Shown one piece after another: positions 1 to 64,000 of a stretch of 64,000 nt of DNA. The DNA is from Actinomadura sp. CNU-125 (lineage in GTDB: Bacteria > Actinomycetota > Actinomycetes > Streptosporangiales > Streptosporangiaceae), in assembly GCF_001942465.1 (NCBI RefSeq), contig NZ_MKJY01000066.1, forward strand, positions 1-64,000, written 5' to 3'. Both the position numbers and the translations under genes were made by a program. Position 1 is the stretch's first letter, and each line of letters begins with the position of its first letter. A model generated the notes under the pieces. The model was not told the DNA's origin, made no database searches, and saw only the letters and a list, made by a program, of their open reading frames with translations.

Positions 1-362
1 CCGACCGTGCACGGCACGCCGCCGTCGCCGACACCGCCCAAGCGCAAGGACGCCTCACCGAACTGCAGGCCCGCGTCGGCCGCGCCGAGCAGGCCGCCGA
101 CCAGGCCACCGACCGCGCCGACCGTGCCACCGCGCGAGCCGACAGTGCAACAGACACCGCCTCCCAGCTGCGCGCCGCCCTCGTCTTGCCGGTGGTCACC
201 GACATCGGCGACTCGACCGGGGTGCCGCTCACCGACGGCGCAGGCGCGGTCCTTGCCGACGACGGGATGCTCATCCTGCAACGCGTCGGCGACCGCCACA
301 GCCCCGAGGCCGGCCTCGAACTGGCCCGCGCGATCACCGCCGTCGCACACACCCTGCGGTAG
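1..362 (+). CDS. C-terminal part of a coiled-coil protein (truncated by window edge)
   Basis: The frame is open from base 3 and ends with TAG at 360-362, leaving about 119 residues. The first 55 or so are rich in Ala, Asp, Arg and Gln with repeated A-D-x-A and R-A-E-Q-A spacing, typical of an alanine-rich coiled coil. A short globular tail follows, with a stretch ILQRVGDRHSPEAG and an amphipathic last helix (LARAITAVAHTLR). Long coiled coils behind an N-terminal HTH are typical of KfrA-like plasmid proteins, but the N terminus is outside the window, so the function is unassigned. The third-position G/C preference supports this frame over the two others. Confidence 0.6.
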   Translation, partial: DRARHAAVADTAQAQGRLTELQARVGRAEQAADQATDRADRATARADSATDTASQLRAALVLPVVTDIGDSTGVPLTDGAGAVLADDGMLILQRVGDRHSPEAGLELARAITAVAHTLR

Positions 363-506
363 CCGTCCGAGCGGGAAGGACTCCGCCGAGGAGGGCATCC
401 TTCGCGGTGACGATCCGCTCTCGGCGCTGTGTGCGGGCGCTGCTTGACCTTGTCGCGACGTCAGCGTTTCTACCGGTCCCGACGTCGCCAGACGAGAAGG
501 TTTGTG

Positions 507-775
507 ATGCTCGCGTTGCCGTTCGACCGGTCCGATCCGCTCATGCCGCCCGCGGCGTACACCGGGCTGCCGCCGGTCGCGGAGGTGTCGGCACCGGACG
601 GACGGCGGGCATGGCTGGTCACGTCGTTCGACGCGGTCACCCGGGTGCTGACGGACGCGCGGTTCGGAATCACGCCGCCGGGCGCCCAGGCGGCGCGGCG
701 CACGCGCGGCTGCGGCCGCGGATCGAGCGGATCGCCGACGAGCGGGCAGCGGCGTTCGCCGAGAGGCCCGCGCCA
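507..775 (+). pseudogene. cytochrome P450 N-terminal relic
   Basis: ATG at 507 opens a frame that begins like a bacterial CYP (LPFDRSDPLMPPAAYTG, then WLVTSFDAVTRVLTDARFG, the region before helix B). Near 690 the similarity jumps to another frame (HARLRPRIERIADERAAAF), which resembles the segment after the helix C Arg in P450s. Everything between, and everything after (I-helix AGxxT, ExxR and the heme Cys loop), is missing. This is a short remnant with an internal deletion or frameshift and cannot bind heme. It lies among other damaged genes, which fits a decaying flank. Confidence 0.65.
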
Positions 776-1004
776 GCCGGGTGCCCTTGGTGGCGCCGCG
801 CAGTACCTTGCCGAAGTATCTGTCGGCACCGGCGGGCGGAGCCGGTCGGGCGCGCATAGTCGGGGATACCTGTTGGGCGGCCGGTTCGAGTCCTGGAACA
901 CCGTGGCCGACCGTCCAGGTCGTGAACTCGGGGGCGGTGCCCCGACTGCCGGGGGTGCTGGGTGACTCTCGGCAGTCGGGGTGAGGCGTACGACGGAGCC
1001 CGGT

Positions 1005-1580
1005 TCAGGAGGCGGTGGGAGGGGGCGGCTCTTCCTTGGGAGCGTCGGCGTTGGTGTAGACGAGGTGCACGACGCCGGTGGCCTCGAAGGTCGTTGAGGA
1101 CAGCAGCTTCAGGGGCACGGTCTGGCCGTCGGTGAACAGTTTCGCCCCGTGTCCGACGACGATCGGGTGCACCAGCAGGTGCAGCTCGTCGATCATGCCC
1201 TGCTCCAGCATCCAGCGCACCAGCGTGGCGCTACCGGTGGTGCCGAGCCGGGTGTCCGCCTTGAGCGAGGTCAGCTTCGCCGCGACGTCGCCGGTGATGA
1301 GCGAGGAGTTCTGCCATGTCGCTTCGGTCAGGGTGTCGGACACCACGAACTTGCGCGCGCTGTTCATGGCCTCGGTCATCGGGTCAGCGGGGTCGGCGTC
1401 CGGCCAGTAGGAGGCGAACCCCTCGTAGGTGTGCCGACCGAGGAGGGTGGCCTCGGCCTCGTTCATCAGCCCGCCGACGACGGCGCCCATCTGGTCGTCG
1501 AAGTAGGGGAAGTGCCAGGTCTCCGGCGATTCGATCACGCCGTCGAGCGAGATGAAGAGGCTGGACTTGATGAACCCCAT
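1005..1580 (-). CDS. dihydrofolate reductase family protein (RibD C-terminal domain type)
   Basis: About 191 residues. It starts MGFIKSSLFISLDGVIESP, the usual opening of the RibD_C/DHFR-like family in actinobacteria, and continues with LLGRHTYEGFASYWP, a K-FVVSDTL segment and GSATLVRWMLEQGMIDELHL, the NADPH-binding and dimer region. The C-terminal LLVHPIVVGHGAKLF is also typical. These small reductases are related to the riboflavin-pathway reductase, but the substrate of stand-alone members is usually unknown. I chose the ATG at 1578-1580 because an AAGGAG lies about 7 bases upstream; the frame stays open for 32 more codons with no good ribosome site. It is one of the few intact genes in this flank. 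Confidence 0.85.
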   Translation of the reverse strand: MGFIKSSLFISLDGVIESPETWHFPYFDDQMGAVVGGLMNEAEATLLGRHTYEGFASYWPDADPADPMTEAMNSARKFVVSDTLTEATWQNSSLITGDVAAKLTSLKADTRLGTTGSATLVRWMLEQGMIDELHLLVHPIVVGHGAKLFTDGQTVPLKLLSSTTFEATGVVHLVYTNADAPKEEPPPPTAS

Positions 1581-1878
1581 GGCGATGCTCCTTCTGATGG
1601 CGCGTCCGCGGCAGGCGCCCTGGACGGGTATGTCGGCCAAAGGTCGAACGGGGGCTCGACGGATCGACACACCCACGACGTTTTTCCTAACCGGCTACGG
1701 GTCTCCGGACGATCGCCGCGGCGAGCCGCGTTCGAGGTGCGCGATGGCGACGGGGAGGCCGGGATCGGCGCCCCGACGGCTGAAGGATTCGAGGGTCGCG
1801 CGAATTCCGGAGACTTCCCCGGAAACTCAAGCATCGCCCGCTGCCGCAGCGACAGCACTGCGTACAGGCTCTGGTGCA

Positions 1879-1992
1879 GCCGATCGATCGCCTGATTACG
1901 GGGTTGATGAGGTGTCGCTCGCCGACTTGGCGGGCGAGTACGGCGTCGGCCGCTCCACCGTCCACCGCATCATCCACGGACCAGACGCCTGA
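1879..1992 (+). pseudogene. serine resolvase C-terminal HTH fragment
   Basis: The frame ends with VSLADLAGEYGVGRSTVHRI followed by IHGPDA and a stop. This is the DNA-binding helix-turn-helix found at the end of Tn3-type resolvases/invertases, where S-x-A-D-L-A-x-x-x-G-V-x-R-S-T-V spans both helices. No catalytic domain precedes it in any frame. It is a relic of a recombinase, comparable with the larger broken resolvase near 20.4-20.9 kb. Confidence 0.5.
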
Positions 1993-2072
1993 CTGCGGCT
2001 CAGCGTTTAGCGCTGATACTCGGCCGGATCATCCCGCTACCCAAAGTAGGGCAGTCGACTTTGAAACAGGCC

Positions 2073-3035
2073 TTAGGCGACCTTCTCGTCGGCGGTGGGC
2101 AGGTCGCGGACGAAGGCGCCCATCTCCTCGATGGAGCGCAGGCCCTCGCGGCAGAAGTCGGCGAAGATCTGGAAGACATGGGGCTGGCGGTCCCAGACGA
2201 CGAGGTTGACGGGCACCCCGGCGTCCGACAGGCGCCGGGCCATCAACTCGGCGTCCACCAGCAGCACCTCGGTCGACCCCACGTGGATCAGGGTCGGCGG
2301 CATCGCGGCGAGGGCCCCGTTGACGGGCGAGTGCAGCGGTTCCAGCACGAGGCCGCCGAGCAGCATCGGGGTGAGCTCCGGCAGCAGTGCGCCTGGGATG
2401 TAAGGGTCCAGCAGCAGGTTGGCGTGCGCGAGCTTGTCGGTGTGGTCGAGGTTGGTCACCGGCGACATCGCCACCAGGCCGCCGGGCGCGGGCAGCCCGT
2501 CCAGGACGGCCTGGAGCGCGGTCGCGAACGTCAGAAACCCGCCCGCCGAGTCCCCGGCGATCACGATCTCCTCCGCCCGGTACCCCTCGTCCAACAGGAA
2601 CTCGTACGCCGCCGCGCAGTCGGCGATCGACTCGAGCAGCGTCGTGCCGGGCAGCTGCCGGTAGGCCACCGACAACGCGGGTGCCCCCGACGCCGCCGAC
2701 AACCGCGCCACCATCCGCCGGTGCGTCCGCAGACCGCCGACCACGAACCCGCCCCCGTGCAGATAGAGGATCACCCGCCCCTGCCCGTGGGCCGCGCTCA
2801 CCCCGGGCCCCAGCACCCACTCCGCGCCGAACCCGTCGAATCGCACCGCAGCCCGCCGTGTCCCCGGCGGCGTCACCATCACCGCGCACAGCGGGTCGAG
2901 CGCCTTCCACAACCGCATCCCGAACGGAGTGAACAGCACATACCGCATCAGCGGCCGCAACCAGAACCGCAAGAAGAAGGTGAACACCCGGGTGGGCACC
3001 CCCACCCCGAGCCGCTCCTCCACGACCTGTCCCAT
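2073..3035 (-). CDS. alpha/beta hydrolase, hormone-sensitive-lipase family esterase
   Basis: About 320 residues, the normal length for HSL (family IV) esterases. The oxyanion-hole motif HGGG lies at about residues 93-96 (LYLHGGGFVVGG) and the nucleophile elbow GDSAGG at about 161-166. The acid is probably the Asp in STEVLLVDAELM and the base the His in WDRQPHVFQ near the C terminus, so the catalytic triad looks complete. Hydrolyses carboxyl esters of unknown substrate; no signal peptide, so probably cytoplasmic or membrane-associated (the N terminus has hydrophobic stretches). The ATG at 3033-3035 has GGAGG five bases upstream; a GTG two codons earlier overlaps that site and is less likely. 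Confidence 0.88.
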   Translation of the reverse strand: MGQVVEERLGVGVPTRVFTFFLRFWLRPLMRYVLFTPFGMRLWKALDPLCAVMVTPPGTRRAAVRFDGFGAEWVLGPGVSAAHGQGRVILYLHGGGFVVGGLRTHRRMVARLSAASGAPALSVAYRQLPGTTLLESIADCAAAYEFLLDEGYRAEEIVIAGDSAGGFLTFATALQAVLDGLPAPGGLVAMSPVTNLDHTDKLAHANLLLDPYIPGALLPELTPMLLGGLVLEPLHSPVNGALAAMPPTLIHVGSTEVLLVDAELMARRLSDAGVPVNLVVWDRQPHVFQIFADFCREGLRSIEEMGAFVRDLPTADEKVA

Positions 3036-3346
3036 GTCCACCTCCCGAGCAAGCGTTAGGCCGCTACGCTACCGGAGCCCCCGTCCGAAGCTCGAGCCGC
3101 CCAGGCCCTATCTGGTAAGAGGCGCCTAAGGTCTGTTCGCAGTTCGGATCATGGGAGAGGCACCGCCAAGCCGAGACCGACCAGACCGCAGAGGCTGCGG
3201 AAGGCATGGCGGCCGACTGCCGCCTGAGCTGCCCGGGCCTACCTCCCCTCCTCACTCGCTCGGTCGCTGGAATCGGGGAAGCGGAGATGTCGCCAAGCTC
3301 GCGCAGGAGCTGCGGTTATTTCGGTTCTCTGGGCGGTTGTGGATTT
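3036..3346. other. intergenic gap, no gene recognised
   Basis: About 310 bases between the esterase start and the end of the next gene. Short frames exist on both strands but none has a ribosome site or a recognisable motif. The segment near 3110-3150 (GGCGCCTAAGGTCTGTTCGC) looked like an insertion-sequence end, but no partner end was found. The esterase promoter should lie here. Confidence 0.4.
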
Positions 3347-4080
3347 TCAGCAGGCCGCCCTGCTGGCCAGCGGATCGCTCGACGGTTCGCTGCAGCCCTC
3401 CGGCACGGCTGGCTGGGTGCGGCGCGCGTAGGCGAGAGCGGCGGCGGCCAGTCCCGCCCCCCAGTAGGCGGGGACGGCCACCCAGAAGAACGTCTCCGGC
3501 AGCGCCATGTCGCCGTCGGGTGGGAAGGGGTTGCGGCCGTGCAGCGTCTCCCAGAACATCTGGAGCAGCATCAACCCGAAGTAGACGGTGATCCCCGCCG
3601 CGACGCACGCGGCGGCATAAGCCCACAAGGACGGCCGCGTGTAGACGACCGGCGCGCGCGGCCCTGCCGCCGCTGGTAGGCCAGCGTCAACAAGCCGAGG
3701 AGCACTCCGCCGCCCGCGCACGCCGCGCGGCTCAGCGCGCCCAGCGGATAGAACTCGATCCCGAGTCCCGGGAACACCGCGCCGATCACGTCGAGCAGCA
3801 GCAGCGCCGACGAAGCGACCAGCGCGAGGCTCGCCGCCCAGGCCGTGCCGAGCAGCAGCCGCCGCGGCACTCCGTCCAGGTCGGTGCGGAGCAGAACGAA
3901 CCCGGCGTCGGCCGCGACGGCGCAGAGCACGGCCGCACCCCAGCCGGTGAAGGCCACCAGGTCGCTTTCCACGGGAGACAGCCCGCCGGGCGTCCCGGCC
4001 GCGGCCCAGTACACGCGCAGCACCAAGTAGGCCGAGATCCACAAGGGCGCCACCAACGGCATCCGTCTCGTGAGCGTCAT
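3347..4080 (-). pseudogene. polytopic membrane protein, frameshifted
   Basis: Starts MTLTRRMPLVAPLWISAYLV at 4080 and has hydrophobic segments around LWISAYLVLRVYWAA, FTGWGAAVLCAVAADAGF, WAASLALVASSALLLLDVIG and GVLLGLLTLAYQ. Near 3650-3672, in a run of alternating G and C, the hydrophobic pattern moves to another frame (SLWAYAAACVAAGITVYFG, then ETFFWVAVPAYWGAGLAA) and ends at 3347. The sum is about 240 residues with six or so membrane helices, including a WETLHGRNPFPPDGDM loop. The family is unassigned. The break is either a sequencing indel in GC-repeat DNA or true decay. Confidence 0.55.
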
Positions 4081-4222
4081 GCCACGAGCTTCACCCCACG
4101 GACGTTCCCCGCGCCTCCCCCGGTCGGTTCACCCGCTTCCCTCTCAGGAATGAGTAGCGTCGGCTCCGAGGCCGTCGCCATACGTGTTCGGAACCGACAA
4201 CGCTCGGGTACAGCGGGGCACC

Positions 4223-4749
4223 TCATATGTCCGGGTGTGGGCGGTCGGCTGAGGACGAAGCGGAGCGGGCGTCCGGTGCGTAGCTTTCCTCTCCGGTCTC
4301 GGCAACCGCACGCTGTCGCCTGCGCCCGCCTGTGGAGTGGCCGGCCCACAGCGGGCGGGCGCCTCTGCGGACCAGGGCGAGAGCCCCCAGGGTGAGGAGC
4401 GCGGTGAGGATCCACTCGCGGCTGCCCACCATGAGGTAGACGTGACCGGCGCGGCCGACGTCCCTGGCCTCTGCCCGCATGCCCGTCCGCAGTCCGGGGC
4501 CGCTTCCGTAAAGGTAGACGTCCTGCCGGTCGATCGTTCCGTCCGCGGACTGGAAGCGGCCCTGCCAGGTGCAGGCGGTGTGCCCGGGGTGGCTGATGCA
4601 GTTCCGGCTTTGGGGGCGGAACGTTCCGTGGACGCCCGCGTCCGCTCGCGCTGCACGGATTACCTGGGGAACGCCCGGAAGCACAAGTGCCAGGAGCAGG
4701 CGCCCGCGATGATCAGCATGATGTCGAAGGCGGACGGGCGCGCCCTCAT
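4223..4749 (-). pseudogene. small two-helix membrane protein, frameshifted
   Basis: ATG at 4747-4749 overlaps the likely stop of the upstream gene (ATGA). It begins MRARPSAFDIMLIIAGACS, a membrane anchor, then reaches a stop near 4660. The continuation lies in another frame: GTFRPQSRNCISHPGHTACT, WQGRFQSADGTIDRQDVYLY and a C-terminal helix (EWILTALLTLGALALV). Put together this is a small protein with one helix at each end and an exported loop holding two Cys. Function unknown. The two halves fit one gene so well that an indel near 4665 is likely. Confidence 0.45.
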
Positions 4750-5320
4750 GCGCGGACCGGCTGCTGTCTCGGCTTGTCCGCGACGGCGCAGGCGCAGGCC
4801 ATGTCGGCGCGTTCGTCCGGGCGTGGCGCCGGTGGAGCAGCATGGCAACGACCATCGGCACCGTGACGATCGCGTTGTAGAAGAGATGGAGTTCGACCCG
4901 GGGGATGAGCAGCTGGATGATGCTGGTCGGGACCGGACGCCCGCCCAGGTAGGAGTCGGTCGTGGCCTGGATCAGCAAGATCAGGTGTTCGATGTGGTGC
5001 CAGGCCTGGATGAGCAACGCGAGCGTCCACCAGGTTCGAGATCGGCCGGTGAAACCCGGCGTCAAAATGATCAGGCCGATCAGCATCACCAAGGCGTATC
5101 CGTAATGGAGCCATTCCGACTCGATCAGCCAGGGGAACGGAATTCCCAGGATCCCTCGTGCTTCGGGCGTCGGCCAGCCCATCACCCAGATCTGGACCGC
5201 TTGGACCACATGCTCGCCCCAATGCGCCACCACAATCACCATGAAGGTCGCGACGGCGACTTTATGGCCCCGGGTGTTGAGCGGAGTGAGCAGTCCGGCT
5301 TTCCCGCTGCCACCTTCCAT
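4746..5320 (-). CDS. histidine-rich polytopic membrane protein (frame ambiguous at the C terminus)
   Basis: Begins MEGGSGKAGLLTPLNTRGHK at 5320. Membrane helices carry paired or single His: AHWGEHVVQAVQIWVM, SEWLHYGYALVMLIG, WHHIEHLILLIQ and VELHLFYNAIVTVPM. Intramembrane His in such positions often bind heme or metal, but I do not recognise a named family. After about residue 175 the same frame runs on without a stop into the next gene, whereas another frame gives a natural end (KPRQQPVRA, stop 4746-4748) overlapping the ATG of the downstream gene. I therefore treat the two as separate genes with an indel around 4790-4850. Confidence 0.5.
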
Positions 5321-5708
5321 GACGAGCCCCTCTCAGGCTGTGGCGGTGGCCCGTCGGCGATGATCTTGGACACACCGGGACTCCTCAACTTAAGCCGGGT
5401 CGTCCTGAAGAGGCTTCTTCGAACGTGCGGAAGTCCACCTCTTGCAGAGTGTTGAAAAGCGTGCTTATCCGCTGTTCCTCGACTTCATGGCGGGGAACTC
5501 CTGTAGCCACCGCTCCCCCAAGCCTGGGCGAGTAGCCGCACACGGTGCCGGGAGACATCAGCATGAGTGCAGTGCGCACGTGTTGTCCGTGATCAGATGT
5601 CGGCTGCGCCCCTGCGGCTGCCGTATTTCGGCCGCGCGCATCGATGGGAATAGGGCTTTCCGACCGAACGGCGATGGTGCTCTGATGCGCCGTTCGGCGG
5701 CGCTGACA

Positions 5709-6012
5709 CGCCCCCGGTTTCCTGTCCGGCGAAGGAATGAACCTCACCGTGCCGTGGCCTGCAACCCGACTCGCGTCGGTGGCAGTGGAGGGCTCGGGCG
5801 CTGTCCCGCGCTCGGCGCCCGGAATTTTTTCGTTCCGCTGCTCGTGAGGGCCCTGCGGTGTGGGAGTGCCGCGGTCATCGTGGTCGGCCCGTTGGGGGCG
5901 GGAGTGTTTTGCGTCGTCCGAAAAATTTCCGGGCGCCGAGACGTCGGGTTGCAGGCCCCGTCCCGGCGAGGTGTGGGGGATTCGCCGGACAGGAACCGGG
6001 GGCGCTGCCCCC
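5709..6012. repeat. large imperfect inverted repeat upstream of parB
   Basis: The left arm holds CCCCCGGTTTCCTGTCCGGC (from 5709), GGCCTGCAACCCGAC (5756-5770) and CTCGGCGCCCGGAATTTTTT (from 5810). The right arm holds their reverse complements in mirrored order: AAAAATTTCCGGGCGCCGAG (to 5940), GTCGGGTTGCAGGCC (5943-5957) and TTCGCCGGACAGGAACCGGG (to 6000). The arms are over 100 bases with gaps, and the centre is about 90 bases. A tight hairpin GGGGGC-GCT-GCCCCC (5998-6012) follows directly before the parB ribosome site. No gene is seen in 5321-6037. Possible roles: parS-type partition site, origin element or autoregulatory operator. Confidence 0.7.
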
Positions 6013-6037
6013 AGAGATTTTTGGAGGCGCTCACGAT

Positions 6038-7738
6038 ATGAGCACCACAGCATCGGAACGTGCCCGCGTCGTGATCGCGGTCGAACGGTTGAAGCCGCAT
6101 CCCGAGCATGTTCGGGCGGAGGTGGACCTGAACCGCCAGTTCCTGGCGTCGATCGCGGCTACCGGGGTCATCGAGGCCCTGCACGTTACGCCGGATCCCG
6201 AAGGGCGCGGCGGCTTCCTCATTCTGGAGGGGCACCGTCGTTGGGCGGCTGCGTGCAAGGTCGGGGTCGGTGAGGTTCCGTGTGATGTGGACGCCGGGCC
6301 CAGCGGTGATGCGGGGCGCCAGCATCTGGTGCAGTACATCGCCAACGACCCGGCGCTGCGCACCAACCACAGCCCGTACGAGCAGACGCAGGCTCTGACG
6401 CTGGCCGCCGAGGCCGGTGCGAGCCGGACCGAGATCCGCAAGGCGACCGGGCTCACCGCCGTGGAGGTCAAGCAGGTGCTCAAGGCCGGACGGCTCGGTC
6501 CGGACGGGTGGAAGCGGGTTCGGGAGACGGTCGCGGAGGACTACGAGCTGACGGTCCCCGAGCTGGCGATCCTGGCCGAGTTCCAGGACGACGAGGAGGC
6601 GACGGGACGGCTGCTGGCGGCCGCGCGGTACGGCGAGCCGCTCGAAGCGGTCGCCGGGCTCGTCCGCCGCACCCGCGCCGAGGAAGCCGAGCACCGGCGG
6701 CTGGTGGAACAGCTCACCGGTGACGGCGTGGCCGTGAGCGAGGAGCTCCCCGACGGCGCGGTCGAGCTGGGCGCGCTGCGCGCGGGTGAGGACGTCCTGG
6801 AGGCCGGGGCGCACGGGGGCTGCCCCGGGCGCGGGGCGTGGTTCCCCGCATCGCTGACCGAGCCGGTGCACTACTGCACCGACCCGATCCGGTACGGGCA
6901 CGCGTTCGCCGACCCGGCGTTGGGTGAGCGGGTTCGCGTCCGCGGCGAGCTGGCGGCGGCGGGCGAGAACGTCACCGAGGGGCTCCCGATGGGTGCGTGG
7001 CGGCTGGACTCGCTGCGGCACGACGGGCGGGAGCTGACCGGCGAGGAGCATCGCGGGTGTCCGGGCGCCGGGGTGTACGTGCGGCGGGGCGAAGTGCCCG
7101 AGCCGGTGTACTACTGCCGGTCCGCGGCGGCGCACGGGCACACCGTCCGCAGCAACGGGGTCGCCGCGGCCGCGCCGGGCGTGAAGAAGCCGGAGGAGAC
7201 GCCGCGCCGGGACGTCGTGCGGTTCAACCGGGAGTGGGCGACCGCCGCCGAACACCGCCGCAAGTTCCTGTCGCAGCTGCTGCGGCGCCGGTCCGCGCCC
7301 AAAGGCACGGCGGCCTTCGTGACCGGGCGGCTGCTGGAGATGCCCACCCCCGTGCCGGGCGGGCTGGGGTCCTGGCGCAACGAGTTCCTGTTCACCGAGT
7401 TCACCGGCAAATCGTTCGACGAGGCGCGCCGGGAGGCCGAACGGGCGGCGACGGGACGGCTGCACACGCTGCTGCTCGCCCAGCTCGCCGCGGCGTTCGA
7501 GTACGACATCGCCGACGTCGGCGGCAAGGTCAAGACCGACCGCAGCAACACCTGGCGCACCGACGACCGGACGAACCCGTACTGCAGCCGCACCGAGGCC
7601 GCCGTCTACCTGGAGTTCCTGGTCGCGTGCGGGTACGAGGCGACCGCGATCGAGAAGGCCGTCATCGCCGGGGCCCGCTACACCGGCATCGACCCGGCCC
7701 AGACCGACGTGGAGAAGACCGCGCAGGAAGCCGCCTGA
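6038..7738 (+). CDS. parB: ParB/Spo0J-family protein with duplicated Cys/His motif
   Basis: 566 residues; ATG at 6038 behind TTGGAGGC. Residues about 10-90 are a ParB/sulfiredoxin N-terminal domain (VERLKPHPEHVR, TGVIEALHVTP, LEGHRRWAAACKVG, the last being the nucleotide-binding arginine patch). Residues about 105-170 give the HTH region (NHSPYEQTQALTLAAEAG, EIRKATGLTAVEVKQ). A tandem repeat of about 60 residues follows, each unit containing GCPGxG, then E-P-V-x-Y-C and a G-H pair (first near 250-290, second near 325-365). This is not part of ordinary chromosomal ParB. The C-terminal half is helical. No parA lies next to it; the neighbours are phage-like recombination genes. Role: DNA binding for segregation or element regulation. 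Confidence 0.8.
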   Translation: MSTTASERARVVIAVERLKPHPEHVRAEVDLNRQFLASIAATGVIEALHVTPDPEGRGGFLILEGHRRWAAACKVGVGEVPCDVDAGPSGDAGRQHLVQYIANDPALRTNHSPYEQTQALTLAAEAGASRTEIRKATGLTAVEVKQVLKAGRLGPDGWKRVRETVAEDYELTVPELAILAEFQDDEEATGRLLAAARYGEPLEAVAGLVRRTRAEEAEHRRLVEQLTGDGVAVSEELPDGAVELGALRAGEDVLEAGAHGGCPGRGAWFPASLTEPVHYCTDPIRYGHAFADPALGERVRVRGELAAAGENVTEGLPMGAWRLDSLRHDGRELTGEEHRGCPGAGVYVRRGEVPEPVYYCRSAAAHGHTVRSNGVAAAAPGVKKPEETPRRDVVRFNREWATAAEHRRKFLSQLLRRRSAPKGTAAFVTGRLLEMPTPVPGGLGSWRNEFLFTEFTGKSFDEARREAERAATGRLHTLLLAQLAAAFEYDIADVGGKVKTDRSNTWRTDDRTNPYCSRTEAAVYLEFLVACGYEATAIEKAVIAGARYTGIDPAQTDVEKTAQEAA

Positions 7739-7751
7739 CCCCGACAACACC

Positions 7752-7793
7752 ACGGCGCCGCCGCGTCCGCGAGAACGGACGCGGCGGCGCCGT
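7752..7793 (+). terminator. hairpin terminator after parB
   Basis: A perfect 18-base stem (ACGGCGCCGCCGCGTCCG with its complement) around the loop CGAGAA, followed by TTTCG. It lies 14 bases after the parB stop and before the ribosome site of the exonuclease gene. Confidence 0.75.
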
Positions 7794-7820
7794 TTCGCGT
7801 TCATCGAAAGGAGGAAGACG

Positions 7821-8795
7821 ATGGCTCTCGCTCTGGCCACCACATCGGTGACTCCGGCCGCCGAGCCGGTACTGCCCGCGGACGCGCCGCGCCGGCGGTG
7901 GCTGCAGGCACGACGGTCCGGCATCGGCGGTTCGGACGTGCTCGCGGTCCTCGGTCTCGATCCGTGGTCGTCGCGTCTGGCGGTCTACCTCGCCAAGACC
8001 GGCGCCGAGGTCGAACGTCCCGAGACCGACGACATGGTCTGGGGACGGTTCGTCGAGCCCGCGATCGCCGAGTACTTCACCCACCGGACCGGGATCGGCG
8101 CCGTCCGGTGCGGCCTGCTGCGCAACGTCGAGCGTCCGTGGCAGCTCGCGTCGGTCGACCGGCTCACCGCCGACGGGGGCCTGCTGGAGATCAAGAACAC
8201 CGGGCACTGGCGCCGCGCGGAGTGGGACGGCGGGCAGATCGCCGACGGCGCCGAGGCGCAGACCCAGCACTACCTGGACGTGACCGGGCTGCCGCACGCG
8301 TGGGTGGCCGCGCAGGTCGGCGGCGCGCCGCCGCTGATCCGGCGGGTCGAGCGCGACGAGCGGCTGATCGCCGACATGCGCGAGATCGAGCGGGAGTTCT
8401 GGGCGCTGGTCCAAGCCCGCACTCCCCCGCCGCTGGAAGGTGGCAAGGCCGAGGAACAGCTGGTCAACCGCATGTTTCCGCGCGCGCAGCCCGGCCGGAC
8501 GGTCGAGGTCGGCGAGCGCGGCCTGCGGCTGGCGCGCGACTACGACCGGGCCCACCAAGAGGAGGGCATCGCCACGGCCGCCAAGAAGCGCGCCAAGACC
8601 GGCCTGACCCACCTGATGGGCGACGCCGAGGTCGCGACCTACCGCGGACGGACGATCGCGGCGTGGGCGAACGCGTCCAAGACCGGCTACGACGGCGACG
8701 TCCTCGAGGCGAGGTTCCCCGCCGCGGCGGACGCCGCCCGCCGCACCACCGAGTACCGCAAGTTCTCCAACAAGCTGCCGAAGGAGCTGACGTAG
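7821..8795 (+). CDS. YqaJ-type viral recombinase / lambda-exonuclease-like nuclease
   Basis: 324 residues; ATG at 7821 after AAAGGAGGAAGACG. Residues about 25-45 read WLQARRSGIGGSDVLAVLGL, the signature opening of YqaJ nucleases. VWGRFVEPAIAEYF carries the early acidic residue, then ASVDRL and LLEIKNT supply the D...E-x-K of the PD-(D/E)xK site that chelates metal. Such enzymes resect double-stranded ends to give 3' single strands for annealing by RecT. The recT gene starts directly after the stop codon, so the pair forms a phage-type recombination module. Intact and full length. Confidence 0.9.
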   Translation: MALALATTSVTPAAEPVLPADAPRRRWLQARRSGIGGSDVLAVLGLDPWSSRLAVYLAKTGAEVERPETDDMVWGRFVEPAIAEYFTHRTGIGAVRCGLLRNVERPWQLASVDRLTADGGLLEIKNTGHWRRAEWDGGQIADGAEAQTQHYLDVTGLPHAWVAAQVGGAPPLIRRVERDERLIADMREIEREFWALVQARTPPPLEGGKAEEQLVNRMFPRAQPGRTVEVGERGLRLARDYDRAHQEEGIATAAKKRAKTGLTHLMGDAEVATYRGRTIAAWANASKTGYDGDVLEARFPAAADAARRTTEYRKFSNKLPKELT

Positions 8796-9767
8796 ATGGG
8801 ACGCGACCTGGGCAAACGCGTCGCCGACCGGCGCGCGGCGCATTCTCCCGACGGCACCGCGTTCGGCGAGAACGCCAAGGCGGCGACGCTGGACGAGCAG
8901 ATCCAGGCGATGCACGACGCCTTCCAGGCGGCCATGCCCCGCGGCGGTGAGGCCCGTCGGCTCGTCCGGGACGCACTGACGTGCCTGCGCATCACGCCCC
9001 GCCTCGCACAGTGCGAGCCCGACAGCGTGCTGGGCGCGCTTATGACCTGCGCGCAGCTGGGGCTGCGGCCCGCCGTCCTCGGGCACGCGTGGCCGCTGCC
9101 GTGCTGGGACCCAGACGCGGACGGCTACCGTGCCCGGCTCGTCATCGGCTACCAGGGGTACCTCGACCTGGCCTACCGCTCCGGTCACATCGCCTCGATC
9201 TGCGCGCGGACCCGGTTCTCCGGCGACGGTTGGCTGCTGGAGTTCCGCGAGAACGGCGACCGGCTGCGGCACGTCCCCACCGGCGACGGCGCGCGGGGCG
9301 AACCGGTGTCCTACTACGCCCGCGCGCTGCTGCGAGGCGGCGGGTACGCGCTCACCGACCCGATGAGCCACGCCGACATGCGGGCCCACCGCGACCGGTA
9401 CGGCGCCGCCGGGACGCGCGAGCCCGCCGCCTTCGACGCCTGGGAGGACGCCTTCGAGGCGATGGCCCACAAGACGATGATCCGGCGGCTGGCCAAGGTC
9501 CTGCCCAAGGCGTCCGGGCTGGCGACGGCGCTGGCCGCCGACGAGGGGGTCCGCGTCGACCTGGACCCGGGCTCCGACCCGGCCGCGGTCACCGGCCGCC
9601 TCTCCAAGGCGAGCAGGACGACCGAGTCCGCTGCTGTCGACGCCCAGAGGGCGGCCCCCTCCCGGCCAGCACGCGGGCACCCGACTGACCGACACGTTCC
9701 GACCGCATCGCGAAGGCCCGGCTCCGGCCGGGCCTTCGGCGTTCCCGCATCAACTTCGGAGGTTCGC
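8796..9767 (+). CDS. recT: RecT-family single-strand annealing protein
   Basis: ATG at 8796 immediately follows the exonuclease stop. Family features: LTCLRITPRLAQCEPDSVLG, ALMTCAQLGLRP, RLVIGYQGYLDLAYRSG, the W-L-L-E-F strand and AMAHKTMIRRLAKVLPKASG, all in the RecT/Bet order. It anneals complementary strands exposed by the adjacent nuclease. The domain ends near residue 275. The frame has no stop of its own and stays open through a hairpin and ribosome site into the next gene, although another frame has TGA at 9686-9688. Either the true stop was lost by an indel near 9600-9680 or the two proteins are fused. The end given is the base before the next start. Confidence 0.8.
9711..9738 (+). 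terminator. hairpin between recT and the DUF4192 gene
   Basis: An 11-base perfect stem CGAAGGCCCGG with its complement around CTCCGG. It lies in the linker where the recT frame remains open, which argues that the linker is really intergenic. Confidence 0.55.
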
Positions 9768-10925
9768 ATGCACGACGCCCGTCCCGAACTCGGCGGCGAG
9801 TTCGACGATCAGGGGCCGCTGAAGGTCACCGACTTCGGCGAGCTCCTCGGCCTGGTCCCGTACATGATCGGGTTCCCGCCGGAGCACAGCCTGGTCGTCC
9901 TGGGGCTCAGCCCCACAGAAGGCGTCGAGGGCGTGAGGCCCAATCCCATGATCCGGATCGACCTGGCCCCGGACGAGGACCCCGTGCACGAGCGCGACGC
10001 CCGGGCGTCCGGGATCGGGAAGCAGATCGCGTCCGTGCTCGGCCGCAACGGGATCCCCGCCGTGGTGCTGGCGGGGTACGGGACGTCCGAGGCGGTCGCC
10101 CCGTTCGGCACCATCGTCGAGACCCGGCTCAAGACGGCCGGTGTGCAGGTCCTCGACTTCGTCCGGGTGCAGGACGACCGCTACTGGTCTTACATCTGCA
10201 CCGACTCCGAATGCTGCCCGCCCGAGGGCAAGGCCGTACGCACGGACTCCAGCGCCGCCGCCCTGGCCGTCTTCCGCGGGCAAGCCATCGCCAGCAGCCG
10301 TGAACAACTGCGGGCCAGGCTGACCCCGCCGGACGGCCGGGCCGGCGAGCGGATCGCGGCGGCGCTCGCCGAGGCCGCCGCCCTGCTCGCCAAGGAGACC
10401 GAGCGACTCGGCCACGCGGCCAGTCGGCTGCACGCGTTCGAGGAAGCGGAGCGGCTGATCCCCGACGTCCTGAGCAGGGTGAGCGACGGCGCGCCCGCCG
10501 ACTCCTTCGACGACGCGGAACTCGCACGGTTCCTGGTCCTGATCGGCACTCATAACTACGCCCGCGACCTGGCATGGGGCCACGCCGAAGACGCCGACAA
10601 GCAACGGTCCATGGAGTTCTGGTCCGAGATGGTGCGCCGCGCCGGTGCCGGGGACGACAAGGACCTCGTGCCCGCACCGGCGTGCATCCTCGCCCACATC
10701 GCGATTCGGCAGGGCGACGGCGCCATGGTGAACCTGGCGCTCGACCGCGCCGACGAAGCCGACCCGCGCTACGTGGCGGCGAGCCTCCTGCGGAACGTCT
10801 CCATGAGCGGAATCCACCCCGCCGACATCCCCGACTTCCACCCCGGCGACGTCACCGCCGCCTACCGCAAGGAGAAGGACGAACTGCGCCGGGAAGCCGC
10901 CGTGGCGGAACCGCCCACGGACTGA
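9768..10925 (+). CDS. DUF4192 domain protein
   Basis: 385 residues from ATG 9768, preceded by TTCGGAGGTTCGC. The opening LKVTDFGELLGLVPYMIGF and PPEHSLVVLGLS is the signature of the actinobacterial DUF4192 family. A later SYICTDSECCPPEG segment carries a Cys cluster (C-x5-C-C), also usual for the family. The C-terminal half is helical (AEAAALLAKETERLGHA). Function unknown; family members are common on actinobacterial chromosomes and plasmids. It is in frame with recT upstream and followed by its own hairpin. Confidence 0.85.
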   Translation: MHDARPELGGEFDDQGPLKVTDFGELLGLVPYMIGFPPEHSLVVLGLSPTEGVEGVRPNPMIRIDLAPDEDPVHERDARASGIGKQIASVLGRNGIPAVVLAGYGTSEAVAPFGTIVETRLKTAGVQVLDFVRVQDDRYWSYICTDSECCPPEGKAVRTDSSAAALAVFRGQAIASSREQLRARLTPPDGRAGERIAAALAEAAALLAKETERLGHAASRLHAFEEAERLIPDVLSRVSDGAPADSFDDAELARFLVLIGTHNYARDLAWGHAEDADKQRSMEFWSEMVRRAGAGDDKDLVPAPACILAHIAIRQGDGAMVNLALDRADEADPRYVAASLLRNVSMSGIHPADIPDFHPGDVTAAYRKEKDELRREAAVAEPPTD

Positions 10926-10943
10926 GCCGCCGTCCCGGCCATC

Positions 10944-10984
10944 GGCCCGGCCCCACCTGCGCATGCCGCAGCGGGGGCCGGGCC
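10944..10984 (+). terminator. hairpin after the DUF4192 gene
   Basis: An 11-base perfect stem GGCCCGGCCCC / GGGGCCGGGCC with a 19-base loop, 18 bases after the stop, then CTTCATTTGG leading to the next ribosome site. Confidence 0.6.
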
Positions 10985-11003
10985 CTTCATTTGGAGCCGT
11001 CCC

Positions 11004-11373
11004 ATGTCCACCGGTTCCGAGCCCGCGGACGCGGCGGCGGTCCGGCTGTCGAACCGGCGGCTGGACCGCCTCCCCGGCCGCCCGGGCAAGATCGCCCGCC
11101 TCCTGCGCGCGCCGGGTCCGCGGCGTCCGCGACGACGCCGACGACTGCCCGCTCGCCCGCTACCTGTCCGCCGGCCTGCCGCCCGGCTACCGGGTGCAGG
11201 TCGGACGGCGCCGGGTGCGGCTGCGGCGCCCCGGCCGCGGCACCCCGGTGCTCGACCGCCGGCTCCCGTCCGCCGCGGCGGAGTTCGTCATGGCGTTCGA
11301 CGCCGGTCACCACCCCGCGCTGGAACGCGCGGCCGCACGCCCGATCGATCCATCGACCCAAAAGGAGCACGAA
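11004..11373 (+). pseudogene. small hypothetical protein, frameshifted
   Basis: ATG at 11004 after CATTTGGAGCC. It begins MSTGSEPADAAAVRLSNRRL, then near 11100-11115 coding character moves to another frame (VRGVRDDADDCPLARYLSAG, GYRVQVGRRRVRLRR, EFVMAFDAGHHPALERA). The joined product is about 120 residues, basic, with no recognised domain. The second frame is the same as that of the next gene and has no stop before its TTG start, so the exact end is uncertain. It lies between the DUF4192 and ComM-like genes on the same strand. Confidence 0.45.
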
Positions 11374-12957
11374 TTGAGCACGGTCACCGTCATGGCCGGC
11401 CTCGCCGTCGGCATCGAAGGTTTCCCGGTCACCGTCGAGGCGAACATCGTTCCCGGCACGCCCGGTTTGCACCTGATCGGCCTGCAGGGCCGCGAGCGTG
11501 AAGTCCGCGACCGCGTCCGGGCCGCCGTTATCAACAGCGGGTTCGACTGGCCGCGGCGGCGCATCACCGTCACCCTGTATCCGGCCTCGCTCACCAAGAG
11601 TTGGCAGGGCTTGGACCTCGCCATCGCAGCGAGCATCCTGACGGCCGCCGGGGCCCTCCCGCCGGACGGCATGGACGGCACCGTGTTCGCGGCCGGGCTC
11701 GGTCTCGACCGGCTCCCTGCACCCGGCGCGGGCGCCTGCCCGTGGCGCTGGCCGCCGCCGAACGGGGAGCGTCCACGCTCGTCGTCGCGCCGGGCAACGC
11801 CGCCGAAGCCGCCGCCGTCCCAGGTCTTCGGATCCTCGCGCCCCGGACGCTGGACGAGCTGGGCGAACGCCAGCGCACGTCCCTCTGGCTGCGGTCGCCC
11901 GACGGCCGCCCGGACATCACGCCGGAGGACGGCGGGACGTCGCAGCCGATGCCCGGCATCCGGCCCCGGGTCCGGGCGGCGGATCTCGCCGACATGCCGC
12001 TGCCCGCCGAGATCAGGCGCGCGATGGAGGTCGCCGCCGTCGGCGGACACCACATGCTGATCGCCGCCACGCGCGGTGCGCCCACGCGTGCGTCCCTGGT
12101 CGCCGAGGCGCTCGCCGCCGTCCTGCCGAAGCTGGACGAGACCGAAGCGCTGACGAACGCCAGGATCCGCTCGGTCGCCGAGACCCTCGACCCTGCCGCG
12201 CCGCTGAGCCACGAACCCCCGTTCGAGGACGTCCACCACACCGCGGCCGTCCCGACGAGGCTGACCGGAACGTTCACCGAGTCGGGAGCCTGCGGCCGGG
12301 ATACATGCCGCTGGCCCACCGGGGCGTGCTGCTCGTCGACGACGCACCCGAAATGCCCCAGTCCGCCGTCCGCACCCTGCACCGCGCCCTGGAGGACGGC
12401 GAGGCCCGGCTCACCACCCGGACCGGCGGGTTCGTCAAGCTCCCGGCCCGGTTCCAGCTGCTGCTGGGCGCGGCCACCTGCGGCTGCAGAGCCGCCTACG
12501 ACGACCACAAGTGCGTGTGCCCGGCGGCCGTCCGCCGCCAGTACCCGCTGGGCTACCTCGCCGCCTCATCCGGCACATCACCGTACGGACGCTGATCCGC
12601 CCGCAACCGCATCAGGGCGGCGACGACGCCGGGGAGAGCACCGCGACGGTGGCCGAACGGGTCGCGGCCGCCCGCGCGCGGACCCGTGACCGCCTCGCGG
12701 GCACCCCGTGGAAGACCAACGAGGACGTGCCCCGCGCCGTGCTGCTGCGCCGGTTCCTCCCCGGGAAGCCGGCCACGCGTGCCCTGGTCCAACACGGAGA
12801 GCACCTCGCTCCCCTCCGCGACCACGTCCACGTGCTGCGGCTGTCGTGGACCCTGGCCGACCTCGCCGGCCTCCCCGAACCCGGACCGGCCCAGGTCAAG
12901 GAGGCGATCGAGCTTTACCGCATGCCCGACGAACTCACCTGCCGCGAAGACAGCTGA
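11374..12957 (+). pseudogene. ComM/YifB-like Mg-chelatase-family protein with lost ATPase motifs; three frame changes
   Basis: TTG at 11374, five bases after AAAGGAG. N-terminal ComM domain: GIEGFPVTVEANIVPGTPGL, RVRAAVINSGFDWPRRRITV and the LDLAIAASIL segment. The frame changes near 11710-11740, again near 12290 and near 12560, after which it ends at 12957. The AAA+ part is abnormal. Where ComM has GPPGTGKT after GGHH, this protein reads GGHHMLIAATRGAPTRASLV, so there is no P-loop, and the Walker B is LLVDDAPE rather than a D-E pair. In bacteria ComM helps branch migration during DNA uptake; this plasmid version may bind DNA without ATPase. A CGCRA...CVCP Cys cluster is kept. Whether the indels are real is unclear; the motif losses lie away from them. 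Confidence 0.65.
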
Positions 12958-12986
12958 CCCGCTCGTCCCGAAGAAAGGAAACGGCC

Positions 12987-14122
12987 GTGACCGCACTGCT
13001 CACCACCGCCCGCAACGCCGGCTTGGAAGATTTGACCGCGCTGCTGGAACGGCAGCAGGCCCACAAGGTCGACGTCGTCGTCGGCCCCCGCAACCTCGCC
13101 TTCGAACAGGGCCGCCTCCTCGTGGACGGCATCGAACCCATGCTGACCACTGAGGGCGTTACCGTCGCCAACGGCTCCTACCTGCCGACCGCGACCTGCG
13201 ACGAGGGCCTGGCCGCCAAGCTGGACGTCCCCCGCGGCTACCTCGGCAAGATGCGCGCCGAGGCCGTCGACCTGTACGACACCAACCTCAACGGCTGGCT
13301 GCACCGCGCGCCGTCCGACAAGCGCTACCTGGTACGGGCGCTGCGCGGCGACGGCGGCGGAGGCGTCGCCCGCGCGTTCCTGTCCGACGGCTACAAGCGC
13401 GTCGACAACCTCGACGTGCTGATGGCCACCCTGGACGGCGTCCGCCGCGCGGGCGTCCCGGTCGTCATCGACGGCTGCGACCTGAGCGAACGCCGCATGT
13501 ACGTGCGGATCGTGTCCGAGCACGTCCGGGTCATGGCCCCGCGGCTGCTGCACGACTACCGCTCCCCCTTCACCGGGGAATCGGGCGCCGAGAACCCGAC
13601 CGTCTTCGCCGGGTTCGTCATCAGCAACAGCGAGGTCGGCGGCGGCGCGTTCACCCTCACCCCGCGCCTGGTCGTCCAGGTCTGCCGCAACGGCATGACC
13701 ATCACCCGCGACGCGATGCGCTGCGTCCACCTCGGCAGCCGCCTGGAGGAAGGGGTGGTGACCTGGAGCGCCGAGACCCAGCAGCGGAACCTCGACCTGA
13801 TCGTCTCCAAGACCCGCGACGCCGTCGCCGAGTTCCTCCGCGCCGAGTACGTCGAGGCCAAGGTCGACGAGATCGAGCGGGCGGCGCGCACGGCCGTCCG
13901 CGACCCGCAGGAGACGATCACGCGCTCGGCGAACGGCTCGCCTTCACGCCCGAGCAGCGCACCGAGATCCTCAACCACTTCATCAAGGGCGGCGATCCCA
14001 CGGCGGGCGGCGTCATGCACGCCGTCACCAGCGTCGCCCGCACCACCGACGACGCCGACACGGCCCACGAGATGGAGACCAAGGCCATGCGCGCGCTGAC
14101 GCTGGCCGCCGCCCGCACCTGA
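12987..14122 (+). CDS. DUF932 family protein (one frameshift)
   Basis: GTG at 12987 after AGAAAGGAA. About 377 residues. The family core is clear: GRLLVDGIEPMLTTEGVTVA, KLDVPRGYLGKM, ERRMYVRIVSE, GFVISNSEVGGGAFTLTPRL and VQVCRNGMTITRDAMRCVHL. Near 13920 the frame changes (LGERLAFTPEQRTEILNHFI, then KGGDPTAGGVMHAVTSVART) and ends with TGA at 14120-14122. DUF932 proteins, also called phage/plasmid-like TIGR03299 proteins, are common on mobile elements; their function is unknown. The C-terminal piece is a good match to the family tail, so an indel is likelier than true truncation. Confidence 0.82.
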
Positions 14123-14141
14123 CCCCGAACACCGGACGCCC

Positions 14142-14189
14142 GGGCCGCCGCGTCGAACGCTCGCCCGACGAGCACCGACGCGGCGGCCC
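14142..14189 (+). terminator. hairpin after the DUF932 gene
   Basis: A 14-base stem GGGCCGCCGCGTCG / CGACGCGGCGGCCC with a 20-base loop, 19 bases after the stop. It resembles the other between-gene hairpins in this block. Confidence 0.6.
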
Positions 14190-14220
14190 CGGCGGCCCCG
14201 TCCCGTACCCGGAGAGGAAC

Positions 14221-15072
14221 ATGAACGACGCCTTGCAGCAGCCGGACGACATCCGGCTCTGGCCACCGGGAGAGGCTCCCACCACGTTCTCGTTCGGCGG
14301 CGGCTGGCAGTCGACGGCCGCGCTCGTGCTCGCCGCCCGCGGCGAACTGCCGATCGACACCTTCGTCTTCGCCAACGTCGGCGACGACTCGGAGAACCCG
14401 GCCACCCTCGCCTACCTGCGAGAACACGCCGCACCGTTCGCCCGGCGCAACGGGCTGCGGCTGATCGAGCTGCACCGCACCCGCCGCGACGGCACCATCG
14501 AGACCCTCTACGGCCGCCTCACACGCGAGGGATCGCGCTCCATCCCCATCCCGGTCCGGATGTCGTCAGGAGCCCCAGGCACTCGTAGCTGTACAGCCGA
14601 TTTCAAAATCCGCGTCATCGGCCGCTGGCTCAAACGGCAGGGCGCAGGGCCGGGCAACCCGGCCACCGTCGCGATCGGCATCACCGTCGACGAGATCCAC
14701 CGCGCGAACAACCGCCGCGGCGACCCGCACGAACGGCTCGTCTATCCGCTGCTCGACATGGGGCTCCGCCGCGCGGACTGCCCGCGCATCATCACGTCCG
14801 CGGGCCTGCCGGTTCCGCCCCGTTCGGCGTGCTGGTTCTGCCCGTTCCGCAGCGTCTCCGCCTGGCAGAACACGCGCCGGGACGACCCGGAACTGTTCGA
14901 GCGGGCGTGCCGGCTGGAGGAGACCCTCAACCACCGGCGGCGGCTGCTCGACCGCGACCCGGTCTGGTTCACCCGGTTCAACGCGCCACTGAGCGAGGTC
15001 ATCCCCACCGACGCACCCCTGCCGCTGGACGGCGGTGACGGCTCATGCGACGGCGGATGGTGCTTCACCTAG
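14221..15072 (+). CDS. PAPS-reductase-like adenine nucleotide alpha-hydrolase
   Basis: 283 residues; ATG at 14221 after GGAGAGGAAC. TFSFGGGWQSTAALVLAA at about 21-38 is a variant PP-loop (normally SGGxDS), followed by TFVFANVGDDSENPATLAYL, the strand-helix that contacts ATP in PAPS reductases, DndC and related enzymes. C-terminal Cys: SACWFCPFRSVSAW and CDGGWCFT, a possible iron-sulfur or zinc site. Mobile-element members of this superfamily are often annotated as phosphoadenosine phosphosulfate reductase, but they may act on nucleic acids or sulfur carriers. Neighbours are DNA-processing genes, not sulfate assimilation, so a DNA-related role is plausible but unproven. Confidence 0.78.
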   Translation: MNDALQQPDDIRLWPPGEAPTTFSFGGGWQSTAALVLAARGELPIDTFVFANVGDDSENPATLAYLREHAAPFARRNGLRLIELHRTRRDGTIETLYGRLTREGSRSIPIPVRMSSGAPGTRSCTADFKIRVIGRWLKRQGAGPGNPATVAIGITVDEIHRANNRRGDPHERLVYPLLDMGLRRADCPRIITSAGLPVPPRSACWFCPFRSVSAWQNTRRDDPELFERACRLEETLNHRRRLLDRDPVWFTRFNAPLSEVIPTDAPLPLDGGDGSCDGGWCFT

Positions 15073-15113
15073 TCGAAGTACTCGCGCTCGCACAACCGAA
15101 ACGCACAAACCGA

Positions 15114-15137
15114 GCCCGCGTTCGTCCGGACGCGGGC
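15114..15137 (+). terminator. hairpin before ssb
   Basis: An 8-base stem GCCCGCGT / ACGCGGGC with the loop TCGTCCGG, between the PAPS-like gene and the ssb ribosome site. Confidence 0.5.
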
Positions 15138-15160
15138 CTCACCGATTCAGGAGGAAACCC

Positions 15161-15667
15161 ATGATCAACGAAACCAAGATCACCATCGTCGGGAACCTTG
15201 TCGAGGACCCCAAGATGCGGTTCACCGCCACCGGCCAGCCCGTCGTCAACCTCCGGATCGCCTCCAACGCCCGCAAGTACAACGCCGACTCCGGCCGCTG
15301 GGAGGACGCCGACGTGCTGTTCCTCAGCTGCAGCGCCTGGCGGCAGCTCGCCGAGAACATCGCCGAGAGCCTCGAGCGCGGCATGAAGGTCATCGTCACC
15401 GGCCGGCTCAAGCAGAGCTCCTACGACACCGCCGAGGGCGAGAAGCGCACCGTCTACGAGATCGACGCCGAAGAGGTCGGCCCGTCGCTGCGCACCGCCA
15501 CCGCCAAGGTCGTCCGGGCCGCCCGGCAGACCGGTGGAGCCGAACGGAGCGGCGGGTTCGGCCGGGCCGCCGAGCCCGCCCCGACCGGCGGCGGCGGCTT
15601 CGCCGCCGACCAGAACTGGGGCGCCGGGACCGCCGCCGCAGACCCCGCCGACGCGCCTCCCTTCTGA
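15161..15667 (+). CDS. ssb: single-stranded DNA-binding protein
   Basis: 168 residues; ATG at 15161 after CAGGAGGAAACCC. OB-fold core in residues 1-110: ITIVGNLVEDPKMRFTATGQ, VNLRIASNA, FLSCSAWRQLAENIAESLER and MKVIVTGRLKQSSY. A Gly/Ala-rich linker follows, ending in the acidic-hydrophobic tip DPADAPPF, the usual SSB docking peptide for repair and replication proteins. It coats single strands made during transfer and by the YqaJ/RecT module upstream. It is a complete gene, in contrast to the second SSB of the window, which lacks the tip. Confidence 0.92.
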   Translation: MINETKITIVGNLVEDPKMRFTATGQPVVNLRIASNARKYNADSGRWEDADVLFLSCSAWRQLAENIAESLERGMKVIVTGRLKQSSYDTAEGEKRTVYEIDAEEVGPSLRTATAKVVRAARQTGGAERSGGFGRAAEPAPTGGGGFAADQNWGAGTAAADPADAPPF

Positions 15668-15710
15668 CCCGCTGCCCTCGTCTCCCAGCACCTGTAAGGA
15701 GGTCATCGAG

Positions 15711-16606
15711 ATGGTCGACCTGACCGAGCTCGCCCAGAACATCGCAGAGCACCTCGGCGAGGACTGGACCGCGCTCGCCCCCGACCCCGCGGAGAGCGGA
15801 CGCGTCCTGCTGCACGTCGACGGGGCGTGGCTGCGCATCCGGTTCATCGACCACCGGAGCACGGCCGGGATGCGGATCCTCGGGGGCTTTCCCGGGGCGT
15901 CCGCGACCACGGCCACGAGCCCCGCCGCTGGATCACCGCGGCGACCGCCCGGGGATCCCGGGCCATCGCCGCCGCCATCCGCCGCCGCCTGCTTCCCGAG
16001 TACCTGCCCGCGTGGGAGCGCGTGCAGCGGTTCCAGGCAGGGCAGGCGGCGGCGGCTTCGGCGCGCCGCGCCCTGGCCGACCGCGTACAGCGGTTCCTCC
16101 CCACGGCCCGGGTGAACTTCTCGCCCCCCGACTCCCATATCCGGGCCGACACCGTGGAGTGGAGCCGCATGGGAGGTCCACGGCTGACGATCCACATGCG
16201 CGACGTCCCCGACACGGTCGATGTCCGCATCGATGAGCTCGACGCCGACATCGCAACGAACATCTGCGGGCTGCTGCCCCGCGCCGACGCGCCGGTGAGG
16301 CCCGCCGAAGAGCAGTCGGGCGAGCCCCGTCCGCTCGCTCTTGACGAAGTCCGCGTCCACCTGGGGCGGCGCGTCCTGGCCGTGACGAAGGACGGAGACC
16401 GATCCCGCGGCGTCCTCGCACGCGCGACAGCGGAACGTCTCGTCCTCGATCCGCCCGAGGACGGCGCCGACGTCATCCCTTTCCCGCGGCTGGCCAAGGT
16501 CGTGCCGCTCGGTCCACGTGCCGACGGGGGCATCTGGACGCTCACCGCGAACGGCCTGCGCCCGGTCTACCCCGCCCTCGGGAGAAAGGAGGAAGACCGT
16601 GGCTGA
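15711..16606 (+). CDS. hypothetical plasmid protein (one frameshift), paralogue of the 16967 gene
   Basis: ATG at 15711 after AAGGAGGTCATCGAG. It begins MVDLTELAQNIAEHLGEDWT and ALAPDPAESGRVLLHVDG. Near 15893, in a run of G and C, coding moves to another frame (EPRRWITAATARGSRAIAAA, RRRLLPEYLPAWERVQRFQA) and continues to TGA at 16604-16606. About 298 residues. The pattern HVDGxxLRIRF...IRRRLLPEYLPAW recurs in the gene at 16967 (HPDGRRILLQT...IARRLLPAYTTDL), so the two share an ancestor. Function unknown. The stop overlaps the next start by eight bases. Confidence 0.6.
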
Positions 16607-16970
16607 CCCGCGCATCGCGGCGTCCGGCGGCCACGACGCGGACGAGACGCGACTGCGGCGCCTGGTCGAGCGGGCCGAGCGGCTCGCCGCCGACATCGTC
16701 GGCCGAGCGGAACTCGAAGGACGCATCGACCGCTGCGCGTTCGCCGAGGGCTACCGGCTCGGATTCCTGAGCGGACGCGACGTCGGCTACCAGCAAGCCG
16801 AGGAGGAAGCGGCACGCGACTGGGCTCGCATCGCGTTGCGCGTCCGCAACATGGCGCGCGTCCCGACGTTCGCCGAACTGCAGGCCCGCAGGAACGCTCC
16901 GCCCAGCACGGAGCCGAACTCGCCAAAACGTCCGTTTAAGCACCCGGCGTCTGAGGAGGCGAAGAGATGA
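16599..16970 (+). CDS. hypothetical protein, helical
   Basis: 123 residues from GTG 16599, with AAGGAGG nine bases upstream. Composition is charged and helical (RLRRLVERAERLAADIVGRA, YQQAEEEAARDWARIAL), ending in a Pro/Lys-rich tail. No family recognised. It overlaps the genes on both sides (eight bases upstream, ATGA downstream), so it belongs to a translationally coupled operon running to 18018. Confidence 0.65.
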   Translation: MADPRIAASGGHDADETRLRRLVERAERLAADIVGRAELEGRIDRCAFAEGYRLGFLSGRDVGYQQAEEEAARDWARIALRVRNMARVPTFAELQARRNAPPSTEPNSPKRPFKHPASEEAKR

Positions 16971-17584
16971 GCAGCCCGATCCTGGACTGGCCCCGGCTGG
17001 GCCGGATGGTCGCCGACCACCTGCCAGGTCCCTGGGACGCCGCCCCCGGGACGTTCGACGAGACCGTCGCGCTCGTGCACCCCGATGGCCGCCGCATCCT
17101 GCTGCAGACCGACCGGACCGGCCACCGGATCGTCGCCACGGGCACGCTCCCGCCCGAAGCCGAACGCGGCGTCAGACTCCAGCGTCACGAGATCAGCGTC
17201 AGCACCGATCGTGGCCCGGCGGTGTTCGCCAGAGAGATCGCCCGCCGCCTCCTGCCCGCCTACACCACCGACCTGACGACCGCTCAGAACCACCTCCGAG
17301 AAAGGAACCGCCGAGCCGAACAGCGCGCCGACCGAGTGGAGCTTCTGCTCGCCGCGTTGCCCGGCGACCCGGTCGTCCCCGGCCACGAGAACAACGACGA
17401 CCGCACCGGCGTGAGCTGGTACGGGGAACGAGGACGATCCTCAAGGATCGTCCTGTACGGCGACGGATCCACCGGCGACCTTGAGCTGGGCGGGCTTGCC
17501 TTCCGGACCGTCCAGGAGATCTGCGCGCTGCTCGTGCGGTACGAGGGGCTCGCCGCCCCTTCGTCGTCCGAGAAGCCAGCATGA
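16967..17584 (+). CDS. hypothetical plasmid protein, paralogue of the 15711 gene
   Basis: 205 residues from ATG 16967, overlapping the previous stop. It begins MSSPILDWPRLGRMVADHLP. Shared with the protein at 15711 are an HPDG strand, a middle domain and EIARRLLPAYTTDLTTAQNH followed by a helix rich in Arg and Glu. The C-terminal half (VSWYGERGRSSRIVLYGDGS) looks like a small beta domain. No named family. Two related genes in one operon suggest duplication within the element. Confidence 0.65.
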   Translation: MSSPILDWPRLGRMVADHLPGPWDAAPGTFDETVALVHPDGRRILLQTDRTGHRIVATGTLPPEAERGVRLQRHEISVSTDRGPAVFAREIARRLLPAYTTDLTTAQNHLRERNRRAEQRADRVELLLAALPGDPVVPGHENNDDRTGVSWYGERGRSSRIVLYGDGSTGDLELGGLAFRTVQEICALLVRYEGLAAPSSSEKPA

Positions 17585-18018
17585 GCCGGACGGCGCCCCC
17601 ACCGGTCTGCGACATCGACGAGCTGCGAGGCCAGCGGGTGCGGGTCCACTTCAACCTGCACACCCGCCGCTGGTCGGTGACCGCCTTGGCCGGACAGTAC
17701 AAGGGCAGGGTGATCGTCCAGGTGGACGACATCACGCTGCACGGAGGACCGGACGGCGCCGTCGAGTTCAAGGTGTCCCGCGCCGGATGGGAACGGTGCC
17801 GGCGCACCGGCCACCGCAACGTCCACGCCTGGTGCATCGGACTGGTGCACGACGTCGACACCGGACCGGACCTCCACGATCGAATCCGCGTCACCTACAA
17901 CCCGCAGCGGGCGCCCCGCTTCGAGATCGCGGCCACCGGCGAACCGGTGCGGACGGCCGCCCGCGTCACGTTCGCCAAGACCTCACCGCAGGCGCCGCAC
18001 GGCTACGCATGGATCTGA
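17581..18018 (+). CDS. phage/plasmid-type hypothetical protein
   Basis: 145 residues from ATG 17581 (ATGA overlap). The pattern RVRVHFNLHTRRWSV, followed by VDDITLHGG, EFKVSRAGWERCRRTGHRNV and HAWCIG, is one I recognise from many actinophage and plasmid proteins of unknown function: a short N-terminal beta domain and a conserved N-V-H-A-W motif. Last gene of the coupled series. No clear terminator follows; 18019-18297 holds no gene I can support. Confidence 0.7.
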   Translation: MSRTAPPPVCDIDELRGQRVRVHFNLHTRRWSVTALAGQYKGRVIVQVDDITLHGGPDGAVEFKVSRAGWERCRRTGHRNVHAWCIGLVHDVDTGPDLHDRIRVTYNPQRAPRFEIAATGEPVRTAARVTFAKTSPQAPHGYAWI

Positions 18019-18297
18019 GAACACCGGCTCGGCGCGACGGCACCACGGCCCCGAAGTCCTAGCCCAGACACAGGGGAGCAAATAACCCATCGGTAGTTCC
18101 TGGAAGTCCGCACCTTCCGCCTGGACATGGACAGCGCCTCGACCTGGCATCCACGGTGCCCCGCCCCGCACCTCGTCGGCCTCGGCCCCATCGGCCACCC
18201 TCGCCGATCGCGCCCGCCTGCGGGAGGTCAGGAACCTGGCCGGGATGGAGAAGACCGGGCCGAGAGCACCGACGATGGAGATGTCCGTTAGAGATCG

Positions 18298-18741
18298 TCA
18301 ACCCGCTCGGGTGCCCAGACTCCGCGTCAGGGTCGGGATCATCACTGCTGCGGGGACGAGGTGCAGCCCGAGGAGGGCGGTTGTGGTGGCCGTGGTCGCC
18401 CCGGAGAGAAGAGGCGGGATCAGCGAGATGGCGGTCAGCGACATGGCCGTCCACACGAATCGCTCGGCGGGGCGAGCGCTCAGGCGCAGCAGGGCGACGG
18501 CAATGACGATGCCCACGGCCGAGAAGAAGCCGGTCACGACGGCGATGCCGGACAGCGGAATGGTCTCGCCACCATGGACCTCGAAGTCGGCCCCGGCGGC
18601 CCGGGCGAGCGCGGCGGCGCCAGTGGTGGCCGCCGCCGCTGCGAGCGTGGCGATGAAGCCGGTGCGGACGAGGCGGCGGAGTCGGTGGGGGTGGCTGCTG
18701 CGGCCGACGCCCGGGTCGGTTACGACGGTGGTTTCCTGCAT
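18298..18741 (-). CDS. DUF6069-like four-helix membrane protein
   Basis: 147 residues from ATG 18741, preceded by AGAGGAACGACACG. An N-terminal tail of about 30 residues is followed by four hydrophobic segments (FIATLAAAAATTGAAALARA, SGIAVVTGFFSAVGIVIAVA, WTAMSLTAISLIPPLL, TALLGLHLVPAAVMI) and a short charged end. H-G-G-E-T-I-P-L-S-G between helices 1 and 2 and the L-H-L-V-P in helix 4 match the DUF6069 family of actinobacteria, which often sits beside ECF sigma factors. It is in frame with the upstream cupin-like segment and the last gene of the sigma operon. Confidence 0.75.
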   Translation of the reverse strand: MQETTVVTDPGVGRSSHPHRLRRLVRTGFIATLAAAAATTGAAALARAAGADFEVHGGETIPLSGIAVVTGFFSAVGIVIAVALLRLSARPAERFVWTAMSLTAISLIPPLLSGATTATTTALLGLHLVPAAVMIPTLTRSLGTRAG

Positions 18742-19014
18742 GCTGTTCGTGTCGTTCCTCTTGTCATTCGGTAGGGCCTGGCTTCCGGGCCGAGTGATGA
18801 TGCGCACCCTGGCCGTGCGACGGTAGGGGTTGTGCAGGGCGCGGACGCCGGTGCCGCGGAGCCAGAACGCGGCGTCGTGTCCGAGGACCGGCCCCGGCTC
18901 GCCGTCACGTAGCTCCAACTGCACCCGGCCACGGGTGACGACGCAGAATGCGTTGTGCCATTCCTCCGCGATCACGGCGATGCGTGCGCCGGCGCGCAGC
19001 GCGAGCGTTTGCAC
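18742..19014 (-). CDS. small cupin-like protein
   Basis: GTG at 19014, four bases after the sigma factor stop. MQTLALRAGARIAVIAEEWH, CVVTRGRVQLELRDGEPG and FWLRGTGVRALHNP give the glycine-spaced beta strands of a single cupin barrel. Such proteins often sit beside ECF sigma factors as sensors. The frame has no stop before the DUF6069 start, although TGA lies in a neighbouring frame about 40 bases upstream of it (CCGAATGAC), so the end is uncertain. The end given is the base next to the DUF6069 start. Confidence 0.5.
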
Positions 19015-19018
19015 CGGG

Positions 19019-20031
19019 TCACTCGGTGCCGTCGGCCGGCAGGCGTTCCGGCAGTCCGAGCTGCGGGAACCGGTCGTCGTGGAACGTGGTGATCTCGGTG
19101 ATCGCCCCGCCGGTAATGCGCAGGACGTCGATCGTCAGCGGCAGGTACGCGCCCTCGGACTGCTGCCAGAGGTAGAAGGCCAGGGCGGGCTGCCGGTTCA
19201 CCGAGGTGGGAACGGCGCGCAGGCCGGTCATGCCCTCGAAGCCGCTCTCGATCCAGAAGTTCACCACTGCGTCGCGGCCGACGTACAGGCCGGGCGTGGG
19301 CGGCATCGAGAAGCGGACGTCGTCGCGCAGCATCGAGGCGAGCGCCTTGACGTCCGTTGCCACGCTGGCCTCGGTGTAGCGGTGCACCAGTTCGCGCATG
19401 GTGGCGTCCTCCTCTCCGCCGGTCCAGTCCTGCCGCTCCGCGGGCAGGTGCTCCCGCATGCCGCGCGGGCGCGCTGCAGGGCGCTGTTCACGGAGTTGAC
19501 GGAGTCGCCGAGGAGTTCCGCGACGTCCTTCGCCGGCCAGCCGAGCACGTCCCGCAGGATCAGGACGGCCCGCGGGCGCGGCGCGAGGTGCTGGACCGCG
19601 ACCAGGTACGCCAGCTCGATCGTCTCCCGCGCGACGGCGACGGTCTCCGGCTCGTCCGCGTCACCCGCGGGCAGTTCGTCGAGCAGTCGGTCCGGGTAGG
19701 GCTGCAGCCACCGCGCCTCGCCGCCGGTCGCGGGCTCGGGGCGGCGCTTGGCGAGCAGGTCCAGGCAGGCGTTGGTGGCGATCCGGTACAACCAGGCCCG
19801 GAACGTCGACCGCCCCTGGAAGGTCTCCCGCCGCCGCCAGGCACGCAGGAACGTCTCCTGCACGGTGTCCTCGGCGTCCTCGAACGACCCGAGCATCCGG
19901 TAGCAGTGCACGTGCAGCTCCCGCCGGTGCCGCTCGGCCAGCCCCGAAAACCGCGACTCGTCAGCCTCACCCAGACCGCGCGTACCCAGCCCGCTCATAC
20001 CCGACTCCTCCTGCATGGTGTCCGCGCTCAT
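19019..20031 (-). CDS. ECF RNA polymerase sigma factor with C-terminal SnoaL domain (one frameshift)
   Basis: ATG at 20031 after GGAAGGATGACGCG. Sigma-2 region: [51 protein letters not shown]. Sigma-4: [40 protein letters not shown]. Near 19455-19470 the frame changes into a SnoaL/NTF2-like domain ([40 protein letters not shown]) ending at 19019. This two-part plan is that of SigG/SigJ-like ECF groups, in which the SnoaL domain replaces an anti-sigma factor in controlling activity. It begins an operon with the cupin-like and DUF6069 genes. Total near 337 residues, a normal length, so the break is probably an indel. Confidence 0.82.
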
Positions 20032-20043
20032 CGCGTCATCCTT

Positions 20044-20394
20044 CCGTCTCACCCTGTCCGGTCATACATGTGACGGGTGCGGTCGCGAAAACTCATCACC
20101 AGGGTCGGTCGGCATGGCTGAGCAGCCGGCATGCCGTGCCATCCAGGCCGACGACGTCTGCCCGCTACCCGACTTCGGAGTGTCGGCGGACGGTCGTCTG
20201 TCGACACTCATCGGCGTTGTCGATTTCCGAAGTCGTGTGCACGACGGTAAGGGCGCGGCGATGGACGGTGAGCGGGTGCAGGTCGTTGAACAGGGCGTGC
20301 TGACGGCTTCGGACGAGGTTTGGACGGTTTGCGTGCGGCGTGCGGGGGTGATCGGGCCGTCGGCTGCCGGGGCGCCGATGGGGGCGGAGGCCGT
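20044..20394. other. intergenic gap, no gene recognised
   Basis: About 350 bases between the divergent sigma factor and the resolvase relic. Frames are open on both strands but none has a ribosome site or a family motif. Sigma operon promoter sequences should lie at the left end. Confidence 0.4.
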
Positions 20395-20395
20395 G

Positions 20396-20943
20396 GACAT
20401 CCGGGCTGGCGTCGACCGCGACAACATTCACAGCCCGAAGGCATCCCGGCCGGAGCTCGATCTCGCCCTACAGTTGCTGCGCGAGAGCGACACGCTGAAA
20501 GTCACCCGGCTCGACCGGCTCTCCCGCTCTGTGCTGCACCTGGTGACCCTCGGTGCCGACCTGCGCGGGCGCGGCATCGAGCTGCACGTCATCGAGCAGG
20601 GCATCGACACCTCCACGATAGAGGGACGGGCGATGCGGAATGCTGTCCGTACTGCAGCGCGAGGATCGTGGCGAACACCAACGACGGGCTCGCCGCCGCG
20701 CGGGCCGCGGCCGGATCGGCGGGCGTCGGCCGAGGCTGACCGCGGACCAGGCTGCGCTCGCCCAGCGGCTCTACGACGAGTGGGAGAAAGACCGTCCAGC
20801 AGATCGCCGACATGTTCGGCGTCCCCCGGTCGACGGTGTACGGACACCTCGACCGGGAGAAGAGCCTGCCCGCCAGCCGGAGAAGACCACTGCCACCGAG
20901 CCCAGAGAGCTACCAGCGGGTTACTTGTATCCCTGGTGTCTGA
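20396..20943 (+). pseudogene. serine resolvase/invertase, truncated and frameshifted
   Basis: The reading begins inside the catalytic domain (SRPELDLALQLLRESDTLKV, TRLDRLSRSVLHLVTLGADL, LHVIEQGIDTSTIEGRAMR). The R-L-D-R-L-S-R-S motif is the resolvase active-site helix, but the N-terminal Ser segment is missing. Near 20645 and again near 20785 the frame changes: RIVANTNDGLAAARAAAGS, LTADQAALAQRLYDE, then VQQIADMFGVPRSTVYGHLD, the C-terminal HTH, and a stop at 20941-20943. Clearly inactive. It marks an old Tn3-like or invertase insertion at the right of the sigma operon. Confidence 0.75.
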
Positions 20944-21084
20944 GCTAGGACTTCGAGGCCACCACCGGAGAACCGGCGAACGACCGCCGTAACGTCCGAC
21001 GGCCCCCGTTCCGGCACGCCGACTATGCCGCACGCCGTTCGTGCCGGAAACCGCGCTGAGCGCGAGGCGGCCACGAGCCCCTTC

Positions 21085-21134
21085 CTGCGGATTCCAAGAT
21101 CTTTTCGCAAGCGAAAACATCTTGGAATCCGCAG
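21085..21134. repeat. hairpin family copy A
   Basis: Arms of 24 bases (21085-21108 and 21111-21134) with a two-base loop, 23 of 24 paired. The core reads AAGATCTTTTCGC on the left and GCGAAAACATCTT on the right, so one position gives a C opposite C. The same mismatch recurs in copies B and C. It lies 115 bases before the gene at 21250. No T-run follows, so it is not a standard terminator. Confidence 0.85.
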
Positions 21135-21249
21135 GGACGCGCGGTTGCCGTCCCGCCCGTCGCACGGCCGGGGTCGACTCAGCCGGAACGGGACACCTAG
21201 GCCGCCAGCGGAGGCGGCCGCCCTCCGGCCGACTCCAGGAGGTACCGCC

Positions 21250-21705
21250 ATGTTCGAGCTGACGTTCCCCTTCGCCATCCGCGGCCAGGTCGCCGCAGCG
21301 CCCAAGTTCCACCCCGTCCCGAACAACCCGTGGCGACGGGCCGGTTTCTCCTTCGCGATCGAGATTCCCCAGGCCACCCTCGGAGTCGCGCTCGTCCCGC
21401 AGCGCTCCCGCAGGATCTACCTCAGCACGGAGGGCAAGCTCGCCGAGAGCATCGCCGACTGCGAACTCATGGTGAACGAACGCCTGCTCGCCATCGTCGC
21501 CGACATCGACTCACTCGGATACCGGCCGAAGAACTACCGGCCCAACCCGCAGAACGAGGGCAAGGAACCGATCCACTCGATGCCCAAGTTCATCATCATC
21601 GCCTTCAAGTCCCTGACCCGGCCAGAACTGTGGGGCGCCGCCCCGGGCAACGAGGACCTGACTCCCTACCTCGTCCCCGACCTGAACCGGGTGGCCGCCG
21701 CCTGA
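21250..21705 (+). CDS. hypothetical plasmid protein
   Basis: 151 residues; ATG at 21250 after CAGGAGGTACCGCC. Opens MFELTFPFAIRGQVAAAPKF, has RIYLSTEGKLAESIADCELM and ends in PYLVPDLNRVAAA. Mixed alpha/beta, no membrane segment, no recognised domain. It is preceded by hairpin copy A and followed by a second small gene with its own strong ribosome site. Confidence 0.7.
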   Translation: MFELTFPFAIRGQVAAAPKFHPVPNNPWRRAGFSFAIEIPQATLGVALVPQRSRRIYLSTEGKLAESIADCELMVNERLLAIVADIDSLGYRPKNYRPNPQNEGKEPIHSMPKFIIIAFKSLTRPELWGAAPGNEDLTPYLVPDLNRVAAA

Positions 21706-21779
21706 CCGCCTCGTGGGGGACGGCGCCCGGCCGTCCCCCACCGCTCCGTCCCACCGGCCCACCCATGTCAGGAGCTTCG

Positions 21780-22007
21780 ATGCCGATCTACCAGCAGGAC
21801 CCGACCTGCCTTCCCAGCACGATGGGCGACATCCGCCCCGCCCAGATCTTCTGGTCCGGCCAGAGCTGGGACTACGCGGTGGCCGTGGACGCCGACGACG
21901 CGGCCCCCGACATCGTGAACATCCGGCGCCGCACGCCCGTCGGCCTGCAGTTCACTACGTCCTACCTGCGAGGCAGGACCACCGCGGTGAAGACCACGGC
22001 CGCCTGA
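21780..22007 (+). CDS. small hypothetical protein
   Basis: 75 residues from ATG 21780, with AGGAGC six bases upstream. Sequence features include PTCLPSTMGDIRPAQIFW, WDYAVAVDADDAAPDI and VGLQFTTSYLRGRTTAVK. A compact beta-rich protein of unknown function, ending just before a strong terminator. Third-position G/C and the ribosome site support it as real. Confidence 0.65.
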   Translation: MPIYQQDPTCLPSTMGDIRPAQIFWSGQSWDYAVAVDADDAAPDIVNIRRRTPVGLQFTTSYLRGRTTAVKTTAA

Positions 22008-22022
22008 ACCAGCCGTCCGTCC

Positions 22023-22050
22023 AGCCCGCCGGGAACCGGCCCGGCGGGCT
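22023..22050 (+). terminator. hairpin terminator
   Basis: An 11-base perfect stem AGCCCGCCGGG / CCCGGCGGGCT with the loop AACCGG, starting 16 bases after the stop at 22007 and followed by TCCGTCT. Confidence 0.65.
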
Positions 22051-22074
22051 TCCGTCTGCCCAGAAAGGTTGCCG

Positions 22075-22236
22075 ATGCTTCCGCCTTCATCTCCGCCACC
22101 CTCGGCCGACGGGTTCTCGTCGGTCGAACAGGTTGCGCGCGCCGTCCTGTCTCGGGCGAAAGGCGGGGCACATCGGGAGCCTCCACCGAACCCGGTGCGG
22201 TTCATTCTCCACCGGGCGGGCCGGTGCGGCACCTAG
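22075..22236 (+). CDS. possible 53-residue peptide
   Basis: ATG at 22075 after AGAAAGGTTGCCG, stop TAG at 22234-22236. The product starts with a Pro-rich stretch, then SVEQVARAVLSRAKGGAH, an amphipathic helix. It sits neatly between two terminator hairpins, which is the best argument for it. No family recognised; it may be non-coding. Confidence 0.35.
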   Translation: MLPPSSPPPSADGFSSVEQVARAVLSRAKGGAHREPPPNPVRFILHRAGRCGT

Positions 22237-22245
22237 AACGAGACT

Positions 22246-22275
22246 GGCGCCCCGTTCCATGAGGAGCGGGGCGCC
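22246..22275 (+). terminator. hairpin terminator
   Basis: A 9-base perfect stem GGCGCCCCG / CGGGGCGCC with a 12-base loop, ten bases after the small frame at 22075-22236. Confidence 0.55.
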
Positions 22276-22365
22276 GGTGCATCGCGGTCTCACCGTATCG
22301 TGGCGCCTCGACTCACACCCCGGAATCCATACATTCACCACCGCTGGTCGGCCTACGCTCCGAGC

Positions 22366-23067
22366 GTGACGATTCTGGTGCTCTGGGACATCGACCACAC
22401 TCTCTTGTCGATCGGTCCCCTCAGCGGCGAGTTGTACCGCGACACGTTCATGAAGGTGACCACCCGGCCGTTCGAGCGGCTCGCGGACATGACCGGCCGC
22501 ACCGACCTGGCCATCACCAGCGAAACCCTTCGCCTGCACGACATCATCCCCACCGAACCACTGCTCGCCTCGTTCGCCGCCGCGCTCGCCGCCGCCTTCG
22601 ACACCAGCCGGGACCGCCTGGCCACCGAAGGCCACGCTCTGCTCGGTGCCCGCGACGCCCTCCAAGCTCTGGCCGGACGAGACGACGTCATCCAGTCCGT
22701 GCTGACCGGCAACGCCGAACCGATCGCCCGCTGCAAACTAACCGCCTTCGACCTCGACCGGTTCGTCGACCTCGACATCGGCGCCTACGGGATGGACGGT
22801 GCCGAACGGCCCCCGCTGGTCGCGCTCGCGCGGCGCCGTGCACAACGCAAACACGGGCTGACGTTCGACGCGACCACCACCGTGCTGATCGGAGACACTC
22901 CCAAGGACGTCGAGGCCGGCCACCAGGGCGGCGCGCGCGTCGTTGCCGTCGCCACCGGGTCCAGCAGCATCGAGGACCTGAAGGCCGCCGGTGCCGAACT
23001 CGTCCTGCCCGACCTGAGCGACACCAAGGCCGTGGTGACCGCGGTCCTGGACGTCACCGGCCCTTGA
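22366..23067 (+). CDS. HAD-superfamily phosphatase
   Basis: 233 residues from GTG 22366; it begins VTILVLWDIDHTLLSIGPLS with the catalytic D-x-D-x-T (DIDHT) at about residues 8-12. Motif II is in VLTGN (T about 114) and motifs III/IV in TVLIGDTPKDVEAGHQGG. This is the phosphoglycolate-phosphatase-like type with a helical cap between I and II. It removes phosphate from a small metabolite, identity unknown. The last 14 bases overlap, tail to tail, the end of the HTH-TPR regulator on the other strand, so transcripts may interfere. Confidence 0.85.
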   Translation: MTILVLWDIDHTLLSIGPLSGELYRDTFMKVTTRPFERLADMTGRTDLAITSETLRLHDIIPTEPLLASFAAALAAAFDTSRDRLATEGHALLGARDALQALAGRDDVIQSVLTGNAEPIARCKLTAFDLDRFVDLDIGAYGMDGAERPPLVALARRRAQRKHGLTFDATTTVLIGDTPKDVEAGHQGGARVVAVATGSSSIEDLKAAGAELVLPDLSDTKAVVTAVLDVTGP

Positions 23068-24289
23068 CCAGCTCCACCAGGTCACGCACCTGCGGGACGT
23101 CGAACGGCTCCAACTCGGTGACGAGGTCGTCGAACCGCTCGTTCACCCGTGCGGAGCCGATCTGCAGGGCCAGCCCGTGTGCCTGCCCGGCAACTTCCGC
23201 CGCCTGCCCGGGTTCACCTTGCCGCAGGTGCGCGGACGCGAGCCGCGTCTTGTAGTGCGCCAGGTCGCGGAGGTGATCGGGGGCCGCCGTCTCCAGTAGC
23301 GCGATGGTGCGCTGGATCTCTTCCACCGCCTCCTCGTACAGCCCGAGGTCCAGCAGGCACGCTCCTCGCTGGGCCGCGATCTCGACCTCGGTCACGTACG
23401 CGGTCCACGGCGGTTCAGGATCGGCGGCGCCCGCGGCGTAGGCGCCCCGGGCCCGGTCGAGGCTTCGGCGGCAGGCGTCTGCCTCTCCGAGGGCGGCGTG
23501 TGCACGGGCGACCCGTTGGTGCAGGATCGCCCGCGTCCGATGACTGCCCTCTGCCTGGGCGAGCGCGCTCGCCGTGCCGGCCATGGCCAATGCCTTGCGA
23601 GGGTTGTCCTGGTAGAGGTGGTGCAGGCTCATATAGCCCATCGCGTGCGCGGCCAACCCGAGATCGCTGATCTCATGAGCGGCGTACACCGCCGCGGACA
23701 GATGCCGGGTGGCGACACCTGGCCGGGCGGCGTCGATCGCCAGCCACCCGGCGATCTGGGTCAGTCCGGCCAGCGCCAGGTAGAGGCGCCGCTCGCCGCG
23801 CAAGTCCAGCATCGAGGTCGAGAAGACGCGCGAGGCGACCGTGACCTGCTCGGCGACCACGGCGACCAGCTCGTCACCGCCGAACTCCGCCTCCAGCCGG
23901 TATAGGCGCCGCAGCATCCCCTCGACCCTCTCCACCGCCGGGAGCCGCACCGGTCCGCTCCCCACGTCGGGCTCGGCCAGCAGCATGGCGAGCGGATCCG
24001 ACGGGCCCGGGTCCGCTTCGTCCTGGAACAGCTCTTCCTCGGACTTGCCGGTCACCTTCGCGTACAGCGGCCGATAGTGCTTCCTGGGGGCGTGCTTGCC
24101 GTTTTCCCAGTGCTTGATCATCTCTGCAAGGGATTTGACGTGCGGCATCCCTGCCCGGTCCCGCGGGTCGGCCGCTGCGCGCAGCAGCCGCGCCAGGTCC
24201 GGGCGGGACCATCGGGGCGGCGCCTCCCTCACCTGCCGGAGTCGCGCCCCAATTGCCTTATTCGTGGCGATCTTCTCTTCGGAAGACAT
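23054..24289 (-). CDS. HTH (XRE-type) regulator with TPR-like C-terminal domain
   Basis: 411 residues from ATG 24289. N terminus: AIGARLRQVREAPPRWSRPD and LAEMIKHWENGKHAPRKHYR, an XRE fold in which W-E-N-G-K is the usual end of the recognition region. From about residue 130 there are helical repeats (LYLALAGLTQIAGWLAIDAA, ARHLSAAVYAAHEISDLGLA, RAILHQRVARAHAALGEADA), the plan of actinobacterial signal-responsive XRE/TPR regulators. Upstream, between this gene and the divergent small-gene operon, three TCATCCCC motifs at 10-base spacing make an obvious operator candidate. Confidence 0.85.
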   Translation of the reverse strand: MSSEEKIATNKAIGARLRQVREAPPRWSRPDLARLLRAAADPRDRAGMPHVKSLAEMIKHWENGKHAPRKHYRPLYAKVTGKSEEELFQDEADPGPSDPLAMLLAEPDVGSGPVRLPAVERVEGMLRRLYRLEAEFGGDELVAVVAEQVTVASRVFSTSMLDLRGERRLYLALAGLTQIAGWLAIDAARPGVATRHLSAAVYAAHEISDLGLAAHAMGYMSLHHLYQDNPRKALAMAGTASALAQAEGSHRTRAILHQRVARAHAALGEADACRRSLDRARGAYAAGAADPEPPWTAYVTEVEIAAQRGACLLDLGLYEEAVEEIQRTIALLETAAPDHLRDLAHYKTRLASAHLRQGEPGQAAEVAGQAHGLALQIGSARVNERFDDLVTELEPFDVPQVRDLVELVKGR

Positions 24290-24337
24290 TGCGATGCACC
24301 TTCCGACGGGGAGGGGATAAGGCTCCCTCGTCCCCGG

Positions 24338-24365
24338 TCATCCCCTGTCATCCCCCATCATCCCC
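24338..24365. promoter_or_regulatory. three phased TCATCCCC direct repeats
   Basis: TCATCCCC occurs at 24338, 24348 and 24358, exactly one helical turn apart, in the divergent region between the HTH-TPR regulator and the gene at 24441. It is likely a regulator or sigma binding site; the nearest candidate binder is the regulator at 23054-24289. Confidence 0.55.
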
Positions 24366-24440
24366 CTCCCCGTGTGGCGCCCGCCACAGAAACATGGGCA
24401 TTGACCACAGCACACCCGTGCATCGCAGCAGGAGGCGGTT

Positions 24441-24758
24441 TTGCCTTCCTCAAACGTTGGCGCACCCGTCCGTTTCTTCGCGGACCTGTTCGCGCCGTCC
24501 ATTCCCCCCGCCGACGGGGACAGCGCTCACCTGTTCCAGGTGCGGCGCTTGCCCGGCGACCGCTGGGAAGCCCACGCGGCCTACCCGATCACGCCGTTCA
24601 TGGCGGAGATGGGGTGCAGCCAGGTGCTGTGCGCGGCGTCCCTCGCCGATCTGACGTTGTGGGCCACGGCCGAGCAGGTCCGAATCGGCTTGGTCCGCGC
24701 TGCGGAAAATCCGCCCACCGGCCGAACCCGCGCCCGGCGAGACGGCGGCACACCGTGA
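24441..24758 (+). CDS. small hypothetical protein
   Basis: 105 residues from TTG 24441, with GGAGG seven bases upstream; ATG is not available nearby. It contains VGAPVRFFADLFAPSIPPAD, HLFQVRRLPGDRWEAHAAYP and LADLTLWATAEQVRIGLVRA. It looks like a single alpha/beta domain. No family recognised. First of five genes joined by stop-start overlaps, divergent from the HTH-TPR regulator. Confidence 0.65.
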   Translation: MPSSNVGAPVRFFADLFAPSIPPADGDSAHLFQVRRLPGDRWEAHAAYPITPFMAEMGCSQVLCAASLADLTLWATAEQVRIGLVRAAENPPTGRTRARRDGGTP

Positions 24759-24961
24759 CAGCCGCGCCGTCGCAGCCCGACGTACCTGTCGTCTCGGGAT
24801 CGGTCGCCCCGAAGTCGGGCGAGGTGGAACCGGCGTTGGTCGAGGCGGCCCTGTCCGGCCTGGTGGACGTCCTCGAGCCGTGCGCCCCCCAAACGCCGGA
24901 GCCCCCCGACGCCGAACACCCCGTTCCGCCCGAACGGTGGTCCGGCCCCACACAGCAATGA
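24755..24961 (+). CDS. small acidic, Pro-rich protein
   Basis: 68 residues from GTG 24755, which shares GTGA with the previous stop; ends at TGA 24959-24961. It begins VTAAPSQPDVPVVSGSVAPK, has one helix (VEAALSGLVDVLEP) and ends in a Pro/Glu-rich tail. Unknown function. The reading frame is supported by both overlaps rather than by similarity. Confidence 0.5.
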   Translation: MTAAPSQPDVPVVSGSVAPKSGEVEPALVEAALSGLVDVLEPCAPQTPEPPDAEHPVPPERWSGPTQQ

Positions 24962-25179
24962 GACCCGACGCGACGGCGTGGGACATCCCGCCGGTCACCA
25001 CCGGCACCCGGCCCCGAAGTCGCTTCACCACCGTGAAGACCTGGTACGGCCACGCGACCCGCAGCTACTGGGCAATGGTCCCCTGGCCCGCCGGCGAACA
25101 CGGCGCCGTCCTGCTGGAAGCCGCCACCGAGAAAGCCCTCGCCGCCCAGATCATCCGCATCAGAAAGCAGACCCGATGA
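24958..25179 (+). CDS. small hypothetical protein
   Basis: 73 residues from ATG 24958 (ATGA overlap at both ends). Beta-rich start with TRPRSRFTTVKTWYGHATRS and YWAMVPWPAGEHGAVLLEAA, then a basic helix (ALAAQIIRIRKQTR). I recall similar short proteins next to XRE/TPR regulators in actinobacteria but cannot name a family. Confidence 0.55.
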   Translation: MRPDATAWDIPPVTTGTRPRSRFTTVKTWYGHATRSYWAMVPWPAGEHGAVLLEAATEKALAAQIIRIRKQTR

Positions 25180-25484
25180 CCGACACCGACAAGCCCATGC
25201 GTCCCCGCGCCGACGCTCGGCTGCGCGCCCTGGCCGCTCAGCTCGCCGCCCGCCGCTTCGAGGCGCACGAGCGCGACGACACCACGCTCATCGTCCTGGA
25301 ACCGGACGAGGGCGACGGGCCCCGGCGCGGCAACACGATCACCTGCCGAGCCCGTCCCGACCACGACCACCGGCTCTGGTACTTCACCAACCGAGACGAG
25401 CCGATCGCCGAGGTCGACGACGTCGACGCCGTCCTGCGGGTCGCCGCGCACATCACCACCGGGACCGGCGTCCCCCGTGGGTAG
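25176..25484 (+). CDS. small hypothetical protein
   Basis: 102 residues from ATG 25176. Helix ADARLRALAAQLAARRFEAH followed by strands (TTLIVLEPD, TITCRARPDHDHRLWYFTN) and AVLRVAAHITTGTG. The pattern suggests a small domain that binds a partner or ligand. No name assigned. It overlaps the previous stop by ATGA and the next start by eight bases. Confidence 0.6.
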   Translation: MTDTDKPMRPRADARLRALAAQLAARRFEAHERDDTTLIVLEPDEGDGPRRGNTITCRARPDHDHRLWYFTNRDEPIAEVDDVDAVLRVAAHITTGTGVPRG

Positions 25485-25593
25485 GGCCCTGCCCGTCGTG
25501 GACGGCTTAGGCGGCGTCTACTTCCTCACCACTCCCGACCCCGTGCTGCGCGCCGTCCGCGCCGCCACCGGCGGCCGGATCGTCCGCCCGTAG
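25477..25593 (+). CDS. possible 38-residue protein
   Basis: GTG at 25477 overlaps the stop of the previous gene (GTGGGTAG). The product, VGRALPVVDGLGGVYFLTTP followed by DPVLRAVRAATGGRIVRP, looks protein-like. Too short to judge alone; included because it continues the coupled chain. Confidence 0.4.
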   Translation: MGRALPVVDGLGGVYFLTTPDPVLRAVRAATGGRIVRP

Positions 25594-25686
25594 ACCCCGT
25601 GGCCTCGGGGGATGCATCCCCCGGCGCATCCGCCCCGAGGCCACGGCTTCCCCGTCCCCTCCCCGCCTCGGCAACGAAAGCGAATC

Positions 25687-26558
25687 ATGCTGGACAAGGT
25701 CAGCGGTTTCTCCCCCACGGACCCGGCATTCGAGGTGCCGCACGCGGCACGCCTGTGGAACTACTGGCTGGGCGGCAAGGACAACTACCAGGCCGACTGG
25801 CACGCCGGTGCACTGGTCACCCAGCTCATCCCCGAGATCATCGACGCCGCACGCCACTCCCGCGCGTTCCTCGACCGCGCCGTCCACCACCTCGCCGCTC
25901 GGGAGGGGATCGGGCAGTTCCTCGACATCGGCGTCGGCCTGCCGACCGTCGACAACACCCACGAGGTCGCCCAGCGCATCACCCCGGATGCGCGCGTGGT
26001 GTACGTCGACAACGACCCGCTCGTCCTGGCCCACGCCCGCGCCATGCTCACCGGCAGGAGCTGCGGCGCCGTCGACGTCGTGGCCGCCGACGCCCGCGAC
26101 ACCGGCACCGTCCTCGCCGAGGCGGCCCGCACCCTGGACCTCACCAAGCCGGTCGGGTTGCTGATGCTGGGGGTGCTGAGCCACCTCGTCCACGACGGCC
26201 GGGTACGCGCCACCGTCGCCGGTCTGGTCGCCGGGCTCGCACCCGGCAGCCACCTGGTCATCGCCCATCCCACGGCCGAACTGCACGGCGAGTTGCTGCG
26301 CGACGCGATGCGGCTGCTGACCGAGCTGGGCAGCACCCCTACCGTCACCCGGACTTCTGCGCAGATCGCCGGATTCTTCACCGGCCTGCACTTGCTACAT
26401 CCCGGTGTCGTGCCCTGCTCGCAGTGCGCCCCGGCCCGTCACCGTGGGAAGCGCCGCCGGTGCTTCAGTACTGCGGCGTCGCCCGTATCCCCGGCCCCTC
26501 CGGCCAGGACGACACCGGGCCCCGCTCCCGTGTCATCTACCAGCCCGCCCACCGTTGA
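25687..26558 (+). CDS. SAM-dependent methyltransferase, PF04672-like (one frameshift)
   Basis: ATG at 25687. Family signature near residues 15-30: HAARLWNYWLGGKDNYQADW; then AFLDRAVHHLAAREGIGQFL and DIGVGLPTVDNTHEVAQ, the SAM-binding loop. VVYVDNDPLVLAHARAML and VGLLMLGVLSHLV continue the Rossmann fold. Near 26415 the frame changes to end PPVLQYCGVARIPG and a stop at 26556-26558. This actinobacterial family (Methyltransf_19) is large and mostly uncharacterised. About 290 residues, the normal length. The HAD gene follows with only eight bases between. Confidence 0.82.
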
Positions 26559-26566
26559 GGACACCA

Positions 26567-27136
26567 ATGCCAGCCGACCACAACCTGACGTTCCGGGCCG
26601 CCGCCCACGGGGGATCCCTCACCCACGCCTTCGTGGACTACGGACGTACGCTCACCGACCCGGCCGACCCGGTCGATCTCGACCTGTGCATGCGGCCGGT
26701 AACCCCCGCCGCCCGCACCAGCATGCGAGCGGCCGCCGACGCGGGCGTGACCCTGGCCCTGCTGTCCAACACCGGCCCCGGTCAGGACCGCCGCCGAGCA
26801 CTCCAAGCCGCTGGCATCGCGGACCTGTTCGGCGACCGGGTCTATCTCAGCCACGAGCTAGGTATCTCCAAGCCGGACCGTGTCGTCTTCGAGTACGTCC
26901 TCACCGATCTGGGCGTCGACCCGGAGCAGGCCCTGTCGGTCGGCAACAACATCGACAACGACATCAGCCCCGCGGTGCAGCTCGGTATGCGCGCGGTGTT
27001 CATCAGCCGCTGGCAGCTCGGGAAGTGTTTTCCCGGCATGACCTGGATCAGCAGCATCGCCGCCCTCCCGGTCCTGCTCACGGGCAAGCCCGCCGAGCCC
27101 CCGTCCACGCCGCACCCGGGAGGAGGCGCCGCATGA
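26567..27136 (+). CDS. HAD-like hydrolase
   Basis: 189 residues from ATG 26567. HAFVDYGRTLTDPADP takes the place of the usual D-x-D-x-T motif: the first Asp is kept but the second is Gly. TLALLSNTGPGQDRRRALQA is motif II (S-N), then K-P in LGISKPDRVVFEYVLTDLG and ALSVGNNIDNDISPAVQLGM as motif IV (normally G-D-x-x-x-x-D, here G-N). Two catalytic positions are therefore altered, so activity may be reduced or changed. It overlaps the next start by ATGA, forming one unit with the EEP gene. Confidence 0.75.
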   Translation: MPADHNLTFRAAAHGGSLTHAFVDYGRTLTDPADPVDLDLCMRPVTPAARTSMRAAADAGVTLALLSNTGPGQDRRRALQAAGIADLFGDRVYLSHELGISKPDRVVFEYVLTDLGVDPEQALSVGNNIDNDISPAVQLGMRAVFISRWQLGKCFPGMTWISSIAALPVLLTGKPAEPPSTPHPGGGAA

Positions 27137-27908
27137 ACACCCCGGTCACCCTGCGGGGCTGCACGTACAACCTCCGCAACGGCGGACTGGACGGCCACTT
27201 CGGAGACGACACACGCCTGCTGCTTCAGGTCGAACTGCTGCGGAGCCTGCACCTGGACCTGATCGGGCTGCAGGAGGCCAAATGGGGTGAGCACGGCCGG
27301 TCCCGGCTGGAGGACGTCGCCGATCGTCTCGGCATGACGTGGGCGGACCTGGTCCCCTCGAATTTCCACGGCTGCGACATCGCCGTCCTCGTCCGCGAAA
27401 CCGACCGGGTGAAGGTGACGCGCACGCGGCACCTGACCGGGCCGCCGTTCGTCCACGCCCATGCCGACGTTGAGCTCACGGTCGCCGGCCGGGGCCGATC
27501 CGCTTCATGGTCGGCCATGCCGCGCCGTCGTCGCCGACCAGTCGCTTGACCGAGGCCGAGCTCGTCGGTGTGTACCGAAACCTGAACGTCATCTACGTCG
27601 CCGACTTCAACGCCGCCGCGGCGGGCGAGAAGCCCGACACCAACGGCCTCGACCCGCACCGCGCCGCCCGCAAGAGCGACGACCGTCCCGCCCGGGAACT
27701 CGACCTGTCCGGATTCACCGACGTTGGCGCCCACATGACCGACCCCACCCCGACCGTCGGCCACACTCGCGACGACCCGCTCAAGGTCCGCTGCGACCGT
27801 CAGCACACCACCCTGCCGCACGAGGCGATCACCGGCTACGGCGTCGTCGTCGCGGCAGACGACCTCTCCGATCACCGCCCCGTCTGGGCCGAATACACCC
27901 TCGAATAA
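27133..27908 (+). CDS. endonuclease/exonuclease/phosphatase (EEP) family protein (one frameshift)
   Basis: ATG at 27133. TLRGCTYNLRNGG (with the motif-1 Asn), LLRSLHLDLIGLQEAKWGE (the Q-E metal ligand) and GCDIAVLVRET are the EEP fold opening. Near 27500 the frame changes to VIYVADFNAAAAGEKPDTNG (a D-F-N active-site motif) and ends with DDLSDHRPVWAEYTLE, containing the terminal S-D-H. All core motifs are present across the two frames, so an enzyme of about 257 residues is likely. Substrate unknown: nucleic acid, nucleotide or inositol/phospholipid phosphate esters are possible. Confidence 0.78.
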
Positions 27909-28045
27909 TCCCTGGCCAGACGAGTAGAGCCGAGCTATGCGGCGCCCTCCCGTCTGCCGCACGGCCCATGAACCCGCGATCCCAGCGCCGACGGCGCGCG
28001 TCCTGGGACCGCGGCCCACACCGATGGAGCGCGCCGGAGGTTCAC

Positions 28046-28905
28046 ATGACCATCACGACCCACAACCCCCAGACGACGGCCACCCCCCGACTGCTGTGGC
28101 TCGACCTCACCCGAAAGTGCCAGCTGAACTGCACCCACTGCTACAACGGCTCCGGCCCCGACGGCGGCCACGGGCCCCTGACCGGCGACGACTGGACCGC
28201 CGTCCTCGATCAGGCCGCCGCCAGCGGCTTCCGGCGCGTCCAGCTCATCGGCGGGGAGCCCACCCTGCACCCGTTCGCCGCCGACCTGGTCGAGCACTCT
28301 CTCACCCTCGGGTTGCACGTCGAGGTGTACACCAACCTCGTCCACGTCCCCGACCGCTGGTGGAGCCTGTTCCGGCGGGACGGCGTCAGCATCGCCACCT
28401 CCTACTATTCCGACCGGGCCGACGAGCACGACGCCGTCACCGGCCGCCGCACCCACGCCCGTACCCGCGCCAACATCGCCAAGGCGGTCCTGCTGGCGTC
28501 CCCCTGCGGGCCGGGATCATCACGTTCCCCGGTGAGGCGGGCGGGGCCGCCGCGCGGGCGGCGCGCCGCGACCTGGAGGACCTCGGCGTCACCAGCATCC
28601 GGGCCGACGCTGTCCGGCCCTTCGGCCGCGCCGCCGACGCCCCGCCCGACCGGTCCGGGCTGTGCGGCCGATGCGGCGACGGGCGCGCCTCCATCGGCCC
28701 GGACGGCACCGTCTCCCCGTGCGTGTTCTCCACCTGGATGGGTGTAGGCGACGTCCACGAGGCGTCCCTGGCCGATATCCTCGGCGGCGCCGCGATGGCC
28801 GACGCCGCCGCTTCCATCCGGGCCGTGGCGCAGGACGGAGGCTGCGACCCCGACCAGGAATGCAGCCCGGGAGTACCGGGCAGCGGATGCAACCCGAGGA
28901 CCTGA
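28046..28905 (+). CDS. radical SAM protein with short SPASM-like C terminus (one frameshift)
   Basis: ATG at 28046 after GGAGGTTCAC. WLDLTRKCQLNCTHCYNGSG holds C-x3-C-x2-C for the 4Fe-4S/SAM cluster, and RVQLIGGEPTLHP holds the GGE motif. Near 28500 the frame changes: AGIITFPGEAGGAAARAA, VTSIRADAVRPFGRAAD, then LCGRCGDGRASIGPDGTVSP and CVFSTWMGVGDVHEASL, a typical SPASM-type auxiliary cluster region. A Cys-rich tail (CDPDQECSPGVPGSGC) may bind a further cluster. About 286 residues. No precursor peptide was found nearby. The APH-like kinase starts five bases downstream. Confidence 0.82.
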
Positions 28906-28909
28906 TCCG

Positions 28910-29713
28910 ATGACCTCTCCCCTTCCCGGGGCCAGCTTCACCGAGCTGATCCGCCCGCACACCGGTGCCATCACCGCCGTCCGGGCCACCGGGGCCGGGC
29001 ACACCTCCGACGTCACCGCCGTGGTCGACGGCACGGCCGGGCGGTTCTTCGTCAAGGCGGTCCGCCACCGGCCGGGCGGACGCTTGGAGTCGCTGACCCG
29101 GGAAGGGATGATCAACCCGTTCGTCCAGCCGATCTCACCCCGCGTGCTGTGGCGCGCCGACAACGACGACTGGGCCGTGCTGGGATTCGAGTACGTGCAA
29201 GGCCGTCACGCCGACATCGCGCCCGGCTCCCGCGACCTGCCGCACTTGGTCGACGTCCTGAACCGGATCGCCGTGCTGGCGCTCCCCGAGATCGCCGCCG
29301 ACTGGCCGGAAACACGGTGGGACCGCTACACCGACGGGCCTGGCCTGCTGCGCGGCGACGCGCTGCTGTACACCGACGTCCACCCCGGCAACATCCTCAT
29401 CGGCGATCACGCCACCTGGGCGGTCGACTGGGCATGGCCTACCCGCGGCGCGGCCTGGATCGACCCGGCCCTGCTCGTCCTGCAGCTCGTCGCCGCCGGC
29501 CACACCGCCGCCGCAGCGGAGAGCCTGGCGGCGGGCTGCACCGCCTGGCGCGACGCCGACCCCGAAGCGGTGGACGCGTTCGCGGTCGCCACCATACGGA
29601 TGTACGCGGGGGCCGCCGGGCGCAACCCGGACGCTTCATGGCTCGCCGCGATGGCGTCCGCAGCCCGCGTATGGGGTGACCACCGAAACGCCACTCGGCG
29701 CCCTCGCCGTTGA
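28910..29713 (+). CDS. aminoglycoside-phosphotransferase-like kinase
   Basis: 267 residues from ATG 28910. RFFVKAVRH carries the ATP-binding Lys, LLYTDVHPGNILIGDHATWA is the catalytic loop (D-x-H-x-x-N) and VDWAWP replaces the metal-binding I-D-W-E. The fold belongs to the APH/choline-kinase group; the low similarity in the substrate region does not point to drug resistance. It is likely co-transcribed with the radical SAM gene and would phosphorylate a small molecule or antibiotic-like metabolite. Intact; ends about 50 bases before the convergent regulator. Confidence 0.82.
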   Translation: MTSPLPGASFTELIRPHTGAITAVRATGAGHTSDVTAVVDGTAGRFFVKAVRHRPGGRLESLTREGMINPFVQPISPRVLWRADNDDWAVLGFEYVQGRHADIAPGSRDLPHLVDVLNRIAVLALPEIAADWPETRWDRYTDGPGLLRGDALLYTDVHPGNILIGDHATWAVDWAWPTRGAAWIDPALLVLQLVAAGHTAAAAESLAAGCTAWRDADPEAVDAFAVATIRMYAGAAGRNPDASWLAAMASAARVWGDHRNATRRPRR

Positions 29714-29761
29714 GCCGCGCCCGGCGCCCGCCGGGCCTCACCGAGGTCGGAAGGGTGAGCG

Positions 29762-31114
29762 TTAGACCGCTGGTGAAGTGGCCCCGGCGAGAATCCGGTC
29801 CGCTTTTCCGATGAGCGGGTCGGATCGATGCGGGGCCCACCCACTGCGGATCTGGGTCAGGGTTCGCCTGGCCCGCTGAGACGACACCCCCGCGAGGTCG
29901 TCCGAGATATCGAGTACCGTCCGGGCGGCGTCGTCGGGTCGACGTTGACGGAGCTGGACGTGGGCGAGACGTGCGCCGATCAGCACCCGGGCGCGCCGCT
30001 CGACGGGACGGCGCGTCCTCACCGAGTCGGCGTAGTGAGTCTCGGCGCCGGACAGGTCCCCGAGTTGAGTCAGCGTGAGCCCGACCTGGTGGGCGAACGA
30101 CTCGCGGCGGTAATTGCCGACCCATTCGCATTGGGGGCGTGAGTCGGCGTGTTCGAGTTCGGTTTCGGCAGTGCGCAGGAGTGCGTGGGCCCGGTGGCGG
30201 TCCTGGTCGGCCGCGGCGAGCGTTTCGGCGCACATCCCGGTGATCCAGGCACGGGTCCTCGCGGGCGACCCGTTCTTCACCCCCGCCGCGGCGGCGTCGG
30301 CGAGGTCGCGCGCTTGACGGTTGTGGCCCAGTTCCACGGCCTGGACGGCCAGGCTTCGCAGGGCGGTCGCGCGCATCACCTGGTCCCCGGCCTCGTCCGC
30401 GAGACGGACGGCCTGGATGTAGTACCGCTGGGCCAGGCCGGTGCGCAGGGTGTCGGCCGCCATCCAGCCCGCCAGATACGACAGTTCGGCCGCGGCGACG
30501 AACAGGCCGGGGCGCGCGGTCCCGGTGGTGCCGCGCAGCAGCGGCGCTACGTCTGCGGTCAGGTAGGCGGCTACGACGGTACGGGCGTGGCCTCCGCCGT
30601 ACAGGTCGTCGAGGTCGCTGAAGGCGCGGGTGGTCTGGCGGATCCGGTCGATGTCGCTGTTTCCGCCACGGCGCGCGCCTGCGGTCCGGGCGTGGGCGTC
30701 CCGGGGATGTCCGGGCAGTGCTGCGGCTGCCAGTGAGTACAGGCCGGCCGTGAGAGCGGTGCGGCGGTTGAGCATGTCGTCCCGTCCTAGGTGGGTGATC
30801 CAGACGACGGGGTCGCCGCGCCAGGGATCCTCGGAGACCGTGAACGCAGTCTCGGGCCAGCCGAGGTCGGCTGCGGTCACCGGACGGTCCAGCAGCCGTG
30901 AGAACGCCTCGCAGGACGCTGCCATCGTCTCCTGTTGCGGTGTCGCCCCATTGAGCCATTTACCCAGCGAGGCGGCGGTGCAGCGCAGTTCGGCGCCGCT
31001 CTCTTCCGCCACCCGGTTGATCACGCGGGCGATGGAGGCGTAGGTGTGGCCGGTTCGCCCGATGGCAGTTTCCAGGGCGGTGTTGCGGACAGGGCGTGTG
31101 CGTGGCCGTGTCAT
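29762..31114 (-). CDS. HTH/TPR transcriptional regulator
   Basis: 450 residues. ATG at 31114 has AGGAGG seven bases upstream; the frame is open further up without a better site. N-terminal HTH: TGHTYASIARVINRVAEE, SLGKWLNGATPQQETMAASC. RRTALTAGLYSLAAAALPG near residue 150 is a hydrophobic hinge found in many such regulators. TPR-like repeats follow (FVAAAELSYLAGWMAADTLR, AVQAVELGHNRQARDLADAA, VLIGARLAHVQLRQRRPDDA). Second regulator of this plan in the window, convergent with the kinase gene and divergent from the sulfotransferase gene, so it probably controls one or both. Confidence 0.85.
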   Translation of the reverse strand: MTRPRTRPVRNTALETAIGRTGHTYASIARVINRVAEESGAELRCTAASLGKWLNGATPQQETMAASCEAFSRLLDRPVTAADLGWPETAFTVSEDPWRGDPVVWITHLGRDDMLNRRTALTAGLYSLAAAALPGHPRDAHARTAGARRGGNSDIDRIRQTTRAFSDLDDLYGGGHARTVVAAYLTADVAPLLRGTTGTARPGLFVAAAELSYLAGWMAADTLRTGLAQRYYIQAVRLADEAGDQVMRATALRSLAVQAVELGHNRQARDLADAAAAGVKNGSPARTRAWITGMCAETLAAADQDRHRAHALLRTAETELEHADSRPQCEWVGNYRRESFAHQVGLTLTQLGDLSGAETHYADSVRTRRPVERRARVLIGARLAHVQLRQRRPDDAARTVLDISDDLAGVSSQRARRTLTQIRSGWAPHRSDPLIGKADRILAGATSPAV

Positions 31115-31314
31115 CACGCGCCTCCTCGCGCACCCGGGAGCTTCCTTCTCAACACCCAGAATCCCCTCTGCCCGAGCGCTGAGCAATACAAAGAAAAATG
31201 AGGAAAACGAAGCAAAACCCGTTCCTCTGTCGATCTTGAAGAGCTTGTTCTTTCCTGGTGGGCATCCCGTCGAAAGGCGGGCGCCGATATCCGCCTTCAT
31301 CTGGAAAGACCGCC

Positions 31315-33570
31315 ATGAAACCCACCTCAATGGACCTGTGTCACCAGATCGCTGTACACCTGTCCCGGACCCGGGCCGCGGCCGACGACGAACTGCTGCC
31401 CCCGCTCCTGCTGCTGGGCACCAGCGAACGCGTCGGCTCCAACTGGCTGTCGGACACGCTGCGCCCGCTCATGGATCAGCACAATGAACCGCTCCGCCAG
31501 CAGCTCGCCCCCACCAACCCCCTGTCGGCGCTCACCACGCCCCCTGTACCACTCAGCCACGCCACGCGGCGGCTCGCGCCGCTGGGCCGGTACTGGCTGA
31601 CGGCGTTCACCATCGGCAAGCACACACCGACCCGGCAGGTCATCAAGGAGACCAACCTGCTGTTCGCGCTGCCGAACCTGCTCGGCCTGTTCCCCGACTC
31701 CCCCGTGGCGGTCCTGACCCGCAGCCCGCTCGGGGTCGCCGACTCGTTCCACCGCGGCGACCTGTTCCGCCGCTGGAACTACCCGGCCCGTTACCGGCAG
31801 ATTACCGGCGCCGCCCGCAGCGGCCCCTACCGCGCATTAGTTCCCGACGACGACCCGCCCGACCTGGTGGCCCTGGTGCGGCTGCAGGTCCTCAATACGC
31901 TGCTGCTGGCCACCGCACTCGCCGGCGACCGGCACGCGGTCCAGATCAGGTACGAGACGTCGGTGCTCGACCGCACCACCACGTGGAGGACCCTGACGGA
32001 CCTCGTCCCCGAACTCCCCGCCACGGCGCCGTCCGGCGGCACCGAGCAGACCGACACCGCCGCCGGCGCGCCCGAGCAGGACTTCGCCACCACCGGCACC
32101 AAAACCCGGCTGATGGCGCACCTCACCGCCCGCGACGCCAACCTGATCCAGGCCACCACCGCCGACTGCCTGACCGCCGCCCGCAACATCGCCGACGCCT
32201 CGATCGTGGCGACGGTGGCGGGCTGGCTCACCGGCGCCCACCTCTACACTCTCGCGGCCCTGCCCCGGGCCACCGCACGCCGCCGCCGTGACCAGGCAGC
32301 CCCACGTCCCGACGGGACGGTCCCATTGCGTTTCGTCGAGCGGGCCGGGACCAGGTGGCGCAACCTGCTGGTGGCCAACGCCGAATACGCCGCGTTCCTC
32401 AACGAGCTTCACGCCGCCGGACTCCCCAACCTCCACCACGGCGCCTACCTGCTGGCTTGCCCGATGCCGCACGAACGCGGCGGGCGCCTGCACCACGACC
32501 CGGCCACGTGCCACTGGACGGTCAGCCCCGGCTATGAGCAGTACCCCGCTTACTGGGTGACCTGGATCGGCGCCGCCGCGTTCGCCGCCCGTCACGGCGC
32601 CGCGCTCCCCACCCGCGTCGAGCTGCTCACCGCGGCGGCCCACTGCGGGCGGCTCGACCTGCTCCCCGGCACGACGCAGCCGCGCAACACCGGCTACCGG
32701 TGCGGGGACGTCACGCCGGTCGCCGAACCTGGCCGCCGCGCCGACTCCGTCCACCACCTGATCGGCAACCTGCAGGTGTGGTGTGCCGACGGCCCCAACG
32801 TCGCGCCCGGCCCTGCCGTGCGGTGGCTGCACGGCGCCGCCTGGAACACCCCTGGCACCCCGCGGGAGGTCCACCGGCCCCGGCACCGGCACCTCACCGG
32901 GGCTTCCCGCGGCGTAGGGATCCGGCTGGTCGCCCGCCCCGGCCTGACCGCCGTTCCACCCGAGCGGATCGCCGCGGCACTCTCGGCATGGATCGCCGAC
33001 CTGGACACCGACGAGCCGTTGCACTTGGCCGACGAGCGGCTCATCGCCGCCCTCACCGGTCTGCCCGCACAACGGCCCGCCCACGTCTCACAGGCCGATG
33101 GCCGCCTTGGGGCCCATGTAAGACCCGGCACCGGGCCAACCGTCCCGCGCCAGCTCGACGAACCGGTCACTGAACCCCAGCTCAGCAAGCTTGGCCAACG
33201 CGACGAACTCGACGCCGCGGATCGGGCGGGTGTCGGCACCGGCCTCGACGTCCCCGACGACGCCGCCGACCCGGCGCGCCTCGAACGTCATGTGCACGAC
33301 ATGGGTGCCGCCGCCGGGCAGGTGGTCACAGACGTACAGCAGCCGGCCCGGTTCGACGTCCAGGCCAGTCTCCTCCCGCACCTCCCGGACGAGCGCGTCG
33401 GCGAGCGGCTCCCCATGCTCGACCTTCCCACCCGGAAGCGACCAGGCCCGCCCGGTGTCGGTGTCCTGATCCAGCAACAGGATCCGGCCGTCCTCGATGA
33501 CGACGGCAGTAACTCTGACAGCGATGCGTGCGCCCATCCGCGCACCGTATCCCGTAGGAAGGGCCGGTGA
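31315..33570 (+). CDS. sulfotransferase domain fused to a formylglycine-generating-enzyme-like domain
   Basis: ATG at 31315 after GGAAAGACCGCC. Residues 1-280: sulfotransferase fold with PLLLLGTSERVGSNWLSDTL as PAPS-binding loop, VAVLTRSPLGVADSFHRGDL as the 3'-phosphate site (R-x-P) and LVALVRLQVLNTLLL. Residues about 360-560: SUMF1/FGE-type lectin-like domain with LPNLHHGAYLLACPMP, YPAYWVTWIGAAAFAARHGA, GNLQVWCADGPN, WLHGAAWNTP and GVGIRLVARP. FGE converts Cys to formylglycine in sulfatases; a link to a sulfotransferase in one chain is unusual. The frame stays open to 33570, but from about 33085 it runs antisense through the NUDIX gene, so the real end may be near 33085. Confidence 0.65.
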   Translation: MKPTSMDLCHQIAVHLSRTRAAADDELLPPLLLLGTSERVGSNWLSDTLRPLMDQHNEPLRQQLAPTNPLSALTTPPVPLSHATRRLAPLGRYWLTAFTIGKHTPTRQVIKETNLLFALPNLLGLFPDSPVAVLTRSPLGVADSFHRGDLFRRWNYPARYRQITGAARSGPYRALVPDDDPPDLVALVRLQVLNTLLLATALAGDRHAVQIRYETSVLDRTTTWRTLTDLVPELPATAPSGGTEQTDTAAGAPEQDFATTGTKTRLMAHLTARDANLIQATTADCLTAARNIADASIVATVAGWLTGAHLYTLAALPRATARRRRDQAAPRPDGTVPLRFVERAGTRWRNLLVANAEYAAFLNELHAAGLPNLHHGAYLLACPMPHERGGRLHHDPATCHWTVSPGYEQYPAYWVTWIGAAAFAARHGAALPTRVELLTAAAHCGRLDLLPGTTQPRNTGYRCGDVTPVAEPGRRADSVHHLIGNLQVWCADGPNVAPGPAVRWLHGAAWNTPGTPREVHRPRHRHLTGASRGVGIRLVARPGLTAVPPERIAAALSAWIADLDTDEPLHLADERLIAALTGLPAQRPAHVSQADGRLGAHVRPGTGPTVPRQLDEPVTEPQLSKLGQRDELDAADRAGVGTGLDVPDDAADPARLERHVHDMGAAAGQVVTDVQQPARFDVQASLLPHLPDERVGERLPMLDLPTRKRPGPPGVGVLIQQQDPAVLDDDGSNSDSDACAHPRTVSRRKGR
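33088..33537 (-). CDS. NUDIX hydrolase
   Basis: 149 residues. The NUDIX box GGKVEHGEPLADALVREV with REETGLDV is complete (G-x5-E-x7-R-E-x2-E-E). Opens MGARIAVRVTAVVIEDGRIL, LLDQDTDTGRAWSLPGG. Hydrolyses a nucleoside diphosphate linked to an unknown group. It is read on the opposite strand through the 3' part of the sulfotransferase frame and divergent from the nucleotidyltransferase gene starting at 33567, which leaves only about 29 bases for two promoters. A NUDIX enzyme next to a sugar nucleotidyltransferase suggests control of a nucleotide-sugar pool. Confidence 0.88.
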   Translation of the reverse strand: MGARIAVRVTAVVIEDGRILLLDQDTDTGRAWSLPGGKVEHGEPLADALVREVREETGLDVEPGRLLYVCDHLPGGGTHVVHMTFEARRVGGVVGDVEAGADTRPIRGVEFVALAKLAELGFSDRFVELARDGWPGAGSYMGPKAAIGL

Positions 33571-34388
33571 CCGGGGAACAGCCCGCGCACGTGGTGATCG
33601 CTGCGGGCGGCCTGGGCACCCGCGTCGCCCACTGGTCCCGCTACCTGCCCAAGGAGTACCTCCCGGTCGACGGGCGTCCAGGAATCGTCCACGTCCTGGA
33701 GGAGGCCGCCGACCTCGGTCCCGCCCACGCGGTGGTCGTCTACCACCCGTACTACGAGAACTTCGCGGCCTGGGCCCGCCAGACCCTCACCGCCGACGGA
33801 CATGCCCGCTACATGAACGCCGCTCACCGGCCGCCAATGGGCGCCCGTCACCAGCCAGGAGCCGACCGACTCCGCGTCGACCTCGTGCCGCAGCGCGGCC
33901 CCTACGGCGACCTCACCTCCGTGTTCAACGCCGCCGACCACCTCGGCGACCCCGACGAGTTGTACGTCGCCTTCAGCGACAATCTCTACCCCGGTGCTCA
34001 CGCCCTGCGCCAGCTCCGCGACCGGCGCCCGGCCCCCTGCGTCCTGGTGCGTCCCTACCGGCCCGATCTCGCCAAGTCCAGAGGCGTGATCATCACCGAC
34101 GGCCACCGCATGATCGGCCTCGAGGAGAAACCCGACGCCAAGACCGCCAGTCGCCTGGAACAGCAGTACGGCGCCCGAAATTTGCTGCTGCTCGAAGGGC
34201 GGATCCGCATCACCCGTGATTTCGTCCACTACGCACGACACCATCACGCCACCGCGAACTCGGAACCCAAGCTCGCCCTCACCCTCGCCGACTACGCCAA
34301 GAGCCATTCAGTCGGCGTGGTCGTCACGAACCATCCCGTGATCGACCTCGGTGCACCTACCGCGCCATCGCTTCTCACCACCCAATGA
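33567..34388 (+). CDS. sugar-phosphate nucleotidyltransferase (GalU/RmlA-like)
   Basis: 273 residues from GTG 33567 after GGAAGGGCCG. HVVIAAGGLGTRVAHWSRYL then PKEYLPVDGRPGI gives the G-G-x-G-T-R nucleotide loop and the Lys that binds the sugar phosphate. ELYVAFSDNLYPG holds the metal Asp and GLEEKPDA the later E-K-P. It would join a nucleotide to a sugar-1-phosphate. The length is at the short end of GalU. Partners on the window: NUDIX, EEP and HAD genes, all acting on phosphate esters. Confidence 0.85.
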   Translation: MTGEQPAHVVIAAGGLGTRVAHWSRYLPKEYLPVDGRPGIVHVLEEAADLGPAHAVVVYHPYYENFAAWARQTLTADGHARYMNAAHRPPMGARHQPGADRLRVDLVPQRGPYGDLTSVFNAADHLGDPDELYVAFSDNLYPGAHALRQLRDRRPAPCVLVRPYRPDLAKSRGVIITDGHRMIGLEEKPDAKTASRLEQQYGARNLLLLEGRIRITRDFVHYARHHHATANSEPKLALTLADYAKSHSVGVVVTNHPVIDLGAPTAPSLLTTQ

Positions 34389-34408
34389 CGGAGCGGTCGC
34401 GTCCATCG

Positions 34409-34612
34409 TCAGCGGTTGGGGTGACCGCCTTCGGTGTGCTCCGGGATGTACCGGATCGTGGTGCGTTTCTCGTCCGCGCATCCAAGACACTGCACAGTGC
34501 GGTGACCCTGCAAAACCGCCCACGCCGAGGGACATGCGCAGGGCGACCAGCCGACCAGAACCCTCCCGGGGGCGAGATGATGCCCGAACGGGCAGGTCAG
34601 AGCACGGTCCAT
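34409..34612 (-). CDS. small zinc-ribbon-like protein
   Basis: 67 residues from ATG 34612. MDRALTCPFGHHLAPGRVLV, then WSPCACPSAWAVLQGHRTVQ and CLGCADEK: four to five Cys in C-x8-G-x-x-x...C-x-C and C-x2-C spacing plus His, a likely zinc site. I recognise this as a small protein common on actinobacterial plasmids and chromosomes (GHLLAPGRVLVGW type), with no known function. A start 13 codons upstream is possible. Confidence 0.6.
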   Translation of the reverse strand: MDRALTCPFGHHLAPGRVLVGWSPCACPSAWAVLQGHRTVQCLGCADEKRTTIRYIPEHTEGGHPNR

Positions 34613-34709
34613 GCAGCCAGGGTAGAGGCGCGTCCCGCCGCAGGTCAGCAACGGTCCAGCAGCTCGCCCATTCTGGCGGCATCAGTCAACCGGCCTCACA
34701 TCAACCAGG

Positions 34710-34721
34710 TATAGTTATAGT
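34710..34721 (+). promoter_or_regulatory. tandem -10-like element before the 34751 gene
   Basis: TATAGTTATAGT, two abutting copies of a -10-like hexamer, lies about 30 bases before the start at 34751. No clear -35 is seen. AT-rich against its surroundings, so a promoter is likely. Confidence 0.35.
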
Positions 34722-34750
34722 GTTCGTCCTAAGCGAGAGGGGTTCCGAGC

Positions 34751-35131
34751 ATGGCATCATCCGCCCGTTCCGGTAACGGAGCCGACCCGGCGCTGCTGAG
34801 GACGGAACGCGCGCTGGCCGCGTTCGACCCGGACGACGGAGCAGATCGTCTCCACCGGCTGATGACGGGGCTCCTGAACTACGCGGGTGCCGTCGACCAC
34901 CCGGCGATGCTGCTCGCCCGAGCCGTCCAGAGCTACGCGTTCGACTCCGCTGACTCGGACCCCGAGATTCCTGCGGAGGCAATGGCCGAGCAGAGGTATA
35001 CGGAGTTGGCCGGGCAGTTGATCGGAGCCCTGTGGTACCTGGCGACCCACATGCCGGACGGTGATCCAATGGAGCTGCAGGCACAGGCGCACAAGGCCCT
35101 GTCCCGCTATCTCGAGGAGGAAAACGGCTGA
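34751..35131 (+). CDS. hypothetical helical protein
   Basis: 126 residues from ATG 34751, after GAGAGGGGTTCCGAGC. Nearly all helical (LLRTERALAAFDPDDGADRL, LARAVQSYAFDSADSDPEIP, LAGQLIGALWYLATHMP, LQAQAHKALSRYLEEENG), acidic. No family recognised. It precedes the DNA-binding repeat protein on the same strand by 170 bases with nothing recognised between. Confidence 0.65.
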   Translation: MASSARSGNGADPALLRTERALAAFDPDDGADRLHRLMTGLLNYAGAVDHPAMLLARAVQSYAFDSADSDPEIPAEAMAEQRYTELAGQLIGALWYLATHMPDGDPMELQAQAHKALSRYLEEENG

Positions 35132-35300
35132 TCGGACGACGGCCGACGGACTCCCCGCAAGCAGGGTCCACAACGTCCGCCGACCGTCTGGGCCCGGTTG
35201 GCCCAGGGCACGAAGGGTGACCCGGAACCGGAGCCGTCCCGCACATTCTAAGACCGAGAAGCGGCCCTGCGCTGAACGGATCCACGCAGAGCGAGGACCC

Positions 35301-35987
35301 ATGGCCACACTCAACATCGACGGCCGCCAAGCACTGAACAGGACAGGCATTGGCGAGCGCGCCGGCGTCGCGCTGCCCACGGTCGACCGGTGGAACGCGC
35401 GCCGTGCAATCACCGGATTCCCCGCTCCGATCCCCGACGAGGTCACAGGCCAGCCCACCCGTCGTTGGTGGTGGACCGACGAGATCGACGAATTCCTCGC
35501 CGCCCGTGCGAAGAGCCGTCGCCGGCGTCTCACCACAGTCGACCGAAGCGGTGATCCCGACGACCTCCTCATCGCCGTGCAGGCAGCACGCGTGCTCGGG
35601 TATCGCAGCGGTAACAATCTTCCCGACGACTTCCTCGCGTGCGCCGACGAGGTCGAACTGAAGGGCAACAGCCGTCCTCGCCGCAAGTGGCGACGGGCGA
35701 CGATCTGGGCCTGGGCCGACAGGCGTGGATCCCGGCACGGCGGCGGCCCGCGCCAAGGCAGCCGTAACCGCCTCAGCAACCGCACCATCGACACCAGCGG
35801 CGACCCGGACGAACTGGTGGGCAGCGCCGAGGCCACTCGGGTGCTCGGCTACTCGGCCAACACGAGCCTTCCCGCCGACCTCTACGAACGCGCCGACGAG
35901 ACCGAAGTAAAGCCCTCCGGCCGCACCTGGCACCGCTGGTCCCGCCGCACACTGTGGGCGTACGCCGCCGAGGACGCCTCGCCCTAA
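35301..35987 (+). CDS. DNA-binding protein with two tandem HTH-like repeats
   Basis: 228 residues from ATG 35301 after GAGCGAGGACCC. The N-terminal HTH (GIGERAGVALPTVDRWNARR, RRWWWTDEIDEFLAAR) resembles an excisionase or MerR-like winged helix. Then two repeats of about 62 residues: DRSGDPDDLLIAVQAARVLG ... RKWRRATIWAWADRR and DTSGDPDELVGSAEATRVLG ... HRWSRRTLWAYAAED. Each has V-L-G-Y, a D-L/D-F turn and a basic helix ending W-A-x-A. A modular binder of repeated DNA sites; possibly a partition, copy-control or transfer regulator. Hairpin copy B lies 200 bases downstream. Confidence 0.75.
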   Translation: MATLNIDGRQALNRTGIGERAGVALPTVDRWNARRAITGFPAPIPDEVTGQPTRRWWWTDEIDEFLAARAKSRRRRLTTVDRSGDPDDLLIAVQAARVLGYRSGNNLPDDFLACADEVELKGNSRPRRKWRRATIWAWADRRGSRHGGGPRQGSRNRLSNRTIDTSGDPDELVGSAEATRVLGYSANTSLPADLYERADETEVKPSGRTWHRWSRRTLWAYAAEDASP

Positions 35988-36185
35988 CAGGACTCGTCAC
36001 CAGCACAGGCCCACACACTGGCCAGCGGAAGAAGCCCAGCACAGCTCATCATGCATTTCCGAAGTCCACCCACGTGGACTCGTGGCATTCCGTCGCTTCT
36101 GAGCCAAGCAGATCCGGTCCCGGGAAGCGACGCGTCCCAGTGTCCCAACGCCTGACGACCCGTCTGCAAGCTGTCCGTCGCAACC

Positions 36186-36257
36186 GGGCCGCCAAGATCT
36201 TTCCGGCTTCAGTCCCACATGACGTCCGCAACAACCCCGGAAACATCTTGGCGGCCC
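36186..36257. repeat. hairpin family copy B
   Basis: Arms of 21 bases (36186-36206 and 36237-36257), GGGCCGCCAAGATCTTTCCG against its complement, with a 30-base loop; 20 of 21 pair. The odd pair is again C opposite C in the AAGATC / AAACATCTT core. It lies 98 bases before the zinc-binding small gene at 36355. Confidence 0.85.
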
Positions 36258-36354
36258 TCAGGTGAGTCGCCCCCCGTGCCCGGACCCGCTTTCGGCTTTC
36301 GCGTCGGAAACACCACGCGAGGCCCACGCGGGCCCGCCACCGGAAGGGCACACG

Positions 36355-36552
36355 ATGAACCTGCAGCTGGACTACATTCCCCAGACCACTGACCTCATCG
36401 CCTGCGCCGTCTGCGGGGAGACCTACCCCTTCGGCATCATGGTCAAGATCCCCGGGCTCGGCCACGTCGACGACTTCTGCATCGACCGCGAGATCAAGAC
36501 CCTGGTGGGCGCCACCTGCCAGCCCAGCACCCCGGGCGCCAAGGCTGCCTAA
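36355..36552 (+). CDS. small Cys-containing protein
   Basis: 65 residues from ATG 36355 with GGAAGGGCACACG upstream. LIACAVCGETYPFGIMVKIP gives one C-x2-C pair, followed by HVDDFCIDREIK and a last Cys. It looks like a small zinc ribbon. Followed by a strong terminator. No name; small zinc proteins are common on transfer elements. Confidence 0.6.
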   Translation: MNLQLDYIPQTTDLIACAVCGETYPFGIMVKIPGLGHVDDFCIDREIKTLVGATCQPSTPGAKAA

Positions 36553-36558
36553 CGCCGA

Positions 36559-36587
36559 GGCCGGCCGGGCGCCCCGCCCGGCCGGCC
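36559..36587 (+). terminator. rho-independent terminator
   Basis: A 12-base perfect stem GGCCGGCCGGGC / GCCCGGCCGGCC with the loop GCCCC, followed by CTTTCTT. It starts seven bases after the stop at 36552. Confidence 0.75.
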
Positions 36588-36650
36588 CTTTCTTCCGAAC
36601 TCCCACTGAACAGGTACATAGCCAGGCAAGCAGCCGTCCCTCCAAACGAT

Positions 36651-36740
36651 GAAATCATCCCCGCGTGCGGCGGGAGCACTACGCGGCGGTGATGGCGCGC
36701 TTCTACGCGGAGAGACCATCCCCGCATGCGTGGGGAGCGC
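36651..36740. CRISPR. orphan two-repeat CRISPR remnant, type I-E-like
   Basis: Two repeats of 29 bases (36651-36679 and 36712-36740) start 61 bases apart with a 32-base spacer, exactly type I-E geometry. They share 23 of 29 positions. Both contain CATCCCCGC-TGCG-GGGAGC, the reverse complement of the actinobacterial I-E repeat (GTGCTCCCCGCGCACGCGGG followed by GATGG). The six differences show decay. No third repeat lies at plus or minus 61 and no cas gene is in the window. Confidence 0.7.
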
Positions 36741-37061
36741 ACTGCCCGGCCTGCGGCTTTGTAGGCGCAGGAGGCCGAAATGCATGACTTCTTGAGAGGC
36801 GGACATTTCGGGCGTCTCCTTGATGTCCCTCATCCATCATGGGTTGAGATGGTCAAAGAGGCTGGAGGGGGTAGCTGACCTGGGTATATACGACAGGGGA
36901 GAAACGGGCCACAGAAATCTCGATTGCGCATGCTGAATTTTGCCCCTGGTCGCTGGAGCGGCGGTGATTGTCGGATTCTTGGTTGGACAGCGTCCTCCTA
37001 TGCCTAACCTCCGAGGCCACAATACTTCGAGGCCGATTGATCGGCTCTGTTGCCACGACGG

Positions 37062-37562
37062 TCACCCTGCGGCGTGCTGACTCTCGCTCTCTGCGAGTTC
37101 GACACCGTTCCCGTCGACTGTCCTGGAAACCGGCGGCTCAGATGCTTCCTGGCCCACGACATCGTGGCCAGAAGCTCCCTGCGCCGGTACCAGCGGACGG
37201 GAGGAGTCGGCTTCCTCATCGTTCCCCGTCGGCCCAACCGAGGTCCTCAGCGAAGCGCGCGCCGCCTTCACCTGCGTACGGGAGACGTCGCACAGCAACT
37301 CCACGTCGCTCGGACGGTGTCCCATGTCCAGCAGAGCGGCAAGGTGCGGCAGGATCTCCTCACGCTTGTTCGCAGCCTGACGCCGGATACGGGCGGCGGC
37401 CTCCTCCGCCTGACGGTCGAGCTCGGCGGCCTCCGCCTGCAACTCGGCCACGGTGGTCACATGCCGGTTAAGCAGCCTTGTGTGCTCGGCGACCCGCGCC
37501 AACGCCTTCTCACGGGCTTCGCGGCGAGCCAGGTCAACTGGGTTGGTCCGTTTCCGCGCCAT
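37062..37562 (-). CDS. coiled-coil protein with HTH-like segment
   Basis: 166 residues from ATG 37562 (MARKRTNPVDLARREAREKA). A long helix rich in Ala, Glu and Arg (HVTTVAELQAEAAELDRQAE), then LLDMGHRPSDVELLCDVSRT and QVKAARASL, an HTH-like turn. The C-terminal 60 residues are polar and disordered. It is unusual in ending within a DNA stretch of lower G+C. Possible plasmid regulator; no family assigned. Confidence 0.6.
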   Translation of the reverse strand: MARKRTNPVDLARREAREKALARVAEHTRLLNRHVTTVAELQAEAAELDRQAEEAAARIRRQAANKREEILPHLAALLDMGHRPSDVELLCDVSRTQVKAARASLRTSVGPTGNDEEADSSRPLVPAQGASGHDVVGQEASEPPVSRTVDGNGVELAESESQHAAG

Positions 37563-37771
37563 GGCTCGGGATCGTAGTGACGCACGGCACGGCATGCCCG
37601 TGACCCGCCGAACGCTCCTCCTCCTGCACCTCCAACTCGGCACCCGCCGCGATCGGTGAGTCCGTCCTGGCCGCCCCTCTACCCTCAGCCGGGCGTCCGA
37701 CCAGGCCTGCTGGAGGGCATGGCTTCGCGCACCGCGCGAAGCCACAACGGGCACCGAGTGAAGGAGACAGC

Positions 37772-38008
37772 ATGGAACTGCGGATCACCGCCGTCCCGCG
37801 TCCTGAGGAGACCCTCGTTTACCGAGTCGAATGCGATGGACGGCACGTTCCGAACGGAGAGCAGCCCCACTTCGCGTCGTTGGATCTCCACCCGATGCTC
37901 CGCGAGCGGTACCGCGTCCGGTCGGAAATCGTCTTCCACATCCTGAGCCTTGCCCGGGAGGTCGGCGGCGTCCAGATTCCGGTCGGTCCCTCTGTGCACA
38001 CGGGGTGA
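37772..38008 (+). CDS. small hypothetical protein
   Basis: 78 residues from ATG 37772, after GAAGGAGACAGC. Contains LRITAVPRPEETLVYRVECD, FASLDLHPMLRERYRVRSEI and VFHILSLAREVGGVQIP. Alpha/beta, no metal motif. Divergent from the coiled-coil gene at 37562. No assignment. Confidence 0.55.
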   Translation: MELRITAVPRPEETLVYRVECDGRHVPNGEQPHFASLDLHPMLRERYRVRSEIVFHILSLAREVGGVQIPVGPSVHTG

Positions 38009-38261
38009 GTCCAGCAGCGACCCAAGTCTTCGCCGGGTGCGAGCAGTACCCGGCGGAGACTGCGTGACAGCGGCCGACTTCTCCTCGGCAAGAGGATCGA
38101 CACCGCCCCCTGGAGACGCCTCTCAGCTGCGCGGCGGACCAGGAAACGCGGACGCGGCAACCGCAAGTAAGAACCTATTCGGGAAGGCTGGGCGCAAGCT
38201 GGGTAGCCAAAGCTGGGGCTCCCCCCGACCCCGACCTTTGATTGTCCGCTCCGGCCGGAAC

Positions 38262-38327
38262 CTGTCAAGCTGCGCGCGCAAGATCTTTTGCAAAAGCGGC
38301 AAAACATCTTACGTGCTCACTTGACAG
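38262..38327. repeat. hairpin family copy C
   Basis: Outer stem CTGTCAAG (8 pairs), an imperfect middle, and inner stem AAGATCTTTTGC against GCAAAACATCTT with the family C opposite C mismatch. Loop AAAAGCG. It lies in the 667-base gap before the second ssb gene, together with direct repeats. Confidence 0.8.
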
Positions 38328-38400
38328 AACCCGTCCTCCGCTAGTGCAGGTCTTACGGGGTCGGGGGGAGGAAAGTGGGGGAAGACGGCTTCGCCGTCTC

Positions 38401-38480
38401 CGCCTAAGGCGGTCACGGGGCGAGGGCGCCTCGCGGCCTCAAGTCGGAGCTCCGGCGCCTAAGCGGTCACGGGGCGAAGG
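38401..38480. repeat. pair of near-identical direct repeats
   Basis: CGCCTAAGGCGGTCACGGGG (from 38401) and CGCCTAAGCGGTCACGGGGC (from 38456) differ by one base insertion across about 23 bases and start 55 bases apart. A small GACGG-CTTCG-CCGTC hairpin lies just before (38384-38398). The rest of 38009-38675 holds no gene I can support. Confidence 0.65.
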
Positions 38481-38586
38481 AAGCACGCGGTTGCAGGTCC
38501 GTCCGAAGAGTCGACCGGACGTCCCGCAATTGGCGGCCCATGTGGGCTGAGCTGGGAAAACGTAGCGATGAAAGTGTCAGAGGTCG

Positions 38587-38648
38587 TTGATTTAGACGAA
38601 GAACACGGTAGACTTATAGCTATCAGGGAGGGGACCACAACCCCCTCC
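38587..38648 (+). promoter_or_regulatory. promoter and leader hairpin of the second ssb
   Basis: TTGATT (38587-38592) and TAGACT (38609-38614) are separated by 16 bases, a fair sigma-70-type promoter. A leader hairpin GGAGGGG / CCCCTCC (about 38627-38648) follows before the ribosome site and could act as an operator or RNA switch. Confidence 0.5.
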
Positions 38649-38675
38649 ACCGGCCCGAACGAAGGGACCAGCAAC

Positions 38676-39140
38676 ATGAGCACGCGAATCACGATCGAGG
38701 GAATTCTGGTCGAGACGCCGGAGCTCCGTTTCACTCCGAGCGGCGTCGCCGTCACCACCCTCCGCATCCTGGACAACCCCGCGCGACGGGTGAACGGGCG
38801 ATGGGAGAAGATCGCCACGACCGTCTACGAGGTCGAGGTCTGGACCCGTCTCGCGGAGATGGCCGTCCGGGAGTTCGAGAACGGGGACCTTGTCACCGTC
38901 CAGGCATACAACGTGATCGCCCGTTCCTGGCAGAGCAAGAAGAACCCCGGCGAGACCGGCGCCGCGATCCGCGCCACCGCCGACAGCGTTGCCAAGCGGT
39001 TCCGTCCCCGCCAGGACGCCGCCGAGGAGGTGCCCGCGACGGAGCCGGAGGCCACCGAGCCCGCCAACGAGCCCACCGCGAAGGGCGCGGCCAAGAAGAC
39101 CGGGACCCGGGGCGGCGCCACCGCCAAGGCCCGAGCGTAA
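38676..39140 (+). CDS. SSB-like OB-fold protein without acidic tip
   Basis: 154 residues; ATG at 38676 (MSTRITIEGILVETPELRFT). An OB core with VTTLRILDNPARRVNGRWEK, YEVEVWTRLAEMAVREFENG and LVTVQAYNVIARSW. It ends in an acidic stretch (ATEPEATEPANEPTA) then a basic one (KGAAKKTGTRGGATAKARA) and lacks the PPF-type docking tip. Plasmid SSBs of this sort may protect transferred single strands without recruiting host repair. The start 36 codons upstream is also in frame but falls in the promoter region. It is followed by a strong hairpin. Confidence 0.78.
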   Translation: MSTRITIEGILVETPELRFTPSGVAVTTLRILDNPARRVNGRWEKIATTVYEVEVWTRLAEMAVREFENGDLVTVQAYNVIARSWQSKKNPGETGAAIRATADSVAKRFRPRQDAAEEVPATEPEATEPANEPTAKGAAKKTGTRGGATAKARA

Positions 39141-39147
39141 GCCGCGC

Positions 39148-39180
39148 CGGTGACCGCCCCGCCCGCCGGGGCGGTCACCG
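39148..39180 (+). terminator. hairpin after the second ssb
   Basis: A 13-base stem CGGTGACCGCCCC / GGGGCGGTCACCG with the loop GCCCGCC, seven bases after the stop. No T-run. Confidence 0.6.
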
Positions 39181-39329
39181 CCGGGCGGGATCGGTGGGGC
39201 CGGGCATCGAGCCCGGCCCCACCGGCGGCCCCTCCGCCCCCGCGTCCCAACCCGACAGCGGCGCGGCCTGGCGGCCGCCCGTCTTTCCTGGCGCCTTCGG
39301 CGCCGGCGCCGCAAGCGGCGCAACACGGA

Positions 39330-39548
39330 GCCCGGCTGACGCCGGGCACGCCCCTCAAGCCCGGCTTCGCCGGGCGGACCGCTCCCGCACGTTGCAGCGC
39401 CGACTTCGGTCCCAGCGCCCGACCGGACCACCGTCCCTCCCGGACCGCCAGTCCTCTCCCCGAAGCCCCCGCCGACTGCACAACACGCCGCTTTAGGTAG
39501 TCGAGCAACGTCCCCATCGCCACTTTGGGCTCAGGTATCGTCACTTTG
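39330..39548 (+). other. candidate oriT / relaxase promoter region
   Basis: Two hairpins with the same stem (GCCCGGC-TGAC-GCCGGGC, 39330-39347; GCCCGGC-TTC-GCCGGGC, 39359-39375) are followed by two direct repeats ATCGCCACTTTG (39516) and ATCGTCACTTTG (39537), 21 bases apart, two helical turns. The relaxase starts at 39593. Hairpins plus phased repeats before a relaxase gene are what an oriT looks like, but the nick site cannot be named. 39141-39592 holds no convincing gene. Confidence 0.4.
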
Positions 39549-39592
39549 TGTACTCGAACGATGGCGCGAACCGATGAACGGAGGGAGCGGGC

Positions 39593-42500
39593 TTGGCGCA
39601 CGTCACGACGATCGGCGCCTCCACCCAACAGGTCGAGTACCGGCTCACGAACCAAGCCGGATGCGCGACGGCGAACGTCACCACGAACGCGTCCCTCGCC
39701 GCCCCGGAACGTCCGCTCATCTGGGTAGGCTCCGGACTCCCGGACCTCGGTCTCACCCCGGGCGCGGTACTGGACGAGCCCCAATACCCCGCCGCTCGCG
39801 CCCTCATGCAGGGCCGTCACCCGCACTCGCTCGTCCAACTCGTTCCGCTCAAGCAGCAAGTCCCCGACCACGCGAAGGTTCCCGGGCTCCCCCTCGTCAC
39901 CGCCATCGAACGGACCGCACGCGCACGCGGGATCAACACCGACGACCTGTGGACCAGCACCCGGCAACGCGCCATCTGGGGACGCCTATACCGCCAGGTG
40001 CGCGCGAAGCCCGAGCAAGCCCGTATCCCCGCCGACAAGGCCGCCATCCTCCTCAAGCGCGCCGACCTTAACCCCAACGAGGTGTACGGCCCGGCGTTCG
40101 TCGAAGCGCTCTCGCACGCCGACGAACGCGTCCCCGTCGGCAACAGCGGCTACGACGTCACCATCACCTTCCCCAAGTCCTTCAGCGCGCTCGCCGCACT
40201 CGCCCCCGAAGACATCGCCGACGGCATCGAAGACTGCCTCCGCCAAGCCGCTCTGGACGCCCTCACCCTCCTCGAGCACTACACCGCCTACGCCATGCGC
40301 GGACACCACGGCGACGGCAAACAAGCCACCACCATCCCCACCACCGGCTTCGCCGGATGGATGACCACCCACCGCGCCTCCCGCGCCGCAGACCCCCACT
40401 GGCACGTCCACTTCACCCTCACCAACATGGCCCGCGGACACGACGGCAAATGGAGCACCATCGCCGCCGGCGGCCGCGACCTGATGAACCACGTCCACCT
40501 CGCCGGTGCCTACGCCGAAGCTCGCGCCCGCCACCTGCTCACCCAACGCCATGGACTCCGCTTCACCCGCAGCGACAGAACCGGACGCTGGGAAATCACC
40601 GGCGTCCCCGACCGCCTCCTCGCCCTCTGGTCCAAACGCGACACCGAGATCCGCGACCTCCTCAACCACCAAGGCACGACTGGGACGACGCCACCCCCAC
40701 CGCCAAACGGCGAGCCGCCGATCGCACCCGCGAAAGCAAAGACCCCGAACTCACCGCCGCCACCGACGCCGACCTCCGCCACGCATGGACGACCGAGGCC
40801 ACCACCGCCGGACTCGACCCCGCAGCCATCGTCCACGACGCCCTCAACCCCCCGCCCGACACCACCACCGACCCCTCCGACGGCCCCCAACCCGGACCCC
40901 AACCCCACCCCCAAACCGCGGCCGGCGACCCGGAAACCGCCCCACCCGAAACCGCAGACCTGGCGACCGTCCTCCTCGACCCCGACCAAGGACTGACCGC
41001 GCACAGCACCACGTTCCGCAAGCGCGACATGATGGCCCGCATCTGCGAAGAACTCCCCCATGGCCTCGCCGACATCACCGAACTCGAAGCCCTCACCGAC
41101 CGGCTCCTCGAACGCGACGACGTCGCCGACATGCCCCGCACAGGCCCGGCGCACATGGCCAACAACGACCGTTACACCACCCAAGACGTCCTCGACGCCG
41201 AACACGCCATCGTCGCCGCCACCACCACCGGCCTGCACGCCGGACTCGCCACGGTCGCCCCCGCCGTCGCCGCGCTCGCACTCGAGGTCTTCGAGACCAG
41301 CGCCGGGTACCCCCTCGACCCCGAACAACGCGACGCCTACACCCGCCTGGTCACCGCCGGACACGCCATCGACACCATCATCGGCGTCCCCGGCTCCGGA
41401 AAAACCACCACCATGGCCACCGCCCGCATCGCCTGGGAAGCCGCCGGACTCACCGTCGCCGGCTCCTCCACCGCCGCCTTGGCCGCCCACCACCTCGGCA
41501 CCGAAGCAGGACTCGACCAATCCCGCTCCGTCGCCTACTGGCTCACCCTCATCGAACACGGCGACGGCCTGCACGGCATCGACGTCCTCATCCTCGACGA
41601 AGCCGCCATGACCGACACCCGCGACCTCGCCGCACTCCTGCACCACGCCACCCAAACCGGCACCAAGATCGTCGAGATCGGCGACCCCCACCAACTCGCC
41701 TCACCCGGCGTCGGCGGCGCCTTCACCATCCAGCACGACCTCACAGGCGGCCCCAACCTCACCATCAACCGCCGCCAGACCAACCACCTCGAACGCCAAG
41801 CCCTCGAACACTTCCGCAACCGCGAACACGAACAAGCTCTCGCCCTCTGGGCCGACAGCGGACGCCTGGTCGTCACCGTCACCCCCCAGGAAGCCAAGCT
41901 CGCCACGCTCAACGACTGGTGGACGAACTGGCACGACCACACCGACCCCTACCACCGCCTGACCCGCACCCTCATGCTCGCCCACCACAACAACGACGTC
42001 GACGACCTCAACCTCATCGCCCGGGCCCTCGCCCGCCAAGCCGGCCACCTCACCGGCCCCGACACCGCCTTCCCCACCCACCACGGCCACGACATCCCCC
42101 TCGCCGCCGGCGACGTCGTCCTCCTACGCACCAACGCCTACCGCCACGGCGACGGACCCGACCTCCTCAACGGCACCCGCGGCATCATCACCCACGTCGA
42201 CCCCCACGCCCGCCACATCACCCTCACCTGGCACGACGCCCAAAACCAACCCCACACCGGCAACATCGACGCCGACTACATCGCCGCAGGCGGCCTCGAA
42301 CACGGCTACGCCACCACCGTCCACAAAGCCCAAGGCCAAACCGCCGACCACGTCAGCCTCTACTCCCTCGACGCCAACCGCGCCACCCTCTACACCGGCA
42401 TGAGCCGCGACCGCATCACCGCCCGCACCTTCCAACCCGCCACCACCCTCACCACCGACATCACCCTCGAACAATGGCAAGCCATGACCCCCGAACACCG

Positions 42501-43071
42501 CCGCACCAAAGTCATCGAACTCATGCGTAACAAACTCAAACACCAGCAACCCGCCACCATGGCCAGCCACGAACTCGACCGCATCAACACCTACACCCAA
42601 ACACCACCACCCACGCCGCCCGAACAACCCGCACGCCAACACCGCCAAACCCGCCATCGCACCAAACGCAACAGCACCGCCCGCCGCATCACCCGCACCC
42701 ACCCCTGGATCAGCCACCTCGGCCCACGCCCCACCACCAACCACGACGAACAAGCCTGGACCGGCCTCGTCGCCTCCATCGCTGCCTACCGCCACGACCA
42801 CGATGTCCAAACCGCCGACCCACTCGGCCCCCAGCCGACCTCACCGGCCCAACGCACCGATTGGTACGAACTCAACGAGTTCACAACCCGCTATACCCGC
42901 TCCCAAACAGAGAAACAGACTGCAACCGCCCTCAACAATCTCCACACCACCCTTCGAAGTCTTATCGTTAGCCGTTCATGCCCGGCCGATACATCAGAAG
43001 GACTAAACGGTGCAGATCACTACATGGAGAACAGTAGTGGACCCGCCCCAAGCCCGGGGCAGACACTCTAA
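39593..43071 (+). CDS. traA: MobF-family relaxase/helicase TraA (one frameshift)
   Basis: TTG at 39593 after GGAGGGAGCGGGC. About 1158 residues. N terminus MAHVTTIGASTQQVEYRLTN with the candidate nicking Tyr at residue 16; DPHWHVHFTLTNMARG carries the three-His metal site. Near 40680 the frame changes (WDDATPTAKRRAADRTRESK). The helicase half has IIGVPGSGKTTTMATARIAW (P-loop), VLILDEAAMTDTRDLAALL (Walker B), VEIGDPHQLASPGVGGAFT and TTVHKAQGQTADHVSLYSL (motif VI region). It cleaves oriT on one strand and unwinds it for transfer by the type IV system at 55.7-64 kb. The whole plan is conserved, so the break is probably a sequence error. The tail after about 42900 changes codon use and may be disordered. 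Confidence 0.88.
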
Positions 43072-43143
43072 GGGTCCTCAGCAACGTCATCCAATAACGA
43101 TCCCGAGCGGGTCTACCGGCCAGTGATGAGCTTCCGGATCTGT

Positions 43144-43464
43144 TTAGTCCGTAGACGACACGAGCGTCAGCCGCAGGTATCCCGTCGATGTGTACGCATG
43201 CCAGAACTGAAAACCGTTGCCACCCGAAGCGACTTCCAAGTGGATGGTCTGACCCGGTTCCGCGGCGAAGTCGATCGGAGAGCTGCCGCTGTTATCGATG
43301 CGAGCGATCGCCTTGTGGCGCCCTGGAATGATGTCGACAGTGATTTGCTGCCCTCGTTTGATCTTGCCGCAGTCGTTTCCGTCAATGAGCACCCGGTAAG
43401 CGCGCAGCAAGTCTCGGGCACCCCATCGAGGGCGAGCGATAACGACTCGGGATGTTTCGTTCAT
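43144..43464 (-). CDS. small beta-rich protein
   Basis: 106 residues from ATG 43464. MNETSRVVIARPRWGARDLL, RAYRVLIDGNDCGKIKRGQQ, ITVDIIPGRHKAIARIDNSG. The order of strands around an I-D-G turn and a P-G-R-H-x-x-x-A strand looks like a PEGA-type small beta domain. Clearly lower in G+C and richer in rare codons than its surroundings, like the neighbouring immunity candidate, so it may have arrived with the toxin tail. Function unknown; an extra immunity gene or membrane-surface protein is possible. Confidence 0.55.
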   Translation of the reverse strand: MNETSRVVIARPRWGARDLLRAYRVLIDGNDCGKIKRGQQITVDIIPGRHKAIARIDNSGSSPIDFAAEPGQTIHLEVASGGNGFQFWHAYTSTGYLRLTLVSSTD

Positions 43465-43728
43465 TTCGAGATCATCGCGAATCGGCTTGGTATAAGCTGT
43501 GTCACAGAGAGATTTCGGAGAGGGTTTCTAGTTCCAGCCAGGTTTTTGAGATTCCGTTTTATTTGGTCATTAAAGTTAATGACAACTCATGCCCGAGCAT
43601 GCGCAACCAAGCGTAACCGACACCGTCTCGACGGTCTTCCCCATGTCGGTCTCAGCCTGCAAGCCACCTCTTCTCATATCCGACTCTACCGCATCATCGG
43701 CTCCGGGGATCCGGGGCTGACCCCCTCA

Positions 43729-44142
43729 TCAATGCTGCATATTAGTCAGTGACTCAATGGCTTCTCGCATTGTGATTTTTAGTGCCATATCCTGATTTTC
43801 ATACGTTCCCACCTTCCCCCCTGAAGCGCGAAATGCAGTAGCATACTCGAGCCATGATTTGTAAATTTTCTCCACTGTCTCGCTCGCTGAATGTGCGAGC
43901 AGCGTCTTCTCCTTGAAGTCTTTGGGTGGATTACTTTGAGTGGCCCACATTGTGACCCTCGAGTATGCGACAATATATTCACCCACCAAGATGGCAGTCT
44001 CATTTCCTATGATGCCACTGCCGAGTATGGCTATTGTCAAATTGATGTGCGGGTGCCTGGTAGGGCGACGCATCTCTTCGGGAGGAATCCAAGATGGCGG
44101 AACATTGTTCACCCAGCTCCACTCCTCTGGCATACTGGGCAT
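43729..44142 (-). CDS. immunity protein candidate for the RHS toxin
   Basis: 137 residues from ATG 44142, which shares a base with the toxin stop (TAATG), so it is translated with it. MPSMPEEWSWVNNVPPSWIP, then a helix with ILGSGIIGNETAILVGEYIV, then VEKIYKSWLEYATAFRASGG. Low G+C and AT-ending codons. No family recognised. Position, strand, coupling and composition match the usual immunity gene after a polymorphic toxin; it would bind and block the C-terminal domain of the upstream protein in the producing cell. Confidence 0.65.
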   Translation of the reverse strand: MPSMPEEWSWVNNVPPSWIPPEEMRRPTRHPHINLTIAILGSGIIGNETAILVGEYIVAYSRVTMWATQSNPPKDFKEKTLLAHSASETVEKIYKSWLEYATAFRASGGKVGTYENQDMALKITMREAIESLTNMQH

Positions 44143-47100
44143 TAGAGCTTCCGTTGCGGGTAGGGCGAGTTCAGCAAGTTTCCAACAATGTTGGGCGATC
44201 CCATATTCGGGTCTATGTCAAGCCCGCCAGCTTGTAGAATTCTGGCGCAATAGGTGACGCAATTATTGGCAATGTCGTCATGCATGCCGAGATTGTAATC
44301 CTCCATACCTTTTTGTGCAAGTTGCGCGTTCCTTGCATTTGGAAGTTTGATTTTCACCACAGTGGTACCTGGAGAGTGGGGTTTAGTTCGAATGGTGGCG
44401 ATGGATGCTTCTCCTGTCCTGGAGCCAGCTTCAGTGTGGATTGTCCTGCCACCGTGGGTCACTGCAACAGATACATGCCCTTCGGCATCATCGAAGAACA
44501 CTTCGGCGAACCCTTCTTTTTCGCCGCAATTGTGAACAAGAACAGGGGCTCCACCAGCCACTGCGTAGTACGTGTGGTCGGTGTTGACAGTGAGGTTGTG
44601 GACGCGTTGGTACTTGGTCCAGGTCTTGATTGCGGTGATCTGGACGTGGGTGCCGGCGCTGGTGCGGAGCCACATGCCGGGTTTGAGGTCGCCGGCGTTC
44701 TTCCACTGTTTCTGGGTGGGGAGCCAGAAGGGGTGGTTGTCGGTTGCGGTGAGGGTGCCGGTCTTGGTGCCGTGCTTGCCGTCGGTGTCGACGGTGATCT
44801 TGACGAGGTTCTTGGTGCCTGCGTTGCTGTGGGTGGTGAGGACGGTCTGAGGGGTGATCTTGCCGGTTTCGGGGTCGGTGGCCAAGACCTTGTCCCCGAC
44901 TTGGAGCTGGTCGATCGGCTTGTGGGTTCCGTCGGCCATCAGGACGGTAGTGCCTGGAACGAAGCTGCACTTGGCGCCGGACGATGTGGCGGCCTTGCCC
45001 CCGCTGTTGGCCTTGGGTTTGGTGAGGGAGACGGGGGGTGTCTTGGCGGCGGCGTTGCCCTTGCCCACGCTGCCTCCCTTGCCGAGACCTCCGGCGGCTC
45101 CGCTCATTCTGGCGGCGAGATTGGGAGCGACCCCCTTGAAGGCGAACACGGCGCCCTTGGCGACTCCACCCACTACTCCATGAGTGATTGCGCCGACGGC
45201 TGCGCCTGCGGCGCCCGCTTTGAGAAACCCTCCTGCGGACCATTGGTCTCGTGGGGTATTTTGCGCGTAGCTGACGGCGCCGTAGACGGCTCCGGCAGCT
45301 GCGGCGCAGGCGACGCCGCCGACGCCGGTCCATCCGATGGCGACTCCACAGCCGACGCCAACCACGGCGGAGGCGATGGTGGCTCGGTGTTTGCTGACGA
45401 AGTTGCCGGTTGCGCTGGCGGCCTTGGCCAGTCCTCCCTTTGCTCTGCAAGCCCAGTTGCAGGGCGGAGGTGCGGGCGCGGCGGGCGTAGAAGGGATGTA
45501 CTGATAGGTCCCGGGTCCGGTGGTTCCGCGGCCATTCCAGCCACTGGCTTGAATCCGGCGGGCATGCCGGAGGGACGATTGGTAATACTCAACCTCCGTC
45601 TTGTCTGGCTTGCCCTGGTAGGGGCTTCCGATAGCGCCCCCATAGCATTCTGTACGACCATTGATGTGGTGGCACATGGTGCCGCCAGGGTCACTGTTGG
45701 TGACGGGACTGTTGCCCGCGTAGCCGAATCCGTTCCAGGTGAGGGGGTCGCCGCCAGCGAAGATGGGGTCGGCGCTGATGAATCGGCCGATGGTTGGGTC
45801 GTATTCGCGGGCGCCGAGGTGGGTGAGGCCGGTGCTGGTGTCCTTGGTGCCGCCGACGAAGCCCTTGTCCATGGCGGAGGGCCAGATGCCGATGGGGCTG
45901 GAGCGTTCGTCACCGAACGGTGCGAAGCGGCGCAGGCTCCAGGTGTCTTGGCTGACGGCGTTGACGGTGACGTCGGCGCTGCCCTGGTAGTTGGGCATCA
46001 GGAACTGGAGGCTGGAGGTGGAGGTGCCGGTGCGGTAGGCGACGGTTTCGCCGCCGTGGGCGTAGTAGCGGATCGGCTGGACGGCGCCGGTGGGTGTGAC
46101 CTTCAGTTCCTGGCCGGGCAGGTAGAGGGTGGTTCCGGTGGTGTCTTTGCGGATGAGGCGGTTGCCGCCGGCGTCGTAGATGAAGCTGGCGAGTTCGTTA
46201 CCGGAGGTGTCAGCGACTTTGGCGAGGTTGCCTTCGGCGTCCCAGGTGAGTTTCTGGCCGGGGCGGGTGGTGGTATTGCCGGTTTCGTCGTAGGCGTACA
46301 GGTCGGTGCGGGTGTTGGCGCCTTGGGTTTCGGTGACGCTCTGCAGGCCGTGCGGGGATGTGACGCCGGAGTCGCCGAGGGCGGCGGGGTAGTCGTAGGT
46401 GCGGACGGTGTCGGTGGCTGGCCCGCCAGCGAAGGCGTGCTGGATCTCCTTGGTGCGGTTTCCGGTCTTCTCACCCTCGGAGTCGTACTCGTAACTGGTC
46501 CAGTACGGGGCGGGGCCGCCGATGGTGGACGTGGACGGGGTACCGCAGGCGTTTTGGTTGGTGGTGTGGGCCTGGGTAAGGCGCTGGGCGTAGTCGTAGG
46601 TGAAGCATTGGCGGTCGGTGGGCTTGCCGACCGTGTCGGTGACGATCGAGGTGATCGCGCCGGTGTTGGTGTAGTTGTAAGTGCTTTCGACGTCGTAGGT
46701 GGCCGATGAGCTTTGGCGTTTGATGGTGGCGCGGGTCAGTTGCTGGGTGGCGGGGTCGCGGTCGAAGGTCTGCCAGATGAACTTGTCGTTGATGGCGGCC
46801 AGGGAGAGCTGGGTGACGTCGCCGAAGCTGTTGTAGGTGGTGTCGGTGACGTAAGTCGATATGCCAGCCGATCGTTTGGGCAGGCCGTCGGCGTTGTAGA
46901 CAGTGTTGACCTTTTCCTCGGGCAGGCCGCTCCCGGCTTGGCCGATGGCGGGGTAGGTCGTACTGGACGGGCTGCCGTCGAAGTTGTAGATCTGGCTGGT
47001 GTTGTAGGTCCCGGCCAGTTGCCCTTGGGAGGCGGGGATGGTGATGGTCGAGCCGCTCGTGCGGTACAGCCAGTCGTAGCCGGTGACGGCGGTGACGTAG

Positions 47101-50100
47101 TCGTCGTCGCCGATGTGGCGGGTGGCGGTGGCGGGAAGGCCCTTGGCGGAGGCGACGGTGTCGTAGGTGTAGGTGGTCAGCGGTGTGCCGCCGTTGCTGA
47201 CCTGCAGGAGGCGCCCGAGCGTGTCGTAGCTTCGGGTGAGGATGGTGCCGCGGGCGTCGGTGGTGGTCTTGACCTGGTCGAAGTGGTCGTAGGTGACGGT
47301 GGCGGTGCCCTTGTCCGGGTCGGTGCTGTTCTTCGGGCGCCCCTGGACGTCGTAGGTGGTGCGCCAGACGTTGCCGGCGGCGTCGCGTTTCTCGTGGGGG
47401 CGGCCGGCGCCGTCGTAGCTGGTGGTGGTGGCGAGGTAGGGGCCGGTCAGGTCGGTGGTCTTGTACTGGCGGGACTCGACCACGCGGCCGCGGGCGTCGG
47501 TGATGCTCATGGATGGCATCGCGCCGGATGGCGGGATCGTGATGGCTTGCTCACCGTTGTACTGGTGCTGTGTCGTCCACTTTTTCGTGGAGTAGCTGTA
47601 CAGGGTGGTGGTGAGCAGGCGGCCGGCTCCGTCGTAGGTGCTGACGGTCTGGGCGGGGACCTGGTTGTCGTCAGCGCTGGTCAGTACCCCGGACGGGTCG
47701 CCGTCCATGATGTAGGGGGCGTTGGACTTGAACTGCAGGCCGCGGCTGTCGTATTTGGTGTCGGCGACGATGCGGCCGCCGCCGGGTGCTTCGGTTTGGG
47801 TCTGCCGGGGGCGTAGCAGCCCGTCCATCAGTTCGACGGAGGTGTCGTAGGCGGCGGGGCTATAGGTGCGGAGTGTCTTGGTGATGACCGAGGCGGGGTT
47901 GCCATCAGCCGGGAAGTTGTACTCGTAGGTCGTCGACGGGTTGTCGGGGTTGTAGCTGCGTGGGTTGTTGGGCAGCCAAGCCTTGACGAGCCGGCCGAGC
48001 CCGTCGTAGACGGCTTCAGCGACGCGCTGGTTGGTGTCGGTGACCTTGGTGGGGGTACCGCGGGCGGGGTTGTACTCGGTGGTGGTGGTGAACCCTGCGG
48101 GTGTCCCCCCGTTGATGCTGATCGGTGGGGTGGTGACCGTGGAGGACTTGGTCCAGCCTTCGGGGGCCTGGGTGTAGGTAGAGGTGGTGGTGCGATCGTC
48201 GCTGGTGGTCGCGGGGTCACCGGCGGCGGTTTGGGTGAGGACGCGGCCGTGGCCGTCGAAGGTCTTGGTGGCCGCCAGCACCGTCGTCGAGGTGCCGTTG
48301 GAGACGCCGGTGGTGGTCTCGGTGCGGGTGTCGTTGCCCTTGGTGGGGTGGTCTCCGTACTGTCCTCCGTCGTAGAGGATCTTGGTGTCGGAGATCATGT
48401 CGGCGGCCACGAGGTTGGGCTCGTGGCTGTTCTGGTTGTCGCAGTCGACGGCGACGCTCAGCATCCGGATCGGCAGGGACTTGATCACCAGGCCGGCGGC
48501 GGCCGTGTCGGCGTACACGGTGCGTGAGCAGGTGTCGTCGGAGGCCGTGGCGGGGTCGCCCTCGTCGTCGACCGCGATTTCCCGCCCGAGGGAGTCGTAG
48601 TCGATGTAGGACTCGGTGTACTGGTCCGTACCGTCGGCCTGGCGGGTGCGGGTCTTGGACCAGGCGGGCTGGACCCAGCCGCCGCGCACCGTGATGTCGT
48701 CACCGGAGTTGGTGTCGTTGAAGGTGCGGACGGCGGTCTGATGCCAGCGGGGCATGGTGACCGTGGCGCCGATTTCGTCGGCGTCGTCGAAGGACCCGTT
48801 GAACGTGCGGGTTTCGATCACCATGCCGGCGAAGGTGTCGCGGTCCTCGATGCCGCCGAGCAGGTTCTTGGAGTCGGTGACGGTGACGTTGGACGGTGTC
48901 GCGCCCTTGCCTTGGTAGTTGCCGTCCATGCCGCGGGCGTAGGTCGTTTCCGTCCGCGACTGTTTCTCGCCGTTCTGCCCGTCTCCGGAGATGGTGCGGA
49001 CCTTGCTGTAGCCGCGCCACTGTGACCATGTGCGCCACTTGTCCTTGGTGAGTCCGTCGTCCTCGCTGTACCGCCACGCGGCCCCGCCCAGGTATTGGTA
49101 GGTGGTCAGCTGCGAGCGTGAGCCGCCGGTGGCGTCGGACTCGATGATCGAGGTGGCGACGTACTTGTGGTACCAGTCGTTGATGATGTCGCCGTCGAGG
49201 TCCTGCCATTTGACGGGGAAGCATCGTTTGGTGTTCGACTTCGGCGTGGGCATGGCGTCCGGCGCGTACACGCACTCGCCCGCAGGTGTCGGGGTGGCGT
49301 ACGGGTCGGAGTAGGTGACGGTGGTGGTGGAGCCGGTGCCGTTGCTGACGCCGACCAGGCGGGGCCGGTCGTAGCCGGGCAGAGCGTTGATGCCGGTTCC
49401 GCCGCGGGTGCTCACGACCCGGTTGGGCATGAGCTGCCCGGTGAGCGTGATGGTCGGCGCCGCCGCGTCCGTGCCGTCCTTGCCGGTCTGGTCGATGGTG
49501 TGCAGCCAGAGCACGCCGTTCTGAGCGGTCTGGCCGAAGTCGTAGACGTCGACCGGGCTGTAGGTACCGGCGGCCTTGTCGGTGAGCAGCTCGGTGGTGA
49601 CCTTGGTCAGGCGCTTGCGGTCGAAGAAGGTGGGTGAGACCTTCTGCAGCCCGCAGGTCTCACCGTCGTCGCAGATCCGGTCGTCGGGCAGGTCGGTACG
49701 GTCGGCGGTGGTGAACCGGACTCGAGCGGTCGCGGGGGCCGCGTGGGTCGAGCCTTGGCGCTGCCCGTAGTCGATGCGGGTGAGACGCCCGCCGGAGACG
49801 TACTTGGTGCCGCCCTCGGTCTGCAGGTAGGTGGTGTAGTTGTTGGTCTCTTGGGCGTAGTAGTAGGTGATGGTGTTGCTGCGCGGGTCGATGACGTGGT
49901 CGAGATTCCACCGCCACGCCTGCTTGCAATGGGCGTCCTTGAAGGTGGAGTCGTAGCAGGGTTCGCCGGAGTCGTCGCCGAAGACCGGGGCCGTCCAGGT
50001 GGAGTTGGTTTCGGTGTCGCCGCTGGACCAGTCGTCGATGCGGTTCTTGCCGAAGATGTACTGGACGCCCTCGAGCGAGGTGACGCGCCACCATTCGCCG

Positions 50101-51278
50101 TTGTCGTCGCCGTTGGTCGCGCCGGTGAGCCGCTCGATCTTCCAGCCGTTGTCGTTCTTCGGGCGCCAGGTCTGTGAGCCGGAGTCGTACAGCAGTTCGG
50201 TGGACTGTCCGTTCAGCGACAGGATGGCGTTGTCGCGTCCCCAGCACAGGTCGCCGGATTGGTGGCCGTCGTCCAAACAGGGCTTGTACTTGCGTGAGAT
50301 CGAGCCGGGCCAGTAGGAGAACCCGTCGCCGATCCAGGAGGCTTGGGAGTTGTCGGCGGCGGTCTTGCCGTCGACCGCACCGGAGTTGTAGCCGATGGTC
50401 AGCGGCGGGATCAGGTCACCGGGGACCGGCGGCACCCGCATCGGGTACTGCCAGGAGAACTCGCCGGTGTTGGTGCCCGCGCTCCACGACGACGACGCCG
50501 ACAGAGCGGTTGCGCCCCAGTCACCGCCTGGCCCGGACGAGCCAGCCTCCGCGGCCAGAACGGTCGTCGACCCTGCTCCCGCCAGCTCCACGTCGGTGCT
50601 CAGGAGGGAGTTGTCGGTGTCGTTGTCGGTGGCCAGCGGCGTCCGCTTCTGGCATTCGGCCTTGGCCGGGGTGGTCAAGGCGCAGGCGGGCAGCTTCACC
50701 AGCCGTAGGCGGGACGCCCAGTCGCCGCCGTGCGCGGAGGCGAACCTGGAGTAGTCGATACCGACCCTGGATCGGCCCTGTTCCTTGGCCGACAGGGTGA
50801 GCAGGAGTCCGTCTGACCGGATCGCCTTGGCCGCCTTACGGTCGGCGATCTGAACCTGCACCTGCGACGGCACGGCGGTGGCAGCGCGAGCATTCGCGGC
50901 CGACGCGGGCGCGCCGAGCAGGACGGGCGAGTCCCCGGCCCGCGCCCACGACGCCGCGCTCCTGGCGTTCGCCTTCGCTTTGGTCAGGTCGGCGGTGGCC
51001 CGGCCGGCCTTCGGCCAGATCGGCTCGGGCCTCTTGGCACCGATGGGCGTGCCCGCCTGGCCGGGCAGTTTCTCTTCACGGGCCTTGACCGGCTTCCCAT
51101 CGACCCGTTTGACCTCCTGCGTGCCGGGGCGACGGTCCCGACCGTCCTCCGACAGCCGGGGCCACTCGGCCGCGACGGCGTCCCCCATCAGGCTGGACGC
51201 CAGCACCAGCGACATCGTCATCGCCACCAGCGCGAGCAGACTCCGCTTCCGGCCGATCAGCCGCAGCACACCGGTCAC
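44142..51278 (-). CDS. secreted RHS-repeat polymorphic toxin with Hint and C-terminal papain-like toxin domain
   Basis: 2378 residues, GTG start at 51278. The signal peptide is in the first 37 residues (LLALVAMTMSLVLASSLMGD). A long RHS/YD-repeat region (YDGLGRLVKAW, YDTLGRLLQVS, YDEAGNTT and more) ends in the RHS core near 1817 (LGAREYDPTIGRFISADPIF). A helical stretch follows (residues about 1930-2090), then a Hint domain from Cys about 2102 (CSFVPGTTVLMADGTHKPID) through TATDNHPFW to VLVHNCG near 2246, with H-N-C at its end for self-cleavage. The last 130 residues are a separate toxin: AEGHVSVAV and NCVTYCARILQAGG suggest a His-then-Cys papain-like fold. The toxin part is low in G+C. An immunity candidate overlaps the stop. 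Confidence 0.88.
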   Translation of the reverse strand: MTGVLRLIGRKRSLLALVAMTMSLVLASSLMGDAVAAEWPRLSEDGRDRRPGTQEVKRVDGKPVKAREEKLPGQAGTPIGAKRPEPIWPKAGRATADLTKAKANARSAASWARAGDSPVLLGAPASAANARAATAVPSQVQVQIADRKAAKAIRSDGLLLTLSAKEQGRSRVGIDYSRFASAHGGDWASRLRLVKLPACALTTPAKAECQKRTPLATDNDTDNSLLSTDVELAGAGSTTVLAAEAGSSGPGGDWGATALSASSSWSAGTNTGEFSWQYPMRVPPVPGDLIPPLTIGYNSGAVDGKTAADNSQASWIGDGFSYWPGSISRKYKPCLDDGHQSGDLCWGRDNAILSLNGQSTELLYDSGSQTWRPKNDNGWKIERLTGATNGDDNGEWWRVTSLEGVQYIFGKNRIDDWSSGDTETNSTWTAPVFGDDSGEPCYDSTFKDAHCKQAWRWNLDHVIDPRSNTITYYYAQETNNYTTYLQTEGGTKYVSGGRLTRIDYGQRQGSTHAAPATARVRFTTADRTDLPDDRICDDGETCGLQKVSPTFFDRKRLTKVTTELLTDKAAGTYSPVDVYDFGQTAQNGVLWLHTIDQTGKDGTDAAAPTITLTGQLMPNRVVSTRGGTGINALPGYDRPRLVGVSNGTGSTTTVTYSDPYATPTPAGECVYAPDAMPTPKSNTKRCFPVKWQDLDGDIINDWYHKYVATSIIESDATGGSRSQLTTYQYLGGAAWRYSEDDGLTKDKWRTWSQWRGYSKVRTISGDGQNGEKQSRTETTYARGMDGNYQGKGATPSNVTVTDSKNLLGGIEDRDTFAGMVIETRTFNGSFDDADEIGATVTMPRWHQTAVRTFNDTNSGDDITVRGGWVQPAWSKTRTRQADGTDQYTESYIDYDSLGREIAVDDEGDPATASDDTCSRTVYADTAAAGLVIKSLPIRMLSVAVDCDNQNSHEPNLVAADMISDTKILYDGGQYGDHPTKGNDTRTETTTGVSNGTSTTVLAATKTFDGHGRVLTQTAAGDPATTSDDRTTTSTYTQAPEGWTKSSTVTTPPISINGGTPAGFTTTTEYNPARGTPTKVTDTNQRVAEAVYDGLGRLVKAWLPNNPRSYNPDNPSTTYEYNFPADGNPASVITKTLRTYSPAAYDTSVELMDGLLRPRQTQTEAPGGGRIVADTKYDSRGLQFKSNAPYIMDGDPSGVLTSADDNQVPAQTVSTYDGAGRLLTTTLYSYSTKKWTTQHQYNGEQAITIPPSGAMPSMSITDARGRVVESRQYKTTDLTGPYLATTTSYDGAGRPHEKRDAAGNVWRTTYDVQGRPKNSTDPDKGTATVTYDHFDQVKTTTDARGTILTRSYDTLGRLLQVSNGGTPLTTYTYDTVASAKGLPATATRHIGDDDYVTAVTGYDWLYRTSGSTITIPASQGQLAGTYNTSQIYNFDGSPSSTTYPAIGQAGSGLPEEKVNTVYNADGLPKRSAGISTYVTDTTYNSFGDVTQLSLAAINDKFIWQTFDRDPATQQLTRATIKRQSSSATYDVESTYNYTNTGAITSIVTDTVGKPTDRQCFTYDYAQRLTQAHTTNQNACGTPSTSTIGGPAPYWTSYEYDSEGEKTGNRTKEIQHAFAGGPATDTVRTYDYPAALGDSGVTSPHGLQSVTETQGANTRTDLYAYDETGNTTTRPGQKLTWDAEGNLAKVADTSGNELASFIYDAGGNRLIRKDTTGTTLYLPGQELKVTPTGAVQPIRYYAHGGETVAYRTGTSTSSLQFLMPNYQGSADVTVNAVSQDTWSLRRFAPFGDERSSPIGIWPSAMDKGFVGGTKDTSTGLTHLGAREYDPTIGRFISADPIFAGGDPLTWNGFGYAGNSPVTNSDPGGTMCHHINGRTECYGGAIGSPYQGKPDKTEVEYYQSSLRHARRIQASGWNGRGTTGPGTYQYIPSTPAAPAPPPCNWACRAKGGLAKAASATGNFVSKHRATIASAVVGVGCGVAIGWTGVGGVACAAAAGAVYGAVSYAQNTPRDQWSAGGFLKAGAAGAAVGAITHGVVGGVAKGAVFAFKGVAPNLAARMSGAAGGLGKGGSVGKGNAAAKTPPVSLTKPKANSGGKAATSSGAKCSFVPGTTVLMADGTHKPIDQLQVGDKVLATDPETGKITPQTVLTTHSNAGTKNLVKITVDTDGKHGTKTGTLTATDNHPFWLPTQKQWKNAGDLKPGMWLRTSAGTHVQITAIKTWTKYQRVHNLTVNTDHTYYAVAGGAPVLVHNCGEKEGFAEVFFDDAEGHVSVAVTHGGRTIHTEAGSRTGEASIATIRTKPHSPGTTVVKIKLPNARNAQLAQKGMEDYNLGMHDDIANNCVTYCARILQAGGLDIDPNMGSPNIVGNLLNSPYPQRKL

Positions 51279-51330
51279 CGATGCCTCACATCCGTTCGGG
51301 GGGTGGTCACAGTCGTGATCGAGGGCACCG

Positions 51331-54300
51331 CTACTGCGGGCATCGCCAGGTCTGGCCGGGCAGGCAGCCGAGCTTCCACACCTGTTGTGCCTCGAGGGGC
51401 TCAGCCGGTTTGTTCTGGATGACGTTGGCGCCGTCGTCCAGCGATGCCCCAGCGACCTCGAGAACCAGGCCGCTGTGCTGAGCGATCAGCCGGTACCCCT
51501 CCGCACCGTTATCGGAGACGTTGGCGACCTTCCACGCCTGCCGTGGCGCACCCGGATCGCACTGTCCCTGCTGGACGTTGGCCCCGGCCTCGGTCGCGCT
51601 GCCGACCACTTCCAGGCACATGGCGTTCTTGGGGTCGCTGAGGGTATTGGAGTTGGTCAGCGTGTAGTAGCCGTTGCCCTGGTGGGTGAACTTCCAGTCC
51701 TGCCACAGCCCGCCGTTGCACTCCCATTGGATGACGTTCGCGCCGTCGGTGATGGCGCGCTCGCGGTTTCGAGGCATTTCTCATCAGAGGCTGCCATGGT
51801 GGGGGCATTACGCAACCGGTAGGTTACCCCGTGCAGTTCGTGGAGCTTTTGCGCGGTGATATTCCACATCTGGTTGTTGACCAGCGGGTCCTGGCAGGCC
51901 CACTGGACAACGTTGGCCTCGGCGGCTTCGGAGGCGCCATCGACGGTCAGGCATTTGCCGCTGCGCTTGGAGGTCAGCCAGTAGCCTCTGGCCTTTTTCT
52001 CGGCCGTCCACTTCTGCCCGTCGCTGCCGTTGCAGTCGTACTGCCACACGTTGCGGCCATCCGCGGTTCCAGAGCCGTCGGTCCCGTCCACGTCGAGGCA
52101 CTTACCGCTGTGGGGGTTGGTGAGGGTGTAGTAGCCGTTTCCGACCTCGGTGAACTGCCAGTCCTGCGCCACTGAGGCGTTGCAGGTCCCCTGGATGACG
52201 TTGGCTTGGTTCTCCAGCCCGCTGTTCGCGACGTCCAGGCAGTGCCCGGAATTGACGTTGACCAGCCGCAGCGTGCGGCCCGCGAATTCCCGGTCCTGAA
52301 CCGATTCGTTGTAGATGACGAACAGTACTGAGTCGTCCGGGGCGGCCAGTGGCCACAACTGGGAGTCGTCGATCCACCCGTTCCAATACGAGGTTTTGGC
52401 TCCGGACGCTGTGACGCTCGCGCCGTACAGCAGCGATCCCTTGCCGGTCATCGGCGTCCACGAGGGCGACGAAGCCTCGTCGATCTTCTCTGGCATGACG
52501 TCTTGCGGCCAGCAGTTCGGGGTGCCCGGCGGCACGCACACCATGGTGTGCCCCGGCGTTTGTGTGCGGAGCCAGATCTTTTTGTTGATGTGGTCGTAGC
52601 CGCCCATGAGCGAGACCCAGTAGTTGGACCAGCCTTCGCTGGGCTGCGCTATGTCCCGGGACGCCGCCGCGATGACGGTTCCGTCGGCCTTGCGGTGCCG
52701 GAAGGTCCACTTGCCGCCGATCCAGCCCAGTTCGAACACGCTGTCGTCGGCCGCCTGCTGGCTGATGGCGATCTGGTCGCCGGTGGTTGAGGCGAGTTTG
52801 ACCCAGGTGGAGAACATGAACCGCTGGCTCGTGTTCACCAGCGAGACCGGCTCCCCAGCGGGGTCGGAGTCCAAGACAGGGACGACCTCGCCGTACTGGC
52901 TCGATCCGTTCAGCTGAAACGCCAGGTCGGAGGGTACAGCCGTGCCCTGGTTTCCCGACTGCCCCATCGTCACTCCAGCGGGGAAGGCGATATCGGCATT
53001 GGGACGAGCCTGGCCGCTGTCCCCCACCGCATGCGCCACTGTCCCGCCGGCCTCTTCGTCCATCGACCAGGCTGCGTCACGCGGGGGCTGCTCGACGCCG
53101 AACTCGTACTTGACGGTCGGGCTCGTGTTCCCTGCCCGGTCGAACGAGGTCACCTCGACCCACTGCCACCCGAACTGCTGCGGCGTCCAGCCGAAACTCG
53201 CCTGTGCGCCAGCTGCCACCGTCTTGGTGCCTTCGGCGCCGTCCTTGAACCGGTAGTGGAATTTCACCACGTCGTTTGAGGAGCCCGGAGCGAGGGTGAA
53301 CGTTCCCGTCTCGTACTTGCGATTCGCGGCGTCGTACCCTGACGTCTGCCCGGACGGGTACTGCGGCGAGGACACCATGGGCTGGACCGGCCGTTTGCCG
53401 TCGACGGTGAACTCGCACCAGGCCGACCACGGGCCCGATAGTCCGGTGTCGTCTTGGCCACGGACCCGCCACATCACATTCGTGCCGCCGTCCGGGCCCG
53501 ATGCATTGTCGACATGCAGAGTGGTGAAGGATGCGTGCAGGTAACCGTCTGGCTCGGATTGCTGGTAGCCGCCGTTACTCGGGGAGTACTGGTACCAGCT
53601 CGCCCCCGGCTGCCCCAGCGGCGCGAGTTCGTACTGCGCCCGCAGCGGCTGACCGTCGTAACCACCGGAGGCGTCACCGTCGTAGTCGGTGATCTTCGCA
53701 CGCAAAGTCCGGTCCTTCGCCGGCGAGGTCCCGACCCAGGGGCGTCCCTCGCCCTGTGTGCAGGCGTACTTGGTCGTGCCGCCGTTGCGCATGTGGACGT
53801 CCTTGACCGGCATCGGCACGCGCGAGAACTTCACGACCATGCGCGGGTCGACATCCATCACCTTCCAGGTGTGGGTGTCGTCGTAGTCCTTGTCCGGGAA
53901 CAAGCCGAGGGTGAAGAAGTCCCACCGGTTGTCGGTGGCCCACTGCATCAGCCGCGTCAGGTGACCATCGACGAACCGCACGTCATTGGAGGAGCCGCCA
54001 TCGCCGCATTCGGGTCGGCCGACGTTCACCGGCGCGGTGCTGAGCCAGTTGTTGGCCCAGCCCGACCCGGCCGGGATGTACGCGCCAGGGCGCGTGTTCC
54101 AGGTCGTGGAGGAGTAGATGTGGTCGACGTTGAACAGCCGCACGTCCCGCTTGGTGCACGACCAGGCGTGCAAGGTGTCGAACGTGATCGACACCGAATC
54201 CACCTTGACCTTCACGTTCCCGGACCACTGGTGCAGCGGGGAGGTGTCCATCCGGATATAGGAGCGCTTGTCGGTGTAGTCCTCGACCTCTCGCCCAGTA

Positions 54301-55373
54301 GGGAGACGGTCGGGCTTCCAGTAGTTGGAATCCGGCCACGTCCGGTCCACATACGCCCAGCCGGGACCCCAGCCGGTGTGCCCGTCGTCGCCTTCACGGC
54401 CGCCGTTCCACGTCTGCCAGGACGGGTCGATCACGATCGGGAAGCGGGTGTCGGGGGCGGTGAGCAAGTTCTGATCGGGAATCAACGCAAGAGAACCCGA
54501 GGTGACCTCGGCCTCCATCGGCTGGGACGCCGACTGGGGAGCCGGCCCGGCGGCGATCTCCTCAGGCGACGTCTGTGTCACCGCCTCGGTTTCGGTGCCC
54601 TCCCACATCAGCGGCTCCGGTGCGGTGAACACCTCGGTGCCTTCGGAGTCCACGGCGACCACGCGGTCATCGGACCGTTCCTGCAGAGTGAGGCCGTTGC
54701 CTCGAACCCCGAACACGATCCTTGCGAGCCCGGGATCTTGTGCAGCCTCTGGGGTTCGGACCACTACGTAGTGACTCCACCCCGTCGGAGTCGACCTCAC
54801 TACTACGTCGATACCGGTCCCGCCGGCGTCCACGTAGGTGGCACTCGACCCATCGATGACCGGTTCGGGGAGGCTGCCGCGGCCCCACGTCAACGTCAGC
54901 GATTTGCCGTCCCGCGTCATCGTCGCCAGCACGTCGCTACCGTCGGCACCGAAGGTCACGCCGTTGACCGACATGCGCGACGCGATCGAACCGCCGGAGT
55001 TCTCCAGCGTCAGGTCCGCGTCGTGGAATGCGCCGTCCCGCTTCACTCGCACCGGGACCGGAGATGTCTCATACTCGAACGTCCCATCAGGCATAGCGGT
55101 GAGCTTGATGGTCTCCGACGTCCGCTCGGTCACCTCGACCAGGCTGCCGCTCTCCTCGGCCTCCTGTGACGCCAGTTCCTCGGCCGTCGGCTCAGGTGGT
55201 GTCTCCGTCGGGCTTGCCGATGCCGACGATGCGGACGCAAGCAGGAGGATCTGCAACAACCCGGCGCACAACGTCAGCACCAAGCCGATGGCGAACCAGT
55301 GGCGGCCCCGTTCGAACGACCAGCAGGAGAAGAACGGACGGCGTCTGTGTTCGCCGGCCCAGCGCAGCGGCAT
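51331..55373 (-). CDS. secreted LamG/ricin-lectin multidomain protein (one frameshift)
   Basis: About 1346 residues. The signal or anchor region is in the first 50 (WFAIGLVLTLCAGLLQILLL). A beta-rich N domain (ERTSETIKLTAMPDGTFEYE, GGTGIDVVVRSTPTGWSHYV) is followed by a DNRLRE-type region (SYIRMDTSPLHQW, SSTTWNTRPGAYIPAG), Ig/FN-like sections, a LamG-like concanavalin domain (FMFSTWVKLASTTGDQIAIS, YDHINKKIWLRTQT) and several ricin-type beta-trefoil repeats with Q-x-W (SGHCLDVANSGLENQANVIQ, QDWQFTEVGNGYYTLTN). The frame changes near 51780, inside a lectin repeat, and ends at 51331. The RHS gene starts 52 bases downstream on the same strand, so the lectin protein is likely a partner, perhaps for surface attachment. 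Confidence 0.82.
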
Positions 55374-55716
55374 GAGGACCTCGACGGGTAAAGAAACAGT
55401 AAGAGCGGCGTAAAGCTAGCTCGAACCGCCGTGAAAGCGGAAGATGCCGTAACGATCTTCAGTGAGTGAATTGGATCACATAGTTGCAGATGGGGAACAA
55501 ATGTTGACTCGAGTTGAGGCTTGAAGTAATGGGTGTCGAAGGTGTTGAATGTGGTGAAATGATTTCGGTGGGTAGCGTGAAGACATAAAAGGCATGAATT
55601 TCTCCCCAAGGGGCGGATCGGGTAAACGCGGCGAGGTTCGGTGTTACCGGATCGTGAGATTCTCAGCCGCCGGGAACAGCCAGTGATGGCCGGTTGGTGG
55701 GCAGCGACCAAAATGC
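55374..55716. other. AT-richer intergenic region upstream of the lectin gene
   Basis: About 340 bases with no gene recognised, of lower G+C than both sides, between the head of the lectin gene and the end of the transfer operon. It is the expected site of the lectin/RHS promoter. Confidence 0.4.
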
Positions 55717-55751
55717 GAGGGGCGGGTCGGCATCGAGCCGACCCGCCCCTC
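55717..55751 (-). terminator. terminator of the type IV secretion operon
   Basis: A 14-base perfect stem GAGGGGCGGGTCGG / CCGACCCGCCCCTC with the loop CATCGAG, starting 11 bases downstream of the last - strand transfer gene. Confidence 0.65.
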
Positions 55752-55761
55752 ACCTGAGTGA

Positions 55762-56091
55762 CTATTGAGGTTGAGGGACCTCGGTCCGTGGAGCCGGTGG
55801 GACGGTGTGCTGCGGCGGGCCTGGGTTCTGACCTGCGGCTCGAGGACGGGCGGTGGGCGGGATGGTGCCGGGGACTTGGGCGGCGACGGTGAGTGGTGTG
55901 CCTGCGCGGACCTTCACGATGACGGGGGCGGGGTCGGCGATGAGGTGGTAGATCGGTTCGCCGTCGATGGTGAGGATCTCGTAGCGGGCCAGGCGGACGC
56001 CGACGCGGTGGCCGTTGGTGTCGGTGGTCTCGAGGCGGTAGCCGATGAGTTCGGGTCCGAGGTCTTCGACGGGGATTTGCAGCCTGCTCAT
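55762..56091 (-). CDS. small transfer-operon protein
   Basis: 109 residues from ATG 56091, 44 bases after the previous gene. MSRLQIPVEDLGPELIGYRL, ETTDTNGHRVGVRLARYEIL, IYHLIADPAPVIVKVRAG then a Pro-rich tail. Beta-rich fold, no named family. Last gene of the operon and followed by its terminator. Confidence 0.65.
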   Translation of the reverse strand: MSRLQIPVEDLGPELIGYRLETTDTNGHRVGVRLARYEILTIDGEPIYHLIADPAPVIVKVRAGTPLTVAAQVPGTIPPTARPRAAGQNPGPPQHTVPPAPRTEVPQPQ

Positions 56092-56135
56092 GGTGGTTGT
56101 CTCCTGGTCGTCGTGGTTGGTGGGTGCGGTGTCGT

Positions 56136-56686
56136 TCAGGGGGAGGTGGTGGGCTGCGGCATCTGGTGGAGTTCGTCTTGGTAGGTGGTGTCGGTTGCCC
56201 AGGGCGGCCGGGTTTGGTGGTGTGGACGCCGGTGGTGCAGTCGCCCAGCCAGGTGCGGCGGATGCGTTCGAGGGCGCGGCCGAGGCCATCGCCCCACTGG
56301 TAGGGGGCGGAGCCGGTGCCGCCCTTGGCGGGGTGGTGGGCGGACAGGTAGCCGGTCCATAGGTCGGTGAGTTCGGTGATGACGCCGCCGTGGTGGTGCC
56401 AGCAGCGGGGCAGCCGGTCGGGTGTGAGTTCGTAGGTGTCGGCGAGCCAGGTGACCCAGTCGACGAACTGCGGCCACAGCTCGTCGTATTCGGTGGCGTC
56501 GAGGCGGTCCCAGACGACGGGTGTGCCGGGGACGCGGTCGGGGCCGGGGACGGCGAGGTGCTGTTCGACGGTGGTGATGCGGCCGTCCAGCGCGGTCAGG
56601 TCTTCGCGCATGCCTTTCAGGACGGCGGCGATCTGTTCCTGGATCTGCTGCAGCCGTGCGCCGACATCGCCCGCAGGTGTGGTCAT
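56136..56686 (-). CDS. transfer-operon accessory protein (one frameshift near the end)
   Basis: ATG at 56686 overlaps the coupling protein stop (ATGA). An N-terminal coiled coil (GARLQQIQEQIAAVLKGMRE) is followed by a conserved domain: DELWPQFVDWVTWLADTYEL, RCWHHHGGVITELTDLWTGY, WGDGLGRALERIRRTWLGDC. Near 56205 (a run of G and C) the frame changes to end TDTTYQDELHQMPQPTTSP at 56136. About 183 residues. Known only as a hypothetical protein next to actinobacterial TraG; role in the channel unproven. Confidence 0.7.
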
Positions 56687-58479
56687 GGCTTCGTCCAGGT
56701 TGTGGTGGTGGTTTTGTGCAGGGCGCGGCGGGTGGCTTCGGCGATGTCGGCGGCGCGGGGGCCGCGGTGGGCCGGGACGAACCGGACGCGGGTGGCCGGG
56801 GTGGTGCGGTGGATGAGCACGCCGGTGCCGTCGGGTGCCGTGCGCAGTGCCGCAGCGTCGAGGATGGGGCTGCGGCGGGTGGAGGTGCTGAGCTGGACGC
56901 GGCGGTCGTCCTGGGAGACCGAGTGCTGTTCCTGGTCGTGGTCGCCGATGACGTCGGACAGCATTTTCAGCTCGCGGGGGTCGCCGACTCCGCCGAGGAC
57001 GAGCTTGACGGTGGCGTTGGCGAACATCTGCCGGACGCCGAGCGGGCCCCAGCGTTGTTCGGCGGCCGCGAGGTTTTGCAGGCTGGCCAGGATGAAGATG
57101 CCGAACCCGCCCGCCAGCGACATCAGCTTGGGCAGCTCGGGGAGCGGGAGGCAGTTGGCGATCTCGTCGCCGAACAGCCCCAGCGGCGGGTCGAGGCGTC
57201 CGCCGGGGGCGCGGGCGGCACGGTGTTTGGCGGTGTCGGTGATCGCCCTGCCGAACGCGGCCAGCAGCGGCGCGAGCTGGGAGGCGTCGTCGTCCTCGCC
57301 GATGAGGTAGATGGTGCCGCCGCCGGTCAGCCATTCGTTGAGGGACAGGGATTCGGCCGGTGGGCAGCCGAAGATGTCGGCGATGCGGTCGTTGAGCATC
57401 CCGGCCAGCGGCTGGAACGCGGTCTTCCAGGACGCGCGCTGCTCCTCGTTGTCGCCCTCGTACATCACCGCGAGGGTGCGGGCGAGGTCGCCGCGGCCGT
57501 GGGCGGCCAGGATGTGGATCGGGTCTCGGGTGGAGGGGCTGGAGGCCCAGCGGACGACGTCGCGGGTGCCGAGTTCGTCGAGGGCGGCGGCGTGCAGCCA
57601 GCAGGCCAGCAGGATCTTGGCGTTGTGGACGAAGTAGCCGCCGTTGCGGGTGCCCTGGTCGCTGCGGGTCGCGGCGGCCAGCACCTCGGTGCGGCGCTGC
57701 GCGACGCCGAAGTCGGCGCAGCCGTCCACCAGCGACCAGCGCAGCGGGTCGGGCCATCCGGACACGTTGTACGGATCCAGGACGTGCACGGGCCCGGGGC
57801 GCAGTTCCGCCGTCGCGTAGAGCACGTCGGTGCGGGCGGACGTGACGAGCGCGGGGCCCTTCGGCCAGTCCAGCAGCGCGGGGATGACGACCTGCTGGGT
57901 CTTCCCGGCGCGCGCCGGTGCGATGAGCGCGACGGAGTCCTCGATCGGCACCCACAGCGGTAGCCGCGCGCCGATCGCCGTCCCGCACGCCACGGCCACG
58001 TCGGTCACCTTGACCTGGTCGGCGGGCATGCCCGGTCGCAGGATCGCGGCTTTGCGCAGCGCGCTGCGTTCCGACAGGGCCCGGTTCAGCTCCGCGCGGG
58101 TCGCCAGGCCGTCGCGTCCGCCGTGGCTCCACCCGCGCAGGCGGCGCGCCGCCTGGTGGACGGCTGCGGCCGCGCCGCTCGCCAGGACGGCGAAGCAGGT
58201 CCAGAACGCGATCGGGCCGCCCACGCCGCGGCCGCCGCCGGCCCGGTAGGCGGCGGCCGGGTCGCCCGGGTCGGTGATCAGGCGGGGCAGCGCCGTTCCG
58301 GCCGCGCTCCAGGGGACGTCGGCGAAACCGCCGTGGCTGAGCACCCCGGACGCCAGGGCGGCCAGCCACGTGAACGTCGCCAGGCCCATCGCGGCCGCGA
58401 CCGCGTAGACCAGCAGCCAGTCCTGTCCGGACGAGCGCGCCCCCGGCATCGTTCGAGACCGGCCGCCGTACCCGGTCAT
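56683..58479 (-). CDS. traG: VirD4/TraG-type coupling ATPase
   Basis: 598 residues. Two N-terminal membrane helices (WLLVYAVAAAMGLATFTWLA, IAFWTCFAVLASGAAAAV). SVALIAPARAGKTQQVVIPA holds the P-loop (A-R-A-G-K-T), RPGPVHVLDPYN is typical of TraG/VirD4, and LGLFGDEIANCLPLPELP contains Walker B. It delivers the relaxase-DNA complex to the channel. It overlaps the next gene by ATGA and the upstream ATPase gene likewise, so it is co-translated. Confidence 0.9.
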   Translation of the reverse strand: MTGYGGRSRTMPGARSSGQDWLLVYAVAAAMGLATFTWLAALASGVLSHGGFADVPWSAAGTALPRLITDPGDPAAAYRAGGGRGVGGPIAFWTCFAVLASGAAAAVHQAARRLRGWSHGGRDGLATRAELNRALSERSALRKAAILRPGMPADQVKVTDVAVACGTAIGARLPLWVPIEDSVALIAPARAGKTQQVVIPALLDWPKGPALVTSARTDVLYATAELRPGPVHVLDPYNVSGWPDPLRWSLVDGCADFGVAQRRTEVLAAATRSDQGTRNGGYFVHNAKILLACWLHAAALDELGTRDVVRWASSPSTRDPIHILAAHGRGDLARTLAVMYEGDNEEQRASWKTAFQPLAGMLNDRIADIFGCPPAESLSLNEWLTGGGTIYLIGEDDDASQLAPLLAAFGRAITDTAKHRAARAPGGRLDPPLGLFGDEIANCLPLPELPKLMSLAGGFGIFILASLQNLAAAEQRWGPLGVRQMFANATVKLVLGGVGDPRELKMLSDVIGDHDQEQHSVSQDDRRVQLSTSTRRSPILDAAALRTAPDGTGVLIHRTTPATRVRFVPAHRGPRAADIAEATRRALHKTTTTTWTKP

Positions 58480-59905
58480 CGAGGCGCCCCGCCGGAGCCG
58501 TCTTCATCGCCGGGCCATGCCGGGCCGTCAGGGCGTTTCCACGGCGACGCCGACGCCTCGATGCCTGCGGGCACGCCCGGTTCGTCGCCGCGTTCGGCCA
58601 TGCGCTTGTTGGTGTTGGTCAGTTCCTCCTCGACGCCGGTGCGCAGGTGCTGGACGAGCTGGGTGATGCCCGCCAGGCTCCACACCCCGTTCCCCGGGGC
58701 GCAGAGGTTGGCCGGGTCCTTGATCGCCTGGCGGGCCCACTGCGGGAGCTCCAGGTACTCGGCGACGGTGTCGGCGTCCTCGCCCTCGATGTGGTAGACG
58801 ACCCGGGTCGCCGACAGCTTGATGATGCTCATCGCCTCCGGGACCTCGTCGAGACGCAGGTCCGACAGGTGGTGCGCGACGGCGACGACCGACAGCGCGA
58901 GCCGCCGCCCGAAGCGCATGAACTCGTTGAACAGCCGCGCGACCGGGCGGTGCCCGAGGATGTGCCATGCCTCCTCGACCACGAGGGTGTACTTGGTGGT
59001 CGAGCGCGGGTCGATCCAGCCGAACCGCAGCCAGGCGCCGGCGACCGCGAGGAACAGCGGCATCGCCTCGCCCTCGCGCGGCAGCCGCGTGAGGTCGAAG
59101 ATGACGAGCCGTCCGGTCAGGTCGATGCCCGCCGAGGTCGGGCCGTCGAACAGCCCGGCCAGGTTGCCGCTGACGAGCCGGTGCAGCGCGAACGCCGCCG
59201 GCATCCCCCACTCGGTCAGCTCCTCGGCGCTGCAGGGCCGCCGCCCCAGCATCGCCGTGGTCGGCGCGGTCAGCGCCGCGAACACGTCGCTCAGCACCGT
59301 CGCGCGCCCCTGACCGGACGCCACGATGTTCGCCCGCGTGAGCGCGACCTCGAGCGCGAACGCGGCGTCGGACGTCAGCGGTTGTCCGAGGACGATCTCG
59401 ACCATCGATGTCAGCACGTCGATCTGATGCTGCCCCGGGATCGCCGGGTCGAGCGGGTTGATGCGCACCCCGTCCGTGCCGGACGCGCCGTAGGTCAGGC
59501 GGATCGGGACCACGCCGAGCGCGACGGCGATGTCCTCCACTCGCCGACCTCGCCCTCGCCTTGGGCGTCGAGCACGACGAACGCGCGGTCACGGTAGGCG
59601 AGCTGCCGCAAAACGTACGTTTTTACCATCGCCGACTTGCCGTGCCCGGACTTGCCCAGCACCAGCATGTGCGGCGCGGGCAGCCGCACCCGGGCCGTCT
59701 CGTCGTACATCACGAACGGGTCGTAGATGAACGCCTTGCCCGAGTACCGTTCGCGGCCGACGATGACACCGCGATGGCCCAGCGCCGGGGCGCCGACCGC
59801 CAGGTACATCCCGCATGCCTGACGGCTGGTCGTGCGCAGCCCCCGCCGCGTCGTCAGCCGCTGCGGCAGCAGCGGCGCCAGCGGATTCCACATCGACGTG
59901 CTCAT
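58476..59905 (-). CDS. VirB4-like transfer ATPase (one frameshift)
   Basis: About 476 residues; ATG at 59905. HMLVLGKSGHGKSAMVKTYV is the P-loop. Near 59520 the frame changes (VPIRLTYGASGTDGVRINPL) and continues with RLVIFDLTRLPREGEAMPLF, KYTLVVEEAWHILGHRPVAR (Walker B E-E), LALSVVAVAHHLSDLRL and WARQAIKDPANLCAPGNGVW. In actinobacterial systems VirB4 is split: the SCO6880 gene upstream supplies the N-terminal part and this gene the ATPase. It powers channel assembly and substrate passage. Confidence 0.87.
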
Positions 59906-59915
59906 CCCAGCTCCT

Positions 59916-61400
59916 TCACCACTCGCGCAGCAGCCCGGTCGCCAGCGGAAGCGTGTTGGCGAACGCCCGCCAGTGCTCCCGGTCGCACCACTCCGGACGC
60001 ATCCGCGACTTCACGATCGCGCCGCGCACCACGTCCTGCGCCTTGGCCAGCTCCTTCTCGCCGCGCGCCGACACCGTCACCCAGCCCGTCAGCGTCACCC
60101 CGGCGTAGCCCTCGCCGAGCTCCTCGACGGTCTGCGCGGCGCGGGCCCGCGCCTGCTTGTCCTTGGGGTTCTGCACCGGCCCGCCGTCGGCCTGGCCGAT
60201 CTCGTTCGACAGGTCCCCCATCGCCCGCGACAGGGCCCGCTCGGAATCGGCCAGATCCATCACGACCGTGACCGTGCGAATCGCGTCGTCGATCCACAGC
60301 AACAGTGGGGCCAGGAAGTTCACCCGCACCGACACCACCGGCAGCTCCTTGAACCAGGCCGTTGCCGAGTACCACGGGTCGGGATTCGACCAGGTCCGCG
60401 TCTTGACGAACCGCGGGTCGCGCCCGTCGACCTCGGCGGGCCACGCGCTCTGCCGGTTGGCGCCCACCGTGTCGTCGATCTGGTGTGTCGGGTCGTACAG
60501 CGAGTGGATCAGCGACGCCAGCGTCGCCTCGTCCAGCGTCCGGACGAGCCGCAGCTGCGCCAACGGCAGCGTGCGGACGAACGTCTCCACCTCCGCGCCG
60601 ACCACCCGTCCGAACCCCTCGGCCAGGGACGAGTAGGCGCGGGCCTCGGCCACCAGCGCCTGCGTGTACGGCACCGACAATGTCACGAACAGCCGCCGGT
60701 CCTCGGCCGAGATCGCCACCTGCTGCTGCAGCCGGTCGTAGGAGTCGCGCAGCCACGCGGGCGCGTCCCAGTCCCGGCGGGCGACGGAGTCGCGGGCGTG
60801 CGCCGTCGGATCGGTGGGCACCACCCGCAGCATCCACGCCAGCCGCCGGATGCGGCTGGCCTCGGCGGTCGAACGCAGCAGGTGCTCGAACGCCACGATC
60901 AGCGACTCGCGCTCCGGCTCGTCCAGCCCGCCGAAGTCCCGGTCGGCCTCCACCTCCAGCGTCGCGGTGAACACCCGCTCGGTGGGCTGCATCAGCACCG
61001 CCACCTCGCCGAACGCCGTCGAGGCCGTCAGCCACTCCAGCGGCGGCACACCCGCCGGCGGCGGGACCGGCCGCAGCCGCCCCGCCGACGACCGTCCCGC
61101 CCGCGGCGCCCGCGAGACGTACAGCAGGTCGCCGCCGCGCAGCGCCCGCCGGTAGGTCCGCCGGATCTCCCGCCACCGCAGCCACGTCCGTCCCTTGTAC
61201 GGCGCCAGCGCGGCCCAGGCGGTGAAGACCCCGACGCCCGCGCCGCCGAGCAGCTTCAGCGGCCACGTCGGGACCGTCCACAGCAGCACCAGGACGAGCG
61301 CGCCCGCCCCCAGGAGGAACGCCTGCTCCTGGGCTTCCAGCCGGTGCCCGATCAGGCCGCGCGGACGCGACCGCGGGAACGTGAATGTACGAGTCATCAT
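59916..61400 (-). CDS. SCO6880-family (PrgI-like/VirB4 N-terminal) transfer protein
   Basis: 494 residues. Starts MMTRTFTFPRSRPRGLIGHR, then two membrane helices (FLLGAGALVLVLLWTVPTW, LLGGAGVGVFTAWAALAPY), then a long soluble part with PLEWLTASTAFGEVAVLMQP, FVTLSVPYTQALVAEARAYS and WFKELPVVSVRVNFLAPLLL. Together with the ATPase encoded ten bases downstream it corresponds to VirB3/PrgI plus VirB4. Intact. Confidence 0.87.
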   Translation of the reverse strand: MMTRTFTFPRSRPRGLIGHRLEAQEQAFLLGAGALVLVLLWTVPTWPLKLLGGAGVGVFTAWAALAPYKGRTWLRWREIRRTYRRALRGGDLLYVSRAPRAGRSSAGRLRPVPPPAGVPPLEWLTASTAFGEVAVLMQPTERVFTATLEVEADRDFGGLDEPERESLIVAFEHLLRSTAEASRIRRLAWMLRVVPTDPTAHARDSVARRDWDAPAWLRDSYDRLQQQVAISAEDRRLFVTLSVPYTQALVAEARAYSSLAEGFGRVVGAEVETFVRTLPLAQLRLVRTLDEATLASLIHSLYDPTHQIDDTVGANRQSAWPAEVDGRDPRFVKTRTWSNPDPWYSATAWFKELPVVSVRVNFLAPLLLWIDDAIRTVTVVMDLADSERALSRAMGDLSNEIGQADGGPVQNPKDKQARARAAQTVEELGEGYAGVTLTGWVTVSARGEKELAKAQDVVRGAIVKSRMRPEWCDREHWRAFANTLPLATGLLREW

Positions 61401-61499
61401 CAGGTTCTTCCTGCGTGGTGGGTGGGAGCGGACGCACGGGACGGCGCGGCCCCGCGGCCCGTCGATGTACGGGCCGGGGCTGCGCGATCGCCGCGGGGG

Positions 61500-63293
61500 C
61501 TACCGCTGACCGTCCCGGTCGTCGTCGGGAGTGGGAGGCGGGGGCTCCTCGGGCGGGGGCGGCGCGTCGTTGGGCTGCCCGCCTCCGGAGTCGGCACCGT
61601 GGCCGACGTCCTCGCCGGTGGCGCGTTCGGCCCCCGACTGGGCGGCTCCCCCGAGGAACTCCTTGACCTCGTCCATGGTCTGTTTGGCCGCGCCGACTCC
61701 GGCGCCGACCGGACCGGCGGCCTCGAAGGCCCCGGCCTCCGCCGCACCGGCGCCCGTCCCGGCACCGTCGGCAGCCTTTCCCGCGCCCTCGACGCCATCG
61801 GGAGTCGGTACGCCCGCGCCGCCGTCCTCGCCGTCGCCGCCGACGGGCGGCTTCATCGCGCCGCCGCCGATCTTGTCGATGCCCTTCTGCACCATCTCCG
61901 AGGCGGCGTCCAGGCGGCCGCCGGTGGTGGACGCCATGTCGTCGGCGCCCCCCTTGGCCTGCGACCCCGCGCCGCGGACCCGCTCCGTGGCGTCGCCGCG
62001 GGCGGCGGCGATGGTGGCCAGCTCGTCCCCGAAGGCGGGAACGAACTTGCCGATCGCGACCGGGAGCAGGAACGCCAGGAAGAACAGCGCCATCACCACG
62101 AAGAGGATCTGCAGGGCCGTCAGCGGATCGGTGACCGTGTCGGTCAGCTCGAACTCGCGCAGGATGCCGGTCGCGAGCGCCAGCACGGTCAGCGTCACCG
62201 GCTTGCTCATGATGACCGCGATGGTCGCGCCCAGCCACCGCTTGGTGTGCTGCCACAGCGACCGGTCCACCAGCCCGGAGAACACCAGCGGGCCGAACGC
62301 CAGCGCCACGTACAGCAACGCCGACCGCACCACCAGCTCGGCCCAGACCGACACCACCGCGAACAGCAGGAACGAGCCGAGCATCGTGGCCAGGAACCCG
62401 CCGCCGCCCAGCGCCAGCATCACCGTCCAGATCTGCGCGAGGGTGTCCTCCAGGTCGGCGATGTCTCCCAGCACCGGCCGGAACATCGCCGCGGACGCCT
62501 CGTCCACCAGGTCGGTGACCACCGCCACCGCCGCCGGGGCGAACGCGGAAACCACCACGGCGACGAGGAGGTAGCCGATCGATTCGCCGATCGCCTCGGC
62601 CGGGCCCGCCCCCGCCACGACCCGCTTGCCGACGGCGATCAGCCACAGGAACGCCGTGACGAACGTGGCCAGCCCGAACATCATCGTGTAGGTGCGCAGG
62701 AACCCCTTGTTGCCCCAGTCCACGCCGGACGTCTCGTCGACGAGCTGCGCGAACAGCTTCAGCACCGAGCCGATCGCCTTCTGGATCATCGTGGCGACGT
62801 AGCCGAACGGGTCGGAGGCGAACGACAGCGGCCGCTTCACTCCCCCGTACAGCTCGCATGCTTTGACGATGACTGGAAGATTGCACACCACCGACTTGCC
62901 GAAGTCTTCGTCGTCGGGACGCTCCTCGGTCGGGTCCTCCGCAGGAGCGGAGGGAGTCGGCGAGGGGGAGCCCGATGGGGACGCCGGACTCGTCTGGGAC
63001 GGCTCCGCCGGCCCGCCCTGCCCGGGGAGCCCAGGCAGCACCGGAGCCGTCGGAAGGGGCGGTATTTCGGGGACGTCCGGTCCCGGCTCCGCTCGTGCCG
63101 GCGAGGCGGCCGTTCCGGGCGCTGCCCACACCGCCGTCGCGGCGATCCCCGATGTCAGCAGGAGCCCTGCCAGGACGACGAGCAGGCGCAGTCCCTTCAC
63201 GCGTTCGCCGCCGAGCCTGGACGGCGTGCCGTTGCCCGACCCTTGCCGACCGCCGGACGTCCGCGCGAGGTCATGAGACCGGCGGCGGCGCAT
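61500..63293 (-). CDS. TrbL/VirB6-like channel membrane protein
   Basis: 597 residues. ATG at 63293 with GGAGGG upstream, overlapping the previous stop by 23 bases; a GTG at 63200 is possible. A signal-like helix (LRLLVVLAGLLLTSGIAATA), a Pro/Ser linker, then about six membrane helices (MMFGLATFVTAFLWLIAVG, SIGYLLVAVVVSAFAPAAVA, GGGGFLATMLGSFLLFAVVS, LYVALAFGPLVFSGL, VTLTVLALATGIL, LFVVMALFFLAFLLPVAI). The last 180 residues are Gly/Pro-rich and disordered. Forms the inner-membrane part of the channel. Confidence 0.85.
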   Translation of the reverse strand: MRRRRSHDLARTSGGRQGSGNGTPSRLGGERVKGLRLLVVLAGLLLTSGIAATAVWAAPGTAASPARAEPGPDVPEIPPLPTAPVLPGLPGQGGPAEPSQTSPASPSGSPSPTPSAPAEDPTEERPDDEDFGKSVVCNLPVIVKACELYGGVKRPLSFASDPFGYVATMIQKAIGSVLKLFAQLVDETSGVDWGNKGFLRTYTMMFGLATFVTAFLWLIAVGKRVVAGAGPAEAIGESIGYLLVAVVVSAFAPAAVAVVTDLVDEASAAMFRPVLGDIADLEDTLAQIWTVMLALGGGGFLATMLGSFLLFAVVSVWAELVVRSALLYVALAFGPLVFSGLVDRSLWQHTKRWLGATIAVIMSKPVTLTVLALATGILREFELTDTVTDPLTALQILFVVMALFFLAFLLPVAIGKFVPAFGDELATIAAARGDATERVRGAGSQAKGGADDMASTTGGRLDAASEMVQKGIDKIGGGAMKPPVGGDGEDGGAGVPTPDGVEGAGKAADGAGTGAGAAEAGAFEAAGPVGAGVGAAKQTMDEVKEFLGGAAQSGAERATGEDVGHGADSGGGQPNDAPPPPEEPPPPTPDDDRDGQR

Positions 63294-64000
63294 CGAAGCC
63301 CTCCAACCTCTTCGTCCACTCCATCGACGAACTCGGCCCCTGGCTTCCCGACACCGGGACGGGACCGGGCGTCGCGGTCAGCGAAGCGACCTTCCAATCG
63401 TCGTCCTGCCAGGTCAGCGTGATGCTGTAGGTGGCCCAGGAGGCTGTGGGCGGCAGCGTGGAGTTCTCTCCGAGGACGCCGATGATCTCGGCCATCCACA
63501 CTTCGACGGTCGCGATTTGTCCGGAGTACGACGTCACCCGGGTTCCAAGCGGGGCGCTGCGAGCCAGGAACCGGGCACCGCCGGGGCCGAGGCCGCCGGG
63601 CTGCAGACCCAGCCGGGCCATCACGGCGTCGGCGTTGGTGTTGTCGCTGGCCAGCTGTGCCGGGAGGGCCTCGCGCGACATCATCGCGCCCAGCACCCCG
63701 CGGCGGACCTGCTCGTCGGTGAAGTAGTCGGGCCGCGTGCGCGCCATCTCGTAGTTGACGGCCGCGGCGACGGCCCCGGCGCGCGAGTGCGCGTAGCCCA
63801 CCGCCACGCCATGCCGCGTTCGGCTCGCCCCGTCGCCCGGGGCGGGCTGGGCGTGGCCGGGACGCCGGTCCGGCGGGTTCGCCGAGGAGGGGGCGTCGTT
63901 CCCGCCCGCCGCGAGCCAGATCGCCGATCCGGTCAGGACGGCCGCGCAGGCGGTGATGGCGATCAGCAGCCGGGGCGAGGAGGCGGTGGCCCTGCGCCAG
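63271..64000 (-). CDS. VirB8-like transfer protein (start outside window)
   Basis: The frame is open to the right edge, giving at least 242 residues. Near the edge is one membrane helix (RLLIAITACAAVLTGSAIWL), then a Pro-rich spacer, then an NTF2-like fold: GYAHSRAGAVAAAVNYEMAR, YFTDEQVRRGVLGAMMSR, TASWATYSITLTWQDDDWKV. This plan (one helix plus NTF2-like domain) is that of VirB8-type proteins in Gram-positive type IV systems. Overlaps the TrbL start, so it is in the same operon. Confidence 0.75.
   Translation of the reverse strand, partial: WRRATASSPRLLIAITACAAVLTGSAIWLAAGGNDAPSSANPPDRRPGHAQPAPGDGASRTRHGVAVGYAHSRAGAVAAAVNYEMARTRPDYFTDEQVRRGVLGAMMSREALPAQLASDNTNADAVMARLGLQPGGLGPGGARFLARSAPLGTRVTSYSGQIATVEVWMAEIIGVLGENSTLPPTASWATYSITLTWQDDDWKVASLTATPGPVPVSGSQGPSSSMEWTKRLEGFDAPPPVS

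Follow-up and report, generated by a model that had tools for sequence, protein, structure and literature searches.

Early expression of genes from DNA that enters the recipient as a single strand is known in enterobacterial plasmids such as F and ColIb-P9. According to the available text of one report (PMC9849209), the Frpo1 and Frpo2 sequences of F, when single-stranded, fold so as to rebuild -10 and -35 boxes, and they are required for the early, transient expression of the leading genes, Frpo2 lying upstream of ssb. Relatives of Frpo were found by Samuel et al, as far as the accessible part of their paper describes it (PMC11541004), through similarity and consensus boxes, a search that would probably miss the actinobacterial hairpins described below. 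On F, ssb, a ParB-family gene and a DUF932 gene lie on the strand of traM. For the virion RNA polymerase of phage N4, the promoter signals on single-stranded DNA are small hairpins of the template strand, each with a loop of three bases; in the hairpins described here, by contrast, the mini-hairpin is part of a fold of 130-300 nt whose boxes have sigma-type spacing.

EGeRS1 of the pLS20 family is, in the part of the report available (PMC8708921), a conserved block rich in inverted repeats that precedes several establishment operons without a strong ordinary promoter, as do the present hairpins; it differs from them in its length of 400-600 bp and in that the strand transferred there does not serve as template. 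Given this strand assignment, and because no promoter was seen in the fold, its authors dismissed single-strand promoters (same source and extent). Among the matches listed, the titles and abstracts of open-licence PMC papers named no such elements in actinobacteria. The family described here bears on how high-GC Gram-positive conjugative elements express their establishment genes on arrival.

The hairpin upstream of a parB-like gene

We analysed a stretch of 64,000 nucleotides from Actinomadura sp. CNU-125 (contig NZ_MKJY01000066.1, positions 1 to 64,000; hereafter the window). An inverted-repeat search of the window found three nested inverted-repeat pairs at 5709-6004, ahead of a parB-like gene. 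Three mirrored blocks had been described at this place in an earlier sequence-only reading; the three nested arm pairs are borne out, with arms of 22-30 nt instead of the 15-20 then given, around a centre of 86 bases. The parts are:

5709-5733, + strand: outer stem P1, left arm, pairing with 5981-6004; seen as inverted repeat and in RNA and DNA folds, present in the relative G060
5741-5770, + strand: middle stems P2 and P3, left arm; inverted repeat pairing with 5943-5972, 87% complementary
5811-5832, + strand: apical stem P5, left arm; inverted repeat with 5919-5940, 95% complementary, with an AT-rich tip and one T.T mismatch
5833-5918, no strand: apical loop, poorly conserved
5919-5940, + strand: apical stem P5, right arm; inverted repeat
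5943-5972, + strand: middle stems P3 and P2, right arm; inverted repeat
5981-6004, + strand: outer stem P1, right arm; inverted repeat
5998-6012, + strand: small GGGGGC-GCT-GCCCCC hairpin before the ribosome site, overlapping the end of the P1 right arm

P1 is 91% complementary over 5712-5733/5981-6002 and 100% over 5709-5719/5994-6004. The GGGGGC hairpin beside the ribosome site, also remarked in the sequence-only reading, is present; because the outer right arm ends in the same bases that form its first half, the two pairings are mutually exclusive. Small hairpins resembling it are seen by eye in several relatives. The long hairpin ends 34 bases upstream of the parB-like ATG at 6038, and GGAGG stands at 6023-6027.

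Folds were compared with dinucleotide shuffles on both strands, as RNA and as DNA. The RNA fold of 5700-6045 reaches -208.4 kcal/mol on the + strand and -192 kcal/mol on the - strand (z -8.1 for each), thus favouring the coding strand, and the DNA fold of 5700-6012 (z -7.3 and -8.8 on the two strands) barely favours the template strand (-107.3 vs -104.4); in each of the four cases, 0 of 100 shuffles was as good. The site is indeed more structured than a normal promoter, as had been proposed, its fold lying far beyond the shuffles on both strands and for both nucleic acids. With Rfam 15, nothing reached the gathering score in 11 loci, and the window between 5000 and 8000 gave matches only below that score, so that a known Rfam family was rejected for this hairpin. 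A plasmid search returned no DNA similar to it, and in its own genome the sequence is single-copy, its own mirrored arms aside.

Within the genus, DNA matching the hairpin was found in 3 of 65 genomes: its own, G060 and G002. G060 carries a parB-like gene with a hairpin at the same place (z -15 and -17, 12 shuffles each). In the pairwise alignment with the window, 54 pairs are unchanged, 3 have a change on a single side, 6 have both sides changed and 9 do not pair, and identity amounts to 119/144 in paired columns and to 33/86 in the apical loop. On the conservation of the arms in close relatives, a point the sequence-only reading had raised, G060 thus keeps the arms while the loop drifts. G002 holds the left half only (L005 1501-1659, 83% identical), by eye near transposase-like reading frames, and a protein search gave no parB-like match there.

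A family of hairpins and the elements that carry it

A related-locus search returned seven loci, and a family model, R1, was built from seven hairpins. By eye, a long hairpin precedes parB in eleven loci, the window included; most of these parB-linked hairpins have a common GCAACC/GGTTGC stem, which in many family members is related to P2/P3 of the hairpin at 5709-6004, and a CTCGCTNCGCTC side loop. Alignments of eleven hairpin sequences gave a poor consensus, and the RNAalifold consensus contains pairing in conflict with the GCAACC/GGTTGC stem; the latter stem was used. When 15 other parB-like loci were folded, 12 were without a strong upstream fold.

Among 341 genomes of the bacterial family, 27 have R1 matches and 28 have parB-like genes (protein search, E 1e-20), and in a sample of 396 genomes across the phylum R1 matched only in the genome of the window; both model searches, each covering over 40 genomes, were run with stricter filters, at cut-offs of E 0.01 and 0.001, respectively. 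Named members come from Actinomadura atramentaria, Sphaerisporangium melleum, Nonomuraea aridisoli and an actinomycete MAG, and one more (G019) is probably from Actinomadura kijaniata, to judge by an identical contig position. In these searches, the family was found only in Actinomadura and its bacterial family. Two further copies lie in the window:

21005-21192, + strand: second family hairpin, before the gene at 21250; model match at 21020-21176 with 45.2 bits, fold of 20960-21300 at z -4.75
36186-36257, + strand: third, weaker copy, covering the apical part and followed by a small gene at 36355; 24 bits, E 0.036, same apical motif

A weak model match at 55105-55241 (E 0.03) is placed among - strand genes. 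The R1 searches gave no match to the hairpin at 5709-6004, which is without the AGATCTTTT/AAAACATCTTG core; it was assigned to the family because of its place, its architecture and the existence of intermediates, L043 and L110 among them, and we consider its membership likely. In many copies, the AGATCTTTT/AAAACATCTTG apical stem (e.g. window 21084-21135) has a C.C mismatch, read as G.G from the template strand; a bulge of one base is frequent as well.

Compensatory change was first measured on a 7-sequence MAFFT alignment, where 25 cells are changed on both sides vs 10.7 after shuffling. In the covariation alignment of 65 matches fitted to the model, of which 8 rows are opposite-strand echoes, 91.1% of cells pair, both-sides-changed cells number 435 vs 135 shuffled, and double changes are found in 45 of 47 pairs, although the significance against shuffles is overstated because the hairpin copies are related. 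For the counts that follow, we took the 65 model matches, removed the 8 echoes (which overlap a stronger match) and the weak L115 5932-6108, and added the hairpin at 5709-6004, which gives 57 copies; G326, the small extra matches in G211:C19 and G339:C785 and the parB-linked hairpins of G060, G327 and G014 are outside this set. Clustering at 80% identity over 100 nt gave 31 clusters with one representative each, different clusters still being related.

The next downstream gene lies on the same strand in all 57 copies with no opposite gene between, at a distance of 34-116 nt in 49; gene starts were taken from our own simple gene finder, so that some of the other 8 distances (168-685 nt) probably reflect missed starts. 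Among the products are ParB-like, SSB (one scoring above the Pfam cut-off and another below it), DUF4192 and DUF932-like proteins, as well as small cysteine-rich proteins without a family. In the window, the genes concerned are:

6038-7738, + strand: ParB-like gene (ParB_N E 5e-4, below the Pfam cut-off; phrog_6218, ParB-like, E 6e-38)
7821-39140, + strand for the genes meant: candidate leading region, a stretch that also holds cargo genes on both strands
7821-8795, + strand: YqaJ, in the candidate leading region
8796-10925, + strand: RecT and DUF4192, in the candidate leading region
12987-14099, + strand: DUF932-like, in the candidate leading region
15161-15667 and 38676-39140, + strand: two SSB genes, in the candidate leading region
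39593-40996, + strand: MobF relaxase (NF041492, 132.7 bits, cut-off 100)
about 40450-43071, + strand: relaxase-type helicase part, resembling TraA/TraI relaxases below their cut-offs
56683-59540, - strand: type IV coupling protein (TraG/TraD type) and a weak TraC-like ATPase (18 bits)

The DUF932-like protein has no Pfam match and is 59% identical over 306 residues to a protein annotated DUF932. Since the window encodes both a MobF relaxase and a TraG-type coupling protein, transfer of the element as single-stranded DNA is to be expected. The relaxase gene shares the strand of the hairpins for all 20 mapped copies, in 6 of 6 elements in which a relaxase was found (the window, G282, G003, G017, G216 and G208), with up to four copies per element; 18 of the 20 lie on the 5' side of the relaxase gene and 2 beyond it. 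Likewise, 12 of 13 contigs with at least two copies have all of them on one strand. Overall, we are highly confident that members of the family are conserved, structured elements of leading regions that fold as single strands.

Folded strand and promoter-like boxes

The explanation that we hold to be the most probable is that the block before the parB-like gene belongs to a family of hairpins, long and imperfect, that act as Frpo-like single-strand promoters in the leading regions of MobF-type elements. The element would enter the recipient as a single strand, on which the template strand of the leading genes would fold back into a duplex; RNA polymerase would start at boxes of this folded strand, and SSB, ParB-like, DUF932-like and RecT/YqaJ proteins would then be made before the DNA is double-stranded. 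The template strand would thus be the transferred strand, and expression would stop on conversion to double strand. This proposal draws on computed observations: structure, compensatory change, place before leading genes, sharing of the relaxase strand, and the template-strand bias and box spacing presented here.

Which strand folds was read from mismatches, energies and loops. In Watson-Crick-only folds, the single (1x1) mismatches comprise 26 G.T and 59 A.C when read on the coding strand, and 54 G.T and 26 A.C when read on the template strand; restricted to the main hairpin with one copy per cluster, the coding-strand counts are 13 and 30 (p 0.014). By this measure, 15 of the 31 representatives prefer the template strand, 6 the coding strand and 10 tie; in the 57 copies there are 20 ties, and 11 copies favour the coding strand. 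DNA energy favours the template strand in 55/57 copies, and, as base composition alone already does so (shuffled difference of 7.9 for RNA and 4.6 for DNA), we also counted the preferences beyond shuffles: 48/57 copies and 24/31 representatives for DNA, and 51/57 copies beyond the shuffled mean for RNA. The side loop GC-GNA-GC is found on the template strand in 38/57 copies (17/31 representatives) and on the coding strand in 5/57 (3/31), with 52 template-strand occurrences vs 16.4 expected from the flanks, and 5 vs 11.2 on the coding strand. For GC-GNRA-GC, 35 of the 57 copies have it on the template strand and 3 on the coding strand, with 38 template-strand occurrences vs 6.7 expected. Such GNA/GNNA loops closed by two G-C pairs form exceptionally stable DNA mini-hairpins, as stated in the available text of PMC4686876. 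Family-wide, the evidence points to folding of the template DNA strand rather than of the transcript, whereas in the copy at 5709-6004 taken alone either strand may be the one that folds, its RNA energies favouring the transcript strand.

The same template-strand mismatches, loops and DNA energies would also be produced by a single-strand initiation site, on which the folded transferred strand loads a polymerase or primase and primes the second strand, the hairpins standing before genes only because intergenic space is found there. A 1997 paper by Masai and Arai reportedly presents Frpo, in its title, as promoter and primer site, which counts for this alternative, and an initiation role could exist together with a promoter role. 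Up to four copies per element, each before a same-strand gene, are nevertheless more than priming needs, and we regard an initiation site on its own as unlikely.

The sequence-only reading had thought of a transcript fold controlling parB, which comes near in that a single-strand fold is the best reading, and departs from the family evidence in that the template DNA, not the transcript, is favoured. Extended to the family, it becomes an mRNA leader: a fold in the coding-strand RNA would control every downstream gene and serve as a signal common to one regulon. It would suit the adjoining same-strand gene and the strong RNA fold of the parB-linked copy, which is better on the coding strand, and the pLS20-family establishment genes do share inverted-repeat leaders in the part of the report available (PMC8708921). 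Across the family, however, wobble-type mismatches and GNA/GNRA loops are on the template strand, and a promoter upstream is not apparent: coding-strand TANNNT occurs before the hairpins in 7 copies vs 14.4 shuffled, it is absent between the right arm and the start codon (0 vs 5.3 shuffled), and coding-strand -35/-10 pairs in, before or after the hairpins are not above shuffles. An mRNA leader is therefore improbable as well.

Single-strand promoters were sought by taking the left-arm side of the folded template strand as the non-template strand. So read, the loose pattern TTG-(18-22 nt)-[C/T]A-three letters-T is present in 25/57 copies vs 0.9 shuffled, with a spacer of 17 or 18 in 20 of the 25. 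Anchoring was possible at TTG in 46 copies and not in the other 11. At a spacer of 16-18 after TTG, NANNNT follows in 37 of the 46 and in 20 of 24 cluster representatives (shuffled representatives: mean 1.0, maximum 5 in 300), 9 anchored copies being without boxes. At other spacers from 8 to 27, it occurs twice at 15, once at 24 and nowhere else in the 46, and on the right arm TTGNNN-(16-18)-NANNNT is found in 0/28. Within NANNNT, A and T are kept and the middle letters vary; the first -10 position seldom has a T, and full TTG[AC]/TANNNT pairs are found in 0/57 copies. The fold would show a -35-like TTGNNN, 16-18 nt and a -10-like NANNNT directed toward the gene. The parB hairpin of G327 has TTGCGG-16-CAGGCT. 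In the window, the - strand through 5741-5770 and adjoining bases reads TTGCAG-17-TTCATT, a -35-like box with no clear -10 (the A is missing), and the G060 hairpin has no NANNNT at spacer 16-18.

Only in the folded-back template strand are these boxes directed toward the gene; in double-stranded DNA they point away from it. They might thus be an ordinary double-strand promoter directed outward, with the RNA of the other strand folding as an antisense or regulatory RNA, which would account both for TTGNNN-17-NANNNT on the - strand of the left arm and for the template-strand bias. We judge this very improbable: it leaves the short distance to the sense gene without a reason, it places the boxes within a covarying stem, and T is rare at the first -10 position.

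A promoter on the folded strand, in turn, has its closest counterpart in F. The Frpo/ssi sequences of F and ColIb-P9 are, like the present family, long imperfect hairpins upstream of leading-region genes with more than one copy per element, and F also has an AT-rich apical stem before ssb. Read in the same manner, its hairpin upstream of ssb gives TTGTGG-17-GACAGT, with the spacing and looseness of most anchored copies. Two further stretches of F, when folded, gave nothing clear. R1 finds no match in the F leading region at E 1 (F being the only plasmid compared), the ParB protein of the window has no similarity to the ParB-family protein of F, and the DUF932-like proteins are weakly similar (E 0.003). 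The family further differs from Frpo by its conserved GNA/GNRA mini-hairpins and AGATCTTTT/AAAACATCTTG core, by its presence in one actinobacterial family only in the searches made, and in being known here from sequence alone. We hold that it probably works like Frpo but do not file it as a member, since sequence similarity is lacking and the activity is a prediction. In our estimate there is about an even chance that it represents the first actinobacterial family of single-strand-DNA promoters, having the geometry of Frpo without sequence relation, distinguished by GC-GNA-GC/GC-GNRA-GC mini-hairpins and a mismatch-bearing apical stem, and joining leading-region operons into one regulon that is on only while the DNA is single-stranded. 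A searchable model, the strand polarity and boxes that line up only in the fold make early expression directly testable, and the family would mark actinobacterial leading regions.

A parS-type partition site or an origin for the ParB-like protein, both suggested in the sequence-only reading, agrees with the place of the hairpin directly before the parB-like gene; we find it hardly credible, as relatives also precede SSB, DUF4192 and many other non-parB genes, other parB-like genes are without a hairpin, and the arms drift with compensation, unlike a short fixed double-strand palindrome, while the origin found no support. A decaying MITE-like mobile repeat lying before parB by chance, as the half copy of G002 near transposase-like frames and without a parB-like match might suggest, was rejected on the single copy in the genome of the window and is equally remote given the compensated arms at the same place in G060.

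Further observations on the hairpin-bearing elements

The contig with copies on both strands (G011:C3) has, on its - strand, a divergent copy of the hairpin together with remnants of a parB-like gene (L082 5509-5653), 14 kb away from an intact copy on the opposite strand; the former is possibly a decayed second element. In the window, the MobF relaxase is apparently split into two overlapping reading frames (39593-43071) by a frameshift, a sequencing error or decay. The ParB-like protein (6038-7738) has, by eye, two CPGxG...C..P...GH-like repeats with a metal-binding look, and several relatives carry one.

Cargo genes at 26567-34388 (+ strand) match HAD hydrolase, radical SAM, FGE-sulfatase-like and nucleotidyltransferase proteins and perhaps form a small biosynthetic island. 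Two large proteins are encoded on the - strand. One, at 44142-51278 next to the transfer genes, is very large and combines RHS repeats with a PT-HINT domain in a polymorphic-toxin-like architecture; the other (51657-55373, 1238 aa) carries ricin-type beta-trefoil lectin domains. On a Streptosporangium plasmid (L011 3812-4765), a sigma-70 family gene lies ~1.2 kb upstream of the parB-like gene, with DUF932 downstream, and is a candidate for an element-encoded transcription factor.
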